From Ehretia macrophylla (lineage: Eukaryota; Streptophyta; Magnoliopsida; Boraginales; Ehretiaceae), in contig CM075775.1 of assembly GCA_037974665.1 (NCBI GenBank), positions 42,558,152 to 42,622,151 on the forward strand: a stretch of DNA of 64,000 nucleotides, written 5' to 3'. The notes under the pieces are model-generated. The model was not told the DNA's origin. It was given only the letters and a program-made list of their open reading frames with translations, and made no database searches. Below, in pieces: positions 1-64,000 of this stretch; positions within the stretch are counted from its first letter, which is position 1; each line of letters opens with the position of its first letter. The position numbers and the translations under genes were made by a program.

Positions 1-150
1 GGAAGCAATGCTTACTGGTTTGCAATATGGTTCACGAATTCGAAAGACAGAACGGTTGTTTGGATGGCAAACCGCGACAGGCCGGTCAATGGCGAAGGCT
101 CGAAGCTATCAATTGGGGGGACCGGAGCCATGGTCTTGACAGATATTGAT
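1..150 (+). pseudogene. G-type lectin receptor-kinase gene fragment (B-lectin domain piece)
   Basis: An open frame from base 1 encodes about 50 residues of a plant mannose-binding (B-lectin) domain, including the segment WMANRDRPVNGEG. It closely matches bases 27488-27637 of the intact receptor-kinase gene B in the same orientation. Homology stops abruptly at about base 150, where an in-frame TGA appears. From there the sequence matches the intergenic DNA found 1 kb downstream of gene B (from about 30766). The gene is therefore truncated by a deletion that removed most of the coding region. Its 5' part, if present, lies left of the window. Not functional as seen. Confidence 0.85.
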
Positions 151-656
151 TGACCAATAATACGTCGTAATTTAGAAAATCCACTTAGTCATCAGCAGAA
201 AATGAGCTTAAAATGGAAATAAATTTGCTTATTAAAAGTTAGAGAACAACAGACCTTAAAAAGTTGTATGAAATGATTTGATAGTTTTTTGTAGTGGCTG
301 GTAAATGCATTAGAAAGAGAGACGTTAACATTAGGGCACATTTTAATACTAGTTTCAAATGTTTATCTAGATTTCTAAATGTGTAAATTTAGAGACAGTT
401 TATTCCTTGATTGAGTTTCCAATATTCCAATCCAATTGTATAATCTTTTGTTATCTGAATCTCTTCTCATTGGAATGAGATGATGTACCCCCTTTTATTT
501 GTAATATATTTATTGTTTCTTCGACCAAAAAAAAAAAAAATCCCCCCTCCCCCGGCATTTATCATTCAAATTAGTCTTCATCCTTATCCTTATGTTAAAA
601 AGCAACGAACAATGGCTATGAGACAAAACAAGTATAAACAATACTAGTTTTATAAA
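151..656. other. Duplicated intergenic DNA, no gene
   Basis: This AT-rich stretch matches 30766-31278, the DNA downstream of gene B, with small substitutions and indels. It holds an A-run followed by a C-rich run at about 527-556. No coding sequence or RNA gene is seen. It belongs to the segmental duplication that also includes the two MITEs and the minus-strand receptor kinase. Confidence 0.7.
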
Positions 657-1059
657 TGGTAAATTATGCATATATAGTCTCTATTGTTTACACATTTTTT
701 CAAGTTGATTCTTAATATTTTAAAAAAATCATACAAGTCTCTAATATTTACAAAAGTGATTCAAAATGGTTCATATTATTCAAAATTAATCAATTTAGTC
801 TCTATTATTTTTTAAAAGTTTCAATTTAGGACCCAAATAAGAGTCATGTATAGAGACTAAATTAATTTTTTTTAAGAAATAATATGGACTAAATTGAATT
901 TTTTTTAAAAACAATAAGAACCAAATTGACTAATATTAAACAATAAGAACTATTTTGAATCACTTTTGTAAACATGAGGACTACTATAAATCTTTTAAAA
1001 TATTAGGAACCACATTAAAAAAATATATAAACTATAGGGACTAAATGTGAAATTTACCA
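657..1059. mobile_element. Mutator-type MITE (foldback, 9-bp target duplication)
   Basis: The element begins TGGTAAATT and ends AATTTACCA. Its two halves are long imperfect inverted copies of each other, built from runs such as AGTCCCTATTGTTT. It is flanked by the direct repeat TTTTATAAA at 648-656 and 1060-1068, a 9-bp target duplication typical of Mutator-like elements. No coding capacity. An allelic-position copy lies at 31279-31669, so insertion preceded the segmental duplication. Confidence 0.75.
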
Positions 1060-1273
1060 TTTTATAAAACAAATATTGTTTATACGTCTGAAAAGCCCAA
1101 CGATTGACAAAAAAAACATTTTTCGTTGCTTTTTAACACAACAATACTTGTTTCAAATAGTTGTCAACTGATCAGCGTATAACAATACTTGCTTTATAAA
1201 TTATTACAAAAAACCAACGATTGATTTCCGCATAATGCAAAAGGCTTCAAAGTTTTATGTATATTCTACATTT

Positions 1274-1790
1274 GGGAAAATATCACATTTAGTCCCTATT
1301 AATATTTTAAAAAAGTTTCAATTGGTTCCTATTGTTTAAAATTTCTCAATTTTGTCTTTATTATTTTTAAATTTTTTTTTAATTTAGTCTCTATTGTTTA
1401 AAATTTTTCAATTTCATCCCTATTGTTTCTCCAAAAATTTTAATTTGATCCCTATTGTTTCCCACAAGTTTCAATTTAGTCCCTTTTTTTTCTAAAAGTT
1501 TCAATTATGTCCTTTTTTTTAAAAGAAAGTTTCAAATTCATTCCTATTATTCAAGGAATAAATTAAATTTTTTTTAGAAACAATAGGAATGAATTTAATT
1601 TTTTTTTAGAAAATAATAAAGACTAAATTCACTAATTTTTAACAATAAAGAAAAATTTGAAACTTTACAGAAATAATAGAGATGAAATTGAAACTTTTTA
1701 AAAACAATAAGGAATAAATTGAGAAATTTTAATCAATAGGACTAAATTAATTTTTTCAAAAACAATAGGGACAAAATGTGACATTTTCCC
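1274..1790. mobile_element. Mutator-type MITE (foldback, 10-bp target duplication)
   Basis: Inverted ends GGGAAAATATCACATTTAG and its near-complement ending ACATTTTCCC enclose an almost completely foldback AT-rich interior. Direct repeats TTCTACATTT lie at 1264-1273 and 1791-1800, which fits a Mutator-type 9-11 bp target duplication. No transposase is encoded. A second copy sits at the equivalent place in the duplicate (31884-32403). Confidence 0.75.
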
Positions 1791-1957
1791 TTCTACATTT
1801 ATACTATTGCTATAATGTTTACATGAACGATAACAAGTAAAGGCCTGCAAATTATAGTTATTCAAGAAGAGGAAAGGAAAACTTGCTTAGGGTAAATTGC
1901 GCATAGAGACATTTAATCTAAACAAATTGCACTTGATCAGTCAGTCTTGAGATGCGG

Positions 1958-4378
1958 TTATAGTTCTTCTGGATTGTGGATTACTATTTCATCTCCACAT
2001 TCTAATAGAGTTTGAACGATTGAAGCCATTGTAGGCCGCTTGTTTCTGTCCTCTTCTATACAGCCTACACCAATTTCAATCAGTGTTTCAACCTGAATCC
2101 TGCTATAGTGTCCTTGTAGTCTTGAATCCACTACACTTTCTACCCACGAGGATTTTCCAGACTCAATTTTTCTTTTCACAATCCTGACAAATTTTGTAAG
2201 CTCTGCTTCCTGCTTATTGGTGTCATCTAGCACCAAATTCAAAAGCCTTATTCCTCGTACCATCTCTAGGACTACAACTCCATAGCCATAAACATCAACT
2301 TTTGCGGTGATGGGAAGATTCAGAGTCCACTCTGGAGCCATGTAACCTTTCGTTCCTCGAACTCTGGTGACCCCTGAACCAGGGCCATCTCTTTGAGACA
2401 GTTTTGCTAAACCAAAATCTGCAATCTTAGTTTGAAATTCACTGTCTAAGAGTATGTTTTCTGGCTTTACATCACAATGGATAACCCATTCTAAACACTC
2501 GTGATGAAGGTAGGCCAAACCTTTGGCTGTTCCTAATGCCACTTCAAATCTTTGTTTCCATCCTAGGAAATTTGAGGTGAATAAGTGTTTGTCCAGTGAT
2601 AAATTTTCGATATACTCGTAGACCAAGAGCCTGTGTTTCTTTGCTGAACAAAATCCCCACATTCTCACAAGATTCATGTGATTGATTCTCCCAATTGTAC
2701 TCATTTCTGCCCAAAATTCTTCTTCTGCTTGCAAAACATCTCCCAGTCTCGTGACTGCCACAATCCTTTCATCTTCCAGCACGCCCTTATAAACAGCACC
2801 AGAGCCTCCTCTTCCTAGCTTTTCCTTGAAATTCTTTGTTGCCTTCACGAGTTCAGCATAACTAAACCTCTTGAACTGACTCCATATCATGTGATATCCA
2901 TCCTCGATGGAAGCTGGGACACCATGTTTTCTGAACAAAAACCACCAACCTAATACAAAAAATGTGCACTCAATAGCTCCTATGGCCGAGGAAAATGAGT
3001 AGAGATAAGCCCATCTCACCTTTTTATTAGCCAAGTCGTACATAGAAGGCGAACCTACTAGGACTTCTCGTTCACTAGATCCACATATGGCATGAGAACC
3101 ATTTAGAATTGCAGGTTCTGATGTTTGCACACTGGTGGGGATTTTTAAGTATATACTTCCAGGAAAAGATGGAGTCCTGACGCCATTAAACAGTTCACTT
3201 TTCGTATAACATAGTCCTTCCCCATTAAGCCTGTAGCTAAAAGCGGCACAATGAAAATCATCCAAACAAAGTTTCTTGCAGTCTTCTAATGAAATAGTTT
3301 GGCTGTAATTGAGATCATAACCCGAGTAATCTTTGTAGAGAATCTCCACAAATTTTACCTGCTGAGAGTTCAAATCGCTTTGATTGAAGTTCGGCTTGCA
3401 GCCTTCACTCCAGTCACTATGATTTCTTACCTCATATCCAGGGGGACAAGAACACCTAGCATCTGGGGCATAATCACAAATTGCATTTCTCCCACACACA
3501 CCGTGAACATTACACGGCTGTCCGATAGCTTGCCACGATACATTCCATAAACCAGTTGAATTGATCAAGCTATAGATTCTCGGGTTGCCATCAAAGTCTA
3601 TTGTCAGCCTCCTTTTGATCACAGAACCCATATCGGTAGCACTGAAATAGAAACCATCACTTGACTGAAACCTGCCTATACCATCCAAGAGAGCAATTCT
3701 GCTGCTGTTGTAATTTGTTCTTCCATTTCGGAAGACATCAAAACCAGGATAAGGCCAATAAATACTCGAAATTTCAGGGCCATCATAGATCAACCTTAAG
3801 ACATTATCGCTATCAAAATACAAACTGAAGTAGCCTGATGCATAATTACCTTTTCCCAATGAAGATACCAATCTTTTGGTCTTGGTTAAGGCTTGTGAAG
3901 GCAGAAGAGTATCGGTAGGATAGTCGAAACTCTGCCAGAGAATTTTCCCTTGTGGATTCTTCAGGACTAGATTGCCTGTGTCAAGAAGCTCAGCTCGAGC
4001 AACATCAGTTGAGGTGGTATTAGTCTCCCAGACAATTGCTCCATCAACATCTGTCAAAACCATGGCTCCATTCCCCCAGAGTGATACCTTTGAGCCGCGG
4101 CCATTGACCGGCCTGTCCCGGTTAGCCATCCAAACAACGGTTCTGTCTTTTGTATGGGTGAACCATATTGCAAACCAGTAAGCATTGCTTCCCAAACCAT
4201 AGAAGCCACAGGTGAATGACTTGTCTGGGGAAGTGATGAAATCTGAATCATCTTCAACAGATAAACTATCACCACGCTGCAAATGTTGCTGAGATTTCGA
4301 CGACAATGCAGAGTTCAATGAAGAACTGATAAGAATGAAAGTTAGAAGACAAGAAAATGTAAGAACTCGAATTCTCAT
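1958..4378 (-). CDS. G-type lectin S-receptor-like Ser/Thr kinase, ZmPK1-like (gene A), catalytic Lys replaced
   Basis: Single-exon frame of 806 residues. A signal peptide covers about 1-26, then a B-lectin domain (about 40-155), an S-locus glycoprotein region with Cys-rich EGF-like stretch (about 215-328), a PAN/apple domain (about 340-412), one membrane segment (about 455-482) and a cytosolic kinase domain (about 515-800). The glycine loop LGRGGSGAVY (521-530), HCD (634-636, a non-RD kinase), DFG (654-656) and APE (681-683) are present. The subdomain II lysine is Thr543 (VAVT instead of VAVK, codon ACG), so phosphotransfer is probably lost or weak. The start is supported because the MR..VLTFSC start and the short leader upstream are shared with gene B. 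Likely role: plasma-membrane receptor or pseudokinase co-receptor; the ligand is unknown. Confidence 0.9.
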   Translation of the reverse strand: MRIRVLTFSCLLTFILISSSLNSALSSKSQQHLQRGDSLSVEDDSDFITSPDKSFTCGFYGLGSNAYWFAIWFTHTKDRTVVWMANRDRPVNGRGSKVSLWGNGAMVLTDVDGAIVWETNTTSTDVARAELLDTGNLVLKNPQGKILWQSFDYPTDTLLPSQALTKTKRLVSSLGKGNYASGYFSLYFDSDNVLRLIYDGPEISSIYWPYPGFDVFRNGRTNYNSSRIALLDGIGRFQSSDGFYFSATDMGSVIKRRLTIDFDGNPRIYSLINSTGLWNVSWQAIGQPCNVHGVCGRNAICDYAPDARCSCPPGYEVRNHSDWSEGCKPNFNQSDLNSQQVKFVEILYKDYSGYDLNYSQTISLEDCKKLCLDDFHCAAFSYRLNGEGLCYTKSELFNGVRTPSFPGSIYLKIPTSVQTSEPAILNGSHAICGSSEREVLVGSPSMYDLANKKVRWAYLYSFSSAIGAIECTFFVLGWWFLFRKHGVPASIEDGYHMIWSQFKRFSYAELVKATKNFKEKLGRGGSGAVYKGVLEDERIVAVTRLGDVLQAEEEFWAEMSTIGRINHMNLVRMWGFCSAKKHRLLVYEYIENLSLDKHLFTSNFLGWKQRFEVALGTAKGLAYLHHECLEWVIHCDVKPENILLDSEFQTKIADFGLAKLSQRDGPGSGVTRVRGTKGYMAPEWTLNLPITAKVDVYGYGVVVLEMVRGIRLLNLVLDDTNKQEAELTKFVRIVKRKIESGKSSWVESVVDSRLQGHYSRIQVETLIEIGVGCIEEDRNKRPTMASIVQTLLECGDEIVIHNPEEL

Positions 4379-4942
4379 GGCTGAAAAGTTTTGGTTTCCA
4401 ACAATTTGTCTCTAGGCCGGGTGTGACTGGTAGAAATTTGTGATGTGAAACATAGAAATATGTAATTCTCTCCGAATTTCTTTCAAACACGAGATTGTTG
4501 AAATGCGTTCGTTTCTTCATCATCTTAAAATAGAGAAAGTGACATCAACGATGACCTTGAATTTATGTTGCCATTTTCTAATGGAAGATCGTGATGTTAT
4601 GTCTTTTCTGTCCTCCGTCCTTTGAATCTTCATAAATCAAAGTACCCTCACCTTCGATCTCCTGACCACATTTTTATCAGGTGGATCATCGGATTAATGA
4701 ACAAGAAATATTACAAACATACAAAAGGTTGGGCCTAACATCGCTTCCTCTTTTTCTCCTTGCCAGTGGATATAGGATGTTTAATTGCCTCGTTGGTATT
4801 TTTAAGTGGTTTTCCGGAACAAAATTTGCAAGATATTTCTAAGAACAACCAAGTTTAGATTATTAGATAATCATATTTTACATTTGTGTATATCCTTTAC
4901 AATCGTGAGAGACTAATCGTCTCATTCATAGAGTTCAGCTCT
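4379..4942. other. 5' flank of gene A, no other gene
   Basis: The first 20 or so bases upstream of the gene A start (read on the minus strand, ACCAAAACTTTTCAGCC) match the leader of gene B (ACCAAAACTTTCAGCC). This marks a conserved 5' untranslated region. Beyond that I see no reading frame of substance and no clear TATA box to commit to. Confidence 0.5.
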
Positions 4943-5385
4943 TAGGTATCTATTGGTATTATGAAATGAATTTAAATATGAATGAATGAGTTAATGAGTG
5001 GAATAGAAGTTATACTAGAATAAACTTGTAAAAGAGTATATCATGCTTGATATGTCTAGGAATGAAAATAGGAACAGATTATTGATTCCAATAGAAGTGG
5101 GACTAGAATAAACTTGAAATAAAATATATCATACTTAGATATGTCTAGGAATGAAAATAGGAATAGATTATTGATTTCAAACTCAAGTTTGATAATCACT
5201 ATACAAGAGTATTAGGAATGACTTTAAAAAAGGACAAAATTACCCTATTATTATTATATACATGTAAGTGTCTTAAAAATAAAAATAAAAATATTGATAA
5301 CAATAGTAATATTGATAAATTTTATTATTAAATGTTTTCAAAGGGAAATTTGGTCATTTTGATAATTAATATTATTACCAATATT

Positions 5386-5412
5386 ATTAAATAATAATAA
5401 TAATAATAATAA
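5386..5412. repeat. (AAT)n microsatellite
   Basis: Uninterrupted AAT/TAA trinucleotides, inside the foldback element. Confidence 0.9.
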
Positions 5413-5628
5413 GGATTGTCCTTTTAATATAGTATGCATGTTTCATTTTGAAAGTGTATTTTGGTCATTTGAGAGTAATGGTATTATTCTTATTATTAAA
5501 AATGATAAATAAATATTAAAAAATTATACTAATAAAAAAATAATAAGTATAATTATAATAATAAGGATTACCCATTTGTTGTTATATACATATCTTTTGA
5601 AAGAGTATTTTGGTCGTTTATAAATATA

Positions 5629-5637
5629 ACATTAATA

Positions 5638-5671
<34 letters not shown>
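5629..5671. repeat. (AAT)n microsatellite
   Basis: More than ten consecutive AAT units. It is the longest of the trinucleotide runs in this foldback element. Confidence 0.9.
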
Positions 5672-5751
5672 TACCCTTCTATAATTATATATAAGTAATA
5701 TTTTGAAATGACACTTTGATCATTTGAGCATGGGAATGAGCTATTCCATGT

Positions 5752-5805
5752 GTTATTATTATTATTATTATTTTTCAATAGTATTTATTATTATTATTAT
5801 TATTA
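5752..5805. repeat. (ATT)n microsatellite, two runs
   Basis: Two ATT runs separated by a short AT-rich spacer. They are complementary in sense to the AAT runs on the left half, as expected for a foldback element. Confidence 0.85.
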
Positions 5806-6139
5806 TATGTGTTTTTATTCTTAAAACAATAACATGTATATAATAACAAAACGACAATCCTGTCATTTTATAAAAGTCATTTTTAATACTATTCTATTAT
5901 ACACACTACCTGTCATTGGTTTAGAATGAATATATTTATGAGAAATGCTCTTTATTTATTTCTATCTTTATTCCTATAGCATACCATGTTTGGTATACTC
6001 TTTATTAAGTTCATTCTATTATCTGCTTCATTCTATTATTTAATTCATTCAATTTCTCTCCAAATTCATTTCAAAATATCAATAACTATCTAAATAAATT
6101 ATCATTGATCCTGTCAAATCTTGAAAGTAGGTTCACGTG

Positions 6140-6334
6140 CAGTGGCGGTACTAGAGGAGGGGGGTGGGGGGGGGGGGGGCACCCAACCCCTTAATGTTTT
6201 AATTTTTTTTTTAAATATCTATGTAGTATCGTTAAAAAAAAAATTATTTTCCTCCCTATTTAAAAAAAATTCTATATAATATCATTAAAAAATATTTTAA
6301 CCCCTCCAATGTTGAATCCCTAGATCTGCTCCTG
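6140..6334. mobile_element. hAT-like MITE relic
   Basis: Ends are CAGTGGCGGTACTAG on the left and CTAGATCTGCTCCTG on the right, which are imperfect inverted copies. The interior has a G-run near the left end and the AT-rich filler common in this element type. GTTCAC occurs on both sides (6131-6136 and about 6334-6339), a possible decayed 8-bp target duplication. A weaker relic of similar make-up lies near 7105-7260. No coding. Confidence 0.4.
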
Positions 6335-6487
6335 TTCACAGGATCAACAACATTGTGTCTTGAATTATTAATTTCTATGATCAATTACTAAAACGAGCTG
6401 GTTGGACGAGCAATGTAGTGAATGTTGACGTCAATTTTTTTATTCTTTGGGTAAAAGACGTCAAGACTAGGACATTGACATTCAGGT

Positions 6488-6592
6488 CAATAGCAAAGAC
6501 TGCATTAGTGGAGTCTTCGGCTCTTTGCTCTAGACTAATGGTGTCATGTCAATATATAGCAAAGACTGCATCAATGGAGTCTTTGGCGCTTT
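6488..6592. repeat. Tandem ~70-bp hairpin unit, second copy split by a SINE
   Basis: The unit runs from AGCAAAGACTGCATTAGTGG to the CTCTTTGCT that follows, and can fold on itself (AGCAAAGA with TCTTTGCT). One copy lies at 6488-6526. The second starts at about 6558 and is interrupted at about 6590 by the SINE, resuming at about 6890-6910. Function unknown. Confidence 0.55.
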
Positions 6593-6889
6593 TTTTTTTT
6601 TTTTTTTTGCGGTAATCCTATGAAATATCACTACTTAGGTAGCCCGCGAGATATATATTAGATTAATCCTACCTGCGGATAGGACATGCCAGCGTTTCCT
6701 CGCTTGGCCTAACAGTTGTACGTGAACCAAAACTCCCAAAGTACAGCGACCCGACCCAAAATATGCACCAATTAAATCAATATATGATTTTCAAGTGACA
6801 ACACCCTATAGCCCTCACACTCATGGGTCTCAAACCCGAGACCTCTTGTGAAGTGAAGAGGATGTTAACCACCTGAGACGATGGGGTCA
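6591..6889 (-). mobile_element. tRNA-type SINE
   Basis: Read on the minus strand, the element starts GACCCCATCGTCTCAGGTGG, carries a box-B-like GGGTTTGAGACCC about 50 nt in, and ends in a poly-A tail (the T-run at 6591-6609). Imperfect target duplications AGTCTTTGGCGCT (6578-6590) and AGTCTTCGGCTCT (6890-6902) bracket it. Length (about 300 bp), box B, A-tail and duplication fit a tRNA-derived SINE, which would move using LINE enzymes. Confidence 0.65.
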
Positions 6890-6902
6890 AGTCTTCGGCT
6901 CT

Positions 6903-7439
6903 TTGCTATAGAGTAAGGGAAACTTCTCAATCAGTTTGAACGGATGTCAATTTCTCATATATTAGTAAAATTTATACATATTAGATCCATTAATCATGTA
7001 AGAGACTGACATATTAGACTGGATTGATGTATAGACTAATGGTATCATCCTCAAGTCTGCAAAAAGATGCTCGGATTAAAGGTTTATGAATAACCTAAAT
7101 CAAGGGCAGAGGCAGGGGGATTGAGGGGAGTCCGTGCCCCCTCCCCCCAAGCTTTCAATTTTTTTTTAACATAAGTAATATTCTTTAAAAGAAAAAATTC
7201 TATGCCCCCTAATTTTTCCTCAGTCCTTGTCTCCTAATTCAAATTCCCCTATTTTTATTTTTCTCCTTTTCTTAATTGAATCTTGGACTCCTCAATATAA
7301 ATTCTTGACTCTATCCGTAACTTAAATCTATTAATATCCTAAGAGAACAACCACTATGCCACGTATCATTAAATTATCATGCCACTTGTAAGTATTATAA
7401 GCATCTCAAATTTGGAAATGATTTTTACAAGTTATAACT
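6903..7439. other. Gene-free AT-rich DNA with decayed MITE
   Basis: No coding region is recognisable. About 7105-7260 looks like a degraded relative of the hAT-like MITE at 6140-6334, with a G-rich end, C-rich turn and CCCCCTAATTTTT tract. Confidence 0.4.
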
Positions 7440-7980
7440 ATAATGTACCATAAAATTATTAGATGTAGTATTATTGAAATCATGTTATTTTTTAAATTTA
7501 TATCCTATATTTCAGAAAATTATTAGATGCAGTATTATCCAAATCATGTTATTTTAAATTTATATCCTCTATTTTCAAGTGATTTTCTTATTTATCTTAC
7601 ACTCTATCATATCTTCATTTAAATTTAAACTTTTTTTCTCTATCTGTAGAAATCTTTATTTTATATATATATCAAAAAAATTAAATAAAAAAATGTACCA
7701 AAAAATTATTAAATGTATTATTTTCCAAATCATTTTATTTTAAATTTATATTCTACATTCTAGAAAATTATTAAATGCAATATTATTCAAATTATGTTAG
7801 TTTCAATTTATATCCTATATTCCAGAAAATTAGAGATGCAGTATTATCCAAATCATGTTATTTTAAATTTATATCCTATATTTTCAAATGATTTTTCTAT
7901 CTATCTTAGAATTCTATCATATCTTCATTTGAATTTAAACATTTTTTCTCTATCTGTATAAATCTTTATTTTATATACGT
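7440..7980. repeat. AT-rich tandem array with two-level periodicity
   Basis: Units of about 60-70 bp built around AAAATTATTAGATGCAGTAT and TTTAAATTTATATCCTATAT recur at about 7446, 7514, 7704, 7763 and 7825. In addition a block of roughly 250-300 bp (ending TCTCTATCTGTAGAAATC and TCTCTATCTGTATAAATC) is present twice. The array is AT-rich and non-coding. Confidence 0.65.
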
Positions 7981-8775
7981 ATTTGTGAGCCTGAGGGTCT
8001 TAATCTCATATTTTGATAATAACTAAATCCTAAATAAACAATAATCTATTGACTAATAATGCTCGTATAAGTGTTATATGTTTAAAGATTAGTCATAGAT
8101 CGGGATGCTCATGAAGAACTTGTTAGCACGTGCTTAAATTCAAATCAAGTTTGAAGTGCTATGATGGTGATGATTGTTTGAAGCTTTGAAGAAACCTTGA
8201 AGAACAAATGCTCCAAGGGTTGATTAAGCTTGTGGATCCTATCAAGTGTCAAGTTCTATCAAGCTTAAAGCTCAACAGTGCATGAGCACAACATCGTCTA
8301 ATCAAGTTCAAGCACTTTGAGGGTTAAGATCTATGAAGATTCAAGATGTGAATATGCCATCTAAGATCTTACTCTTGAAGAACGAAATTTGAAGTACGAA
8401 GATTGAAAGAGGGAGTTATAAGAGAAGACGTAACGACATAAGGGGTATCGACTTTTAACTTGTCGTTTGCCTAAATATTTTTTCTGTTAGCTCTTGAAGT
8501 ATTTCTTGTGGCGACACATGTGAAATTAAAATTTATAGTTGTATTTTACTTAAATACCCTTATTTTATTCAATTGTAATTGTAATTAGACTGTCATATAA
8601 AGAGTTATTTACTCATTCCATTATTGAACATTCATATGTCTCTATATGTAGTTTCTTTATACTGATCATTAGCAATGCGACAAAGCGATCTTTGAGTCTC
8701 AAACTCATTTTTGCAAACAGAGTTTATTGAGTGGTGTTTGACATCATAATTGTGCTATTAATATAGACTACTATA

Positions 8776-8777
<2 letters not shown>
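7981..8777. other. Gene-free DNA
   Basis: No open frame with recognisable homology, no RNA gene, and no clear element boundaries. There are several AAGCTT/TCAAG-rich stretches at 8150-8400. Confidence 0.4.
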
Positions 8778-8833
<56 letters not shown>

Positions 8834-8873
8834 ATATATACATATATACACACACAATTATATACACACACAA
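8778..8873. repeat. Compound (CA)n(TA)n(TG)n microsatellite
   Basis: A CA run passes into TA, then TG, then further TA/CA. Because the CA and TG runs are complementary, the block can fold into a hairpin. Confidence 0.9.
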
Positions 8874-9017
8874 TTGGATAGGTTTATTCCAAATAATTTT
8901 TCTATAACCTTTATTTTTGGATTGGTTTTATTACATTAATAATGACAAACAATATAAAATGAAAAATAGAGGAGAAATAAAAAAGATTGTCAAAAGAGAA
9001 GTGAGTGAAGATGTTGA

Positions 9018-9041
9018 ATTATTATTATTATTATTATTATT
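9018..9041. repeat. (ATT)n microsatellite
   Basis: Eight consecutive ATT units. They translate to a leucine run in one frame, which makes a meaningless short ORF. Confidence 0.85.
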
Positions 9042-9144
9042 GTTTTTATCTATGTATCCTAGCAAAGTGAATCACTTAAACTTCCTTCTGGGGTTAGGCC
9101 TAACATTCCTTGGATTTCTCACAGGCGGCACTCCCACTTCTACT

Positions 9145-9225
9145 AGTGCGTGGCACCTGTGTCAACCATAGCCAACACATCATTCCCATTAAGCAAAACT
9201 TTGTCTTCAAAATCTTAGCAATAGA
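9145..9225 (-). pseudogene. Retroelement aspartic-protease relic
   Basis: On the minus strand one frame reads KVLLNGNDVLAMVDTGATH and then meets a stop. This is the active-site region (D-T-G) of a Ty3/gypsy-type protease, in its usual setting of a hydrophobic strand before DTGATH. Nothing else of the element is recognisable nearby, so this is an old fragment. Confidence 0.5.
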
Positions 9226-9828
9226 TTTGAAAAATGTGGTTTTATAAATTCTACCTATTGGGTAAAGATTTGGGTAAGGCTTGTAAAAATTCAAGATTTA
9301 CAAATCTTGGATTTTTAATTTTTTAAAAAGGTACTTCCGAACACAAAAAATTAAATTTGCAAATGAATTCTATAAAATTTTGTAAAATTCCTTCACCCTT
9401 CCTTTGTCTTATTAAAATTTCGATAGTAAATATCAAGTTTTCTCATGTATATAAAATTCTATTATACATAGAATGATAAATATGTGATATATAACAATAC
9501 TTCTTAAAATACTTAATGGTTTTAAAGTGTCAAATCAAAGGTGTATCAATAATATACATAACTCCAGAAGAGAATAAAATTCATGTTTCCATTTCATTAA
9601 ATTGAATACACACTATAGAACATCCCTACCAGAAATCTGAAAAGGATAATCAAAAGATAATAAATTAAGCTCAGGCTTCTTTCCAAAATTGCCCCTCACA
9701 AAGACTCAGAAATTCTAAGCAAAAGTAAGAAAACTCCTTAATTTTCTTCACCTTGCAAAAAACAAAAAAAAAAACAATTAAAAATTAGAACCAGAAAACC
9801 AAAAGTTTTCTGATTTTCACACTATAAT

Positions 9829-10150
9829 CAGAGCCGTCTCAAACAATTTGGAGACCTTGGGCGATCTTCTAAATGAGGGCCTTAATAATTAGGCTTTTTT
9901 CTCAATAAAAAACTCTAAATTTTTTACTAAAATAATCACTACAAATTAAAAAAAAAACACCAAAATTAGAATTATAAAATAGCATAATATTATAAGTTAA
10001 CAAAAAGATAGACTTATATAAAGATAGAGCAAAATTAATTTAGGATAAACCTTTATCTTAAAAAAAATAAGCAATTTATTTAAATTGGGGCCTCTGGACT
10101 AAGGGGCCTTGGACACAGGCCCAAATGACCCATAGCTTGGGCCGGCACTG
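9829..10150. mobile_element. hAT-type MITE with 8-bp target duplication
   Basis: The left end is CAGAGCCGTCTC and the right end GGGCCGGCACTG, an imperfect inverted pair of the CAGRGCCGG type common in plant hAT MITEs. Flanks ACTATAAT (9821-9828) and ATTATAAT (10151-10158) match at 7 of 8 bases, fitting a hAT 8-bp target duplication. Internal GGGCC-rich segments occur near both ends. No transposase. Confidence 0.65.
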
Positions 10151-10301
10151 ATTATAATTACAAGCTTTATTCATCTTCCCTTAATCCATAAAAACTAACC
10201 AAAATTCCAAAGTTACCCCGTTGAACAAAATTCCAAATTTGCCCCTCTCTTTGACTTTCAAAATTTTATCACTTTAACCTCAGCAAGAAAAAACTGAGCT
10301 C

Positions 10302-10810
10302 TTAACTAGGTCCTTCATCTGGGTTGATTAGGTGGAAAGACTTCGAGTCAGCGCTGCCTACAATACACTCATAGTTGAACCACATGTACATGAGCTTCTT
10401 CGAGCCGTGGCCCGTCCCGAACCCGGATGGTAACACACTAGCTCTAACTGTTATGGACTGCATTGTCTTCAGCATTAGGCGGTTCTACTCGGTGGCCTTT
10501 CGCCGAATCGCGAACCCGAGTTTTCAGTCGTTGCTAAACAATGTCCAGAGAGGGACCAAGTGGAGAGGGCAGCGACTCAGTTCTAAGTCAGGGGAGTCCT
10601 CTTTGAACTCTAATGCGATTCGGACGAGTTCACATTGCATTTCTGGATGGTGGTGGTGGTGGGAATGGAGAGCTCTAATAGGAAGGATGACTTTGTGTTA
10701 AGACAGTCGTGTTAGACGTTGAACCAGATGTGTCTACCACGGCGGTGGCTGAAGATGGTGCCGATAACCATTGTTCTGGAGGAACGTGGTGGTGCAAAGA
10801 GGGATGTTGT
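10302..10810 (-). pseudogene. MIZ1-like (DUF617) pseudogene
   Basis: The minus strand carries, in order, several hallmarks of the plant DUF617/MIZU-KUSSEI1 family: VIGTIFSHRRGR, FLLELSIPT, ELVRIALEF, PLWTLFSND, GFAIRRKATE, LMYMWFNYECIVGSADSKSF and HLINPDEG just before a terminal TAA at 10302-10304. The family (for example Arabidopsis MIZ1) acts in root hydrotropism and related growth responses. The copy is broken: stops interrupt it after FNV, after FSND (TGA) and after KATE (TAG), and a frame change separates the SIPT block from the RIALEF block. The breaks at Arg/Gln codons look like C-to-T changes. Upstream sequence toward E1 is not clearly homologous. The N-terminal part is not identified. 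Confidence 0.75.
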
Positions 10811-11017
10811 GGCTGTTGGGATGGGGGGTTCTAAGTATTCTTGCTGGTTATTTTGCTTTTTCCTTTCTAGGTCGTCTAGATCATCGCATATAGATGTACT
10901 GAGGAATTTCTTGGTGATGTGGTGCTAGTAGGATGGTAGAGGTGTTAGTGAGGTAGGGGTTGGGTAGAGGCAAGGGATGAGGAAATGACAGAAAACATAG
11001 ATCTTGGACATGGCTGC

Positions 11018-11357
11018 TGTCACGAGCTCTATCATGCAGCAAGGTGACTTGGCAGTTACAACAAATACAACACCTCACACACATGAGCAGAGGAAATTAG
11101 GAAAAGGACTACGCACCAAACAAGCTCCACATCATTTGGCAGAGTTTGTTACATCATAACAACTAAAAGCTCAAGTATAAAAGAAGGTCCTGGACCATAG
11201 AATAGGCATCAGAAATATGTTATCTCTTTGTACTCTTTTCTTCTCTCTTCTATAGGAGTTACCAATTCTCTAAAAATTGGCCTATCTGTACTTTTGTTTC
11301 CTTCAATTTAATACAACACTCTGTTCTCTATAAATTGCTATTAGCTTAATCATCACA
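11018..11357 (+). repeat. E1 5' LTR
   Basis: TG..CA ends. A TATAAAAG box at about 11176-11183 marks the likely U3 promoter. The element's own sequence then begins AAGGTGCTTTCATCTTCGAA at 11358, the likely primer-binding zone (tRNA not assigned). Confidence 0.88.
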
Positions 11358-11379
11358 AAGGTGCTTTCATCTTCGAACT

Positions 11380-14300
11380 ATAGCGGAAGGTACTCAATTC
11401 AAACTCCTGGATGACACACTCAAACAACAAGGGCAAATCTTAGAGTCCCTTCAATCAGCTATCATAGCTCAGCAAGTATCCATGGAAAAGCTTGCATTAC
11501 AATGTACTACTTTAGATGGTAAAGTCGAGCAAGTCCTTCGTTCCGGCGAAGGCTCGTCAGCTTCTTGTTCATTTTCTCCACCGCCAACTACTAGATCTCA
11601 CACCAACTCCGTTGCAGCAGCTCACGCCTTACGATTGGATTTTCCAAGATTTGATGGCTCCGATACAGCTGGCTGGGTCTTCAAGGTGAATTAATTTTGT
11701 GACTATTACGCCATTGAAGATAACCAACGACTGACCATATCCTCCTTCCACATGGACGGGCCAGCTTTACATTGGTACCACTGGATGGTACGTAATCGTC
11801 AGTTTACTACATGGGAAGCTTTCACTCATGCTCTTGAGGTTCGATTTGCTCCTATCAAATTCGATAACCTTCATGGATCGCTGGTTAAACTGACCCAAAC
11901 TTCCTCTGTTGCGGATTATCAATTTGCCTTTGAGCTATTTGCCAACCGTACTACTGGACTTCCTGCAGATTTTTTGCTAAATTGCTTCATCTCTGGTCTG
12001 CGGGCCGATATTCGAACTGAGGTCATGTCCTTTCAGCCAGTGTCTATGACTCAAGCCATTAGGCTTGCCCGGTTGCAAAAGGCCAAAATTGTAGAGCTCC
12101 GAAAACTTTCTACAAAGCCCAACCCTCTGTCCAAGCCCACTCTATATTATAATGCACTTCCATCGCCGAGCCCACATATCCAACAACCCACTTCATACAA
12201 CAACCCACTCACATCACTGAGCCCACACATATCTTCTCCACTTAGCCCACTTCCGATACAACCACCTTCTACCATCAAACCTCCACTTCTTTCTCCATCA
12301 CCATCTTCCCATTTACCTCACCTACCCATCAAACGTCTAACTCCTGCAGAAATTCAACTTAAGTGTGAAAATGGGTTATGCTACAATTGTGATGAGAAGT
12401 GGTCTTCTCTTTATTGTTGCAAACAATCTCCGTGTTTATTGCTTATGGATTTTGACTCTGCAAATGACCCACCTGACTCACCTCCATCTGATTCCCCTTT
12501 TGAAACTTCATCTGAACTTAATGCCACATAAATTTCATATCATGCAATGGCTGGTCACCCTTCAATCACTACTCTGCGTTTTCAGGGGCTTCTTTTGGGT
12601 TCTTCGGTTCAAATATTGGTGGACAGTGGTAGTACATATAGTTTCATCCAGTCCCGAGTCGCACGTCACCTAGCTTTACCAATAGAGCCATCTCCCACGT
12701 TTGTTGTTGTTGTTGGGAACGGTGAACGTCTCAAGACTGAGGGTTGTATTTGTCAAGCAGTTCTTTCAGTTTAGGGTCATGAATTGTGTACTGATCTATA
12801 TGTGTTGCCTTTAGATGGTGCGGATGTGGTCCTCGGAATCTCTTGGTTAATCACTTTGGGTAACATCAAATTGAATTATTCCACTTTGCAATTGGGTTTT
12901 CAACTAAATGATCAGACAGTGGAGTTACAAGGTGAATCCACTCCAGCTTCGAGTCTCATGCAATTCTCCAGTTTTCGCTGTTTGAATGATACACAAGCTG
13001 CTGCTCAATATTTTCGTTTGGAGTTAGTGTCGGTGGAATCTCATGCTTCTATGTCTCTGCCTACTAATATTCAAATGGTTCTTGATGAATTTCAGATGGT
13101 TTTCTCGAAACCACGACAATTACCACCACGCCGTACCAATGATCACTCTATTCATCTTCATCCTGGGGCTCTACCAGTCAACGTCAAGCCTTATAGGTAT
13201 CCGCATTTTTAGAAAATAGAAATTGAGCGTTTGGTACAAGAAATGTTCGATGATAAGATTATTCGACCAAGCACTAGCCCCTACTCTTCACCCGTTTTGT
13301 TGTTAAAGAAAAAAGATGGTACATGGAGGTTTTGTACCGACTATCGAGCTTTAAATGCCGTTACTATCAAGGATAGTTTCCCTATTCCTACCATTGATGA
13401 ATTGTTTGATGAATTATTTGGTGCTAAATTTTTTTCTAAATTGGATTTGTTGGCAGGATATCACCAAATTCGTCTTCAAGATACGAATATTCCTAAAACT
13501 GCATTCCGAACACATGAGGGCCATTACGAATACTTGGTCATGCCGTTTGGTCTTATAAATGCCCCAACTACCTTTCAAGCTACAATGAATGAGGCTTTTA
13601 AGCCATTTTTGCGCAAATTTGTTCCAGTGTTTTTTGATAATATTTTGATCTATAGCAGGACTTGGGCTGACCATCTACTTCACTTAAAGATGGTTCTCAT
13701 TACATTACAATCTCAACAGCTTGTTGCCAAACGTTCCAAGTGCATTTTTGGACAATCTTCAGTCCATTATCTAGGCCATGTTATTTATTCTGATGGTATT
13801 TCTATGGACCCCGACAAGGTCCAGGCGATGTTGGATTGGCCCCCGCGTCGGAATGTTTGAAGTCTTCGTGGATTTTTAGGCCTTACTAGTTATTATTGTC
13901 GTTTTATTAGACATTATGCTCAACTCGTAGGCCTTCTCACGGATCTCCTTAAATGATATTCTTTCTTATGGTCGGACATGGCTCAAGCAGCCTTCATCTC
14001 TCTCAAACAAGCTATGACCACAACTCCAGTTTTGGCCCTTCTAGATTTCTCTATTCCTTTTATTATAGAGACAGATGCCTCGGGTATGAGAATTGGTGTA
14101 GTTCTTCAACAAAATGGTCATCCCTTGGCCTTCTTTAGTCAAAAGCTATCCAACAGGCTTCAATATTCTTCTACTTACACAAGGGAAATGCATGCCATTG
14201 TAGTCGCCATCAATAAGTGGCGCCAATATGTATTGGGGAGAAAATTTCTTGTTAAAACGGATCAAAGGAGCTTGAAGAACCTCACGACACAAGTAATTCA

Positions 14301-15845
14301 AACCCCGGAGTAGCAAAAATGGCTTTCCAAACTTGTTGGGTATGACTTTGAGATTATTTATCAGTTGGGTCGTGAAAATAAAGTGGCAGATGCCCTCTCT
14401 TAGGTTCCAACTGAATGTTTTATGGCATATTCTCATCCTCAATTTGCCTTGCTTGATGACATTCGCCAAGAGAATCGCACCAGTACAGAGCTAATAAACA
14501 TTCGAAATCAGTTAACTTCTAATCCTCACTTACCATCTGATTTTGCAATATGGAATGATCTGTTAACTCATAAACGACGCTTGGTCATTGTGTCAGACTC
14601 TCCACTATGAGAAAAGCTGTTACTTGAATATCATTCAACCTCTATTGGAGGCCACTCGGGGATTTTATGCACTTTTCAGCTTTTATCATCCAATTTCTTT
14701 TGGAAACACATGCGACGGGATGTTCGTTTATTTGTCGAACAGTGCGTTACTTGTCAGGCCATGAAGCTTTCTCACCGCAATCCAGCAGGCCTTCTTCAGC
14801 AATTGCCCATTCCTAACCAAGTATGGGAAGATATATCTATGGATTTTATTGTTGGTTTGCCTTTTTTCGAAGGTCATTCTATCATCATGGTCGTAGTTGA
14901 CAGGTTCTCCAAATATGCCCATTTCATCTCTCTGACTTCACCACTCACAAGCTCGAAAGTTGCTACTTCTTTTGTAGCAGAAATTATACGGTTACATAGT
15001 GTTCCCTGAACAATTGTAAATGATCGAGATCCCATTTTTATTAGTTCATTTTGGCGCGAATTATTTCGCCTTCAAGGCACCACTTTGGCAATGAGAAGTG
15101 CCTATCACCCCCAAAGTGATGGTCAAACTGAGGTTGTAAATCAAGGGCTGGAGCTATATTTGTGATGCTTCGTCACTGATTCACCATCCAAATGGAACAA
15201 ATTTTTAGCTTAGGCAAAATTTTGGTACAACACCTCTTTCCATACATCGGTGGGGATGACCGCACACCTCCTACAATTCTTCACTACCTTTCTTGTTCTT
15301 CAAACAATGGTGCTGTTGATCATGAATTGCAGCAGCGGGACCATATACTTTAGCAATTATGCCGCAATTTATAGCATGCCCAAGTCAGAATTAAATACTA
15401 TGCAGACAAGAATCACCATGAAGCATCTTATAAGGTCGGTGACTATGTGTTGGTCAAGCTACAACCATATCGTCAGTTATTTGTAAAAGGGAATTATAAC
15501 ACTAAGCTGGGCAGACGCTTCTTTGGCCCATTTAAAGTTCTTGAAAGAATTGGTGATGTAGCTTATCGCTTGGAACTTCCAGATTCATCCCGCATTCACC
15601 CAGTCTTTCACGTGTCGTTGCTCAAAAAATTTAAAGGTGACTCTCATATCACTGCAACTCCATTTCCAGTCTTCTCTACTGAGTTCAATCCTCTGCTTCA
15701 ACCCATCGCAATTTTGGATCAAAGGACAATCACTCGTCAAGGCACTAATGTTCAACATGTGCTAGTACAGTGGGAATGACTGCCTCTCGATGAAGCTACT
15801 TGGGAAGATCAGTCTCATATTAAGAACCTTGAGGACAAGGTTCAA
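11380..15845 (+). pseudogene. E1 gag-pol polyprotein, multiply broken
   Basis: One reading frame, interrupted by at least a dozen stops plus a frameshift near 15250, holds a gag domain (about 11640-12130), a CCHC-like knuckle (CYNCDEKW, 12379 on), protease LVDSGSTYSF (12613 on), reverse transcriptase (13240-13800), RNase H (13990-14400, TDASG), integrase with HHCC zinc region (14630-14770) and catalytic core (14830-15170), and a chromodomain (about 15700-15830). The apparent first codon of gag at 11380 is ATA, where a start would be expected. In the reverse transcriptase the catalytic FxDD is FFDN, so a key aspartate is lost. No product can be functional. Confidence 0.88.
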
Positions 15846-15848
15846 CAT

Positions 15849-15862
15849 AAAAATGGGAGAAT
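15849..15862 (+). promoter_or_regulatory. E1 polypurine tract
   Basis: AAAAATGGGAGAAT directly before the 3' LTR, in the position of the plus-strand primer. Confidence 0.65.
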
Positions 15863-16038
15863 TGTCACGAGCTCTATCATGCAGCAAGGTGACTTGGCAG
15901 TTACAGCAAATACAACACCTCACACACATGAGCATAGGCAATTAGGAAAAGGTCTACGCACCAAATGAGCTCCACATCATTTGGCAGAGTTTGTTACATC
16001 ATAACAACTAAAAGCTCAAGTATAAAAGAAGGTCTTGG
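15863..16038 (+). repeat. E1 3' LTR, first part
   Basis: Matches the first half of the 5' LTR, including the TATAAAAG box, and ends at the target site CTTGG (16034-16038) where LARD-1 inserted. The second half resumes at 23347. Confidence 0.9.
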
Positions 16039-16967
16039 TGTGATAACCAGAACCCGGCATGCATTTAATAGCACTTGACTGCATTTGATTAAATGTTTAA
16101 TTAGTCAAATCAACCAATTTGCACTATTTTCATATTTCTCTTGGAAGCATTTAGTAATTATATATTGAATAATTGAAAGGTTGTTATCTACTTCTATTAA
16201 TTATAGTAATTGAATTTATTCTCTCGTGATTAATTAAGTGTTATCTTAATTGTTAGGGTTTAATTATGTTTGACTATGTATTTATATTAACCTTCATTTG
16301 TAGTTTAATGTTAACTTCATAATTCTTTTAAATGTTCTAGAAATAGTTAAATTGATTATTTTAAATGAATATTGATTACCTTGATTGTTTTGATTATTTT
16401 AATAATCGGTTTTGGTTGTTTTGTGTTAAAATCACTCGGTTTTCAAATAAATGAGAAAAGTAACTCCGAGCCGGAGTAAATTTTAAACTATGATGCTTTC
16501 CAAAAATGATATATTTCTTAGATTCTTTGAGAATTAATTGTTATTCTTTTATTGTCGCAACGTGCATTGCATATCGAGGGCGTTAGCTAGAAAACGGATT
16601 CCAGTCCTCAGCAAATAGTGAAACTAGTATTTAGATGACTTAAATTTTATATTTTAATTGTTACTAGCTAGAATTAATTTTGGTGTTAGTTATTTAGCTT
16701 AAAAATGCACAAAAATAAGCCATTTTGACTAGTTTTAAGTTGTTTGACCAACCTTGACCAAAGCTTTGACCCTTTTGACCTTTGTCATCTTTAAAATAGC
16801 CTAAATAACACAAAAAAAAACAGAGCTGAACAGAGGGCTTAAGGCCGAAAAAACAAGGAGAGAAAAAAAAAAATTCAACTTCAATTCATCAATTCTTCGC
16901 GAGGGCTTCCACGGGGTGGTTTTCGAGGCGTTCTACGAGGTTTTCCTAGCGTCTAGGAGCGTCTAAG

Positions 16968-18280
16968 GTGAGGGTTTCATCGTTATTTGCGCATTTGAAA
17001 TATTTGTAACTAAACTTTGATTTTTGGATTTTATGCGTAGATTGTTGTTTTAATCGTTTTGTTGCTTAAAGAATGTTCCTTGTTGATTGTAGAACATGTA
17101 TTTATAGCTTTTTAGCATTTTCTACGGTTGAAAATCGAAATTGCAATTTAAATTGTTTAATGAATAGTAATTAGTGAATAGTAAACCCTTGAAACAATAA
17201 AGTTGCGCTGTTATGCTGTCTGTTGATGTGAAAAGGTGCTAGGTATGCTAGAATGCCTAAATGTGTGGTTTAATTGGAATGTGTAATAGAAAAATGGAGA
17301 AAAACGGCTTAGTGAAAGTGGGGGTCGTTTAGGTCGACTTTAGCGTTTTCTCATTTTGCGTGATGGCATTGTTTCGGGAGCCCATGGAAGCACTTTTGGT
17401 GCGGTCGTGGTGTTGGTTGGGTGTTTGGTTGGTATAGTTGTAGTTCAAACGAGCAAAGGAAAAAAATCGGGCTTTGCGTGGATTCTAGGGTTAAGTAGGG
17501 TTTCAGAGTCTCTAGACGTGCCTTATAGTGACCTAGGAAGATTGGCGAAGTCGGTTTTCGGAACTCGTGGCTCGTTTGGAGATGATAGTGTTTTGATAGT
17601 TGGGGCCGATTTATGACTTGGTGTGTTTTGTTGAAGTTATGCCTATAGAATGCTTGTTAATGCTTATTATTGCTTGTTATGCTTGCTAATGCTTATTCCG
17701 CTTGTTAGAGTTGGTTGTTGATTGAAATGTTTATCCATTGTTGAGAATGCTTGATATCTTGTTTATCGTTCGTTTATCGCCTTGAATCGAGTCTTGCATT
17801 GCATAGTGTCTCGGGCGTGAGTGATGAGCCTCTCTGGGTAGCCTCGGGTTGCCAGTGTTGGTTGCTCTAGCTCCGCTGCTATTCCCATTCTCGCTTGAGT
17901 TGCCTCCCAGGGAGATTTGTGTCGTAGATTTGATTGGATACTTCCGGGGTATTCCAAACTGGTGTTATAAGGTGGATGCGCGCTTATTGTCATCATTGTC
18001 AACATCAAGCTCGAGATTGATGTATCGCTCGTGGAATGGTACATTGCTCGTATGAGTGAACCATAGCCTTCAGAGTGTGGTATAGCTTTGAATGGTTGTG
18101 TTAATGCTTTCAGTAATTACTTATTGTATTGATTGTTTATCTTGATTGCTTATTTATCAATTATATTGCTTAACTGTCTTATTTGCATTGCACGACTTTC
18201 TTTCTCTCCAATTCGATATCTGTCTCGCCCTCACTGAGTATACGTGTTGTGTATACTCACTCCTCACCACCACATTTCAG
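16968..18280 (+). other. Predicted LTR intron (LARD-1 5' LTR)
   Basis: Donor TCTAAG|GTGAGGG at 16967/16968 and acceptor CACATTTCAG|GAAATG at 18280/18281 bound 1313 nt. The 3' LTR has the same pair at 21430-22742, also 1313 nt. The equivalent donor and acceptor occur at matching places in the LTRs of LARD-2 (1311 nt), the Tekay-like element (1260 nt) and the solo LTR (1789 nt). Splicing is inferred from sequence only. Confidence 0.5.
18235..18259 (+). promoter_or_regulatory. Conserved LTR hairpin with branch-point-like CTCAC
   Basis: TGAGTATAC pairs perfectly with GTATACTCA around the loop GTGTTGT. It is preceded by CCCTCAC and followed by CTCCTCACC. The 3' arm runs into CTCAC, matching the plant branch-site consensus CTNAY, 21 nt before the CAG acceptor at 18280. 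The same hairpin is at 22697-22721 in the 3' LTR. Confidence 0.55.
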
Positions 18281-18881
18281 GAAATGTCATGTTAGCTGGA
18301 AGTTCGTGATTTCGTGGAAGTTTGTTGCATGAAGAGTTGTCTTGCGTGCCTATGTGGCTTGAGTGTCGAAGTTGTGAAGATATATGCTTTCATATGTTGT
18401 ATGTATTTAATGCTAAAAGTATGTAATTTAAGTTTCATTAGATTCTTGAAGTAGTTTGATAAGTTAGATTATGTATCTAGTTATTATAACTTAACTTCAA
18501 ATGCATGTTTGTAATGTCCGAAAGAAAAGAACTAGAATGGCATGATAGTCTATTTTATGTAGTAGCTTAGTATGGTTTAATTTTCAAGTTTGAATGTACT
18601 TGTCAAAATGAAAAGAGATAGGTTAGCTTTTAAATTTGAAATGTATGTATACTTGCTGAGTTTAAATTGTTGAGAACCGAGGCTCGGATGGCCTTGCGGA
18701 AGTTTTGTATGGTTGGACACGGTGTTGGTCCATTTAAATGCTATTACAGGTTTTACATTTTGCCTAGAAACAGGGGAGACTCCGTCCGTTTTCCCTGAAA
18801 ATTTTGCCCGGGTTTGGTTTGGGTTGTGATTAGATCGATTGATAGAACTCTCGGTCTCGAGAGGGATCGGGGTGTTACAGG

Positions 18882-18893
18882 TGGTATCAGAGC
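18882..18893 (+). promoter_or_regulatory. LARD-1 primer-binding site (initiator tRNA-Met)
   Basis: TGGTATCAGAGC, complementary to the 3' end of plant initiator tRNA-Met, two bases after the 5' LTR. Confidence 0.92.
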
Positions 18894-20487
18894 TTGTCTA
18901 GCTCATAAGCCGGGACAGGGTCCTCGGTTTGGTGGGTAGTGATCCTTGAATGTGTGCTTGTTAAGTGTGTTTTGAAAGTGCATGCTTGTATGTGAGATTG
19001 TGTGTCTTGACATGAATGTGTGCTCCTATGTGATATAGTTATGTGTTATGTGTTAATTGTGTGCTAAGTGAAGTAAAGTGTCTAGTTGTGCATTGAATTG
19101 ACCTATCGAATTGGCATTGTGAATCGAATTGATCTCGTGAATTGTTATTTGCTTGAAGTATTTCTTGTAATGTGTGTTTTAAAATGTCTTGAATTGATTA
19201 TGTTATGCTTGACTTGATTGCCGTGCTTGAGTGACTTTGTTGAATAAACTATTTTGTAAACTTGCTTGCATAATAGTTTAAGGCATATGTATAACTGTGA
19301 TATATTGGCATTCATACATGTCCTATTGAAATGGTAAGTAAGTCCTCTTCCTCCCCTGAAGAAAGTGGTTCACCGCTGGCTTTTCAAGGTGTATGGATTG
19401 GCAGGAAATGAATGGCATTTGGCTAGCCTTTATTTGGGAATTGGTGTTTGCTTTTGGGGCTCGGTTATGGGCAAATCTCTATGGCCTCCTCTGTGCTTAA
19501 CAGTTGTGAAAGCGTAGCTTTCTCTTGGGATTTTATTTGGTTATTCTTTGGAGCATTCTTTGGTTTTCTTAATGGGTGTTCTTTGGGGACTTTTGTTGGC
19601 ACTACTTGGTAGACTTGGCTATTGGATTTTCAGTTGGACTTACTGCATGGTATTATCTATGGTATATGTGTCTTGGTCTTTATTAGAGTGTTACTGGTAT
19701 TCCTTATTGGAAAATTCTTCAATGGCATTCTCTAGGATTCTTAGTGGCCATTTATTTAGTATTACTTATTGGGTAATTCTTAGTACTTTCTTACTGGAGC
19801 ATTGTTCGGGTATTTTCTTTGGCATCCCTCAGTTGATTTGGTAACTGGAATTCCTATCAGACTCATTATCTCATATTACTTACGGTATTCTTTGGAATTC
19901 TTATCGGGCATTTTACTAGTATTTTCCTTATTGGCATTTATTGGAAGGTCTTACACTTGGAATTCTGCTTGGACATATTATCTTGTACTGTTTACGGCTT
20001 CTCCTTCGGCCTTTCCACTCAGGGAGAATATATACTTGCTGTTTGACTAAAATGTTGCGGTAGGAACACAGTGATTGGAAGATTTCATTTAGAGGTTGGC
20101 CTTTGGTATTCTTCTCTATATTCCTTTACAGAACTTTCAACTGGGTATATTTACGGTAGTCAGTACTGCATGAGGTGTATCTACTCTGGCTATCTCTTAA
20201 CTTTCTTATTTGGTACTTGTTAGACTTCTATTGAAGATTCTTAAATAGGGTACTCCATCGGTACTCTTCCTGCCATTAGTATATGGTATTGATGATATCT
20301 ACAATATCTTTACTTCAGTCTTTAGTTGGTATTTCCTCGGCATTCTTGATTGGAATTTCTATTCGGGATTTCCTACGGGCATTCTTATATATTATCTTGC
20401 TCAGCAACCGATGAAGATTAGTCAGAATTGGATTTCAGATGATGCTGAGTTCTATTGGAAAAAGAATTGCGAGGACGCAATTGTTTT
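18894..20487 (+). other. LARD-1 internal region, non-coding, quasi-repetitive
   Basis: No retroelement domain in any frame. From about 19370 to 20400 the sequence is made of loosely repeated pieces such as GGTATTCTT, GGCATTCTT, CTTATTGG and CTTGGAATTC at irregular 15-40 base spacing. The Leu/Trp/Phe-rich frames at 19548-20050 are a by-product. The LARD-2 interior (43924-45715) is homologous but rearranged in detail. The last about 80 bases resemble the Tekay-like element next to its 3' LTR. Confidence 0.75.
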
Positions 20488-20500
20488 AAGGGGGGAAGGA
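20488..20500 (+). promoter_or_regulatory. LARD-1 polypurine tract
   Basis: AAGGGGGGAAGGA directly before the 3' LTR, preceded by CGCAATTGTTTT, which is shared with LARD-2 and the Tekay-like element. Confidence 0.85.
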
Positions 20501-23341
20501 TGTGATAACCTGAACTCGGCATGCATTTAATAGCACTTGACTGCATTTGATTAAATGTTTAATTAGTCAAATCAACCAATTTGCACTATTTTCATATTTC
20601 TCTTGGAAGCATTTAGTAATTATATATTGAATAATTGAAAGGTTGTTATCTACTTCTATTAATTATAGTAATTGAATTTATTCTCTCGTGATTAATTAAG
20701 TGTTATCTTAAATGTTAGGGTTTAATTGTGTTTGACTATGTGTTTATATTAACCTTCATTTGTAGTTTAATGTTAACTTCATAATTCTTTTAAATGTTCT
20801 AGAAATAGTTAAATTGATTATTTTAAATGAATATTGATTACCTTGATTGTTTTAATTATTTTAATAATCGGTTTTGGTTGTTTTGTGTTAAAATCACTCG
20901 GTTTTCAAATAAATGAGAAAAGTAACTCTGAGTCGGAGTAAATTTTAAACTATGATGCTTTCCAAAAATGATATATTTCTTAGATTCTTTGAGAATTAAT
21001 TGTTATTCTTTTATTGTCGCAACGTGCATTGCATATCGAGGGCGTTAGCTAGAAAACGGATTCCAGTCCTCAGCAAATAGTGAAACTAGTATTTAGATGA
21101 CTTAAATTTTATATTTTAATTGTTACTAGCTAGAATTAATTTTGGTGTTAGTTATTTAGCTTAAAAATGCACAAAAATAAGCCATTTTGACTAGTTTTAA
21201 GTTGTTTGACCAACCTTGACCAAAGCTTTGACCCTTTTGACCTTTGTCATCTTTAAAATAGCCTAAATAACACAAAAAAAAACAGAGCTGAACAGAGGGC
21301 TTAAGGCCGAAAAAACAAGGAGAGAAAAAAAAAAATTCAACTTCAATTCATCAATTCTTCGCGAGGGCTTCCACGGGGTGGTTTCCGAGGCGTTCTACGA
21401 GGTTTTCCTAGCGTCTAGGAGCGTCTAAGGTGAGGGTTTCATCGTTATTTGCGCATTTGAAATATTTGTAACTAAACTTTGATTTTTGGATTTTATGCGT
21501 AGATTGTTGTTTTAATCATTTTGTTGCTTAAAGAATGTTTCTTGTTGATTGTAGAACATGTATTTATAGCTTTTTAGCATTTTCTACGGTTGAAAATCGA
21601 AATTGCAATTTAAATTGTTTAATGAATAGTAATTAGTGAATAGTAAACCCTTGAAACAATAAAGTTGCGCTGTTATGCTGTCTGTTGATGTGAAAATGTG
21701 CTAGGTATGCTAGAATGCCTAAATGTGTGGTTTAATTAGAATGTGTAATAGAAAAACGGAGAAAAACGGCTTAGTGAAAGTGGGGGTCGTTTAGGTCGAC
21801 TTTAGCGCTTTCTCGTTTTGCGTGATGACATTGTTTCGGGAGCCCATGGAAGCACTTTTGTTGCGGTCGTGGTGTTGGTTGGGTGTTTGGTTGGTATAGT
21901 TGTAGTTCAAACGAGCAAAGGGGAAAAACCGGGCTTTGCGTGGATTCTAGGGTTAAGTAGGGTTTCAGAGTCTCTAGACGTGCCTTATAGTGACCTAGGA
22001 AGATTGGCGAAGTCGGTTTCCGGAACTCGTGGCTCGTTTGGAGATGATAGTGTTTTGATAGTTGGGGCCGATTTGTGACTTGGTGTGTTTTGTTGAAGTT
22101 ATGCCTATAGAATGCTTGTTAATGCTTATTATTGCTTGTTATGCTTGCTAATGCTTATTCCGCTTGTTAGAGTTGGTTGTTGATTGAAATGTTTATCCAT
22201 TGTTGAGAATGCTTGATATCTTGTTTATCGCTCGTTTATCGCCTTGAATTGAGTCTTGCATTGCATAGTGTCTCGTGCGTGAGTGATGAGCCTCTCTGGG
22301 TAGCCTCGGGTTGCCAGTGTTGATTTCTCTAGCTCCGCTGCTATTCCCATTCTCGCTTGAGTTGCCTCCCAGGGAGATTTGGGTCGTAGATTTGATTGGA
22401 TACTTCCGGGGTATTCCAAACTGGTGTTATAAGGTGGATGCGCGCTTATTGTCATTGTTGTCAACATCAAGCTCGAGATTGATGTATCGCTCGTGGAATG
22501 GTACATTGCTCGTATGAGTGAACCATAGCCTTCAAGGTGTGGTATAGCTTTGAATGGTTGTGTTAATGCTTTCAGTAATTACTTATTGTATTGATTGTTT
22601 ATCTTGATTGCTTATTTATCAGTTATATTGCTTAACTGTCTTATTTGCATTGCACGACTTTCTTTCTCTCCAATTCGATATCTGTCTCGCCCTCACTGAG
22701 TATACGTGTTGTGTATACTCACTCCTCACCACCACATTTCAGGAAATGTCATGTTAGCTGGAAGTTCGTGATTTTGTGGAAGTTTGTTGCCTGAAGAGTT
22801 GTCTTGCGTGCCTATGTGTCTTGAGTGTCGAAGTTGTGAAGATATATGCTTTCATATGTTGTATGTATTTAATGCCAAAAGTATGTAATTTAAGTTTCAT
22901 TAGATTGTTGAAGTAGTTTGATAAGTTAGATTATGTATCTAGTTATTATAACTTAACTTCAAATGCATGTTTGTAATGTCCGAAAGAAAAGAACTAGAAT
23001 GACATGATAGTCTATTTTATGTAGTGGCTTAGTATGATTTAATTTTCAAGTTTGAATGTACTTGTCAAAATGAAAAGAGATAGGTTAGCTTTTAAATTTG
23101 AAATATATGTATACTTGCTGAGTTTAAATTGTTGAGAACCGATGCTCGGATGGCCTTGAGGAAGTTTTGTATGGTTGGATACGGTGTTGGTCCATTTAAA
23201 TACTATTACAGGTTTTACATTTTGCCTAGAAACAGGGGAGACTCCGTCCGTTTTCCCTGAAAATTTTGCCCGGGTTTGGTTTGGGTTGTGATTAGATCGA
23301 TTGATAGAACTCTCGGTTTCGAGAGGGATCGGGGTGTTACA
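20501..23341 (+). repeat. LARD-1 3' LTR
   Basis: A 2841-bp copy of the 5' LTR with a predicted intron at 21430-22742. It ends GGTGTTACA directly before the target duplication CTTGG. Confidence 0.93.
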
Positions 23342-23346
23342 CTTGG

Positions 23347-23511
23347 ACCATAGAATAGGCATCAGAAATATGTTCTCTCTTTGTACTCTTTTCTTCTCTC
23401 TTCTATAGGAGTTACCAATTCTCTAAAAAATTGGCCTATCTGTACTTTTGTTTCCTTCAATTTAATACGACACTCTGTTCTCTATAAATTGCTATTAGTT
23501 TAATCATCACA
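23347..23511 (+). repeat. E1 3' LTR, second part
   Basis: Continues the LTR broken at 16038 and ends ATCATCACA, followed by the E1 target duplication GCTGC. Confidence 0.9.
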
Positions 23512-23643
23512 GCTGCAGATTTTCTTGACAAAAGTTTTATGATTCTCAAGGACTGTGAAGAGCTAGAGTTTCGTGCTGAACGGGAGTTTCGTGTATTGAA
23601 CAATAATAGAGATCCAATAAGAGGAAAACTTGGTAGTTGCTAG
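23512..23643 (+). pseudogene. Coding-like frame split by E1, family not recognised
   Basis: Joining the two E1 flanks at the duplicated GCTGC gives an ATG at 11010-11012 followed by a frame that continues after 23517 for about 45 codons to a TAG at about 23640. It contains DFLDKSF, KDCEELEFRAEREF and NNNRDPIRGKLGSC. The composition looks like real, hydrophilic, charged protein sequence and codon use is unremarkable. I do not recognise the family. It may be a short first exon or a gene end; E1 interrupts it after two or three codons. Confidence 0.4.
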
Positions 23644-24640
23644 GAGCTGGGGTGGGGAAGGTGCATGGGCTTGTGGATTCATATAAAGAGGTTCAGAAAA
23701 AGGGCGGTAAGAAATATGACCGTTGACTTATGTTTACACCTGCCTTTATTATTATTTATTTATTTATTTAAGACACATTTAAATTAATATTAAATTATAT
23801 TAGATATTATACCTATTAAAAAATTGATTTCGAAATATTTCACGCACGAAATCATCTTGAGATATCACATTAATATGTTACATCTTATTTCACGCACGAA
23901 GTCATTCCTTACCCCCACCCATTTACCCCGTATGTAGGGATATCTCTACATGTAAGGATCTCTACATTCAACTTTAAAGATCTCTACATGTAGAAATGTT
24001 AAAAAAATCTCTATAACTATCCTTAAACCCAATTGCCACTATAAACAATTAACAAATATAAATAAAAAAGTTTAATAATAAAATTTTAAATTAAAATAAT
24101 ATGTTTAATTAAAATAAGGAGAGATTTTGAAGTAGAACAAAAATAGAAAAGCTGTTGGAGTAAAACTGAAATAGAAATTCCTTGAAATAAAATATAGGAA
24201 CCTGTTGGAGTGAAACTGAAATAAAAAATCCCTAGATATAGAAAAATAATTTAAATTCTCTACATATAAAAAAAAAATAAAAAAGTTATTAGAATTGATC
24301 TTACTGGGACAAAAAATATATATATATATATTTTTTGCTGGGAACAAAACATTTGTTTTGTTCAGAGATATGAATATTTAGGTTTGACCGTTGACTAAAT
24401 AATGATTCATTTCAGGGGTTTTCGTGCAAGGTTTTTTCTCTTCCTTTTTTTGGTAAGTTATGCTTCCCATGCCTGCATCTTGTGCCTGCCATGAAGATTA
24501 GGAGGATTCGGTCCATGGTTTTGACTCTTTTTTTTTTTTTTTTTTGATCTATGGGAGGTAAGAGTCAGCTAGATAAATTTTTTTTTTAGAGAAGACTCTC
24601 ATCTTTTATCCTTCTTTACAAGAAGCCTCAAGGATTTCAG
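23644..24640. other. Gene-free AT-rich DNA
   Basis: No recognisable gene. Contains a TTTA run at about 23748-23772, a small inverted ATCTCTACATGTA pair at 23940-23995, and two copies of CTGTTGGAGT.AAACTGAAATA at about 24151 and 24203. A 37-bp stretch near 24383 (TTGACTAAATAATGATTCAT) resembles one downstream of gene B at about 30034. Confidence 0.4.
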
Positions 24641-24649
24641 GGGATAGTT

Positions 24650-24775
24650 ATCCGAGATGTACTCAAAGGTTGCGTTCTGCCAAGACGGGCAAGAAAGTTC
24701 CCGCACTTGTTTGCCTCTCTAAAGATGTGAGCGAGCTTGAAACCAGCATGACATTTCGACTCCCATTTGCTTACC
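24650..24775 (-). pseudogene. RNase H-domain relic, LINE-type
   Basis: The minus strand reads FKLAHIFREANKCGNFLARLG, which matches the C-terminal end of the plant RNase H-like domain seen in LINE retrotransposon proteins (pattern H-x-x-R-E-x-N-x-x-A/G-D/N-x-L-A). In active copies the A-D pair after the cysteine is usual; here it is G-N. Stops and frame changes lie on both sides, so only a fragment remains. Confidence 0.5.
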
Positions 24776-26109
24776 GGTTTTGTTCGACTTTTACATGCTC
24801 TATTTGTTGGTGCAATTCGACTACCGAATAAGAGAAAAATTCATTTCTCTATTTTGTTGTATAGGGTATTGGAATGAGCATAGACTCTATGGTGTCAGAC
24901 ATTTTTTTGTGATAATTTTGTTTTTGTACAATTTATCAACTAAGATATGACTTTGTTTTAATTTTGAATATTTTTTCAAATTTTGTAAATAATAAAAATT
25001 TTGTACATTAGATTATCTTCTTATTTTAAAAAGTTCACCATCTCCCAAGTAATAAAATCTAGAACATCGTGACTGGATCTTTGTTGTCATTGCATTTTCA
25101 TTTTTAGTTAATGGCTATAGAAGAATGCATGATAATGCAAAGAAGATCAAAAGTGCCTAGAATACATTACCAAAATCAAAAGAGATTTGACAAATAAAAA
25201 ATAAAAAAATCGAAAGAGATTGGCTGTTCAGCTCTAGCGATTCTTCGACTAAATTATATAATTAAAAGCCATTGCCATAGGAAGAAACGTGTTGGCTCAT
25301 GGAAATATGCTTCCACCAAACGTTCGAGTCCATTTATAAGTGGTAAATTGCAAAATGCCTTTTGTTTTTAGCCGAAATTCATAAAACCCCTTGTGATGTT
25401 GAAGTGACATTTTATCCTTTTACATTTTTTTCTTTAAGGTGTATCAAAAAATTATAAACCTCTTAGCTAGACTATTTTTTTTTATAACTAATTGGTTTAA
25501 GAATGAACTTTATAATTCTTAATGTGATATCAGATTCATAAGACGAGTTATCTTTTAAGTGTGCTCATTTCATTCACTACAGACGTTTATCTTTCACGTG
25601 TATTTATCAACACGTGACTCATTCCAAACAATCAAGTCACCTGTATAGGAAGAAACTTATTCGCCAATCTCTTTATCAAAGAGATCAGAAAGAATAAAGC
25701 TTTCTACAACTACATGATAAAAGTCCAAACCTCCTTAATTAGTTTCGGCATGAAAAAGCCCAAGTCCTTAATTACAACCATTTTTTTTTTACAAAAAGTC
25801 TCCTCACATATTTAGATCTTTTTGGAACAACAAGAAAAAAAAAAGGTCTAGACGTCTTTAGTGCTACAGTAAGCCGGCAGCCTCGGCTTAGTTTCACAAA
25901 GCATCTAGACGTCTTCCAAACGAAGACCTCGTTTCATTCGTGGACTTCTCGATCTTCAGATATCTTGGAAAATATTAAAGCAATTTATGTACCTATCAAT
26001 CACTCCATTATGATCTTCTAATTGAAAGTATTAACAAACATCACATACAAAAAGTCAATATTATGTAGCTCAAAAACATAAATTTTGTGATGAAATATAA
26101 TAAATAATA
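24776..26109. other. Gene-free AT-rich DNA
   Basis: No coding region recognised. About 25340-25450 (GGTAAATTGCAAAATGCC, CATAAAACCCCTTGTGATG) resembles the end of a degraded Mutator-type MITE. Poly-T and poly-A runs at 25780-25840. Confidence 0.4.
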
Positions 26110-26630
26110 GGGTAAATAACACCACAACCCCCTGTGCTTTAACAAAAATGCACATGACCCCCCTGTGGTTTAAAAAGTGCACCGGACCCCCCTGTGGTTT
26201 CAAAAGTGTAGCACCACAGACCCCTCCGTTAAAAAAATCGTTACTTTTAACGGAGAGTGTGTTACACGCGCGTTTGATGCGATTTTTCATGTTTTTAGGC
26301 TTAAATTATTACTTAAGTGGACAAAAATGCCCTTACATATATATATTTTTTCTTTTTTTTTTTCTCCTAATGCAATTTTCACCAAAAAAAAAAAAAAAAA
26401 ACCAAACCCATCTTCCTCAAACCACCGCCCCCCCCCCCCCCCCCTCACCATCCCCACCCCCGCGCACCCCACCATCACACCCACACACACACACAGACGC
26501 ACACACACACACACACAGACGCACACACACACACACACAGATGCACACACACACACCTGCAAATCTTTATATATATATATATGTGTGTGTGTGCGTGTGT
26601 ATATTATATATATATATGCGTGTGCGTGTG

Positions 26631-26661
<31 letters not shown>

Positions 26662-26703
26662 CTGTGTGTCTGTGTGTGTGTGTCTGTGTGTGTGTGTCTG
26701 TGT

Positions 26704-26742
<39 letters not shown>

Positions 26743-26955
26743 CAAAAAAGAAAAGAAAAAGAGAAATAAAAAATAAAAAATTGAAGGGCATTTTAGTCTT
26801 TTTATACAATTCAGTTAAATTTGTTGACGGAAAATTAGGGAGGGGGTGCGTGTGCACGGTTTGAAAACCATAAGGGGTTCCAGTGCATTTTTTAAACCAT
26901 AGGGGGGTCATGTGCATTCTTGCTAAAACACAGGGGGTTGTGGTGCTATTTACCC
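26110..26955. mobile_element. Mutator-type MITE, 846 bp, long TIRs, internal microsatellite
   Basis: The left end GGGTAAATAACACCACAACC is matched by the complement of the right end over about 75 bp, including CACATGACCCCCCT and a TTTAAAAA-GTGCA block. A perfect 9-bp target duplication TAAATAATA lies at 26101-26109 and 26956-26964. The middle is a C-run plus a long CA/TG microsatellite. No transposase. All frames seen here (several of 100-200 residues) are microsatellite translations. Confidence 0.85.
26470..26739. repeat. Compound (CA)n / (TA)n / (TG)n microsatellite
   Basis: CA runs with CAGACG interruptions, then TATATA, then TG runs with TCTG interruptions. The CA and TG halves are complementary, forming the tip of the foldback MITE around it. 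Confidence 0.95.
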
Positions 26956-27302
26956 TAAATAATACAATAAAATCTTTTTTAAAAATTATAAAGTATTAAA
27001 CGGTATTGAATTGAATTCAAGTGTAGCACGTGGAGGTTAAATGCATTTGAGATGGTTTGTAAGTTACATCAGGTTGTCCTTATAAATGATGTCACCAACT
27101 CTCACTTTCAATAATGGAGAAACAAAAGCACATTAGAATAATTCATCTCGTATTTGACCCAAATTGTAGAGCAGATATTTTCCTAACTGAATTGGAGTTG
27201 CATCATATCTTTTATATTTCACATCATTTTATACATTTCTATTGCTCAATGAAACTTGTTTGTCCATAACAGATATTGAGTTGCAAACCAAAACTTTCAG
27301 CC

Positions 27303-29726
27303 ATGAGAAACCTTGTTCTTACATTTTCTTGTGTTCTGTTTTTCCTTGTTATCAGCATCTCCTTCAACTGCGTGTTGTCCAAATCTCGACAATATTTGGA
27401 ACGAGGTAATAGTTTATCGGTTGAAGATGATTCAGACTTTATCACATCCCCGGACAAGTCATTCACTTGTGGCTTCTATGGTGTGGGAAGCAATGCTTAC
27501 TGGTTTGCAATATGGTTCACCAATTCGAAAGACAGAACGGTTGTTTGGATGGCAAACCGCGACAGGCCGGTCAATGGCGAAGGCTCGAAGCTATCAATTT
27601 GGGGGAACGGAGCCATGGTGTTGACAGATATTGATGGAGCAATTGTCTGGGAGACTAATACCACCTCAACTGATGTTGCTCGAGCTGAGCTTCTTGACAC
27701 AGGCAATCTAGTCCTGAAGAATCCACAAGGGAAAATTCTCTGGCAGAGTTTCGACTATCCTACCGATACTCTTTTGCCTTCACAAGCCTTCACCAAGACC
27801 AAAAGATTGGTATCTTCATTGAGAAAAGATGATTATGCATCAGGCTACTTCAGCTTATATTTTGATAGCGATAATGTTTTAAGAATGATCTATGATGGCC
27901 CTGAGATATCAAGTATTTACTGGCCTAATCCTGATTTTAATGTCTACGCAAATGGAAGAACAAATTACAATAGCAGCAGAATTGCTGTCTTGGATGATAT
28001 AGGCCGGTTTGAATCAAGTGATCGGTTGCAAGTTAGTGCTGCTGATATGGGTGCAGTGATCAAAAGGAGGCTGACAATAGACTATGATGGCAACCTTAGA
28101 ATCTATAGCTTGATCAATTCAACTGGCTTATGGAAGGTTTCGTGGCAAGCTATGGGACAACCGTGTAACGTGCACGGGCTGTGCGGAAAAAATGGAATCT
28201 GTGCTAATGCCCCAGATGCTAGGTGTTCTTGTGCCCCTGGATATGAGGTAAGAAATCATAGTGACTGGAGTGAAGGCTGCAAGCCGAAGTTCAATCAAAG
28301 CCGTTTGAACTCTCAGCAGGTGAAATTTGTGGAGATTCTCTACACAGATTACTGGGGTTACGATCTCAATTACAGCCAAACTATTTCATTAGAAGCCTGC
28401 AAGAAACTTTGTTTGGATGATTTTCGATGTTTAGCATTTAGCTATAGGTTAACTGGGCAAGGTCTATGTTTCACGAAAAGCGAGTTGTTTAATGGAGTCA
28501 GGACTCCGTCTTTTCCTGGTAGTATATACTTAAAAATCCCAAGTAGTCTGCAAACATCAGAACTCACAATTCTCAATGGATCTAATGCCATTTGTGGATC
28601 TAGTGAAGCAGAAATCCTTGTAGGTTCTCCTTCTATGTATCACTTAGACAATAAAAGGGTCAGATGGGTTTATCTCTACTCATTTGCATTGGTTATAGGA
28701 GCTATCGAGTGTTTGTGTTTCATATTAGGCTGGTGGTTTTTGTTCAGAAAACATGGTGTTCCAAATTCCATCGAGGATGGATATCGCATGATATCGAGCC
28801 AATTCAAGAGGTTTAGTTATGCTGAACTCAAGAAGGCAACAAAGAATTTCAAGGAAGAGCTAGGAAGAGGAGGTTCTGGTGCTGTTTACAAGGGCGTGCT
28901 GGAGGATGAAAGGATCGTGGCAGTGAAGAGACTGGGAGATGTTTTTCAAGCAGAAGAAGAGTTCTGGGCGGAAATGAGCACAATTGGGAGAATCAATCAC
29001 ATGAATCTTGTGAGAATGTGGGGATTTTGTTCAGAAAAGAAACACAAGCTCTTGGTCTACGAGTATGTCGAAAACTTATCTCTTGACAAGCACTTATTCA
29101 CAACCTCAAATTTGTTAGAATGGAAACAAAGATTCGAAGTGGCATTAGGGACAGCCAAAGGTTTGGCCTACCTTCACCACGAGTGTTTAGAATGGGTTAT
29201 CCATTGCGATGTGAAACCAGAAAATATACTCTTAGATAGTGAATTTCAATCCAAAATTGCAGATTTTGGTTTAGCAAAGCTGTTCCAAAGAGGTGACTTT
29301 GGTTCAGGAGTCTCCAAAGTTCAAGGAACAAAAGGTTATATAGCCCCAGAGTGGGCTCTGAACCATCCTATTACCGCAAAAGTTGATGTTTATGGCTATG
29401 GAGTTGTAATCCTGGAGATGGTGAAAGGAATACAGCTTTCGAATTGGGTGCTAGATGACAATAATGAGCAGGTAGCAGAGCTTACAAAATTTGTTAGGTT
29501 TGTGAAAAAGAAAATTGAGTCTGGAAAAGATCACTCCTGGGTAGAAAGTATAGTGGATACTAGGTTACAAGGAAAATATAGCAAGAATCAGGCTGCAACG
29601 CTTGTAAATATTGGCCTAGCTTGTGTAGAGGAGGAGAGAAGCAAGCGACCTACAATGGCATCAGTCGTTCAAAATCTATTAGAATGCGAAGACAAATCAA
29701 TAGTCCAGAATCCAGACACACTGTAA
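27303..29726 (+). CDS. G-type lectin S-receptor-like Ser/Thr kinase, ZmPK1-like (gene B)
   Basis: Intronless, 807 residues from the ATG at 27303. An upstream in-frame ATG at 27276 is less likely, because gene A begins at the equivalent of 27303 and the segment in between matches gene A's untranslated leader. Order: signal peptide (about 1-26), B-lectin (40-155), S-locus glycoprotein/EGF-like Cys region (about 220-328), PAN/apple (about 340-412), one membrane segment (about 455-482), kinase (about 515-800). Intact motifs: LGRGGSGAVY, VAVK (lysine 542), HCD (non-RD), DFG and APE. Non-RD receptor kinases of this type commonly act in defence or recognition signalling at the plasma membrane; the specific ligand is unknown. 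It is the only copy in the window with every catalytic residue. Confidence 0.93.
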   Translation: MRNLVLTFSCVLFFLVISISFNCVLSKSRQYLERGNSLSVEDDSDFITSPDKSFTCGFYGVGSNAYWFAIWFTNSKDRTVVWMANRDRPVNGEGSKLSIWGNGAMVLTDIDGAIVWETNTTSTDVARAELLDTGNLVLKNPQGKILWQSFDYPTDTLLPSQAFTKTKRLVSSLRKDDYASGYFSLYFDSDNVLRMIYDGPEISSIYWPNPDFNVYANGRTNYNSSRIAVLDDIGRFESSDRLQVSAADMGAVIKRRLTIDYDGNLRIYSLINSTGLWKVSWQAMGQPCNVHGLCGKNGICANAPDARCSCAPGYEVRNHSDWSEGCKPKFNQSRLNSQQVKFVEILYTDYWGYDLNYSQTISLEACKKLCLDDFRCLAFSYRLTGQGLCFTKSELFNGVRTPSFPGSIYLKIPSSLQTSELTILNGSNAICGSSEAEILVGSPSMYHLDNKRVRWVYLYSFALVIGAIECLCFILGWWFLFRKHGVPNSIEDGYRMISSQFKRFSYAELKKATKNFKEELGRGGSGAVYKGVLEDERIVAVKRLGDVFQAEEEFWAEMSTIGRINHMNLVRMWGFCSEKKHKLLVYEYVENLSLDKHLFTTSNLLEWKQRFEVALGTAKGLAYLHHECLEWVIHCDVKPENILLDSEFQSKIADFGLAKLFQRGDFGSGVSKVQGTKGYIAPEWALNHPITAKVDVYGYGVVILEMVKGIQLSNWVLDDNNEQVAELTKFVRFVKKKIESGKDHSWVESIVDTRLQGKYSKNQAATLVNIGLACVEEERSKRPTMASVVQNLLECEDKSIVQNPDTL

Positions 29727-31278
29727 TTGCATCTAACATGGAGTGAAGAGTTTTCAAATGTTCAAGACACAAACCATGGATCACATCCAGCGCGTGGACT
29801 TACACGCTAAATGAAGGGGTAGAGTCAACATGCGTTTGTAAGACAAATCCGACATGTAGTTACTTTGTAATAAATTTTTCTTTGTATTCTATCCCTTAAA
29901 AAAATTTCCTTGTTTCTTCTTGGGATAATTGTTATTTGCATTTGTTACTCATTTTGGATCATGTACACCTAGTAGTAAAATGTATGTGAAATCTTAAAGG
30001 CAATTGCACGCTTGCATAAAACAGTTGCTGGTTTGACCTTTGACTGAATAATGATTCATTTGGACTAGGACACGTGCAATCATGAGATTAGAGGAGAATG
30101 CATTGGGAAGAGAGGCCAAGGGGACTCTAAGTGACTTGAAACACACATTAGCACGTTATTATATTACGAAATTTGTAATTTAATGTGAATCTAATGTAAT
30201 TTTTTTTTCATCATTTAAAAAAGAAGGGCCTAAAGATACAAGAAGAGGTAATCACATAACCATTTGAGTGAACATGAATGTTTTTTTTTTTTTCTATGGA
30301 CAATGACACAATAACTTAAGAACATCAAATTTATCAACCACATCATACTATACTCATAATCTATTAGCATTTTAAATAAATAGTAATTAAAATGGACACA
30401 ATTAAATATAGACACACATAAAGAGTATCAATAAATAGGAAATAACTCATTAAGCATGCACACTCATGTTCAAAATATATCATTTGATTTGTCTATGCTC
30501 CTAATGTGCAATAAAATTACGTAAAATTAGCTTTACAAAAACAATAATGAACCACTTAATTTGGCAAACAGGCCTTCAAGAGGCAGAGATATGCAAATTT
30601 TTCATTAAAACCCCTCAAAAGGACCTCATTTTGCAAATTTACAAAATTGGTTGATCCTATGCTCCATGATCTACCAGCCATTTTCACTTCTCAACAAAAA
30701 AGTATTTACTTTTCTAATATCTAATAAATCTAATTATTCTCATAAAGGTCGACAAATTGTAAGGACCAATACGTAATTTAGAAAATCCACTTAGTCATCA
30801 GTAGAAAATGAGCTTAAAATGGAAATAAATTTGCTAATTTTGGCTAATTAAAAGTTAAAGAACAACAGACCTTAAAAAGTTGTATGAAATGATATGATAG
30901 TTTTTTGTAGTAGCTGGTAAATGCATTAGTAAGAGAGAGACATTAACATTAGGGCACATTTTAGTACTAGTTTCAAATGTTTATCTAGATTTCCAAATGT
31001 GTAAACTTAGAGACAGTTGTCCCTTGATTGAATTTCCAATATTCCAATTCAATTGTATAATCTTTTGTTATCTGACTCTCTGTCCACTGAAATGGAATGA
31101 TGTATCCCCTTTTATTTGCAATATATTTATTGTTTAATCGACCCCAAAAAAAAAAAAAAAAATCGCCCCCTCTCCCGGCATTTATCATTCAAATTAGTCC
31201 CTACCCTTATCCTTATGTTAAAAAGCAACGAAAAATGGTTATGAGACAAAACAAGTATAAACAATACTTGTTTATAAA
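29727..31278. other. 3' flank of gene B, no gene
   Basis: A likely 3' untranslated region and intergenic DNA. From about 30766 on it is homologous to 151-656. No reading frame of interest. A poly-A then C-rich run occurs at about 31144-31172. Confidence 0.5.
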
Positions 31279-31669
31279 TGGTAAATTATGCATATAGTCC
31301 ATATTATTTACACATTGGTCCTTAATATTTAAAAAAAATCATACTAGTCCTTAATATTTACAAAAGTGATTCAAAATAGTTCATATTGTTCAAAACTAAC
31401 CAATTTAGTCTTTATTATTTTTTAAAAGTTTCAATTTAGTCCCCAAATAGGCGTCATGTATAGGGACTAAATTATTTTTTTTAAAGAAATAATATGGACT
31501 AAATTGAATTTTTGAAAAAATAATAAGGACTAAATTGACTAATATTGAACGATAAGGACTATTTTGAATCACTATTGTAAACATGAGAGACTACTATAAA
31601 TCTTTTAGAATATTGAGGATCACATTAAAAAAACATGTAAACTATAATGACTAAATGTAAAATTTACCC
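31279..31669. mobile_element. Mutator-type MITE, duplicate of the one at 657-1059
   Basis: Begins TGGTAAATT and ends AATTTACCC with the same foldback interior. Flanks TTTATAAA/TTTTATAAA match the target duplication of the other copy. Confidence 0.7.
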
Positions 31670-31883
31670 TTTTATAAAACAAGTATTGTTTATACGTCTG
31701 AAAAGCCCAACGATTGACAAAAACCATTTTTCGTTGCTTTTTAACACAACAATACTTGTTTCAAGTAGTTGTCAACTGATCAGCATACAACAATACTTGG
31801 GTTCATAAATTATTATAAAAAACCAACGATTGATTTCCGCGGTATGCAATAAGGCTTCAAAGTTTTATGTATATTCTACATTT

Positions 31884-32403
31884 GGATAAAATATCACATT
31901 TAGTCCTTATTAATATTTTAAAAAATTTTAATTTGGTCTCTATTATTTAAAATTTTTTAATTTCGTCTATATTATTTTCTTAAAAGTTTTAATTTGATCC
32001 TTATTGTTTAAAATTTTTTAATTTCATCATTGTTATTGTTTCTTCAAAAATTTCAATTTGGTCCCTATTGTTTCTCATAAGTTTCAATTTCACCCCTATT
32101 TTTTTCTAAAATTTTCAATTATGTCCTTATTTTTTTAAAAAAGAAAGTTTCAAATTTATCCATATTATTTAAGGAATAAATTGAACTTTTTTAAGAAACA
32201 ATAGGGACGAATTTAATTTTTTTAAAAAAATAATATACACTAAATTGACTAATTTTGAATAATAGAGATGAATTTAAACTTTACAAAAATAATAAGGATG
32301 AAATTGAAACTTTTTAAAAAATAATAGGGACGAAATTGAGAAATTTTAAACAATAAAACTTTTTTTTAAAAAAAACAATAGGGACTAAATGTGGCATTTT
32401 CCC
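31884..32403. mobile_element. Mutator-type MITE, duplicate of the one at 1274-1790
   Basis: Flanked by TTCTACATTT at 31874-31883 and 32404-32413, the same target duplication as in the other copy. The interior is diverged but colinear. Confidence 0.72.
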
Positions 32404-32570
32404 TTCTACATTTCTACTATTGCTGTAATGTTTACATGAACAATAACAAGTAAAGGCCTGCAAATTACAGTTATTCAAGAAGAGGAAAGGAAAACTTGCC
32501 TAGGGTAAATTGTACATAGAGACATTTAATCTAAACAAATTGCACTTGATCTGTCAGTCTTGAGATGCGG

Positions 32571-34627
32571 TTACAGTTCTTCTGGAATGTGGATTACTGT
32601 TTCATCTCCACATCCTAATAGAGTTTGAACGACTGAAGCCATTATAGGCCGCTTGTTTCTGTCCTCTTCTATACAGGCTACACCAATTTCAATCAGTGTT
32701 TCAACTTAAATCCTACTATAGTTTCCTTGTAATCTTGGATCCATTGCACTTTCTACCCACGAGGATTTTCCAGACTCGATTTTTCTTTTCATCCTGAGAA
32801 ATTTTGTAAGCACTGCTTCCTGCTCATTGGTGTCATCTAGCACCAAATTCGAAAGCCTTATTCCTCGTACCATCTCCAGGACTACAACTCCATAGCCATA
32901 AACATCAATTTTTGCGGTGATAAGAAGATTCAGAGCCCACTCTGGAGCCATGTAACCTTTCGTTCCTCGAACTCTGGTGACTCCTGAACCAGGGCTACCT
33001 CTTTGCGACAATTTTGCTAAACCAAAATTTGCAATTTTAGGTTGAAATTTACCGTCTAAAAGTATATTTTCTAGCTTGACATCACAATGGATAACCCATT
33101 CTAAGAAATTTGAGGTTGTGAATAAGTGCTTGTCAAGAGATAATTTTTCGACATACTCATAGACCAAGAGCTTGTGTTTCTTTTTTGAACAAAATCCCCA
33201 CATTCTCACAAGATTCATGTGATTGATTCTCCCAATTGTGCTCATTTTTGCCCTGAACTCTTCTTCTGCTTGAAAAATATCTCATAGTCTTTTCACTGCC
33301 ACGATCCTTTTATCTTCCAGCAAGCCCTTATAAACAGCACCATAGCCTCCTTTTCCTAGCTCTTCCTTGAAATTCTTCGTCGCTTTCACGAGTTCTGCAT
33401 AACTAAACCGCTTGAACTGACTCCATATCATGTGATATCCATCCTCGACAGAAGCTGGGACACCATATTTTCTGAACAAAAACCACCAACCTAATACGAA
33501 AAACATACACTCAATAGCTCCTATGGCTGAGGAAAATGAGTAAAGATAAGCCCATCTCACCTTTTTATTAGCCAAGTCGTGCATAGAAGGCGGACCTACT
33601 AGGACTTCTCGTTCGCCAGATCCATATATTGCATGAGAACCATTCAGAATTGCAGGTTCTGATGTTTGCACACTGGTGGGGATTTTTAAGAAAATACATC
33701 TAGGAAAAGATGGAGTCCTGACACCATTAAACAGTTCGCTTTCGTATAACATAGTCCTTCCCCATTAAGCCTGTAGCTAAAAGCCGCACAACGAAAATCA
33801 TCCGAGCAAATTTTCTTACATCCTTCAAATGAAATAGGTTTGCTATAATTGAGATCAAAACCTCAATAGTATGTGTAGAGAACCTCCACAAACTTCACCT
33901 GTTAAGAGTTCAAAGAGCTTAGATTGAACTTTGGCTTCCAGCCTTCACTCCAGTCACTATGACTTCTTACCTCATATCCAGGGGGACAAGAACACCTAGC
34001 ATTTGGGGCATAATCACAAATTGCATTTCTCCCACACACACCGTGAACATTACACGGCTGTCCGATAGCTTGCCATGATATATTCCATAAACCAGTTGAA
34101 TTGATCAAGCTATAGATTCTCGGGTTGCCATCAAAGTCTATTGTCAACCTCATTTTGATCACAGAACCGATATCGGTAGCACTAAAATAGAAGCCATCAC
34201 TTGACTGAAACCTGCCTATACCATCCAAGAGAGCAATTCTACTGCTGTTGTAATTTGTTCTTCCATTTCAGAAGGCATCAAAACCAGGATTAGGCCAATA
34301 AATACTCAAAATTTCATGGCCATCATAGATCAACCTTAAGACATTATCGCTATCCAAAATACAAACTGAAGTAGCCTGATGCATAATTACCTTTTCTCAA
34401 TGAAGATACCAATCTTTTGGTCTTGGTTAAGGCTTGTGAAGGCAAAAGAGTATCGGTAGGATAGTCGAAACTCTGCCAGAGAATTTTCCTTTGCGGATTC
34501 TTCAGGACTAGATTGCCTGTGTCAAGAAGCTCAGCTCGAGCAATATCAGTCGATGTGGTATTAGCCTCCCAGACAATTACTCCATCAACATCTGTCAACA
34601 CCATGGCTCCATTCCCCAGAGTGATAT
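32571..34627 (-). pseudogene. G-type lectin receptor-kinase pseudogene C
   Basis: Colinear with gene A from its stop codon (32571-32573) up to about residue 100, where the Tat-type retrotransposon begins. The rest of the 5' end would lie beyond that element, right of the window. Lesions: stops replacing Gln (about 32706 and 33902) and other residues (33282-33284 after VAVKRL; about 33865; about 34269), three single-base frameshifts (about 33740, 34353, 34615) and an in-frame 72-bp loss that joins two LEW-coding sites (about 33105). Unlike gene A it keeps the kinase lysine codon. Not functional as protein, but its orientation opposite gene B makes a large inverted repeat. Confidence 0.92.
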
Positions 34628-34821
34628 TGACGAGGGGGACCCTGAGTTGAGGTACCATGCCCATTCCGAGCTGAGGCGAGCTAATCCGAGCCAAGCCCAG
34701 CACATTCAGCTAATGCCCAACCTGGATGCTGATTCAACCTCACCCCGACCTAGAAAAACCCTAGCCTGGGCAAACAGCTGTTCTGATGGGACATAAAGCT
34801 GCTGTGAGACCCGACCCCAAA

Positions 34822-35260
34822 TAACGTGTGTTACCTTGATTTACGTGCCATAGACTAAGAATGATATGACTGACCTTGGATTACGTGCCCTGTCTAGGTT
34901 TTCGTGCATGCCTTGTTATTCATGCCTTGACCTAGAATTATATGCCCTAATCCTCGACTTACGTGTCCCGACTTCGAATTGCATACGTTATCTCATTTTG
35001 TGTGCCCTGACCTTGAATTGTACGTTCTAACATAGGTTTAAGAGTCGTACCTCAATTTACGTGCATTGCATTGAATTACGTGCCTTGTATTGGTTTACGT
35101 ACATTTACCTAGGGTTGCGTGCATTTGCATTGGAATCCGTGCATTTATCTTGAAGTACGTGCCTTATCTTGTAGTTCGTGTCTACCCCGTGATTCATGCC
35201 CCGTATTGATTTCGGCGCGTGCCTCGTAGTACGTACCCTAAACCTCAAACTGTGTGCCTA
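34822..35260 (+). promoter_or_regulatory. Degenerate array with seven ACGTG cores in the solo LTR
   Basis: Loose 20-35 bp repeats of the type TTACGTGCCTTGACCTTGAA. ACGTG occurs at about 34824, 34846, 34886, 34963, 35058, 35078 and 35158, with several ACGTA variants between. ACGTG is the core of G-box/ABRE sites bound by plant bZIP and bHLH factors; regulatory use here is inference. Confidence 0.4.
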
Positions 35261-35795
35261 CACGCTAACTAATAAAGAATCCTACACAAAGCACTAGACT
35301 ATTAAATAATCCTACATAATCCACTAACTAATATTATATTCCTAATTCAAATCTCTACAAAACCCACTAACTACAAAATATTCTATTCTACCCAACATTC
35401 TTTTACACCATGTCATGCTTTTCCTCGCACCTATGCACTATTTTACTAATACCCAAGCTCACTTTCTTGTCCCTCTCAACCCACATGCTAAAACAATTGA
35501 AAAGATGCTCAAAAGATGACACAAAATCAGATTTTTCAAAGCTCAAGGCCAACACATAAGCCAATGCTCACAAACAACTCTTCAAACATTCATTTTTCTC
35601 TCAAAACTCTCCCATTCTCTCTCCTTCTCTCTCATTTTCGACCATGGCTGCTCCTTGAGCATTCAAGACTCCTAACAACTCTCTAAGACTCTCCCAAGCT
35701 CGGACATAGCAAGCACAAGCAAGCAACATAGCAAGAAAACTCACACAAAGCTCAAAAACAAGGATTTTGTGCTCATTTGCTAGATCTTCAAAGAG

Positions 35796-37584
35796 GTGAG
35801 GGCTAAAACTTCTTGAAAATCTTTCAAAAACCACATGCATGCCCTTAAATGTCTATCTTTACTTCTGTACTTGAGATATATGTGTGTTCATGAGCTTTTA
35901 TAAACATGCATGGCAAGATTTTTGGCTAGAATGTGATGATAGATGAAATCGTGTATGTGACAGCCTTCTGTCTTGTTGGTACAAGGTGATTTTGACTAGG
36001 TAAATGATGTTGAAAATATGTGAAAATTGGTAGCTAACTAGTCTTGTTAGTTCTGAACATTTTTCACAGATATAGGCCAAAGCTAATTTTGACTCTAAGG
36101 TCCTCAAAATGGCAAATTATTAAAATGTGTCCAAATCTGGAAAGTCTGGAAAATGAAGCAGGTTTTGGCAGTTTCACTGACCATGTAGAACGAACCAGTT
36201 TTGACTTAGTAAATGACATCCAAAATGCATAAAATTTGGTATTCTAATAGATTTTTCAGGTTTGGACATTTTTGTCAGAAATGGACTAAGGCTAAATCTG
36301 ACCCTAAGGCCCTAAAAAACGACAAGTATTGAAATGTGTGCAAATCTAGACAGTTTTGCGTAGTCTCACTGTTTTGGCTATAACTCTTGAACCCGAACTC
36401 CAAATGATGCGAGGTTTGTTTCTGAATTTAGTTCACTTCTTAAGATTTAATTTGAAATCTTGTTCACTAGAATTGGAGATTGTTTTCTTGTCTCAATGAT
36501 TGTGAGAAAACAGTCCATTGCAGTGAGGATTTCACCTAGTGATATGCTTAGAAAAATTATTGTAGCTTCTCTTGTTGTATTAAATGCTTGGGATTGTGGC
36601 ATTTGGATGTTGTGTGGACTGTTTTGAATACTTGAGGGTATTTGAATTAATCAATGCATGGCTTGAGTTTAATTACGAGATAACTTGGGGCATAATCGCA
36701 CGGGTAAACACGAATTGAAACCCTAGTGATTAGGTAAATTCGCTAAGTGTTGATCCTATGAATATCGTGTTTAATTATGTAATTAGTAGGCTGCCCGTAG
36801 TTGCCCTTGTAGCCTTAAATGTGATTTCGATGATTACATGTTGACAAGTAGGCCTTTCTTACACCCGGTTTTACATAGATGTCGTTGCATGTTGAATAAT
36901 CTTGTTATTTGATTACGTGAACTTCGAAATGAGTTATATGACTTGATTTACATGCGTTACATGGCTGCCCGTTTAATATTCATATAAGTCCATGTGCTTT
37001 TCAAGTGAAATTACTTGTCATGTCGTGCCTCGCGTGTTTACTTGTCAATGTACAATCTTATGACTGCTCGGAGGCAACCTACTTTGTTGTCCTCCTAATG
37101 TGATATATTAAATGTCATAAATGTGCATTGCATACAAGGTTGCAACCTTTCATTCTGGTGTGGTAGCGTTCACGCACACCTGGCGGCATCGGGCTTGCCG
37201 GTGCAACCGTGACTACCATTGTCCAATTCCCTCTCTCGCTTGGGGGCTAGACTTTCTCGAAGAGTTGGGTAATAGGATTTCGGGGTACATCCGGAGTACA
37301 CCCATTTGGCGTGATAAGGGGATGATTTGAAGCCGGCTGCAACAACTGATACTGGAATCGAACTGAGAGCAAAAGCTCACCGTATTCTTTTTACTATGTG
37401 TATAAGTACTCTCGCTTGGAATTGCGTCCTTTTACTGTTATATTATATTATGTACTTGCTTGTGATACATATCATGCTTGCAAAAAGGGTTTTCATAAGT
37501 TGAACCGGAAAATGAGTTTCAAAACTTATTTCTCGTTCCCCCTCGCTGAGTTCATAAGGACTCACTCTCTTTTATCATCTCAGG
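35796..37584 (+). other. Predicted LTR intron (solo LTR) with hairpin
   Basis: Donor AAGAG|GTGAGGG at 35795/35796 and acceptor ATCTCAG|GTG at 37584/37585. The hairpin GAGTTC/GGACTC with loop ATAA is at 37548-37563, preceded by CCCTCGCT and followed by ACTC. This is the same arrangement as in LARD-1, with a different stem sequence. Confidence 0.4.
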
Positions 37585-38560
37585 TGAAAAAGACCAGGAA
37601 CAGGTACACGAGGACAATGTGCCTTTTGATGATTCCTTGGAATGATTGCTTATCCTACGTGCCTTTCTTGATAGTGGCTGTTTTGTAAACATTGTGTTTG
37701 CTTTGAAGAATATTTATTTTGTTGATGTAAATGACCCCGTTGTAATTTGGGTCTAATTTTGGATTGTACTATCTATAACCGGACGAACTCCTTATTTGGT
37801 TATTGTTTTATTGTCTTGATTAGTAGTTATCATAGGGGTTTAAACCACTAGGTGAATAATCAACAAAGTTAACTCTATCCAATTCCACTTAGGTACTAAT
37901 TCGTAAGCTAAAGGATAATAGTTACGTGCATGATAAGGGTAAATTGAAAAATAAACGGGACATAGTTATCATGCTAGGTTATTAGTCAAACGAGGCTTCG
38001 AGATAATTAGTAGGCATATCTATTGATAACAAAATAGGAAATTTTAGTTGGAATTGAATCGATGATTAAAGGTTTTGAGGCGTTTTAGAAAATAGGTCAA
38101 ACTAAAGGTCTTAAATATAGCCGTCATACTGCCGGATTTTTAGAAAATCTTTTGGAATTCTAAATCAACGTTAAGTATTAATCGTAAGAAATGACCAAAT
38201 CGTACAAATAGCATAGAAGAATTAGGTCATTCCCTAGTCTAGCCTCCATAGGTCGGGTTGGGGCATGACAGCTGCACTGCATTAAATGCTGTCAGGTCCG
38301 AATTTAGTATATATAGAGCTCCACCCCTTCATTTCTGAGGTAACTCGTCATTAAATACTCTCAACTACTTCTCTAGCTTGGACATACTAATCATTCACAC
38401 ACCCGAGGGGAAAATTCGGGTCATCACCCTGCTTTTTCCTTCATTTTCCTTGTGCAGGTCAGGTAGTCGACCCGAAAATATAGGTCAAGAAGCCGACCCA
38501 GATTTCCTGCTCGGCAGAAGTAGCTCCCGACCTCAACGTTGAGATTCCGACCTCGACAGT

Positions 38561-38580
38561 TTGGCACCGTCTGTGAGAAA
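38561..38580 (+). promoter_or_regulatory. Tat element primer-binding region
   Basis: TTGGCACCGTCTGTGAGAAA begins two bases after the 5' LTR. It is close to the conserved stretch found at this place in plant Tat elements; the tRNA is not assigned. Confidence 0.6.
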
Positions 38581-38624
38581 GAGTTCTTTCTATCACTATT
38601 TTCACCACTCATTGAGAAACCATC

Positions 38625-39683
38625 ATGGTACAAACGAGAAGCCACAGCGCATCGGTAGAGGATTCGCCCAACCCTGATGGGGACCTCGAAACCATGCAGG
38701 TGCCTAGCCAAAACCCAACCCAAGCCGACGTTGGAACAAGCCAACGTATACACTTAGCCACTCAAACCAATTCTATGACAGATGGAGACCTCAACTCCAG
38801 CCTGTCACCAGAGATAAGGATGATGCTGAGGATGTTTGAGGAACTTAAGGAGCAGGTAGCCCGGCTAGTTGGGGACCCCCTGACTTGGCAAGCAGCTACG
38901 CCGCAGCCCGCGCGTTCATAGTTCCGCATCCCAGCCCTAAGACAAAAATGGATGCAAGACGAAGAGGGCTTTCTAGAGCCAGGGACGGGACCCCAGGAGG
39001 AGAGAGGTAAAAGGGCGGCTCAAGCTGACCCCGAGCAGGCCAAGACCGCAGCTGCCATAGCCAAGGTCATTAACTAGCTCGGCGTAAGCCCACTCTCGCC
39101 CGAGGTACTAGCCACGTCGCTACCTACCGGCAACCGGATGCCCAACCTAGCAGTCTACAACAGGGACGGCGACCCAGCCAGCCACTTGCTCAACTCTGAC
39201 CACCACATGACTCTGCACGACATGTCTGACCTCATGAAGATGAAGACATTCCCGATCACCCTGGTTGGCAATGCCTTGGACTGGTTCTAAAAACTTCATC
39301 TCGGTTCTATTGCAAGTTTTTATCAGCTGGCTGAGGCTTTTCTATCCCGCTTCGCGGGAAGCTGACGCGCCACCCGCCACACTTTTACATTGCTGTTGGT
39401 GAAACAGCATAGAGGGAAAAGTTTGAGGGCTTACACAGCTAGATTCAATGAAGAGTCCCTCAGAATACCCAACCTGCAGGACTCCATGGTGTTGATGGCT
39501 TACCAGAGTGGGCTCAGGTCAGGCCCCCTTACATCCTCCTTGGCCATCGACCCCGTGGATACTGTAGCCGAGCTGATGGTACGAGCAGAAAGGTACATAC
39601 ACTCGGAAGAAATCCACCAGGTAAAGAGGGATGATGACAAGGAGAAGGAAGCTAGTAAGAAGGGAGAGACCTCCCGAGCCTAA
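38625..39683 (+). pseudogene. Tat element gag, broken
   Basis: The N-terminal part (38625-38918, MVQTRSHSAS..) ends at a stop. The capsid-like core follows in pieces, with PASHL, NALDWF then a stop, FLSRFAGS then a stop, and a clean stretch at 39390-39683 (SLRAYTARFNEE, YQSGLRSGPL, RAERYIHSEE). These are typical Tat gag motifs for particle assembly. At least four stops or frame changes interrupt it. Confidence 0.8.
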
Positions 39684-41332
39684 CCTGGGGGTAAAGTCCA
39701 AAACGACCGAGGTAAGCAGCCTCATCAGCCAAAGCAGAACCCCCGGTTCACCATGTTCACTCCTCTTAATACCATAAGAGAGTATATCCTGATGGAGATC
39801 TAGCACTAGAACTACCTGCCTCCAGCTCCAAAGATAAAAGGCCGACTTGAGAAGCGTAATAGAACCAAATATTGCCGCTACCATATGGACTACATCTATA
39901 CCACCAAAGAGTACAAAGACTTGAAACAGGAGATCGAGACACTGATAGCTCGAGGTCATCTCCGGAGGTACGTAGATCAATAGCCGACCCAAAATCACGA
40001 TCACAGAGATAGAGAGAGGAGTCCACCCAGGCGCTAGGTTAGGGGTGGATGTTTGGCTGTGATTGAGACCATCGCAGGAGGATTGGCGTTAGATGGGGAG
40101 ACCTCGGCAGGCAGGAAGGGTTATGTTCGGGCTGGGAGGGAGTACGGACCGGCGCGGGGTCCGATCTCGGAGATAAAGGAGCTCACCTTCTCCTCAAAAG
40201 ACTTGGAGGGGGTGATATTGTCCCATGACGACCCACTGGTAATCAGTGCTGAAATAGCCAACTTCACCGTGAAGAGGCTGATGGTGGATACTGGGAGCTC
40301 GGAAGAAGTCCTATTCTTGAAAGCATTTGAGCAAATAGGGCTAGACAGGAGCCGACTCAGGCTGTGATGGATTGCACTTTAACTGGTTTCACCGAACAAG
40401 CCCACCGAGCTGAAGAGGTCATCAACCTCCCACTGAAGCTGGAAGATGAAGATAAGCGAGTTTCGATGCAAGCCAACTTTATTGTGATGGATTGCAATTC
40501 CACCTACAATGGGATCTTAGGTTGGGTGGCACTCAATCATTTCAGGGCCGTCCCTTCAACTTATTACCAAGCCCTAAAATTCCCGACCCCAGGCGGCACG
40601 GCCACCATCCGCGGAGCCCAGTTTTCAGCTCGGAAATGTTATGAAAACTCCATCCGCCCCAAATATCAGGTTGGATGGGGACCAAATTTGCCCGATGAGA
40701 AGAGGGATGCGAATAGGGGAAGCCCAGCTAAAAACCTTCAAGAGGTGGAGCTCTCCGACGAGACGAAGAGAGAAAAAATCATAAGTGAACTCTTTGCCGA
40801 CCTCAAGAAAGGTATAAGCCAATTTCTCCTGAAAAATGAACACATATTTGCATGGTCTGCCTCTGACATGATAGGTATTGACCGGAGAGTGATTGAGCAT
40901 CACCTGAATGCCGACTTGAATCATTATCCGGTGAAGCAGAGGCGCAGACACTTCCACTATGATAAGTAACAAATCATAGCAGAAGAGGTGGACAAATTGG
41001 TGGACGCCGGCCACATAAAGGAAATCCAGTACCCAACCTGGTTATCCAACGTGGTGCTGGTGACCAAGTCCTCGGGTGGATAGAGATTGTGTATTGACTT
41101 TACCGACCTCAATAAAGCCTACCCTAAGGACTGCTTTTCCCTACCTCGAATTGATCAGATGGTGGATGCCACCTCCGGATTCGAGCTACTCTATTTCATG
41201 GATGCCTTCAAAGGCTATAACCAAATCAAGATGGCTCCTGGAGATAAAGAGAAGACTGTCTTCACCACCCATAAATGTCTCTATTACTATGAGGTCATGC
41301 CTTTTGGCCTCAAGAATGCTGGAGCTACCTAC
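39684..41332 (+). pseudogene. Tat element nucleocapsid-like region, protease and reverse transcriptase (N part)
   Basis: 39840-39980 reads KYCRYHMDYIYTT..EIETLIARGHLRRYV, the degenerate nucleocapsid-type segment of Tat elements. The protease is at 40260-40330 (LMVDTGSSEEVLF, active-site D-T-G). A GILGWVALNHFRAVPSTYY segment follows at 40509-40566. Reverse transcriptase starts near 40900, with stops at 40967-40969 and 41081-41083, and continues CIDFTDLNKAYPKDCF and MPFGLKNAGATY up to 41332, where LARD-2 is inserted after the TAC codon. Confidence 0.82.
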
Positions 41333-43923
41333 TGTAACACCCCGATCCCTCACGAGACCGGGAGTTCAATCAATCAATCTAATCACAACCCAAATCCAAA
41401 CCCGGGCATAATTCTCAGGGAAAACGGACGGAGTCTCCCCTGTATCTAGGCAAAAAGTAAACCTGCGATAGCATATAAGTGGACCAATACTATGTCCAAA
41501 CATTCAAACAACTCAAGGCCACCCGAGCCTTGTTCTCAACAAGCAATCACAAGCAAATATACATTTCCAATTTACAGACTAACCTACCTCTTCACATCTT
41601 TTACAATTACATTCATGCTTGACAATTAGACCATTCTAACTTATTGCATAAAATAGACTATCATACAATTCTAACTCTTTTCCCTTTGGACATTACAAAC
41701 ATGCATTAAAGTTAAGCTATACTAACTAGATACATAATCTAACTTATCAAACCACTTCAATAATCTAATGAAACTTAAATTACATTCCTTTTTACATTAA
41801 ATACATACAATACAGGGAAGCATACATCTTTACAACTTCGACAACTCAAGCCACATAGGCACGCAAGACAACTCTTCAAGCACGAACTTTCACGAAATCA
41901 CGAACTTTACAGCTAACATGACATTTTCTGAAATGTGGTGGTGAGGAGTGAGTATACACAACACGGATACTCAGTGAGGGCGAGACATATATCGAGGTGG
42001 AGAGAATGAAGATCGTGCAATGCAAATAGGTACAGTTAAGCATTACAATCAATAAAAAGGCATTCAATATAAACAACAATACAATAAACAATTAAAGAAA
42101 GCATTAACACAACTAATCAAAGCTATACCACACTTTGAAGGTCAGGGTTCACTCATACGAGCAATGTACCATTTCATGAGCGATACATCAATCTCAAGCT
42201 TGATGTTGACAATGATGACAATAAGCGCGCAACCACCTTATAACTTCAGTTTGGAATACCCCGGAAGTATCCATCAATTCTACAACCCAAATCTCCCTGG
42301 GAGGCAACCCAAGCGAGAAAAGGGAATAGGACACGGAGCTAGAGCAACCAACACTGGCAACTCGAGGCTACCCAGAGAGGCCCATCACTCACGCGCCTGA
42401 TACTATGCAATGCAAGACACGATACAAGGCGATAAACGAGCGATAGTACAACAATGCAGATTAGAGGCGATAAACGAGATATCAAACATTATCAACAATT
42501 GATATACAAATTCAATCATAATCAACATTAACAAGCATAACAAGCATTATTAAGCATTCTATAGGCAGTACACTATGTAAACACACAAAATCACAAAATG
42601 ACCCCAACTTTCAAAACGCTACTACTTCCAAACGAGCCACGAGTTTTGGAAACCGACTTCACCAATCCTCCTAGGTCACCACAAGGCACGTCTAAAGACC
42701 CCGAGACCCTACTTAACCCTAGAATTCACGCAAAGCCTCGATTTCTCCCTTTGCTCGTTTGAACTACCGCTACCCTAACCAAACACCCAACCAACGCCAT
42801 AATCACACCAAAAGAGCTTCCATGGCCTCCCGAGACAATGCCATCACACAAAACGATAAAATGCCAACTTGAGCTAAATGACCCCAACTTTTACTAAGCC
42901 ATTTTTCTCCGTTTTTTCATTACACAATCCAATTAAACCACACATTTAGGCATTCTAGAATATCTAGCACCTTCCTACATCAACAGAACGTATAACGGAG
43001 CAACTTCATCGAAACGGGAGTTTACTATTCATAATTTACTATTCAATTAACAATTTATATTTCAATTTCGATATTCAACCGTAGAAAATGTTAAAAAGCT
43101 ATAAATACATGTTCTACGATTGCTAGGGAACATTTTTTAAGCCTCAAAGCGATCAAAATAACATTCAACGGATAAAATCCAAAAATTAAAGTTAACACAT
43201 AAAACATTCAAATGCGCAAATAAACATGAAACCCTCACCTTAGACGCTCCTAGACGCTAGGAAAACCACGCTGAATGACTCAGAAACCACCCCGTGCAAG
43301 CTCACGCGAAGATTTGAAGTTTGAAGTTGAAATGTTTTTTTTTCTTTTTCCTCCATGGTTTCGGCCTGCTCACAGTTTTTTCAGCTTTGTTTTTTCATTT
43401 TTTTGCCTTCTAAATTGCTTAATAAAAGATGGAAATGGTCAAAGGTCAAGCCCCTTGGTCAAACTAACTTAAGTTCGTCAATTTGCCTATTTTTATGAAT
43501 TTTAAAGCTATAACAACCATCACCAAATTAATTCTAGCTAACAACAAATAAAATATAAAATTTAAGACACCAAAATACTAGTTTTCACTATTTGATGAGG
43601 ACTAGAAGTCATTTCTTAACTATCGCTCTCGATATGCTATGCACTTCGTGACAATAAAAGAATAAGAATTAAATCTAAAAGAATTTAAGAAAATATAATT
43701 TTCGAAAAGTAACATAGTTTAAAATTTACTCCGACTCGGAGCTACTTTTCATTTAATTGAAAACCGAGCATTAAAATGCAAGAAAATTAAAACCGATTAA
43801 CAAAATATGAAAATGAAGCTACAAATGAATGTTTAACTAAAATAAACACATAATTCAATGGTAACATTTAAGATGCCACTTAATCAAATGCAATTAAATG
43901 CATGCCGGGTTCGGGTTATCACA
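41333..43923 (-). repeat. LARD-2 3' LTR
   Basis: On the minus strand the predicted LTR intron spans 43238 down to 41928 (1311 nt). Its acceptor here reads CAG|AA rather than CAG|GA, a change not present in the other LTR. The hairpin is at 41950-41972 with one stem mismatch (GAGTATCC/GTATACTC). Confidence 0.9.
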
Positions 43924-43941
43924 TCCTTCCCCCCTTAAAAC
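43924..43941 (-). promoter_or_regulatory. LARD-2 polypurine tract
   Basis: The complement of TCCTTCCCCCCTTAAAAC, directly before the 3' LTR on the minus strand. Confidence 0.85.
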
Positions 43942-45715
43942 AATTGCGTCCTCGCAATTCTTCTTCCAATAGAACTCTGCATCCACTGAAATCCAACTCT
44001 GACTAATCTTCATCAGCTGCTGAGCAAGTATATTAATCAAAATAACCAATAGGGAAGTTTAGGAAGAAATTCCAAGTAGTAATGCCGAATAAAGGCTCAA
44101 ATGTAGATACCGCACAAGAATCCCGTTGACACGAATACCGAAGAAGAATAAAATTCCATCCAAAAGCACCGAGATAATACCAATAAAGACTAAAGCAAAG
44201 ATACTGTAGATAAAATCACATCACATATTAATGATAAGAAGAATACCGAATGAATACCCCATACACGAATCTCTAGTAGAAGTTTAAATATTACTGCCCG
44301 AGAATTCCCAAGCAAGAAGCCAAATAAAGGCTCAAACAAAGGTTTCATCCAGAGGTCCAAAGAAATACCCCACTGGTCATGAATTTCATAGAAGAATTCC
44401 CTGTTAAGAATGCTAAAGGAAATACTAAGAAACCCAATCAAATATACTTCAAAAGTTCCAAAGAAGCCTTCCAAATAATAACCCCATAGGACAATCAATT
44501 AGATTCCGAGTATCGCTATCAAATGCTGGGAAGAATGTCAACAAAAATAGCAAAGAAAATATAATGTGCCCAATAAGACAATCAAGTTGAATAACAAATA
44601 TAGTTTCCCAGATAGACGAAAACCCTAAGGAAAATACCGAGCTGGTGCACAATATACAAAACCAACTCTGAGGCCCCTGCACTGTTTGCCAAGTGAGAAC
44701 TTTATACAACTTACCACCAAGAAAGCCCAAAGTATTCCACAGCATACCATAAGCAATATGAGATAAAAAGTCTGAACAAGATTCCAAGTGTAGGACTTCT
44801 AATAAGTGCCATCAAGGAAAGATATTAGTAGAATGCCCACTAAGAATTCTATAAAATGCCATTGAAGAATTTCCAATCAGGAATGCCAATAACACACCAA
44901 TAAAGGCCGAGACACATATACCATAGATAATACTTGCGCAGTAAGTCCGATTGAGGTCCCAATAGCCAAGTCTACCGAGAAGTGTTAACAAAAGTCTCCA
45001 AAGAATACCCATTAAGAAAACCAAAGAATGCCCCAGGGAACAACCAAATAGAACCCCAAAAGGAAGCTACTCTTTCACAACTGTTAAACACAGAGGAGGA
45101 CCTTAGAGACTCGCCAATATCCGAACTCCAAAAGCAAACACCAACTCCCAAATAAAGGCTAATTAAATGCCATTCATTTCCTACCAATCCATACACCTTG
45201 AAAGGCCAGCTGTTAATCACTTCTCTTCAAGGGAGGGAGAAGTATTTCTTACCAGTTCAACAGGACATGTATGAATGCCAAGATATCTCATTTATACATA
45301 TATGCCTTAATCTATTATGCAAGAATATTTGTAAAACAGTTTATTCAACAAAGTCACTCAAGCACGACAATCAAGTCAAGCACAACATAATCAATTCAAA
45401 TCACGACACAACCAATTCAAGATATTCTAATACACACATTACAAGCAATACTTCAAGCAAATAACAATTCACGAGATCAATTCGATTCACGATGCCAATT
45501 CAATAGGTCAATTCAATGCACAACTAGACACTTCACTTTACTTAGCATACACTTAACACATAACACATAACTATATTACATAGGATCACACATTCAGGTC
45601 AAGACACACAATCTCACATACAAGCATACACTTCCAAGACACACTTAACAAGCACACATTCAAGGATCACTACCCACCAGACCGAGGACCCTGTCCTGGC
45701 TTATGAGCTAAACAA
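43942..45715 (-). other. LARD-2 internal region, non-coding
   Basis: Homologous to the LARD-1 interior, with the same GGTATTCTT/GGCATTCTT-type quasi-repeats on the minus strand. No gag or pol motif in any frame. Frames at 44190-45220 are leucine/phenylalanine-rich by-products. Confidence 0.75.
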
Positions 45716-45727
45716 GCTCTGATACCA
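45716..45727 (-). promoter_or_regulatory. LARD-2 primer-binding site (initiator tRNA-Met)
   Basis: The complement reads TGGTATCAGAGC, two bases from the 5' LTR, as in LARD-1. Confidence 0.92.
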
Positions 45728-45729
45728 CC

Positions 45730-48330
45730 TGTAACACCCCGATCCCTCACGAGACCGGGAGTTCTATCAATCAATCTAATCACAACCTAAATCCAAACCC
45801 GGTCATAATTCTCAGGGAAAACGGACGGAGTCTCCCCTGTTTCTAGGCAAAAAGCAAACCTGCGACAGCATATAAGTGGACCAATACCATGTCCAAACAT
45901 TCAAACAACTCAAGGCCATCCGAGCCTTGTTCTCAACAAGCAATCACAAGCAAATATACATTTCCAATTTACAGACTAACCTACCTCTTCACATCTTTTA
46001 CAATTACATTCATGCTTGACAATTAGACCATTCTAACTTATTGCATAAAATAGACTATCATACCATTCTAACTCTTTTCCCTTTGGACATTACAAACATG
46101 CATTAAAGTTAAGCTATACTAACTAGATACATAATCTAACTTATCAAACCACTTCAATAATCTAATGAAACTTAAATTACATTCCTTTTTACATTAAATA
46201 CATACAATACAGGGAAGCATACATCTTTACTACTTCGACAACTCAAGCCACATAGGCACGCAAGACAACTCTTCAAGCACGAACTTTCACGAAATCACGA
46301 ACTTTCCAGCTAACATGACATTTCCTGAAATGTGGTGGTGAAGAGTGAGTATACACAACACGTATACTTAGTGAGGGCGAGACATATATCGAGGTGGAGA
46401 GAATGAAGATCGTGCAATGCAAATAGGTACAGTTAAGCAATACAATCAATAAAAAGGCATTCAATATAAACAACAATACAATAAACAATTAAAGAAAGCA
46501 TTAACACAACCAATCAAAGCTATACCACACTTTGAAGGTCACGGTTCACTCATATGAGCAATGTACCATTTCACGAGCAATATATCAATCTTAAGCTTGA
46601 TGTTGACAACGATGACAATAAGCGCGCAACCACCTTATAACTTCAGTTTGGAATACCCCGGAAGTATCCATCAATTCTACAACCCAAATCTCCCTGGGAG
46701 GCAACCCAAGCGAGAAAAGGGAATAGGACACGGAGCTAGAGCAACCAACACTGGCAACCCAAGGCTACCCAAAGAGGCCCATCACTCACGTGCCTGACAC
46801 TATGCAATACAAGACACGATGCAATGCGATAAACGAGCGATAGTACAACAATGCATATTAGAGGCGATAAACGAGATATCAAACATTATCAACAATTGAT
46901 ATACAAATTCAATCATAATCAACATTAACAAGCATAACAAGCATTATTAAGCATTCTATAGGCAGTACACTATGTAAACACACAAAATCACAAAATGACC
47001 CCAACTTTCAAAATGCTACTACTTCCAAACGAGCCACGAGTTTTGGAAACCAACTTCACCAATCCTCCTAGGTCACCACAAGGCACGTCTAAAGACCCTG
47101 AGACCCTACTTAATCCTAGAATTCATGCAAAGCCCCGATTTCTCCCTTTGCTCGTTTGAACTACCGCTACCCTAACCAAACACCCAACCAACACCATAAT
47201 CACACCAAAAGTGCTTCCATGGCCTCTCGAGACAATGCCATCAACGCAAAATGATAAAATGCCAACTTGACCTAAACGACCCCAACCTTCACTAAGCCAT
47301 TTTTCTTCGTTTTTCCATTACACAATCCAATTAAACCACACATTTAGGCATCCTAGCATATTTTTCACCTTCTTATATCAACAGAATGCATAACTGAGCA
47401 ACTTCATCGAAACGGAGGTTTACTATTCATAATTTACTATTCAATTAACAATTTATATTTCAATTTCGATATTCAACCGCAAAAAATGTTAAAAAGCTAT
47501 AAATACATGTTCTATGATTGTTAGGGAAGATTCTTTAAGCCTCAAAATGATCAAAATAACATTCTACGGATAAAACTCAAAAATTAAAGTTAACACATAA
47601 AACATTCAAATGCTCAAATAAACATGAAACCCTCACCTTAGACACTCCTAGACGCTAGGAAAACCACGCTGGATGCCTCGGAAACCACCCCGTGCAAGCT
47701 CACGCGAAGATTTGAAGTTTGAAGTTGAAATTTTTTTTTTCTTTTTCCTCCATGGTTTCGGCCTGCTCACTGTTTTTTCAGCTTTGTTTTTTCATTTTTT
47801 TTGCCTTCTAAATTGCTTAATAAAAGATGGCAATGGTCAAAGGTCAAGCCCCTTGGTCAAACTAACTTAAGTTGGTCAATTTGCATATTTTTATGCATTT
47901 TAAAGCTATAAAACCATCACCAAATTAATTTTAGCTAACAACAAATAAAATATAAAATTTAAGACACCAAAATACTAGTTTTCACTATTTGATGAGGACT
48001 AGAAGTCATTTCCTAACTATCGCTCTCAATATGCTATGCACTTCGTGATAATAAAAGAATAACAATTAAATCTCAAAGAATTTAAGAAAATATAATTTTT
48101 GAAAAGTAACATAGTTTAAAATTTACTCTGGCTCGGATCTACTTTTCATTTAATTGAAAACCAAGCATTAAAATGTAAGAAAATTAAAACCGATTAACAA
48201 AATATGAAAATGAAGCTACAAATGAATGTTTAACTAAAATAAACACATAATTCAATGCTAACATTTAAGATGCCACTTAATCAAATGCAATTAAATGCCA
48301 TTAAATGCATGCCGGGTTCGGGTTATCACA
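45730..48330 (-). repeat. LARD-2 5' LTR
   Basis: A 2601-bp LTR with intact splice-acceptor-like CAG|GAAATG near 46325 and hairpin at about 46347-46369. Confidence 0.9.
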
Positions 48331-49188
48331 CCTACACTCGGATGGTGAACAAGGTTTTCAAAAATTAGATTGGCTGAAATATGGAGATCTATGTAGATGA
48401 CATGTTGGTCAAGAGCAAAAGGGCGGAAGATCATGTAGCCGACCTGATTGAAGCCTTCGCCGTAATGGAGCACTTTGGGATAAAGCTGAATCCAGAAAAG
48501 TGCGCATTCGGCGTCAAGGCATGAAAGTTTCTGGGCTTCATAGTCACATCCCGTAGAATAGAAGCCAACCCAGAGAAGGTTCAAGCGATACTTGACCTGG
48601 CACAGCCGACCTGCGTATAGGACGTCTAGGTACTCGCAGGCAAGGTAGCGGCGTTGAGTAGGTTTATGTCCATATCGGCCGACAAGTGTGCACTTCTGTT
48701 CAAAATATTGAGGAATCCTAAGAACTTCGAATGGACTACGGAATGCCAGAACGCCTTCCAATAGTTGAAAAGGTATCTAGTTTCGCTACCCCTACTATCC
48801 CGACCTGAGATGGGGAAGGAGCTGGTACTATATTTAGCATGCTCAGGGACCGCAGTGGCGGCAGTACTGGTCCACGAAGAAGGGGTACAGAAGCCGTCTA
48901 GTATGTCAGCAAAACCTTGCAAAGGGCCGAGGTAAGATATTCCTCCTTGGAAAAACTCGCCTTCCCGCTCATCATGGCCGCAAGAAAGCTAAGGCCGTAC
49001 TTTGATGCTAATCCAATTAAGGTCATGAAGGATGCCCCACTCAAATCTATCATGTACAAGCCAGAGGCATCGGGCAGGCTACTGAAATGGGCAGTTGAGC
49101 TGAGTCAATTTGACATCACTTACCAGCCATCAAAGCCCAAGCCATCGCGGACTTTATGGTGGAATGCACTGGCCAAGCAGAGCATGAC
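48331..49188 (+). pseudogene. Tat element reverse transcriptase (C part) and first RNase H
   Basis: Resumes after the LARD-2 target duplication. The reverse-transcriptase catalytic motif IYVDDMLVKSK is retained (about 48386-48420), but TAG and TGA codons precede it and further stops follow. The connection and RNase H region includes EMGKELVLYLACSGT, LQRAEVRYSSLEKLAF and ELSQFDITYQP (to about 49130). It ends at the Tekay-like insertion at 49188. Confidence 0.82.
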
Positions 49189-51456
49189 TGTCACGCCCTG
49201 ACACGACCCCGCAAAAGGCCAAGCCCGGACCCGACACACGGACGGAGTCTCCTCTGTACCGCGGACGATCCGAAAACCCTAAAATCAATATAATACTTGC
49301 GAAAGCCATAAAATAATCAAAACAAGCCAACTTTCTTTAAAATATACATTTCTTATTAATAAACTTTGCAACCCAAAATGATATGCATACTACACAAGTA
49401 TTTATGCCACTAATCAACTCCATTGGCATGCATTTCCTTACTAGTCACAAGGTATAAGTTTACAACTTTTACATTCTTCCAACTTATACAACATAAGACT
49501 GTAGAGGCCTCAAACCAGAAAATACATACAAGGCTACAAGCCTCAAAATTAAGCGACATCCAAGCAATATAAATATCAAGCAAGGCTCGCACAAAATCTG
49601 GCAACCAACCACCAGCAAAGCAAAGAAGTGCAATCACGGGAACACCTCCACCTGTTCCTCATCCTCAATTACCTCAAGAGGGTCTGCTTCAACTACTCCT
49701 GTAAAAATATAGTATAGAGAGGAATGAGCAAAAACTATTGCTCAGCGAGGGCAATTGGTCTCAAGGACGGAGATGAGAGGAGTATGCAATGCAATTAGCC
49801 AAGCAATGCATACAATTATCATTTAAAGATACAAACAAGTCAATATTATAACAAGGCAAGCATTAAAGACTATAAACATTCATTCAAAGGATACGGTACT
49901 CTTTTCACGAGCAACTTTCATTCAAATATTCGATGACGACGCGCCGGCCCAAACCACCTTATAACACCAGTTTGGAATACCCCGGAAGTATCCATCAACC
50001 TACGACCCAAATCTCCCTGGGAGGCAACCCAAGCGAGAAAGGGAATAGCAGCGGAGCTAGAGCAACCAACACTGGCAACCCAAGGCTACCCAGAGAGGCC
50101 CATCACTCACGCGCGAGACACTATGCAATGCAAGACTCGATACAAGGCGATAAACAAGCGATAAAGCCACACGTGGGAGAATAACAAAGTAGGTTACTCT
50201 CGCACGCAATAGCAGCAATTGATAAGCATTTCAATCCAAATCAATTCAAACAAGTATTTCAAGCAATCCTAAGCATTCTATAGGCATAAAGTCAAGAAAA
50301 CACACAAAACACAAACCGGCCCCCAACTATCAAAACCCTACCATTTCCAAACGAGCCACAAGTTCTGGAAACCGACTTCACCAAACCTCCTAGGTCACCA
50401 TAAGGCACGTCTAAAGACCCCGAAACCTTACTTTACCCTAGAACTCGAGCAAAGCCCCGATTTCTCCCTTTCTCGTTTGAACTACAACTATATCAACCAA
50501 ACACCCAACCAACGCCATAATCGCACCAAAAGTGCTTCCATGGCCTCCCGATATAATGCCAACAGGCAAAACGAGAAAATGCTAAAGTCGACCTAAACGA
50601 CCCCGACTTTCAACAAGGCTTAATTCCCATTTTTCTCACTATGCAACCCAAACAAACCACACATTTAGGCATTCTAGCACACCTAGCACATTTCTACATC
50701 AACGGATAGTATAACGGAGCAACTATATCGTTTCAAGGTTTTACTATTCATAAAACACTATTCAACATCCAAATTAAATTACAATCTCAACATTTTACCG
50801 CAGAAAATGTTACAAAGCTATAAATACACGTTCTACAATAGCCAAGGAACATTCTAGAAGCATCAAAACGATTTAAACGACAATCTACAGATAAAATCTA
50901 AAAATTACAAAGTTGATACACTTAACATTTAAATGCGCAAATAACATGATTCCTTCACCTTAGGCACTCCTAGTCGCTAGGAAAACAATGCTAGTCACCT
51001 CGGAAACCACCCCGCACGAGCTCACGCGAAGATTGAACGATTGGAAGGTTGAAAGGTTTTTTTTTTCTCTAAGAAGCTCTCGGCCTGCTCTCTCTCTGTT
51101 TTCAACTTTTTTTTTTTTTTTGTATTGTTTTAAGCTTATTAAGGTGATGACTTAGTCAAAGTTGGTCAAACAACTTAAAATTGGTCAAAATGACTTATTT
51201 TTGTGCATTTTTAAGCTAAATAACTAACACCAAAATTAATTCTAGCTAGCAACAATTAAAATATAAAATTTAAGTCATCTAAATACTAGTTTCACTATTT
51301 GCTGAGGACTAGAAATCATTCTCTAGCTATCACTCCTTAAATACAATGCACGTTGCGACGGCAAGAAAGTAACAATTAATTCACAAAGAATTTAAGGAAA
51401 TATAATTTTTAAAATAATAAACAAGGAATTTTCACATTCTGGGCTCGGGTATTACA
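49189..51456 (-). repeat. Tekay-like element 3' LTR
   Basis: Predicted LTR intron on the minus strand from 50958 to 49699 (1260 nt) with donor AAG|GTGAAGG and acceptor TTTTTACAG|GAG. The hairpin GAGCAA/TTGCTC is at 49726-49743, between CCCTCGCT and CATTCC. Confidence 0.93.
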
Positions 51457-51475
51457 CCATCTCCCCCTAAAAACA
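51457..51475 (-). promoter_or_regulatory. Tekay-like polypurine tract
   Basis: The complement reads GTTTTTAGGGGGAGATGG next to the 3' LTR, preceded by GCGCAATT. The CGCAATTGTTTT-A-GGGGG block is shared with both LARDs. Confidence 0.85.
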
Positions 51476-51548
51476 ATTGCGCCCACGCAATTCCTACCTG
51501 GTCAACAAACAACTCCGGATACTGATCCCGAACCTGATCCTCTCTTTC

Positions 51549-54500
51549 CTAAGTTGCTTCCTCAAACCCATGATGATTCCACAGAACCTTTACTAACGGA
51601 ATACTCTTTCTGCGAAGCTCCTGAATTTTTTGATCCACAATTCTAATCGGTTTCTCTTCATAAGACAACTTTTCTTCAATCTGCAAAGGCTCTGGTTCAA
51701 GTACATGTGAAGGGTCTGGATGATACTTCTTCAACATAGACACATGGAACACATCGTGCAGTCTCGACAAGCTCGGAGGCAAAGCTAACTGATAAGCCAA
51801 AGGACCTACCTTTTCGGTGATCTCATACGGACCCACATACCTGGGACTAAGCTTCCCGCTCTTACCATGCCGAATCAATCCCTTCCGTGGAGAAATCTTA
51901 AGAAATACCCAATCTCCCAAATCAAACTCAAGATCCCGACGGTGCTTATCTGCATAACTCTTCTGACGACTCTGAGCTGTAAGCATACGCTGGCGAATAA
52001 GGTGAACATTATCTACCATCTTAATCATCTCAGGTAACACAGTCGGATCAACTGTTCTTATCTCTTCAACCTCTTTCCAATATAACGGGGATCTGCATTT
52101 CCGACCATACAACGCCTCGTAGGGAACCATACCTATAGTTGATTGATAACTATTGTTGTAGGCAAACTCCGCTAAAGGCAAAAACTTCTCCCAATTCTTC
52201 CCAAAGTCAAGCACACATGCCCGAAGCATGTCTTCCAAGATCCTGATGGTTCTCTCAGACTGGCCATCAGTTTCCGAATGATATGCAGTACTGAAGCTCA
52301 ACTTAGTTCCCAAGGCCTCTTGCAACTTCTGCCAAAAACGAGATCTGAATCTGGGATCCCTATCTGACACTATACTCTGTGGCACACCATGCAATCTCAC
52401 AATATTAGCAGCATAAAGCTCAGCTAGCTTATCAAGGCTATCCTGTTTGTTCACGGGAATAAAATGTGTAACTTTAGTCAAGCGGTCCACAACAACCCAA
52501 ACAGAATCACATCCTCTCGGAGATCTAGGAAGATCGGTCACAAGGTCCATTGTTATATGTACCCACTTCCATTGCGGAATCGACAACGGCTGTAGAAGTC
52601 CGGCTGGCCTCTGATGCTCAACTTTAACCCTCTGACAAGTCAAACATCTGGATACATACCCAGCAATCTCCCTCTTCATATTGTTCCACCAGAAGTGTTG
52701 TTTCAAATCTCTATACATTTTTGTACTGCTTGGGTGAATCGTATACCTCGAATTATGTGCCTCGGACAGGATCTTATTCTTCAAAGTCGGATCACCAGGA
52801 ACACATACTCTGTCCCTGAATCTGAAGATGCCATCTGCATGTAATTTAAACTCCGACTCTCCCCCTTTAGTTTTTTCTTGGATCTTCAAGAGGTGAGGAT
52901 CAGTCTTCTGAGCCTCTCTGATCTGTGCTAGCAACCCTGACTGAATCTGTAAACTAGCAAATCGAATCCCTACCTCAGTAGCTTCTGGCTTCCATGTACA
53001 AATTTCTTCCAAAGTCTCCCAATCCTTGATAATCAAGCTTGCAACAGTAGCCTTTCGGCTCAAAGCATCAGCAACAACATTTGCCTTACCTGGCACGTAG
53101 TTAATAGAACAGTTATAACCACCCAATAGCTCTAGCCATCTCCGCTGCCTCATATTCAGATCCTTCTGTGAAAACAAATACTTGGGACTCTTGTGGTTAG
53201 TAAATATTTCAAATCTGCAACCCCACAAGTAATGACGCCACTTCTTCAAAGCAAACACAACTGCAGCTAACTCAAGATCATGTGTAGGGTAATTGACTTC
53301 ATAAGGTTTCAACTTCCTGGAAGCATAAGCAATCACCTTACCATTCTGCATTAAAACACAGCCCAAACCTTCTTTAGATGCATCACTGTAGACAACAAAG
53401 TTCTCTGTTCCTTCAGGTAAAGCTAGTATAGGAGCTGTAGTTAGTCTCTTCTTCAATTCTTGGAAACTGGATTCACATTTGGCATCCCAGTTGTAAGCAA
53501 CTTTCTTCCGAGTCAACTGGCTCAAAGGTCCAGAAATTTTGGAAAAGTCTTTAACAAATCTCCGGTAGTAACCTGCCAATCCAAGAAAACTCCGAATCTC
53601 TGACACTGTCTCAGGTCTCTTCCAAGATGAAACAACCTCAATCTTAGCTGGGTCCACTGAAATTCCTCGATCTGAAATGATATGGCCTAGAAAAGATATC
53701 TGATTCAACCAAAACTCACACTTGCTGAATTTAGCAAAAAGCTTGTTTTCCTGCAAAGTCTGTAGCACAATCCTCAAGTGTTGCTCATGTTCAGCCTCAT
53801 TCTTCGAGTACACTAAAATGTCGTCAATAAAGATCACGACAAACTGATCAAGGTAAGGTCGGAAAACTCTCTGCATCAAGTCCATGAATGCGGCTGGTGC
53901 ATTCGTCAAACCAAACGGCAAAACAACAAATTCATAGTGGCCATATCTAGTCCTGAAAGCCGTCTTCGGTATATCGTCACTCCGAATTCTAAGTTGATAG
54001 TAACCTTGCCTCAAGTCAAATTTGGAGTAAACACTCACACCCTGCAACTGGTCAAACAATTCTTCAATCAACGGCAAGGGGTATTTATTCTTAATCGTGA
54101 CTTGATTAAGTCCCCTATAATCAATACATAATCGTAGTGTGCCGTCTTTCTTTCTCACAAACAACACAGGCGCACCCCACGGCGAAGAACTAGGTTGTAT
54201 AAACCCTTTCTCAAGCAAGTTCTGAAGCTGAATTTTTAACTCCTGAAGTTCAGCCGATGCCATTCTATAGGGACTCCTAGAAATTGGCGCAGTGCCTGGC
54301 ACAAGATCAATCACGAACTCAATCTCCCTATCCGGTGGCAAACCCGGTAATTCCTCGGGAAATACACCAGGGAAGTCTCTAACAATCGGAACCTCATTCA
54401 AACTCAACTTATCAGTAGGCTGATTGATCAAATAGGCTAAGTAAGCTTCACAACCCCTATTCAACAACTTAGAAGTCTTGATCGCTGATAAAAGTGGAAT

Positions 54501-55211
54501 TCGGGCAGCCCTGCAGTTCCCAACAATCTCTAGTACCGGTAGATCAGGAACCTGAAGATAAACAATCTTTGTTCTACAATCCAACTGAGAATAGTACTTC
54601 CCCAACCAGTCCATTCCCAAAATGATTTCAAAGTCACGGAATGGCAATATAATTAAATCAGCAGGAAATTTACGGTTCTCAATACATATATCACAAGATT
54701 TGCAAATAGACTCAGTAACAAATTTTGCACCCAAAGGCATACTAACTTCAACTTCATGAGGCAATTTATCAATGCAAACATTCACAGATCGTGCACATGC
54801 AGGAGTTATAAACGAATGTGTAGCTCCGGGATCAATCAAAACTTTAACTGGCTGAGTATTGAGAAGAAAGGTACCTTCCACAATAGCTGTAGTATCGGGC
54901 ATCTCCTCCGCATCTAGTGCAAAGACCCTAGCCTGAACTCTCTGTGCTGGACGTGCACCTGCAGCCCTATTCTGCACACCTTGGCCTCCACCATGGCCCT
55001 GAACATTATTATACTTAGGGCAATCTCTCACCCTATGGTCATCACTGCCACAACCCGTACATTTACCACTCTTCCTCCAGCAGTTAGCCTCAATATGCCC
55101 TGATCGATTACAATAATTACACTGCTGATTTTGCCTAACTGCAGTGTTTCCCGTAGGTGCTGGGGCTCTGGCAGTAGTAGGAACTGTAGCTCCCTGCTGG
55201 GGTCTAGTCAC
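51549..55211 (-). CDS. Tekay-like pol polyprotein (zinc knuckles, PR, RT, RH, IN, partial chromodomain)
   Basis: 1220 residues counted from the first ATG after the TAG that separates it from gag. Two CCHC knuckles (31-44 and 51-64) are the end of gag. They are followed by protease with D127-P-G-A-T (Pro instead of the usual Ser/Thr after Asp), reverse transcriptase with FIDD (461-464) and [12 protein letters not shown], RNase H with [10 protein letters not shown] (about 598), and integrase with an HHCC region (about 800-850) and DDE core ([22 protein letters not shown]). The C-terminus [14 protein letters not shown] starts a chromodomain but is cut by TAG at 51549-51551. The open frame continues beyond it toward the purine tract, so the stop is recent. 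Nuclear cDNA integration is the family's function. Confidence 0.9.
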
Positions 55212-55265
55212 AGCTGGCCTAGCCTGAATCTGCTGCTGTGGCTGATACGGACGTTGCTGAGGAAC

Positions 55266-56084
55266 CTATGCAGAAGACTGATACTGCCTTGGCTGACTCT
55301 GGCTGCTCTGGCCCAAATACTGCTTCTTACTCGGCTGACTGCTCTCAGCTATCATTTCAGCCTTCCGTTTCTCAAACTTCGAGGCTGCCTGAAATGCCTC
55401 GGGAAAAATAGTGTAGGTCTGCCCAGTCAAATGCAACTGTATGTCCATTCTCAGCCCACAGACAAACCTATGAATCATCCTCCTAGCCGGCCGTACCAAC
55501 TCGGGCATATACCTCGACAGGCTAACAAACCTAGCCTCGTACTGTGCAACAGTCATGTTTCCCTGCTTCAGGGCCACAAACTCATCCTCCCGTCTTTCCA
55601 TAGCCATCTCGGGAATATACTTATCCCGAAACTCACTCACAAAATCATCCCATAAATGTGGTACATCCTCACAATCCCACCTCCTCCTGACAGTATTCCA
55701 CCACTGCTCTGCATCACCCTCAAATAAGAATGACGCATAATCTATTCTTGCCTCATCGGTGTACCTCAACGCGGTGAAAATCTTCTCAACTCGATTAATC
55801 CATTTCTCAGCCGCCTCATCATCCGACTCTCCGAAGAACTTTCCCGGCTCATGCCTCAGAAATTTCTCTAACTGATTATTCTCAACTCTATACCCTTGTC
55901 CACCAGGATTAGCTTGATTTCCCTGGGGATTATTCCGGTCCTGCCTCTGCTCATGCAACACCTGTGTAATCCGGTCTACTGTAGTAGTCATAGTAGCCAT
56001 AAACTGCTCAGTCAACGGCTGCTGACCCTGTTCTGTTGCCTCTTCATCTGATCCTATACCTTGAGTACCACGACGTGGCAGCAT
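55266..56084 (-). CDS. Tekay-like gag (capsid) protein
   Basis: 272 residues ending at TAG 55266-55268, in the same frame as pol. It has a Gln-rich N-terminal part and a Retrotrans_gag core (about 75-230: FLRHEPGKFFGESDDEAAEKW, ASFLFEGDAEQWW, VALKQGNMTVAQYEARF). Relatives encode gag and pol as one frame, and the knuckles lie past the stop. The TAG is therefore more likely a point mutation at a Gln codon in a Gln-rich linker than a normal terminator. Amber readthrough is the alternative. Confidence 0.88.
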   Translation of the reverse strand: MLPRRGTQGIGSDEEATEQGQQPLTEQFMATMTTTVDRITQVLHEQRQDRNNPQGNQANPGGQGYRVENNQLEKFLRHEPGKFFGESDDEAAEKWINRVEKIFTALRYTDEARIDYASFLFEGDAEQWWNTVRRRWDCEDVPHLWDDFVSEFRDKYIPEMAMERREDEFVALKQGNMTVAQYEARFVSLSRYMPELVRPARRMIHRFVCGLRMDIQLHLTGQTYTIFPEAFQAASKFEKRKAEMIAESSQPSKKQYLGQSSQSQPRQYQSSA

Positions 56085-56377
56085 AGTAGCAATTCACAAT
56101 AGCTGGCAACATTTAAAAGCAGTTTATAGACAGAAATATAGCACATAAGATTAGATAACACTCAAGTCAATAACAATCCAATATTCTATCACACAATTCA
56201 CATAAGACAAGTTCAACTTGCCAAACTATTTCACTTAAACACATAAACACTCCAAGTTCACAAAGTCATGCTATATCATTTTCTTTTCACTCAGCAATCA
56301 GACATAAACACTCTAGCATTTTGGACCTTTACCCCACAGACCGAGAAACATATCCCAGCTCATGCAAGACTAACCTG
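56085..56377 (-). other. Tekay-like leader between primer site and gag
   Basis: About 290 bp of non-coding leader on the minus strand between the primer-binding site and the gag ATG at 56084. It would carry dimerisation and packaging signals. No frame is present. Confidence 0.6.
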
Positions 56378-56389
56378 GCTCTGATACCA
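56378..56389 (-). promoter_or_regulatory. Tekay-like primer-binding site (initiator tRNA-Met)
   Basis: The complement reads TGGTATCAGAGC, eight bases from the 5' LTR (the LARDs have two). Confidence 0.92.
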
Positions 56390-56397
56390 CCTAAAGA

Positions 56398-58676
56398 TGT
56401 CACGCCCCGACCCGACCCCACAAAAGGCCAAGCCCGGACCCGATACACGGACGGAGTCTCCTCTGTACCGCGGACGATCCGAAAACCCTAAAATCAATAT
56501 AATACTTGCGAAAGCCATAAAATAATCAAAACAAGCCAACTTTCTTTAAAATATACATTTCTTATTAATAAACTTTGCAACCCAAAATGATATGCATACT
56601 ACACAAGTATTTATGCCACTAATCAACTCCATTAGCATGCATTTCTTTACTAGTCACAAGGTATAAGTTTACAACTTTTACATTCTTCCAACTTATACAA
56701 CATAAGACCGTAGAGGCCTCAAACCAGAAAATACATACAAGGCTACAAGCCTCAAAATTAAGCGACATCCAAGCAATATACATATCAAGCAAGGCTCGCA
56801 CAAAATCTGGCAACCAACCACCAGCAAAGCAAAGAAGTGCAATCACGGGAACACCTCCACCTGTTCCTCCTCCTCAATTACCTCAAGAGGGTCTGCTTCA
56901 ACTACTCCTGTAAAAATATAGTATAGAGAGGAATGAGCAAAAACAATTGCTCAGCGAGGGCAATTGGTCTCAAGGACGGAGATGAGAGGAGTATGCAATG
57001 CAATTAGCCAAGCAATGCATACAATTATCATTTAAAGATACAAACAAGTCAATATTATAACAAGGCAAGCATTAAAGACTATAAACATTCATTCAAAGGA
57101 TACGGTACTCTTTTCACGAGCAACTTTCATTCAAATATTCGATGACGACGCGTCGGCCCAAACCACCTTATAACACCAGTTTGGAATACCCCGGAAGTAT
57201 CCATCAACCTACGACCCAAATCTCCCTGGGAGGCAACCCAAGCGAGAAAGGGAATAGCAGCGGAGCTAGAGCAACCAACACTGGCAACCCAAGGCTACCC
57301 AGAGAGGCCCATCACTCACGCGCGAGACACTATGCAATGCAAGACTCGATACAAGGCGATAAACAAGCGATAAAGCCACACGTGGGAGAATAACAAAGTA
57401 GGTTACTCTCGCACGCAATAGCAGCAATTGATAAGCATTTCAATCCAAATCAATTCAAACAAGTATTTCAAGCAATCCTAAGCATTCTATAGGTATAAAG
57501 TCAAGAAAACACACAAAACACAAACCGGCCCCCAACTATCAAAACCCTACCATTTCCAAACGAGCCACAAGTTCTGGAAACCGACTTCACCAAACCTCCT
57601 AGGTCACCATAAGGCACGTCTAAAGACCCCGAAACCTTACTTTACCCTAGAACTCGCGCAAAGCCCCGATTTCCCCCTTTCTCGTTTGAACTACAACTAT
57701 ATCAACCAAACACCCAACCAATGCCATAATCGCACCAAAAGTGCTTCCATGGCCTCCCGATATAATGCCAACACACAAAAGGAGAAAATGCTAAAGTCGA
57801 CCTAAACGACCCCGACTTTCAACAAGGCTTAATTCCCGTTTTTCTCACTACGCAACCCAAATAAACCACACATTTATGCATTCTAGCACACCTAGCACAT
57901 TCCTACATCAACGGACAGCATAACGGAGCAACTATATCGTTTCAAGATTTTACTATTCATAAAACACTATTCAACATCCAAATTAAATTACAATCTCAAC
58001 ATTTAACCGCAAAAAATGTTACAAAGCTATAAATACACGTTCTACAATAGCCAAGGAACATTCTAGAAGCATCAAAACGATTTAAACGACAATCTACAGA
58101 TAAAATCTAAAAATTGTAAAGTTGATACACTTAACATTTAAATGCGCAAATAACATGATTCCTTCACCTCAGGCACTCCTAGTCGCTAGGAAAACAACGC
58201 TAGTCACCTCGGAAACCACCCCGCACGAGCTCACGCGAAGATTCAACGATTGGAAGGTTGAAAGGTTTTTTTTTCTCTAAGAAGCTATCGGCCTGCTCTC
58301 TCTCTGTTTTCAGCTTTTCTTTCTTTTTTTTGTATTGTTTTAAGCTTATTAAGGTGATGACTTAGTCAAAGTTGGTCAAGGTTGGTCAAACAACTTAAAA
58401 TTGGTCAAAATGACTTATTTTTGTGCATTTTTAAGCTAAATAACTAACACCAAAATTAATTCTAGCTAGCAACAATTAAAATATAAAATTTATGTCATCT
58501 AAATACTAGTTTCACTATTTGCTGAGGACTAGAAATCGTTCTCTAGCTATCACTCCTTAAATGCAATGCACGTTGCCACGGCAAGAAAGTAACAATTAAT
58601 TCACAAAGAATTTAAGGAAATATAATTTTCAAAATAATAAACAAGGAATTTTCACATTCTGGGCTCGGGTATTACA
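56398..58676 (-). repeat. Tekay-like element 5' LTR
   Basis: Predicted intron on the minus strand from 58167 to 56908, also 1260 nt. Donor GAG|GTGAAGG, hairpin GAGCAA/TTGCTC at 56935-56952. Confidence 0.93.
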
Positions 58677-59498
58677 ATGACCCGGAGGATGTGTGGAAGG
58701 TCCATGTGGATGGGGTCTCAGGGAAGTCTGGAAGCGGAGGTGGGGTGGTCATCTCGACCCGACCCGGCATAAGCACCAATATTCCCTCAAGTTCGCCTTT
58801 CCGGCGTCCAATAATGAAGCTAAGTACGAAGCGGTGATTGTGGGGCTGAAGATTGCAGCTCAGCTTAAGGCACAAGCAGTCGACTTGAGCACCAACTCTC
58901 AATTGGTTTCTAGTCAGATATCGGGAGAGTTCGAAGCCAAGGACAGTACTATGCTGGCCTACCTCAACAGAGTCAAGGATTTGACCTCAGGGCTCAAAAG
59001 ATTCGCGATACAACAAATTTCGAGGGAGGAGAATATGAAGGCTGACGCCCTGTCCAGGTTGGCCTTGGGTGAGAGCCAACCTGCCTTGGTCCATGTGGAA
59101 GAAGTATCTGAACCAAGTATCCAGTTAGGGGTGCAGGCCGTAGCCGAGCTCAATTTAAGCCCATATTGGACCAAACCAATCGTGGACTACTTGGAGGGGA
59201 GTATGACCCCAGAGGATGAAAAAGAAGCTCGAAAACTCATGAAACAGGCCTCAAGGTTCGGCATAATTGCCGGGCAACTCTATAAGAGAGCCTACACTTG
59301 GCCTCTCTTGAAATGTGTTGCGCCCGAGAAGGGAAACTATGTACTCCGGGAGATCCATGAAGGGGTATGTGGAAACCACTTAGGAGACAAAGCTCTGGCT
59401 CGGAAGGCATTGAGGCAAGGCTATTTTTGGACAACCTTAGAACAAGATGCCAAAGAGTATGTAAAAAAATGCGACACTTGCCAAAGGTTCGCCAATGT
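58677..59498 (+). pseudogene. Tat element second RNase H (archaeal type) and integrase zinc region
   Basis: After the ATGAC duplication one frame reads WKVHVDGVSGKSGSGGGVV, the start of the extra RNase H domain of Tat elements. A frameshift near 58770 then moves into the frame with FPASNNEAKYEAVIVGLKIA, STNSQLVSSQISGEFEAKD and REENMKADALSRLA (acidic catalytic residues E and D visible). The integrase zinc region follows (HEGVCGNHLGDKALARKA, CDTCQRF, about 59356-59490) and ends in a TAG at 59500-59502. Confidence 0.82.
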
Positions 59499-59502
59499 AT
59501 AG

Positions 59503-60396
59503 AGAAAGCCAGCGGTAGACCTCACGGTGATGATAAGTCTGTGGCCATTCTATCAATGGGGCCTAGATATCATCGGCCCATTGCCAACCGACGTTGGCCA
59601 AAAGAAGCACGCATTTGTAACAGTAGACTACTTCACCAAATGGCCTGAGGCTGAAGGTGTTGCTAGAATAACAGAAAAGGCAGCTTGGGATTTTGTGTGG
59701 AAAAACATCATTTGCCGATTTGGGGTGCCAAAGGTCATCGTTACTGACCACGGCAAACAATTCGATAGTGCATACTTTCGAGGCAAATGTGCTGAGATTG
59801 GGATCGGCCTCAGATTCTTATCTATTGCTTACCCTCAAAGTAATGGCCAAGTCGAAAGAACTAACCAAATCATTTTGCAGGGCCTGAAAACCAAGCTGGA
59901 GGAAGCAGAGGGCTAGTGGGCATCGATTCTTCCTGACGTATTGTGGGCTCAGCGGATCACCACCAGCTCGGCAACACAAGAATCACCCATTGAGTTGACC
60001 TTCGGTACTCAAGCGGTGTTACCAGTGAAGATCGGGTTTCCGACCAGTAGAACCCTCCACCATGATCCAGAAATAAACAGAGCACTCATCCATGAAGAGC
60101 TCGACCTCGCCGAAGAGATCCGAGCTAAAGCTCAAATCAGGATGCTAGCCAACAAAGTTGCCATGCAAAGAGCCTTCACCAAACAGGTCAAGCCTAAACC
60201 TATTAAGGTTGGTGACCTCGTCCTCAGAAAGACTATCTTTTTGCCGTACTCGAGCAACAAGGTCTCCCCGACCTGGGAGGGATCGTACGAATTCATGAAA
60301 GAAGTCCAACCTGGGACCTTCTACCTCCGCGACAAATATGGGAAGCAATTAAAAAATGCATGGCACGCGGAACACCTGAAGAGATATTTTGTGTAA
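59503..60396 (+). pseudogene. Tat element integrase core and C-terminal domain
   Basis: The catalytic triad region is present: LDIIGPLPTDVG, VPKVIVTDHGKQF and SNGQVERTNQ. A TAG after EEAEG (59914-59916) separates it from the C-terminal part (PIELTFGTQAVLP, VGDLVLRKT, GTFYLRDKYGKQLKNAWH), which ends in TAA at 60394-60396. There is no chromodomain, as expected for Tat. Confidence 0.85.
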
Positions 60397-60397
60397 C

Positions 60398-60590
60398 AGC
60401 CCCCGAGCCAGAATCTCTTGTTACGGCCCCGGGCCGAAATCTCTTATAATGGCCCCCGAGCCAGAATCTCTTGTTACAGGCCCGAGCTGAAAACTCTTGT
60501 AACGGTCCCCGAGCCAAAAATATTTGTACAGGCCCCGAGCCGAAGTCTTTGCTAAGGCCCCGAGCCAAAACACTGCTTGTAATCGGCTCC
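60398..60590 (+). repeat. Tandem repeat downstream of Tat integrase (~30-35 bp unit)
   Basis: Six or so degenerate units of the type GGCCCCGAGCCAGAATCTCT plus TGTTAC or TGTAAC. Their place, directly after pol, is where Tat elements often carry tandem repeats. Confidence 0.8.
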
Positions 60591-61376
60591 CGAACCTGAG
60601 TACTTTATGTACAATTTTGATGCAAATATATTTTGTAAATCAGTGCAATGCCCGACCTGGGCTCAAGCGGCTCAGCTACTGAGCTACTCCTGACTTGGAT
60701 TAATGAGATGGCCACACTTAATTACGAGCTAATGATCCAAGTAAACCAGCTCAGACAAGGTTCCAGCTCGGGTATAATCAATAATAATTTGATTAGATTT
60801 GCCAGTTCGGATTAAGATCCAACTCGGTATAATCCGGCTTCAGGTCGGCATGTTAGCTTGGGTCTAAGCTCGAGCTCAACATTTGTCAACATTAGTTTGA
60901 CTAATTTTAAATCGGACTGACGAGTCCAGGTCTGCAACAATTATATAGTTGCCCAATTAACTAGCTCGGATTAGGATGATAATTCATTAATCGCGTCCAG
61001 CTCGGTTCTTTATATTTAAATTAAGTTTGAAAGGTCCATTATATTGGTCCGACCCCACCTACTTAAGAAATTTGCGAAGAAAAAGGTACACATGTACAGA
61101 CTCGAACAAAACACAAATAAAACTAGAGTGTTCATTTCATTGAAACTGAAGAGCAATTATTACAAGGAGCCCAACCTAGGCGAAATTACGAAAGCCCGTC
61201 CAGGCCAAATCTACTAAGGCCTGACCTAGGCGATTACAAAATTTACTTAGGAGCAGCAGTGGAGGTGGTAGTATCGGCTTCATCCTCGACCTGATCCATG
61301 CCCTTCTAAACAAATTCAATCACCTCTTGGCTTGGGACGATAGGTCGGCTGGAAGCTCCGGAATCTCCCAGAACTC
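60591..61376 (+). other. Tat element non-coding 3' region
   Basis: Rich in CAGCTCGG, CCGACCTGG and related short words on both strands. No gene. It leads to the end of the antisense ORF. Confidence 0.6.
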
Positions 61377-62216
61377 TTACGGTGCAGCCTTCAAGATTTT
61401 GATGTAATCATTCTTGGTGGCAGGGAAAAAGGTCTTCGCTCTCTCCCGAGCTGCGACTTGGCCCCAGAAGTAGTACTCCAACTCGGCGTACTTGGCCATC
61501 GCCCCACCTTTTGTGGCCAACCAGCCCACGGTCTCTTGGCTGGACTTAAAGGCTTCCACCGCTTTCTCTCCCTGTGGGCCAACCCGATCTGCCAGATCCT
61601 TATGCTTTGTCTCGGCCTCGTGCTTATCCTTCTTGAAGCGCTCGACGTCCTTGGCCGTGACCTCGCGTCGAGACTTCTCCGTCTCGAGCTCCCTCTTCAG
61701 CCGGTTGATCTTCGTCTCGTCTGTTTTGCGTCTCTGGACGGCATCCTCCCTTAGGGCCTCTAGCTCGGCTCGAGAGTCGATGAATCGCTGCTCGAGCTCG
61801 ATGCAGTGAACCTGGGCTCGGGCGAGTAAGCCAGGTGCCGAAAGGATGTGGGACTCAGCCTGCACAAAAGACGACAAAACGATCAACCGAGCCAAAAAAC
61901 TTAACCATATCAACACAATCAAAATATGTCTTACCGTGACTATGGCCGTCCTTAGGTCAAGCGAAAGCTGCTCCGCCGGCACCGATACCAGCTTGGGATC
62001 GCGGGCGACCTTGGCTGCCTCCACGAAGTCCTTGTTGGGAGGGCTCACCTCCGTGGCCTTGCCTTTCTCAGAGTATTCGGGCCGAGACCGTTTCTTATTA
62101 TCTGGGCGGGATGCTAAACGCTCAGGGATCGCCACACCCAAGCTCCATTTTTTGGTCAGGAGAGACGCTGACGTCTCATTGGAAGAGACCTCGGGTCGCT
62201 GCCTTTGCTCTTAAGG
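61377..62216 (-). CDS. Antisense ORF of the Tat element (coiled-coil protein)
   Basis: Opposite to gag-pol, between integrase and the missing 3' LTR, as reported for Grande-type and other Tat elements. The frame is open from just after a stop at 62214-62216 down to 61377 with no clear ATG in the window, so the true start may be on an exon lost to the LTR at 62312. The N-terminal part is basic (KKRSRPEYSEKGK). The middle (about 61560-61800) is a long charged coiled coil (RAELEALREDAVQRRK, KINRLKRELETEKSRRE). The C-terminus ends GQVAARERAKTFFP..KILKAAP. A hydrophobic insert within it is best explained as a 75-nt intron. Function unknown. Confidence 0.6.
61860..61934 (-). other. Predicted 75-nt intron in the antisense ORF
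   Basis: The minus strand reads ACG|GTAAGACATATTTTG at 61934 and CTTTTGTGCAG|GCTGAG at 61860. The interval is T-rich, 75 nt, a multiple of three and without stops, so it reads through as a false membrane-like segment (ILIVLIWLSFLARLIVL) in an otherwise hydrophilic protein. Confidence 0.65.
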
Positions 62217-62311
62217 GACGGTGGACCCCAAGCCAGGCCAAGCCAAGACTTCGCCACTGGCCTCGGTCCTCCTCTTCATCTGGGCATACGCGACCTTTCT
62301 CGTATCCGCTA

Positions 62312-64000
62312 TGTAACGCCCCGAACCCAACCCCACGCTAAAGTCAGGCTCGGACCCGTCACTCGGACAGAGTCTCCTCTGTACCAAGGACAAAACTGTT
62401 ACCTGTAAGCATTCATTCAAGACATCTGAACTAAAAGCAACAACTTATCAACAATATCTCCAAAGCCAAAACACAATCACAAGGCCATCCGAGCCTTAGA
62501 GCAACAATATTCTACTAAAGCACACAAGCATGCGAGATAAGTTGGTTTTAGCTATAAGTAGTTAAATACTATAAAATTCTAAGTTCCATATGAAGATCAA
62601 CAATACTCCAAGCATGCAAGGGAAATTAAAGTCTAGAATTCACTATTACAATCCAACAACTTTCTTTGACATTCTAGTACACATCTACTAGACATATGTA
62701 CAAGACTCTAAAGTCTCAAAATACATTAATCATAAGAACTCCACGCAAGAAGCACATAAAATCCACCTCAGCACACAAGGTCACGGATTCTGATCTACGT
62801 GAACTTCTTCCTCTTCTTCTACTTTTAACAGTTGGGGATTCACCTCAGCTTCTCCTGAAACATTTCAAATGAGGAGTGAGCAACAAAGTTGCCCAGCGAG
62901 GGAGGTGATGCAATATGCCAATGTGCAATATGATATGCAACACAAGTAAACATATACAAGCCACATAAACTAACAAGACAATAAGCCAAACTATTAATCA
63001 CTTTAAAAAGGATACGGTTCCACTTCCAAGTCTTCATCCACGAGCCACGACCACGAGCATCACGAACATGCCGACAAACCCCAAACACCACAATTGGGAT
63101 ACTCCGGATGTATCTTGATCCTACGACCCTTTCTCCCGAGGTAGGTCCATGCCCAGCAGGTGAACCACGTCTCTAGGGTAGTGGAGTATGCCTCAGCGAG
63201 AAAGGGAATAGGCACCATGGTAGTCGAGGGAGCACAGCAAGCCCGATGCCGCCCGTGTTTCTCGACGCTACCATGTTCGATAAAGGTTGCGCAACCCAAT
63301 ACAAGTCACAAGCGATCAATATAACACATAACACATAAGAGGGACGACAAAGTAGGCTGCCCTCACATATATGCACGATAAAAGTTCATATAAGCACAAT
63401 ATTAGCTTTAAGATACCAAAAGTAGCAATCAACACAATTAATTCCAATAATCTACTCAAATAACTTAATTACATCCTAAATATTCAATGCAAGGCATTAC
63501 TAACACACAACAAGTTCCTAATGCAACTAAAATGGCTAAAAACTACATTTCCCCTTTCTTTAACCGAGCTTTCTTTCTCTTAAGCATGGTTCGAGATTTC
63601 CAATCATACCCTAGTCTTTCTATATTCCTAATTAAGCTCAAAGGTACCTTTTAAAGCCACTAAAACTCATTTTTGAAGCAAAAGTTCGGGAAGGTCCCGA
63701 ACGGGTTTGAACTACAACTACACTAACCAAATCCCATTTTCGTGAAACGAAAGCACCAAAGGTGCTTCCTTAGCTCAAGGACACCCAAATCAATGCCCAA
63801 ACTTGCCCGGATTGCTTAACGTGTAAAACCCCCTTTTTAAAGTAAGCTATTTATGCAATTAAGTTCAAATTCGAGTGATTCAACCTAACGTGGCTTTTCA
63901 ACTAACTTCCCTAGAGTCTAGAGCACCTAATTGATGCATCAATTCAAGCCAATTAGCAAATTTTCTCAAAACCCTAATTCTAGGCACTATTCATCACCTC
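62312..64000 (-). repeat. Long LTR (Tekay-related), runs off the window edge
   Basis: Begins TGTAACGCCCCGAACCC, like the outer ends of the LARD and Tekay-like LTRs, followed by GGACAGAGTCTCCTCTGTAC. The hairpin GAGCAAC/GTTGCCC (one G-U pair, loop AAA) is at 62878-62894 and the acceptor-like complement TTTCAG|GAGAAG at 62855-62857. Module 63090-63300 matches the solo LTR at 37120-37330. At least 1689 bp; the left target duplication would be CGCTA (62307-62311). Confidence 0.78.

Follow-up and report, generated by a model that had tools for sequence, protein, structure and literature searches.

Long-LTR elements make up a large share of plant genomes. In retroviruses, the packaging signal is carried on unspliced RNA only, and unspliced genome is kept in balance with spliced mRNA; a similar balance of genome and mRNA is proposed here for LTR elements that are not retroviruses. 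Small intronic stems near an acceptor are also known to affect splicing, but their place is downstream of the branch point and their proposed effect is to aid splicing, whereas the LTR stem described below ends at a branch-like A.

Plant LTR retrotransposons are presented as generally intron-less, with Ogre and EVADE as exceptions, in part of a 2025 review (PMC12786077). As far as excerpts of that review and of PMC6317226 describe them, the introns of Ogre, EVADE and BARE1 share with our candidate the role proposed here, partial splicing that yields separate RNAs for different products, but lie in the coding part of the element (in Ogre, between gag-pro and RT-RH-INT); the putative intron considered here would lie wholly within the LTR. 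Plant nuclear SHAPE data, in the portion of PMC7784297 that concerns us, associate the single-stranded state of branch sites with splicing and with the choice of 3' splice site. Such a link is what a hairpin that hides its branch site would need, but that portion of the paper deals with a statistical association over genes and not with a dedicated hairpin conserved in mobile elements. Searches of the open-access literature for “LTR intron” and variants of that phrase returned nothing.

The window (the whole stretch of 64,000 nt of DNA analysed here) holds several long LTRs that share a small hairpin block. We put at about one in two the probability that a spliceosomal 5'-leader intron, situated wholly inside the LTR in several Ty3/gypsy families, has this block as its 3' end.

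The LTRs of the window and their hairpin

The DNA is plant-like, with a GC content of 0.385. Self-alignment delimits three long-LTR pairs, elements A, B and C (Table 1; 5 or 3 after a letter denotes the 5' or 3' LTR). Elements A and B, which are about 82% alike, each have a pair of LTRs together with a PBS motif, and a search between their LTRs for ORFs of 150 aa found none. Element C is a Ty3/gypsy LTR retrotransposon by its LTR pair, its PBS and its coding capacity for gag and pol (protease, RT, RNase H, integrase). Its RT is 74-78% identical to the closest proteins among the best 120 of 7951 scored, Coffea proteins within that set being 74-75% identical, and a search of its pol ORF at E 0.001 gave no chromodomain. 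Tekay and LARD, the names used in the preliminary description of this DNA, are labels, and Tekay is a putative clade assignment. Two further LTRs, D and E, gave no PBS by motif search and so may be solo or decayed LTRs. As to the surroundings, element A sits in an older element that bears gag and RT ORFs, within one of its LTRs (about 340 nt), and elsewhere in the window two long ORFs encode lectin-type receptor kinases, a third similar stretch having shorter ORFs only.

The hairpin is real, and is present in all six of the LTRs set by self-alignment as well as in D and E, giving eight sites in the window (A5, A3, B5, B3, C5, C3, D and E). The preliminary description had placed it in every long LTR, which holds for the six but is circular for D and E, since these were recovered by the motif itself. 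The stems and coordinates that it gave for A, D, C3, C5 and E agree with ours; the hairpins of element B were absent from it and were found here. All eight sites share one layout, namely CTCRCT, a short hairpin running from TGAG to CTCA, and then CTC or TTC, with a deviating hairpin start in E (TGGG) and B5 (TAAG). The 3' arm leads into CTCAC or CTCAT at every one of them, as had been described. Stems are perfect over 7-9 bp in six sites; the remaining two each have one broken and uncompensated pair (pair 2 in B5, pair 8 in B3), which fits decay after insertion. The hairpins of C3 and C5 are a single loop letter apart. The pattern CCCTCRCTGAGN{4,20}CTCAYTC has six matches in the window against 0.00 expected from 100 shuffles, and E and B5 are each one letter away from it.

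Table 1. Positions within the window of the elements, hairpins, candidate splice features and further stems
Feature	Position	Strand	Details
Element A, LTRs	16039-18879 / 20501-23341	+	self-alignment
Element B, LTRs	41326-43923 / 45723-48330	-	self-alignment
Element C, LTRs	49189-51456 / 56398-58676	-	self-alignment
LTR D	around 37542	+	reached via hairpin motif
LTR E	around 62900	-	reached via hairpin motif
Older element around A	11018-11357, 15863-16038, 23344-23511		self-alignment
Receptor-kinase stretches	1958-4378 (-); 27276-29726 (+); third, 32563-34626		DNA identity 82-92%
Hairpin, A 5' LTR	18235..18259	+	TGAGTATAC with GTATACTCA
Hairpin, A 3' LTR	22697..22721	+	like that of the A 5' LTR
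Hairpin, LTR D	37547..37564	+	TGAGTTC with GGACTCA, one U-G
CCCTCACT-hairpin-CTCACTC block, B 3' LTR	41946..41980	-	one pair broken, A to C
Hairpin, B 5' LTR	46346..46370	-	pair 2 broken, G to A
Hairpin, C 3' LTR	49725..49744	-	TGAGCAA with TTGCTCA
Hairpin, C 5' LTR	56934..56953	-	TGAGCAA with TTGCTCA
Hairpin, LTR E	62877..62895	-	TGGGCAAC with GTTGCTCA, one G-U
Branch-like CTCAC, following stretch and candidate acceptor TTTCAG/G, A 5' LTR	18256..18280	+	rank 3/104
Candidate acceptor TTTCAG/G, LTR E	62855..62860	-	rank 1/102
Candidate LTR intron, A 5' LTR	16968..18280	+	donor AAG/GTGAGG; 1313 nt
Candidate LTR intron, A 3' LTR	21430..22742	+	donor and acceptor scans
Candidate LTR intron, D	35796..37583	+	donor GAG/GTGAGG, acceptor CTCAG/G; 1788 nt
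Candidate LTR intron, B 5' LTR	46325..47636	-	1312 nt; donor and acceptor scans
Candidate LTR intron, C 5' LTR	56908..58167	-	donor GAG/GTGAAG, acceptor TTACAG/G; 1260 nt
M0 stem	57386..57410 (-, C 5' LTR); 50177-50201 (-); 37070-37095 (+); 63339-63364 (-)		loop CCTACTTTGT
Further paired modules of D and E	37162-37217 (+), 63219-63272 (-); 37283-37303 (+), 63098-63114 (-)		compensated D-E changes

Pairing across families

Conservation of the pairing in a few families was measured on six distinct rows: A (identical to B3 over the seven pairs considered), B5, C, D, E and L016, a relative from outside the window. Because MAFFT misaligns the 3' arm, the rows for this count were typed and trimmed of their loops; a separate count used arms set by hand, with bulged letters left out. 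The paired cells amount to 97.6% against 82.3 +/- 3.7 with shuffled partners. Cells changed on both sides number 7 (2.4 +/- 1.3 in the shuffles) and the covariation score reaches 0.524 (0.194 +/- 0.066 in the shuffles); no shuffle among 500 attains any of these three values. Sliding the partners by 1-3 columns leaves only 28.6-45.2% of cells paired. Two measures are weaker: 3 pairs show two-sided change, a number that 36 of the 500 shuffles reach, and there are 5 further pair types, as many as 160 of the 500 shuffles reach. Covariation of the kind expected of a selected RNA structure is thus found on three of five measures over six distinct rows.

The outer four stem pairs are almost invariant across families, and it is the inner stem that varies. 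The inner arms of A, C and D differ, each pairing with its own partner and over at most two positions with those of the others; when arms are swapped, 0-2 positions pair between A or D and a foreign arm. Inner arm letters are held in common by C, E and L016. Shuffling the inner stem gives p values of 0.010 (A), 0.022 (E), 0.076 (D), 0.077 (C5), 0.10 (B3), 0.11 (C3) and 0.13 (L016), with a Fisher combined p of 7e-4 over A, C5, D and E. Support from covariation appears good but not deep, given only four or five lineages. The earlier statement that letters change while pairing holds is borne out for these few families by the covariation score and fails at the uncompensated breaks of B5 and B3. 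Stems of at least 7 bp ending 16-28 nt before an AG were also counted at three score levels, and accompany 99/685, 29/262 and 9/73 control AGs as against 8/8, 7/7 and 4/4 hairpin sites; since the latter were chosen for their stem, this control tells only how common such stems are.

These patterns could also arise if the block had been kept by descent as a sequence, be it an acceptor or a promoter box, with little or no functional weight on its pairing. Such an account would sit well with the almost constant outer pairs, the four or five lineages, the like inner arms of C, E and L016, the uncompensated changes in B5 and B3, the spread of the folding z-scores (-2.7 to 0.6) and the two measures that 36 and 160 of 500 shuffles reach. 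It does not predict that the differing inner arms of A, C and D should each match their own partner and hardly any other, nor a covariation score so far above that of the shuffles (0.524 vs 0.194 +/- 0.066), and we consider it unlikely. A DNA palindrome serving as the binding site of a dimeric protein in the LTR promoter is a further alternative, in that perfect inverted repeats as short as these (7-9 bp, spacers of 3-9 nt) resemble such sites. The arm letters vary by family, unlike the site of a single protein, D and E contain single G-U pairs, and the distance to the acceptor is similar in all; this makes a protein-bound palindrome improbable.

Predicted folding energies back the hairpin only slightly. 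In two 120-nt windows containing it (offsets -60 and 0), z-scores against shuffles are -0.5 and -0.7 for A5, -2.7 and -0.6 for C5, -1.1 and 0.0 for D, -1.9 and 0.6 for E, and -2.2 and 0.2 for L016; with values from -2.7 to 0.6, they were dropped as proof of structure. With unpaired values of 0.03-0.22 in A5, C5, C3 and D, the branch-like A is predicted to be mostly paired there; in E it is predicted to be open (0.62), while in B5 (0.79, 0.11, 0.10) and B3 (0.42, 0.08, 0.09) the prediction depends on the flanks. In C5 the hairpin is hardly formed (0.01-0.06), a rival fold being preferred in which upstream sequence is the predicted partner of the 5' arm and the surroundings of the acceptor are that of the 3' arm; in C3 it is predicted to form at 0.37-0.71. 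Rfam yields no gathering match anywhere in the window, nothing up to E 5 on LTR A, and in the region of E mir-1729 alone (21.8 of 80 bits). A hammerhead or other ribozyme was rejected, with no core motif by eye and no Rfam match.

Acceptor, donor and leader of the putative intron

The plant branch motif has the form CTNAY and lies 18-40 nt upstream of the acceptor. In all nine hairpin sites (eight in the window and that of L016), the first AG after CTCAY belongs to a CAG, the interval between being free of AG. From the branch-like A to the end of the CAG we count 21 bases in A and B, 26 in C, 19 in D, 22 in E and 24 in L016; the range of 21-27 nt given earlier was slightly off, the measured one being 19-26. 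Acceptors were scored with a plant-like matrix, its weights taken from general knowledge, from the donor (or the start of the available sequence) to near the LTR end. The CAG after the hairpin, with its pyrimidine-rich tract, ranks first in C5 (of 88 AGs), C3 (91), D (103) and E (102), second in L016 (59) and B5 (103), third in A5 (104) and A3 (103), and ninth in B3 (99), hence within the first three at eight of nine sites. The earlier reading of this CAG as the LTR acceptor gains support from these ranks and from the lack of any AG between it and the branch-like motif. Rival acceptors exist: one near +516/520 ranks first in A5, A3, B5 and B3, and in L016 rank 1 goes to an acceptor at 887.

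The exon side past the acceptor is purine-rich in C (56907 down), D (37584 on) and E (62854 down) and, read by eye, has an open frame of about 20 codons, many of them for acidic residues. This stretch, which is unlike A and L016, might enhance splicing or code for a short tail. T-rich stretches within 100-200 nt after the hairpin would suit a stem acting on 3'-end formation in the 3' LTR and not on splicing; as this would leave the link to the acceptor unexplained, it seems very improbable.

Some 1.2-1.8 kb upstream of the hairpin, A to D and another relative from outside the window, L015, have a candidate leader exon and donor. On a plant consensus matrix (weights from general knowledge, maximum 12.0), the donors score 8.5 in A and B, 8.2 in D, 10.0 in L015, 6.1 in C5 and 6.4 in C3. 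The donor of A and B, AAG/GTGAGGG, is the best from the LTR start to the hairpin and lies 1260-1262 nt before the hairpin block; that of D, GAG/GTGAGGG, follows a pyrimidine-rich leader and is the best within the 2.1 kb scanned. Donors suited to a U2-type intron are the top GT of the scanned part in A5, A3, B5, B3, D and L015, the rank in D and L015 not being independent because these two were picked by reading the sequence. The donor of C (GAG/GTGAAGG in the 5' LTR, AAG/GTGAAGG in the 3' LTR) is weaker and not top-scoring, and its position is homologous by alignment to that of the A and B donor. In E the donor, if as far upstream as elsewhere, would fall past the end of the window.

The 125-130 nt before the donor contain no ATG in A5, C5, D and L015 and one in B5, and the putative introns contain 29 (A5), 31 (B5), 26 (C5) and 53 (D). 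Higher up the leader, D has an ATG in good context. Exon 2, with 5-17 ATGs per 300 nt, is not AUG-poor, so that splicing alone would leave the leader uncleared. The putative introns of A5, B5 and C5 have 38% T as against 23-27% in the leader; exon 2 of A and B is as T-rich as the intron and bears ATGs, which makes the contrast between exon and intron one-sided. TATA patterns searched for near the donors of A, B, C and D were not found, and an intron-less junction is absent from the window.

Relatives, further stems and a possible division of RNAs

When genome contigs of bacteria and archaea were scanned with an RT alignment, 13 loci coding for relatives were found (L013-L025), apparently for the most part plant or other eukaryote contamination of these assemblies. 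Two of them, L015 and L016, are 99.3% alike over 5.8 kb and thus one family, apparently another plant LTR family contaminating two bacterial assemblies, with an RT 66% identical to that of C. They carry an LTR end and a PBS, with ACTGAGCAAtagtggttTTTGCTCACCCCGTTTATTTTCCCCCTCCCAG/GAAC some 310 nt before the PBS, and the same type of hairpin and acceptor; since the inner arm letters of L016 are those of C, this speaks for conservation and not for covariation. L015 has a TATA box (CTATAAATACC) about 160 nt before the donor ACAATCAAG/GTAAGG. The distance from this donor to the hairpin, about 1.8 kb, is an estimate via the overlap with L016, because the donor lies in the 3'-end copy and the hairpin was read in the 5'-end copy.

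In L019 and L022, the other two loci that have a PBS motif beside the LTR, no stem of at least 6 pairs ending in CTCAY was present; of the three contaminant families whose LTR end is readable, one has the hairpin. L019 has, between 60 and 210, a TATA box followed about 140 nt on by CAG/GTATCC, so LTR leader introns may extend past the hairpin family. In IMG/VR, searches by hairpin pattern, RT protein, RT alignment, TGAGCAA hairpin pattern and 20-mer gave chance-like matches or none, and none of 40 TGAGCAA hairpins there combined the upstream box with a CAG 14-30 nt further on.

Further paired modules recur about 200-480 nt upstream of the hairpin, within the putative intron; their arms (M0, M1 and M2b) were set by hand, with bulged letters left out and no shuffle control. 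M0 combines an invariant loop, CCTACTTTGT, with arms that vary on both sides among C (9/9 pairs), D (9/9) and E (8/9), with 2-4 two-sided changes between lineages; a search for its loop in A and B found none. M1, in D and E, has 10/10 pairs in each and 2 two-sided changes, and M2b, around TCCGG, has 6/6 pairs in A, 6/6 in D and 5/6 in E. Folding z-scores at M0 are uneven, strongest in C5 (-3.6) and D (-2.6) and near zero in E. The modules point to a larger structured RNA, whose role as a packaging signal would be guesswork.

Such modules bring to mind a selected RNA hairpin of the leader (R region) whose partner would be Gag, a host protein or another copy of the RNA, for packaging, dimerisation or export, with the CAG incidental or secondary. 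Both the two-sided changes in M0 (C, D and E; 2-4) and M1 (D and E; 2) and the G-U pairs of the D and E hairpins, which fit RNA, would be at home in this account. It offers no reason to expect a high-ranked acceptor and an AG-free interval from CTCAY to CAG at nine of nine sites, or an outer stem pinned exactly at the branch-like motif, and we find it doubtful.

If the block is the end of a leader intron, transcription would begin in the LTR and an AUG-poor leader exon of 100 nt or more would end at a GTGAGG-type donor, followed by an intron of about 1.3-1.8 kb that would extend to the first AG past the hairpin. The 3' arm would be the branch-site motif CTCAY, and the stem would hide it part of the time, leading to incomplete splicing in which unspliced RNA serves as genomic RNA and spliced RNA as mRNA. 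Because the intron contains parts of R, it would have to be retained for reverse transcription. We propose that the 3' arm is conserved because splicing uses the branch motif; the simplest account of the conserved TGAG of the 5' arm is that it pairs with that motif. As single-stranded branch sites go with splicing, the stem would be expected to lower or tune it, and the opposite role, in which the hairpin presents the branch site, may also be envisioned. From the sequence we infer the start site, the splicing, the use of the branch and any regulatory effect of the hairpin.

In favor of the leader intron are the compensated stems across families, the hairpin of L015/L016 and the TATA box of L015, the acceptor ranks, the donors, the ATG-poor leader with its T content set against that of the intron, and the plant branch-site SHAPE data. 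Against it are the weak donor of C, the absence of TATA patterns in A to D, the ATG in the leader of D, the ATGs and T-richness of exon 2, the rival acceptors, the weak folding and the rival fold of C5, the lack of the hairpin in L019 and L022, the scarcity of introns noted in the review cited above, and the absence of Tekay elements from the expressed set in sunflower. The sunflower data, as given in part of PMC7730604, have an expressed set without Tekay elements, and transcripts may therefore be hard to find.

A wider and more tentative possibility is that a broad group of plant Ty3/gypsy elements shares a conserved LTR leader intron, a branch site locked by a covarying hairpin and extra conserved stems in the intron body that together act as a switch between genome and mRNA; RNA that keeps the intron would be the packaged genome, and RNA from which it is removed would be the translated mRNA. 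If the leader intron is true, it would provide a direct and testable answer to how long-LTR elements separate mRNA from genomic RNA. Many gene-adjacent LTRs would then also supply ready-made leader exons, donors and acceptors.
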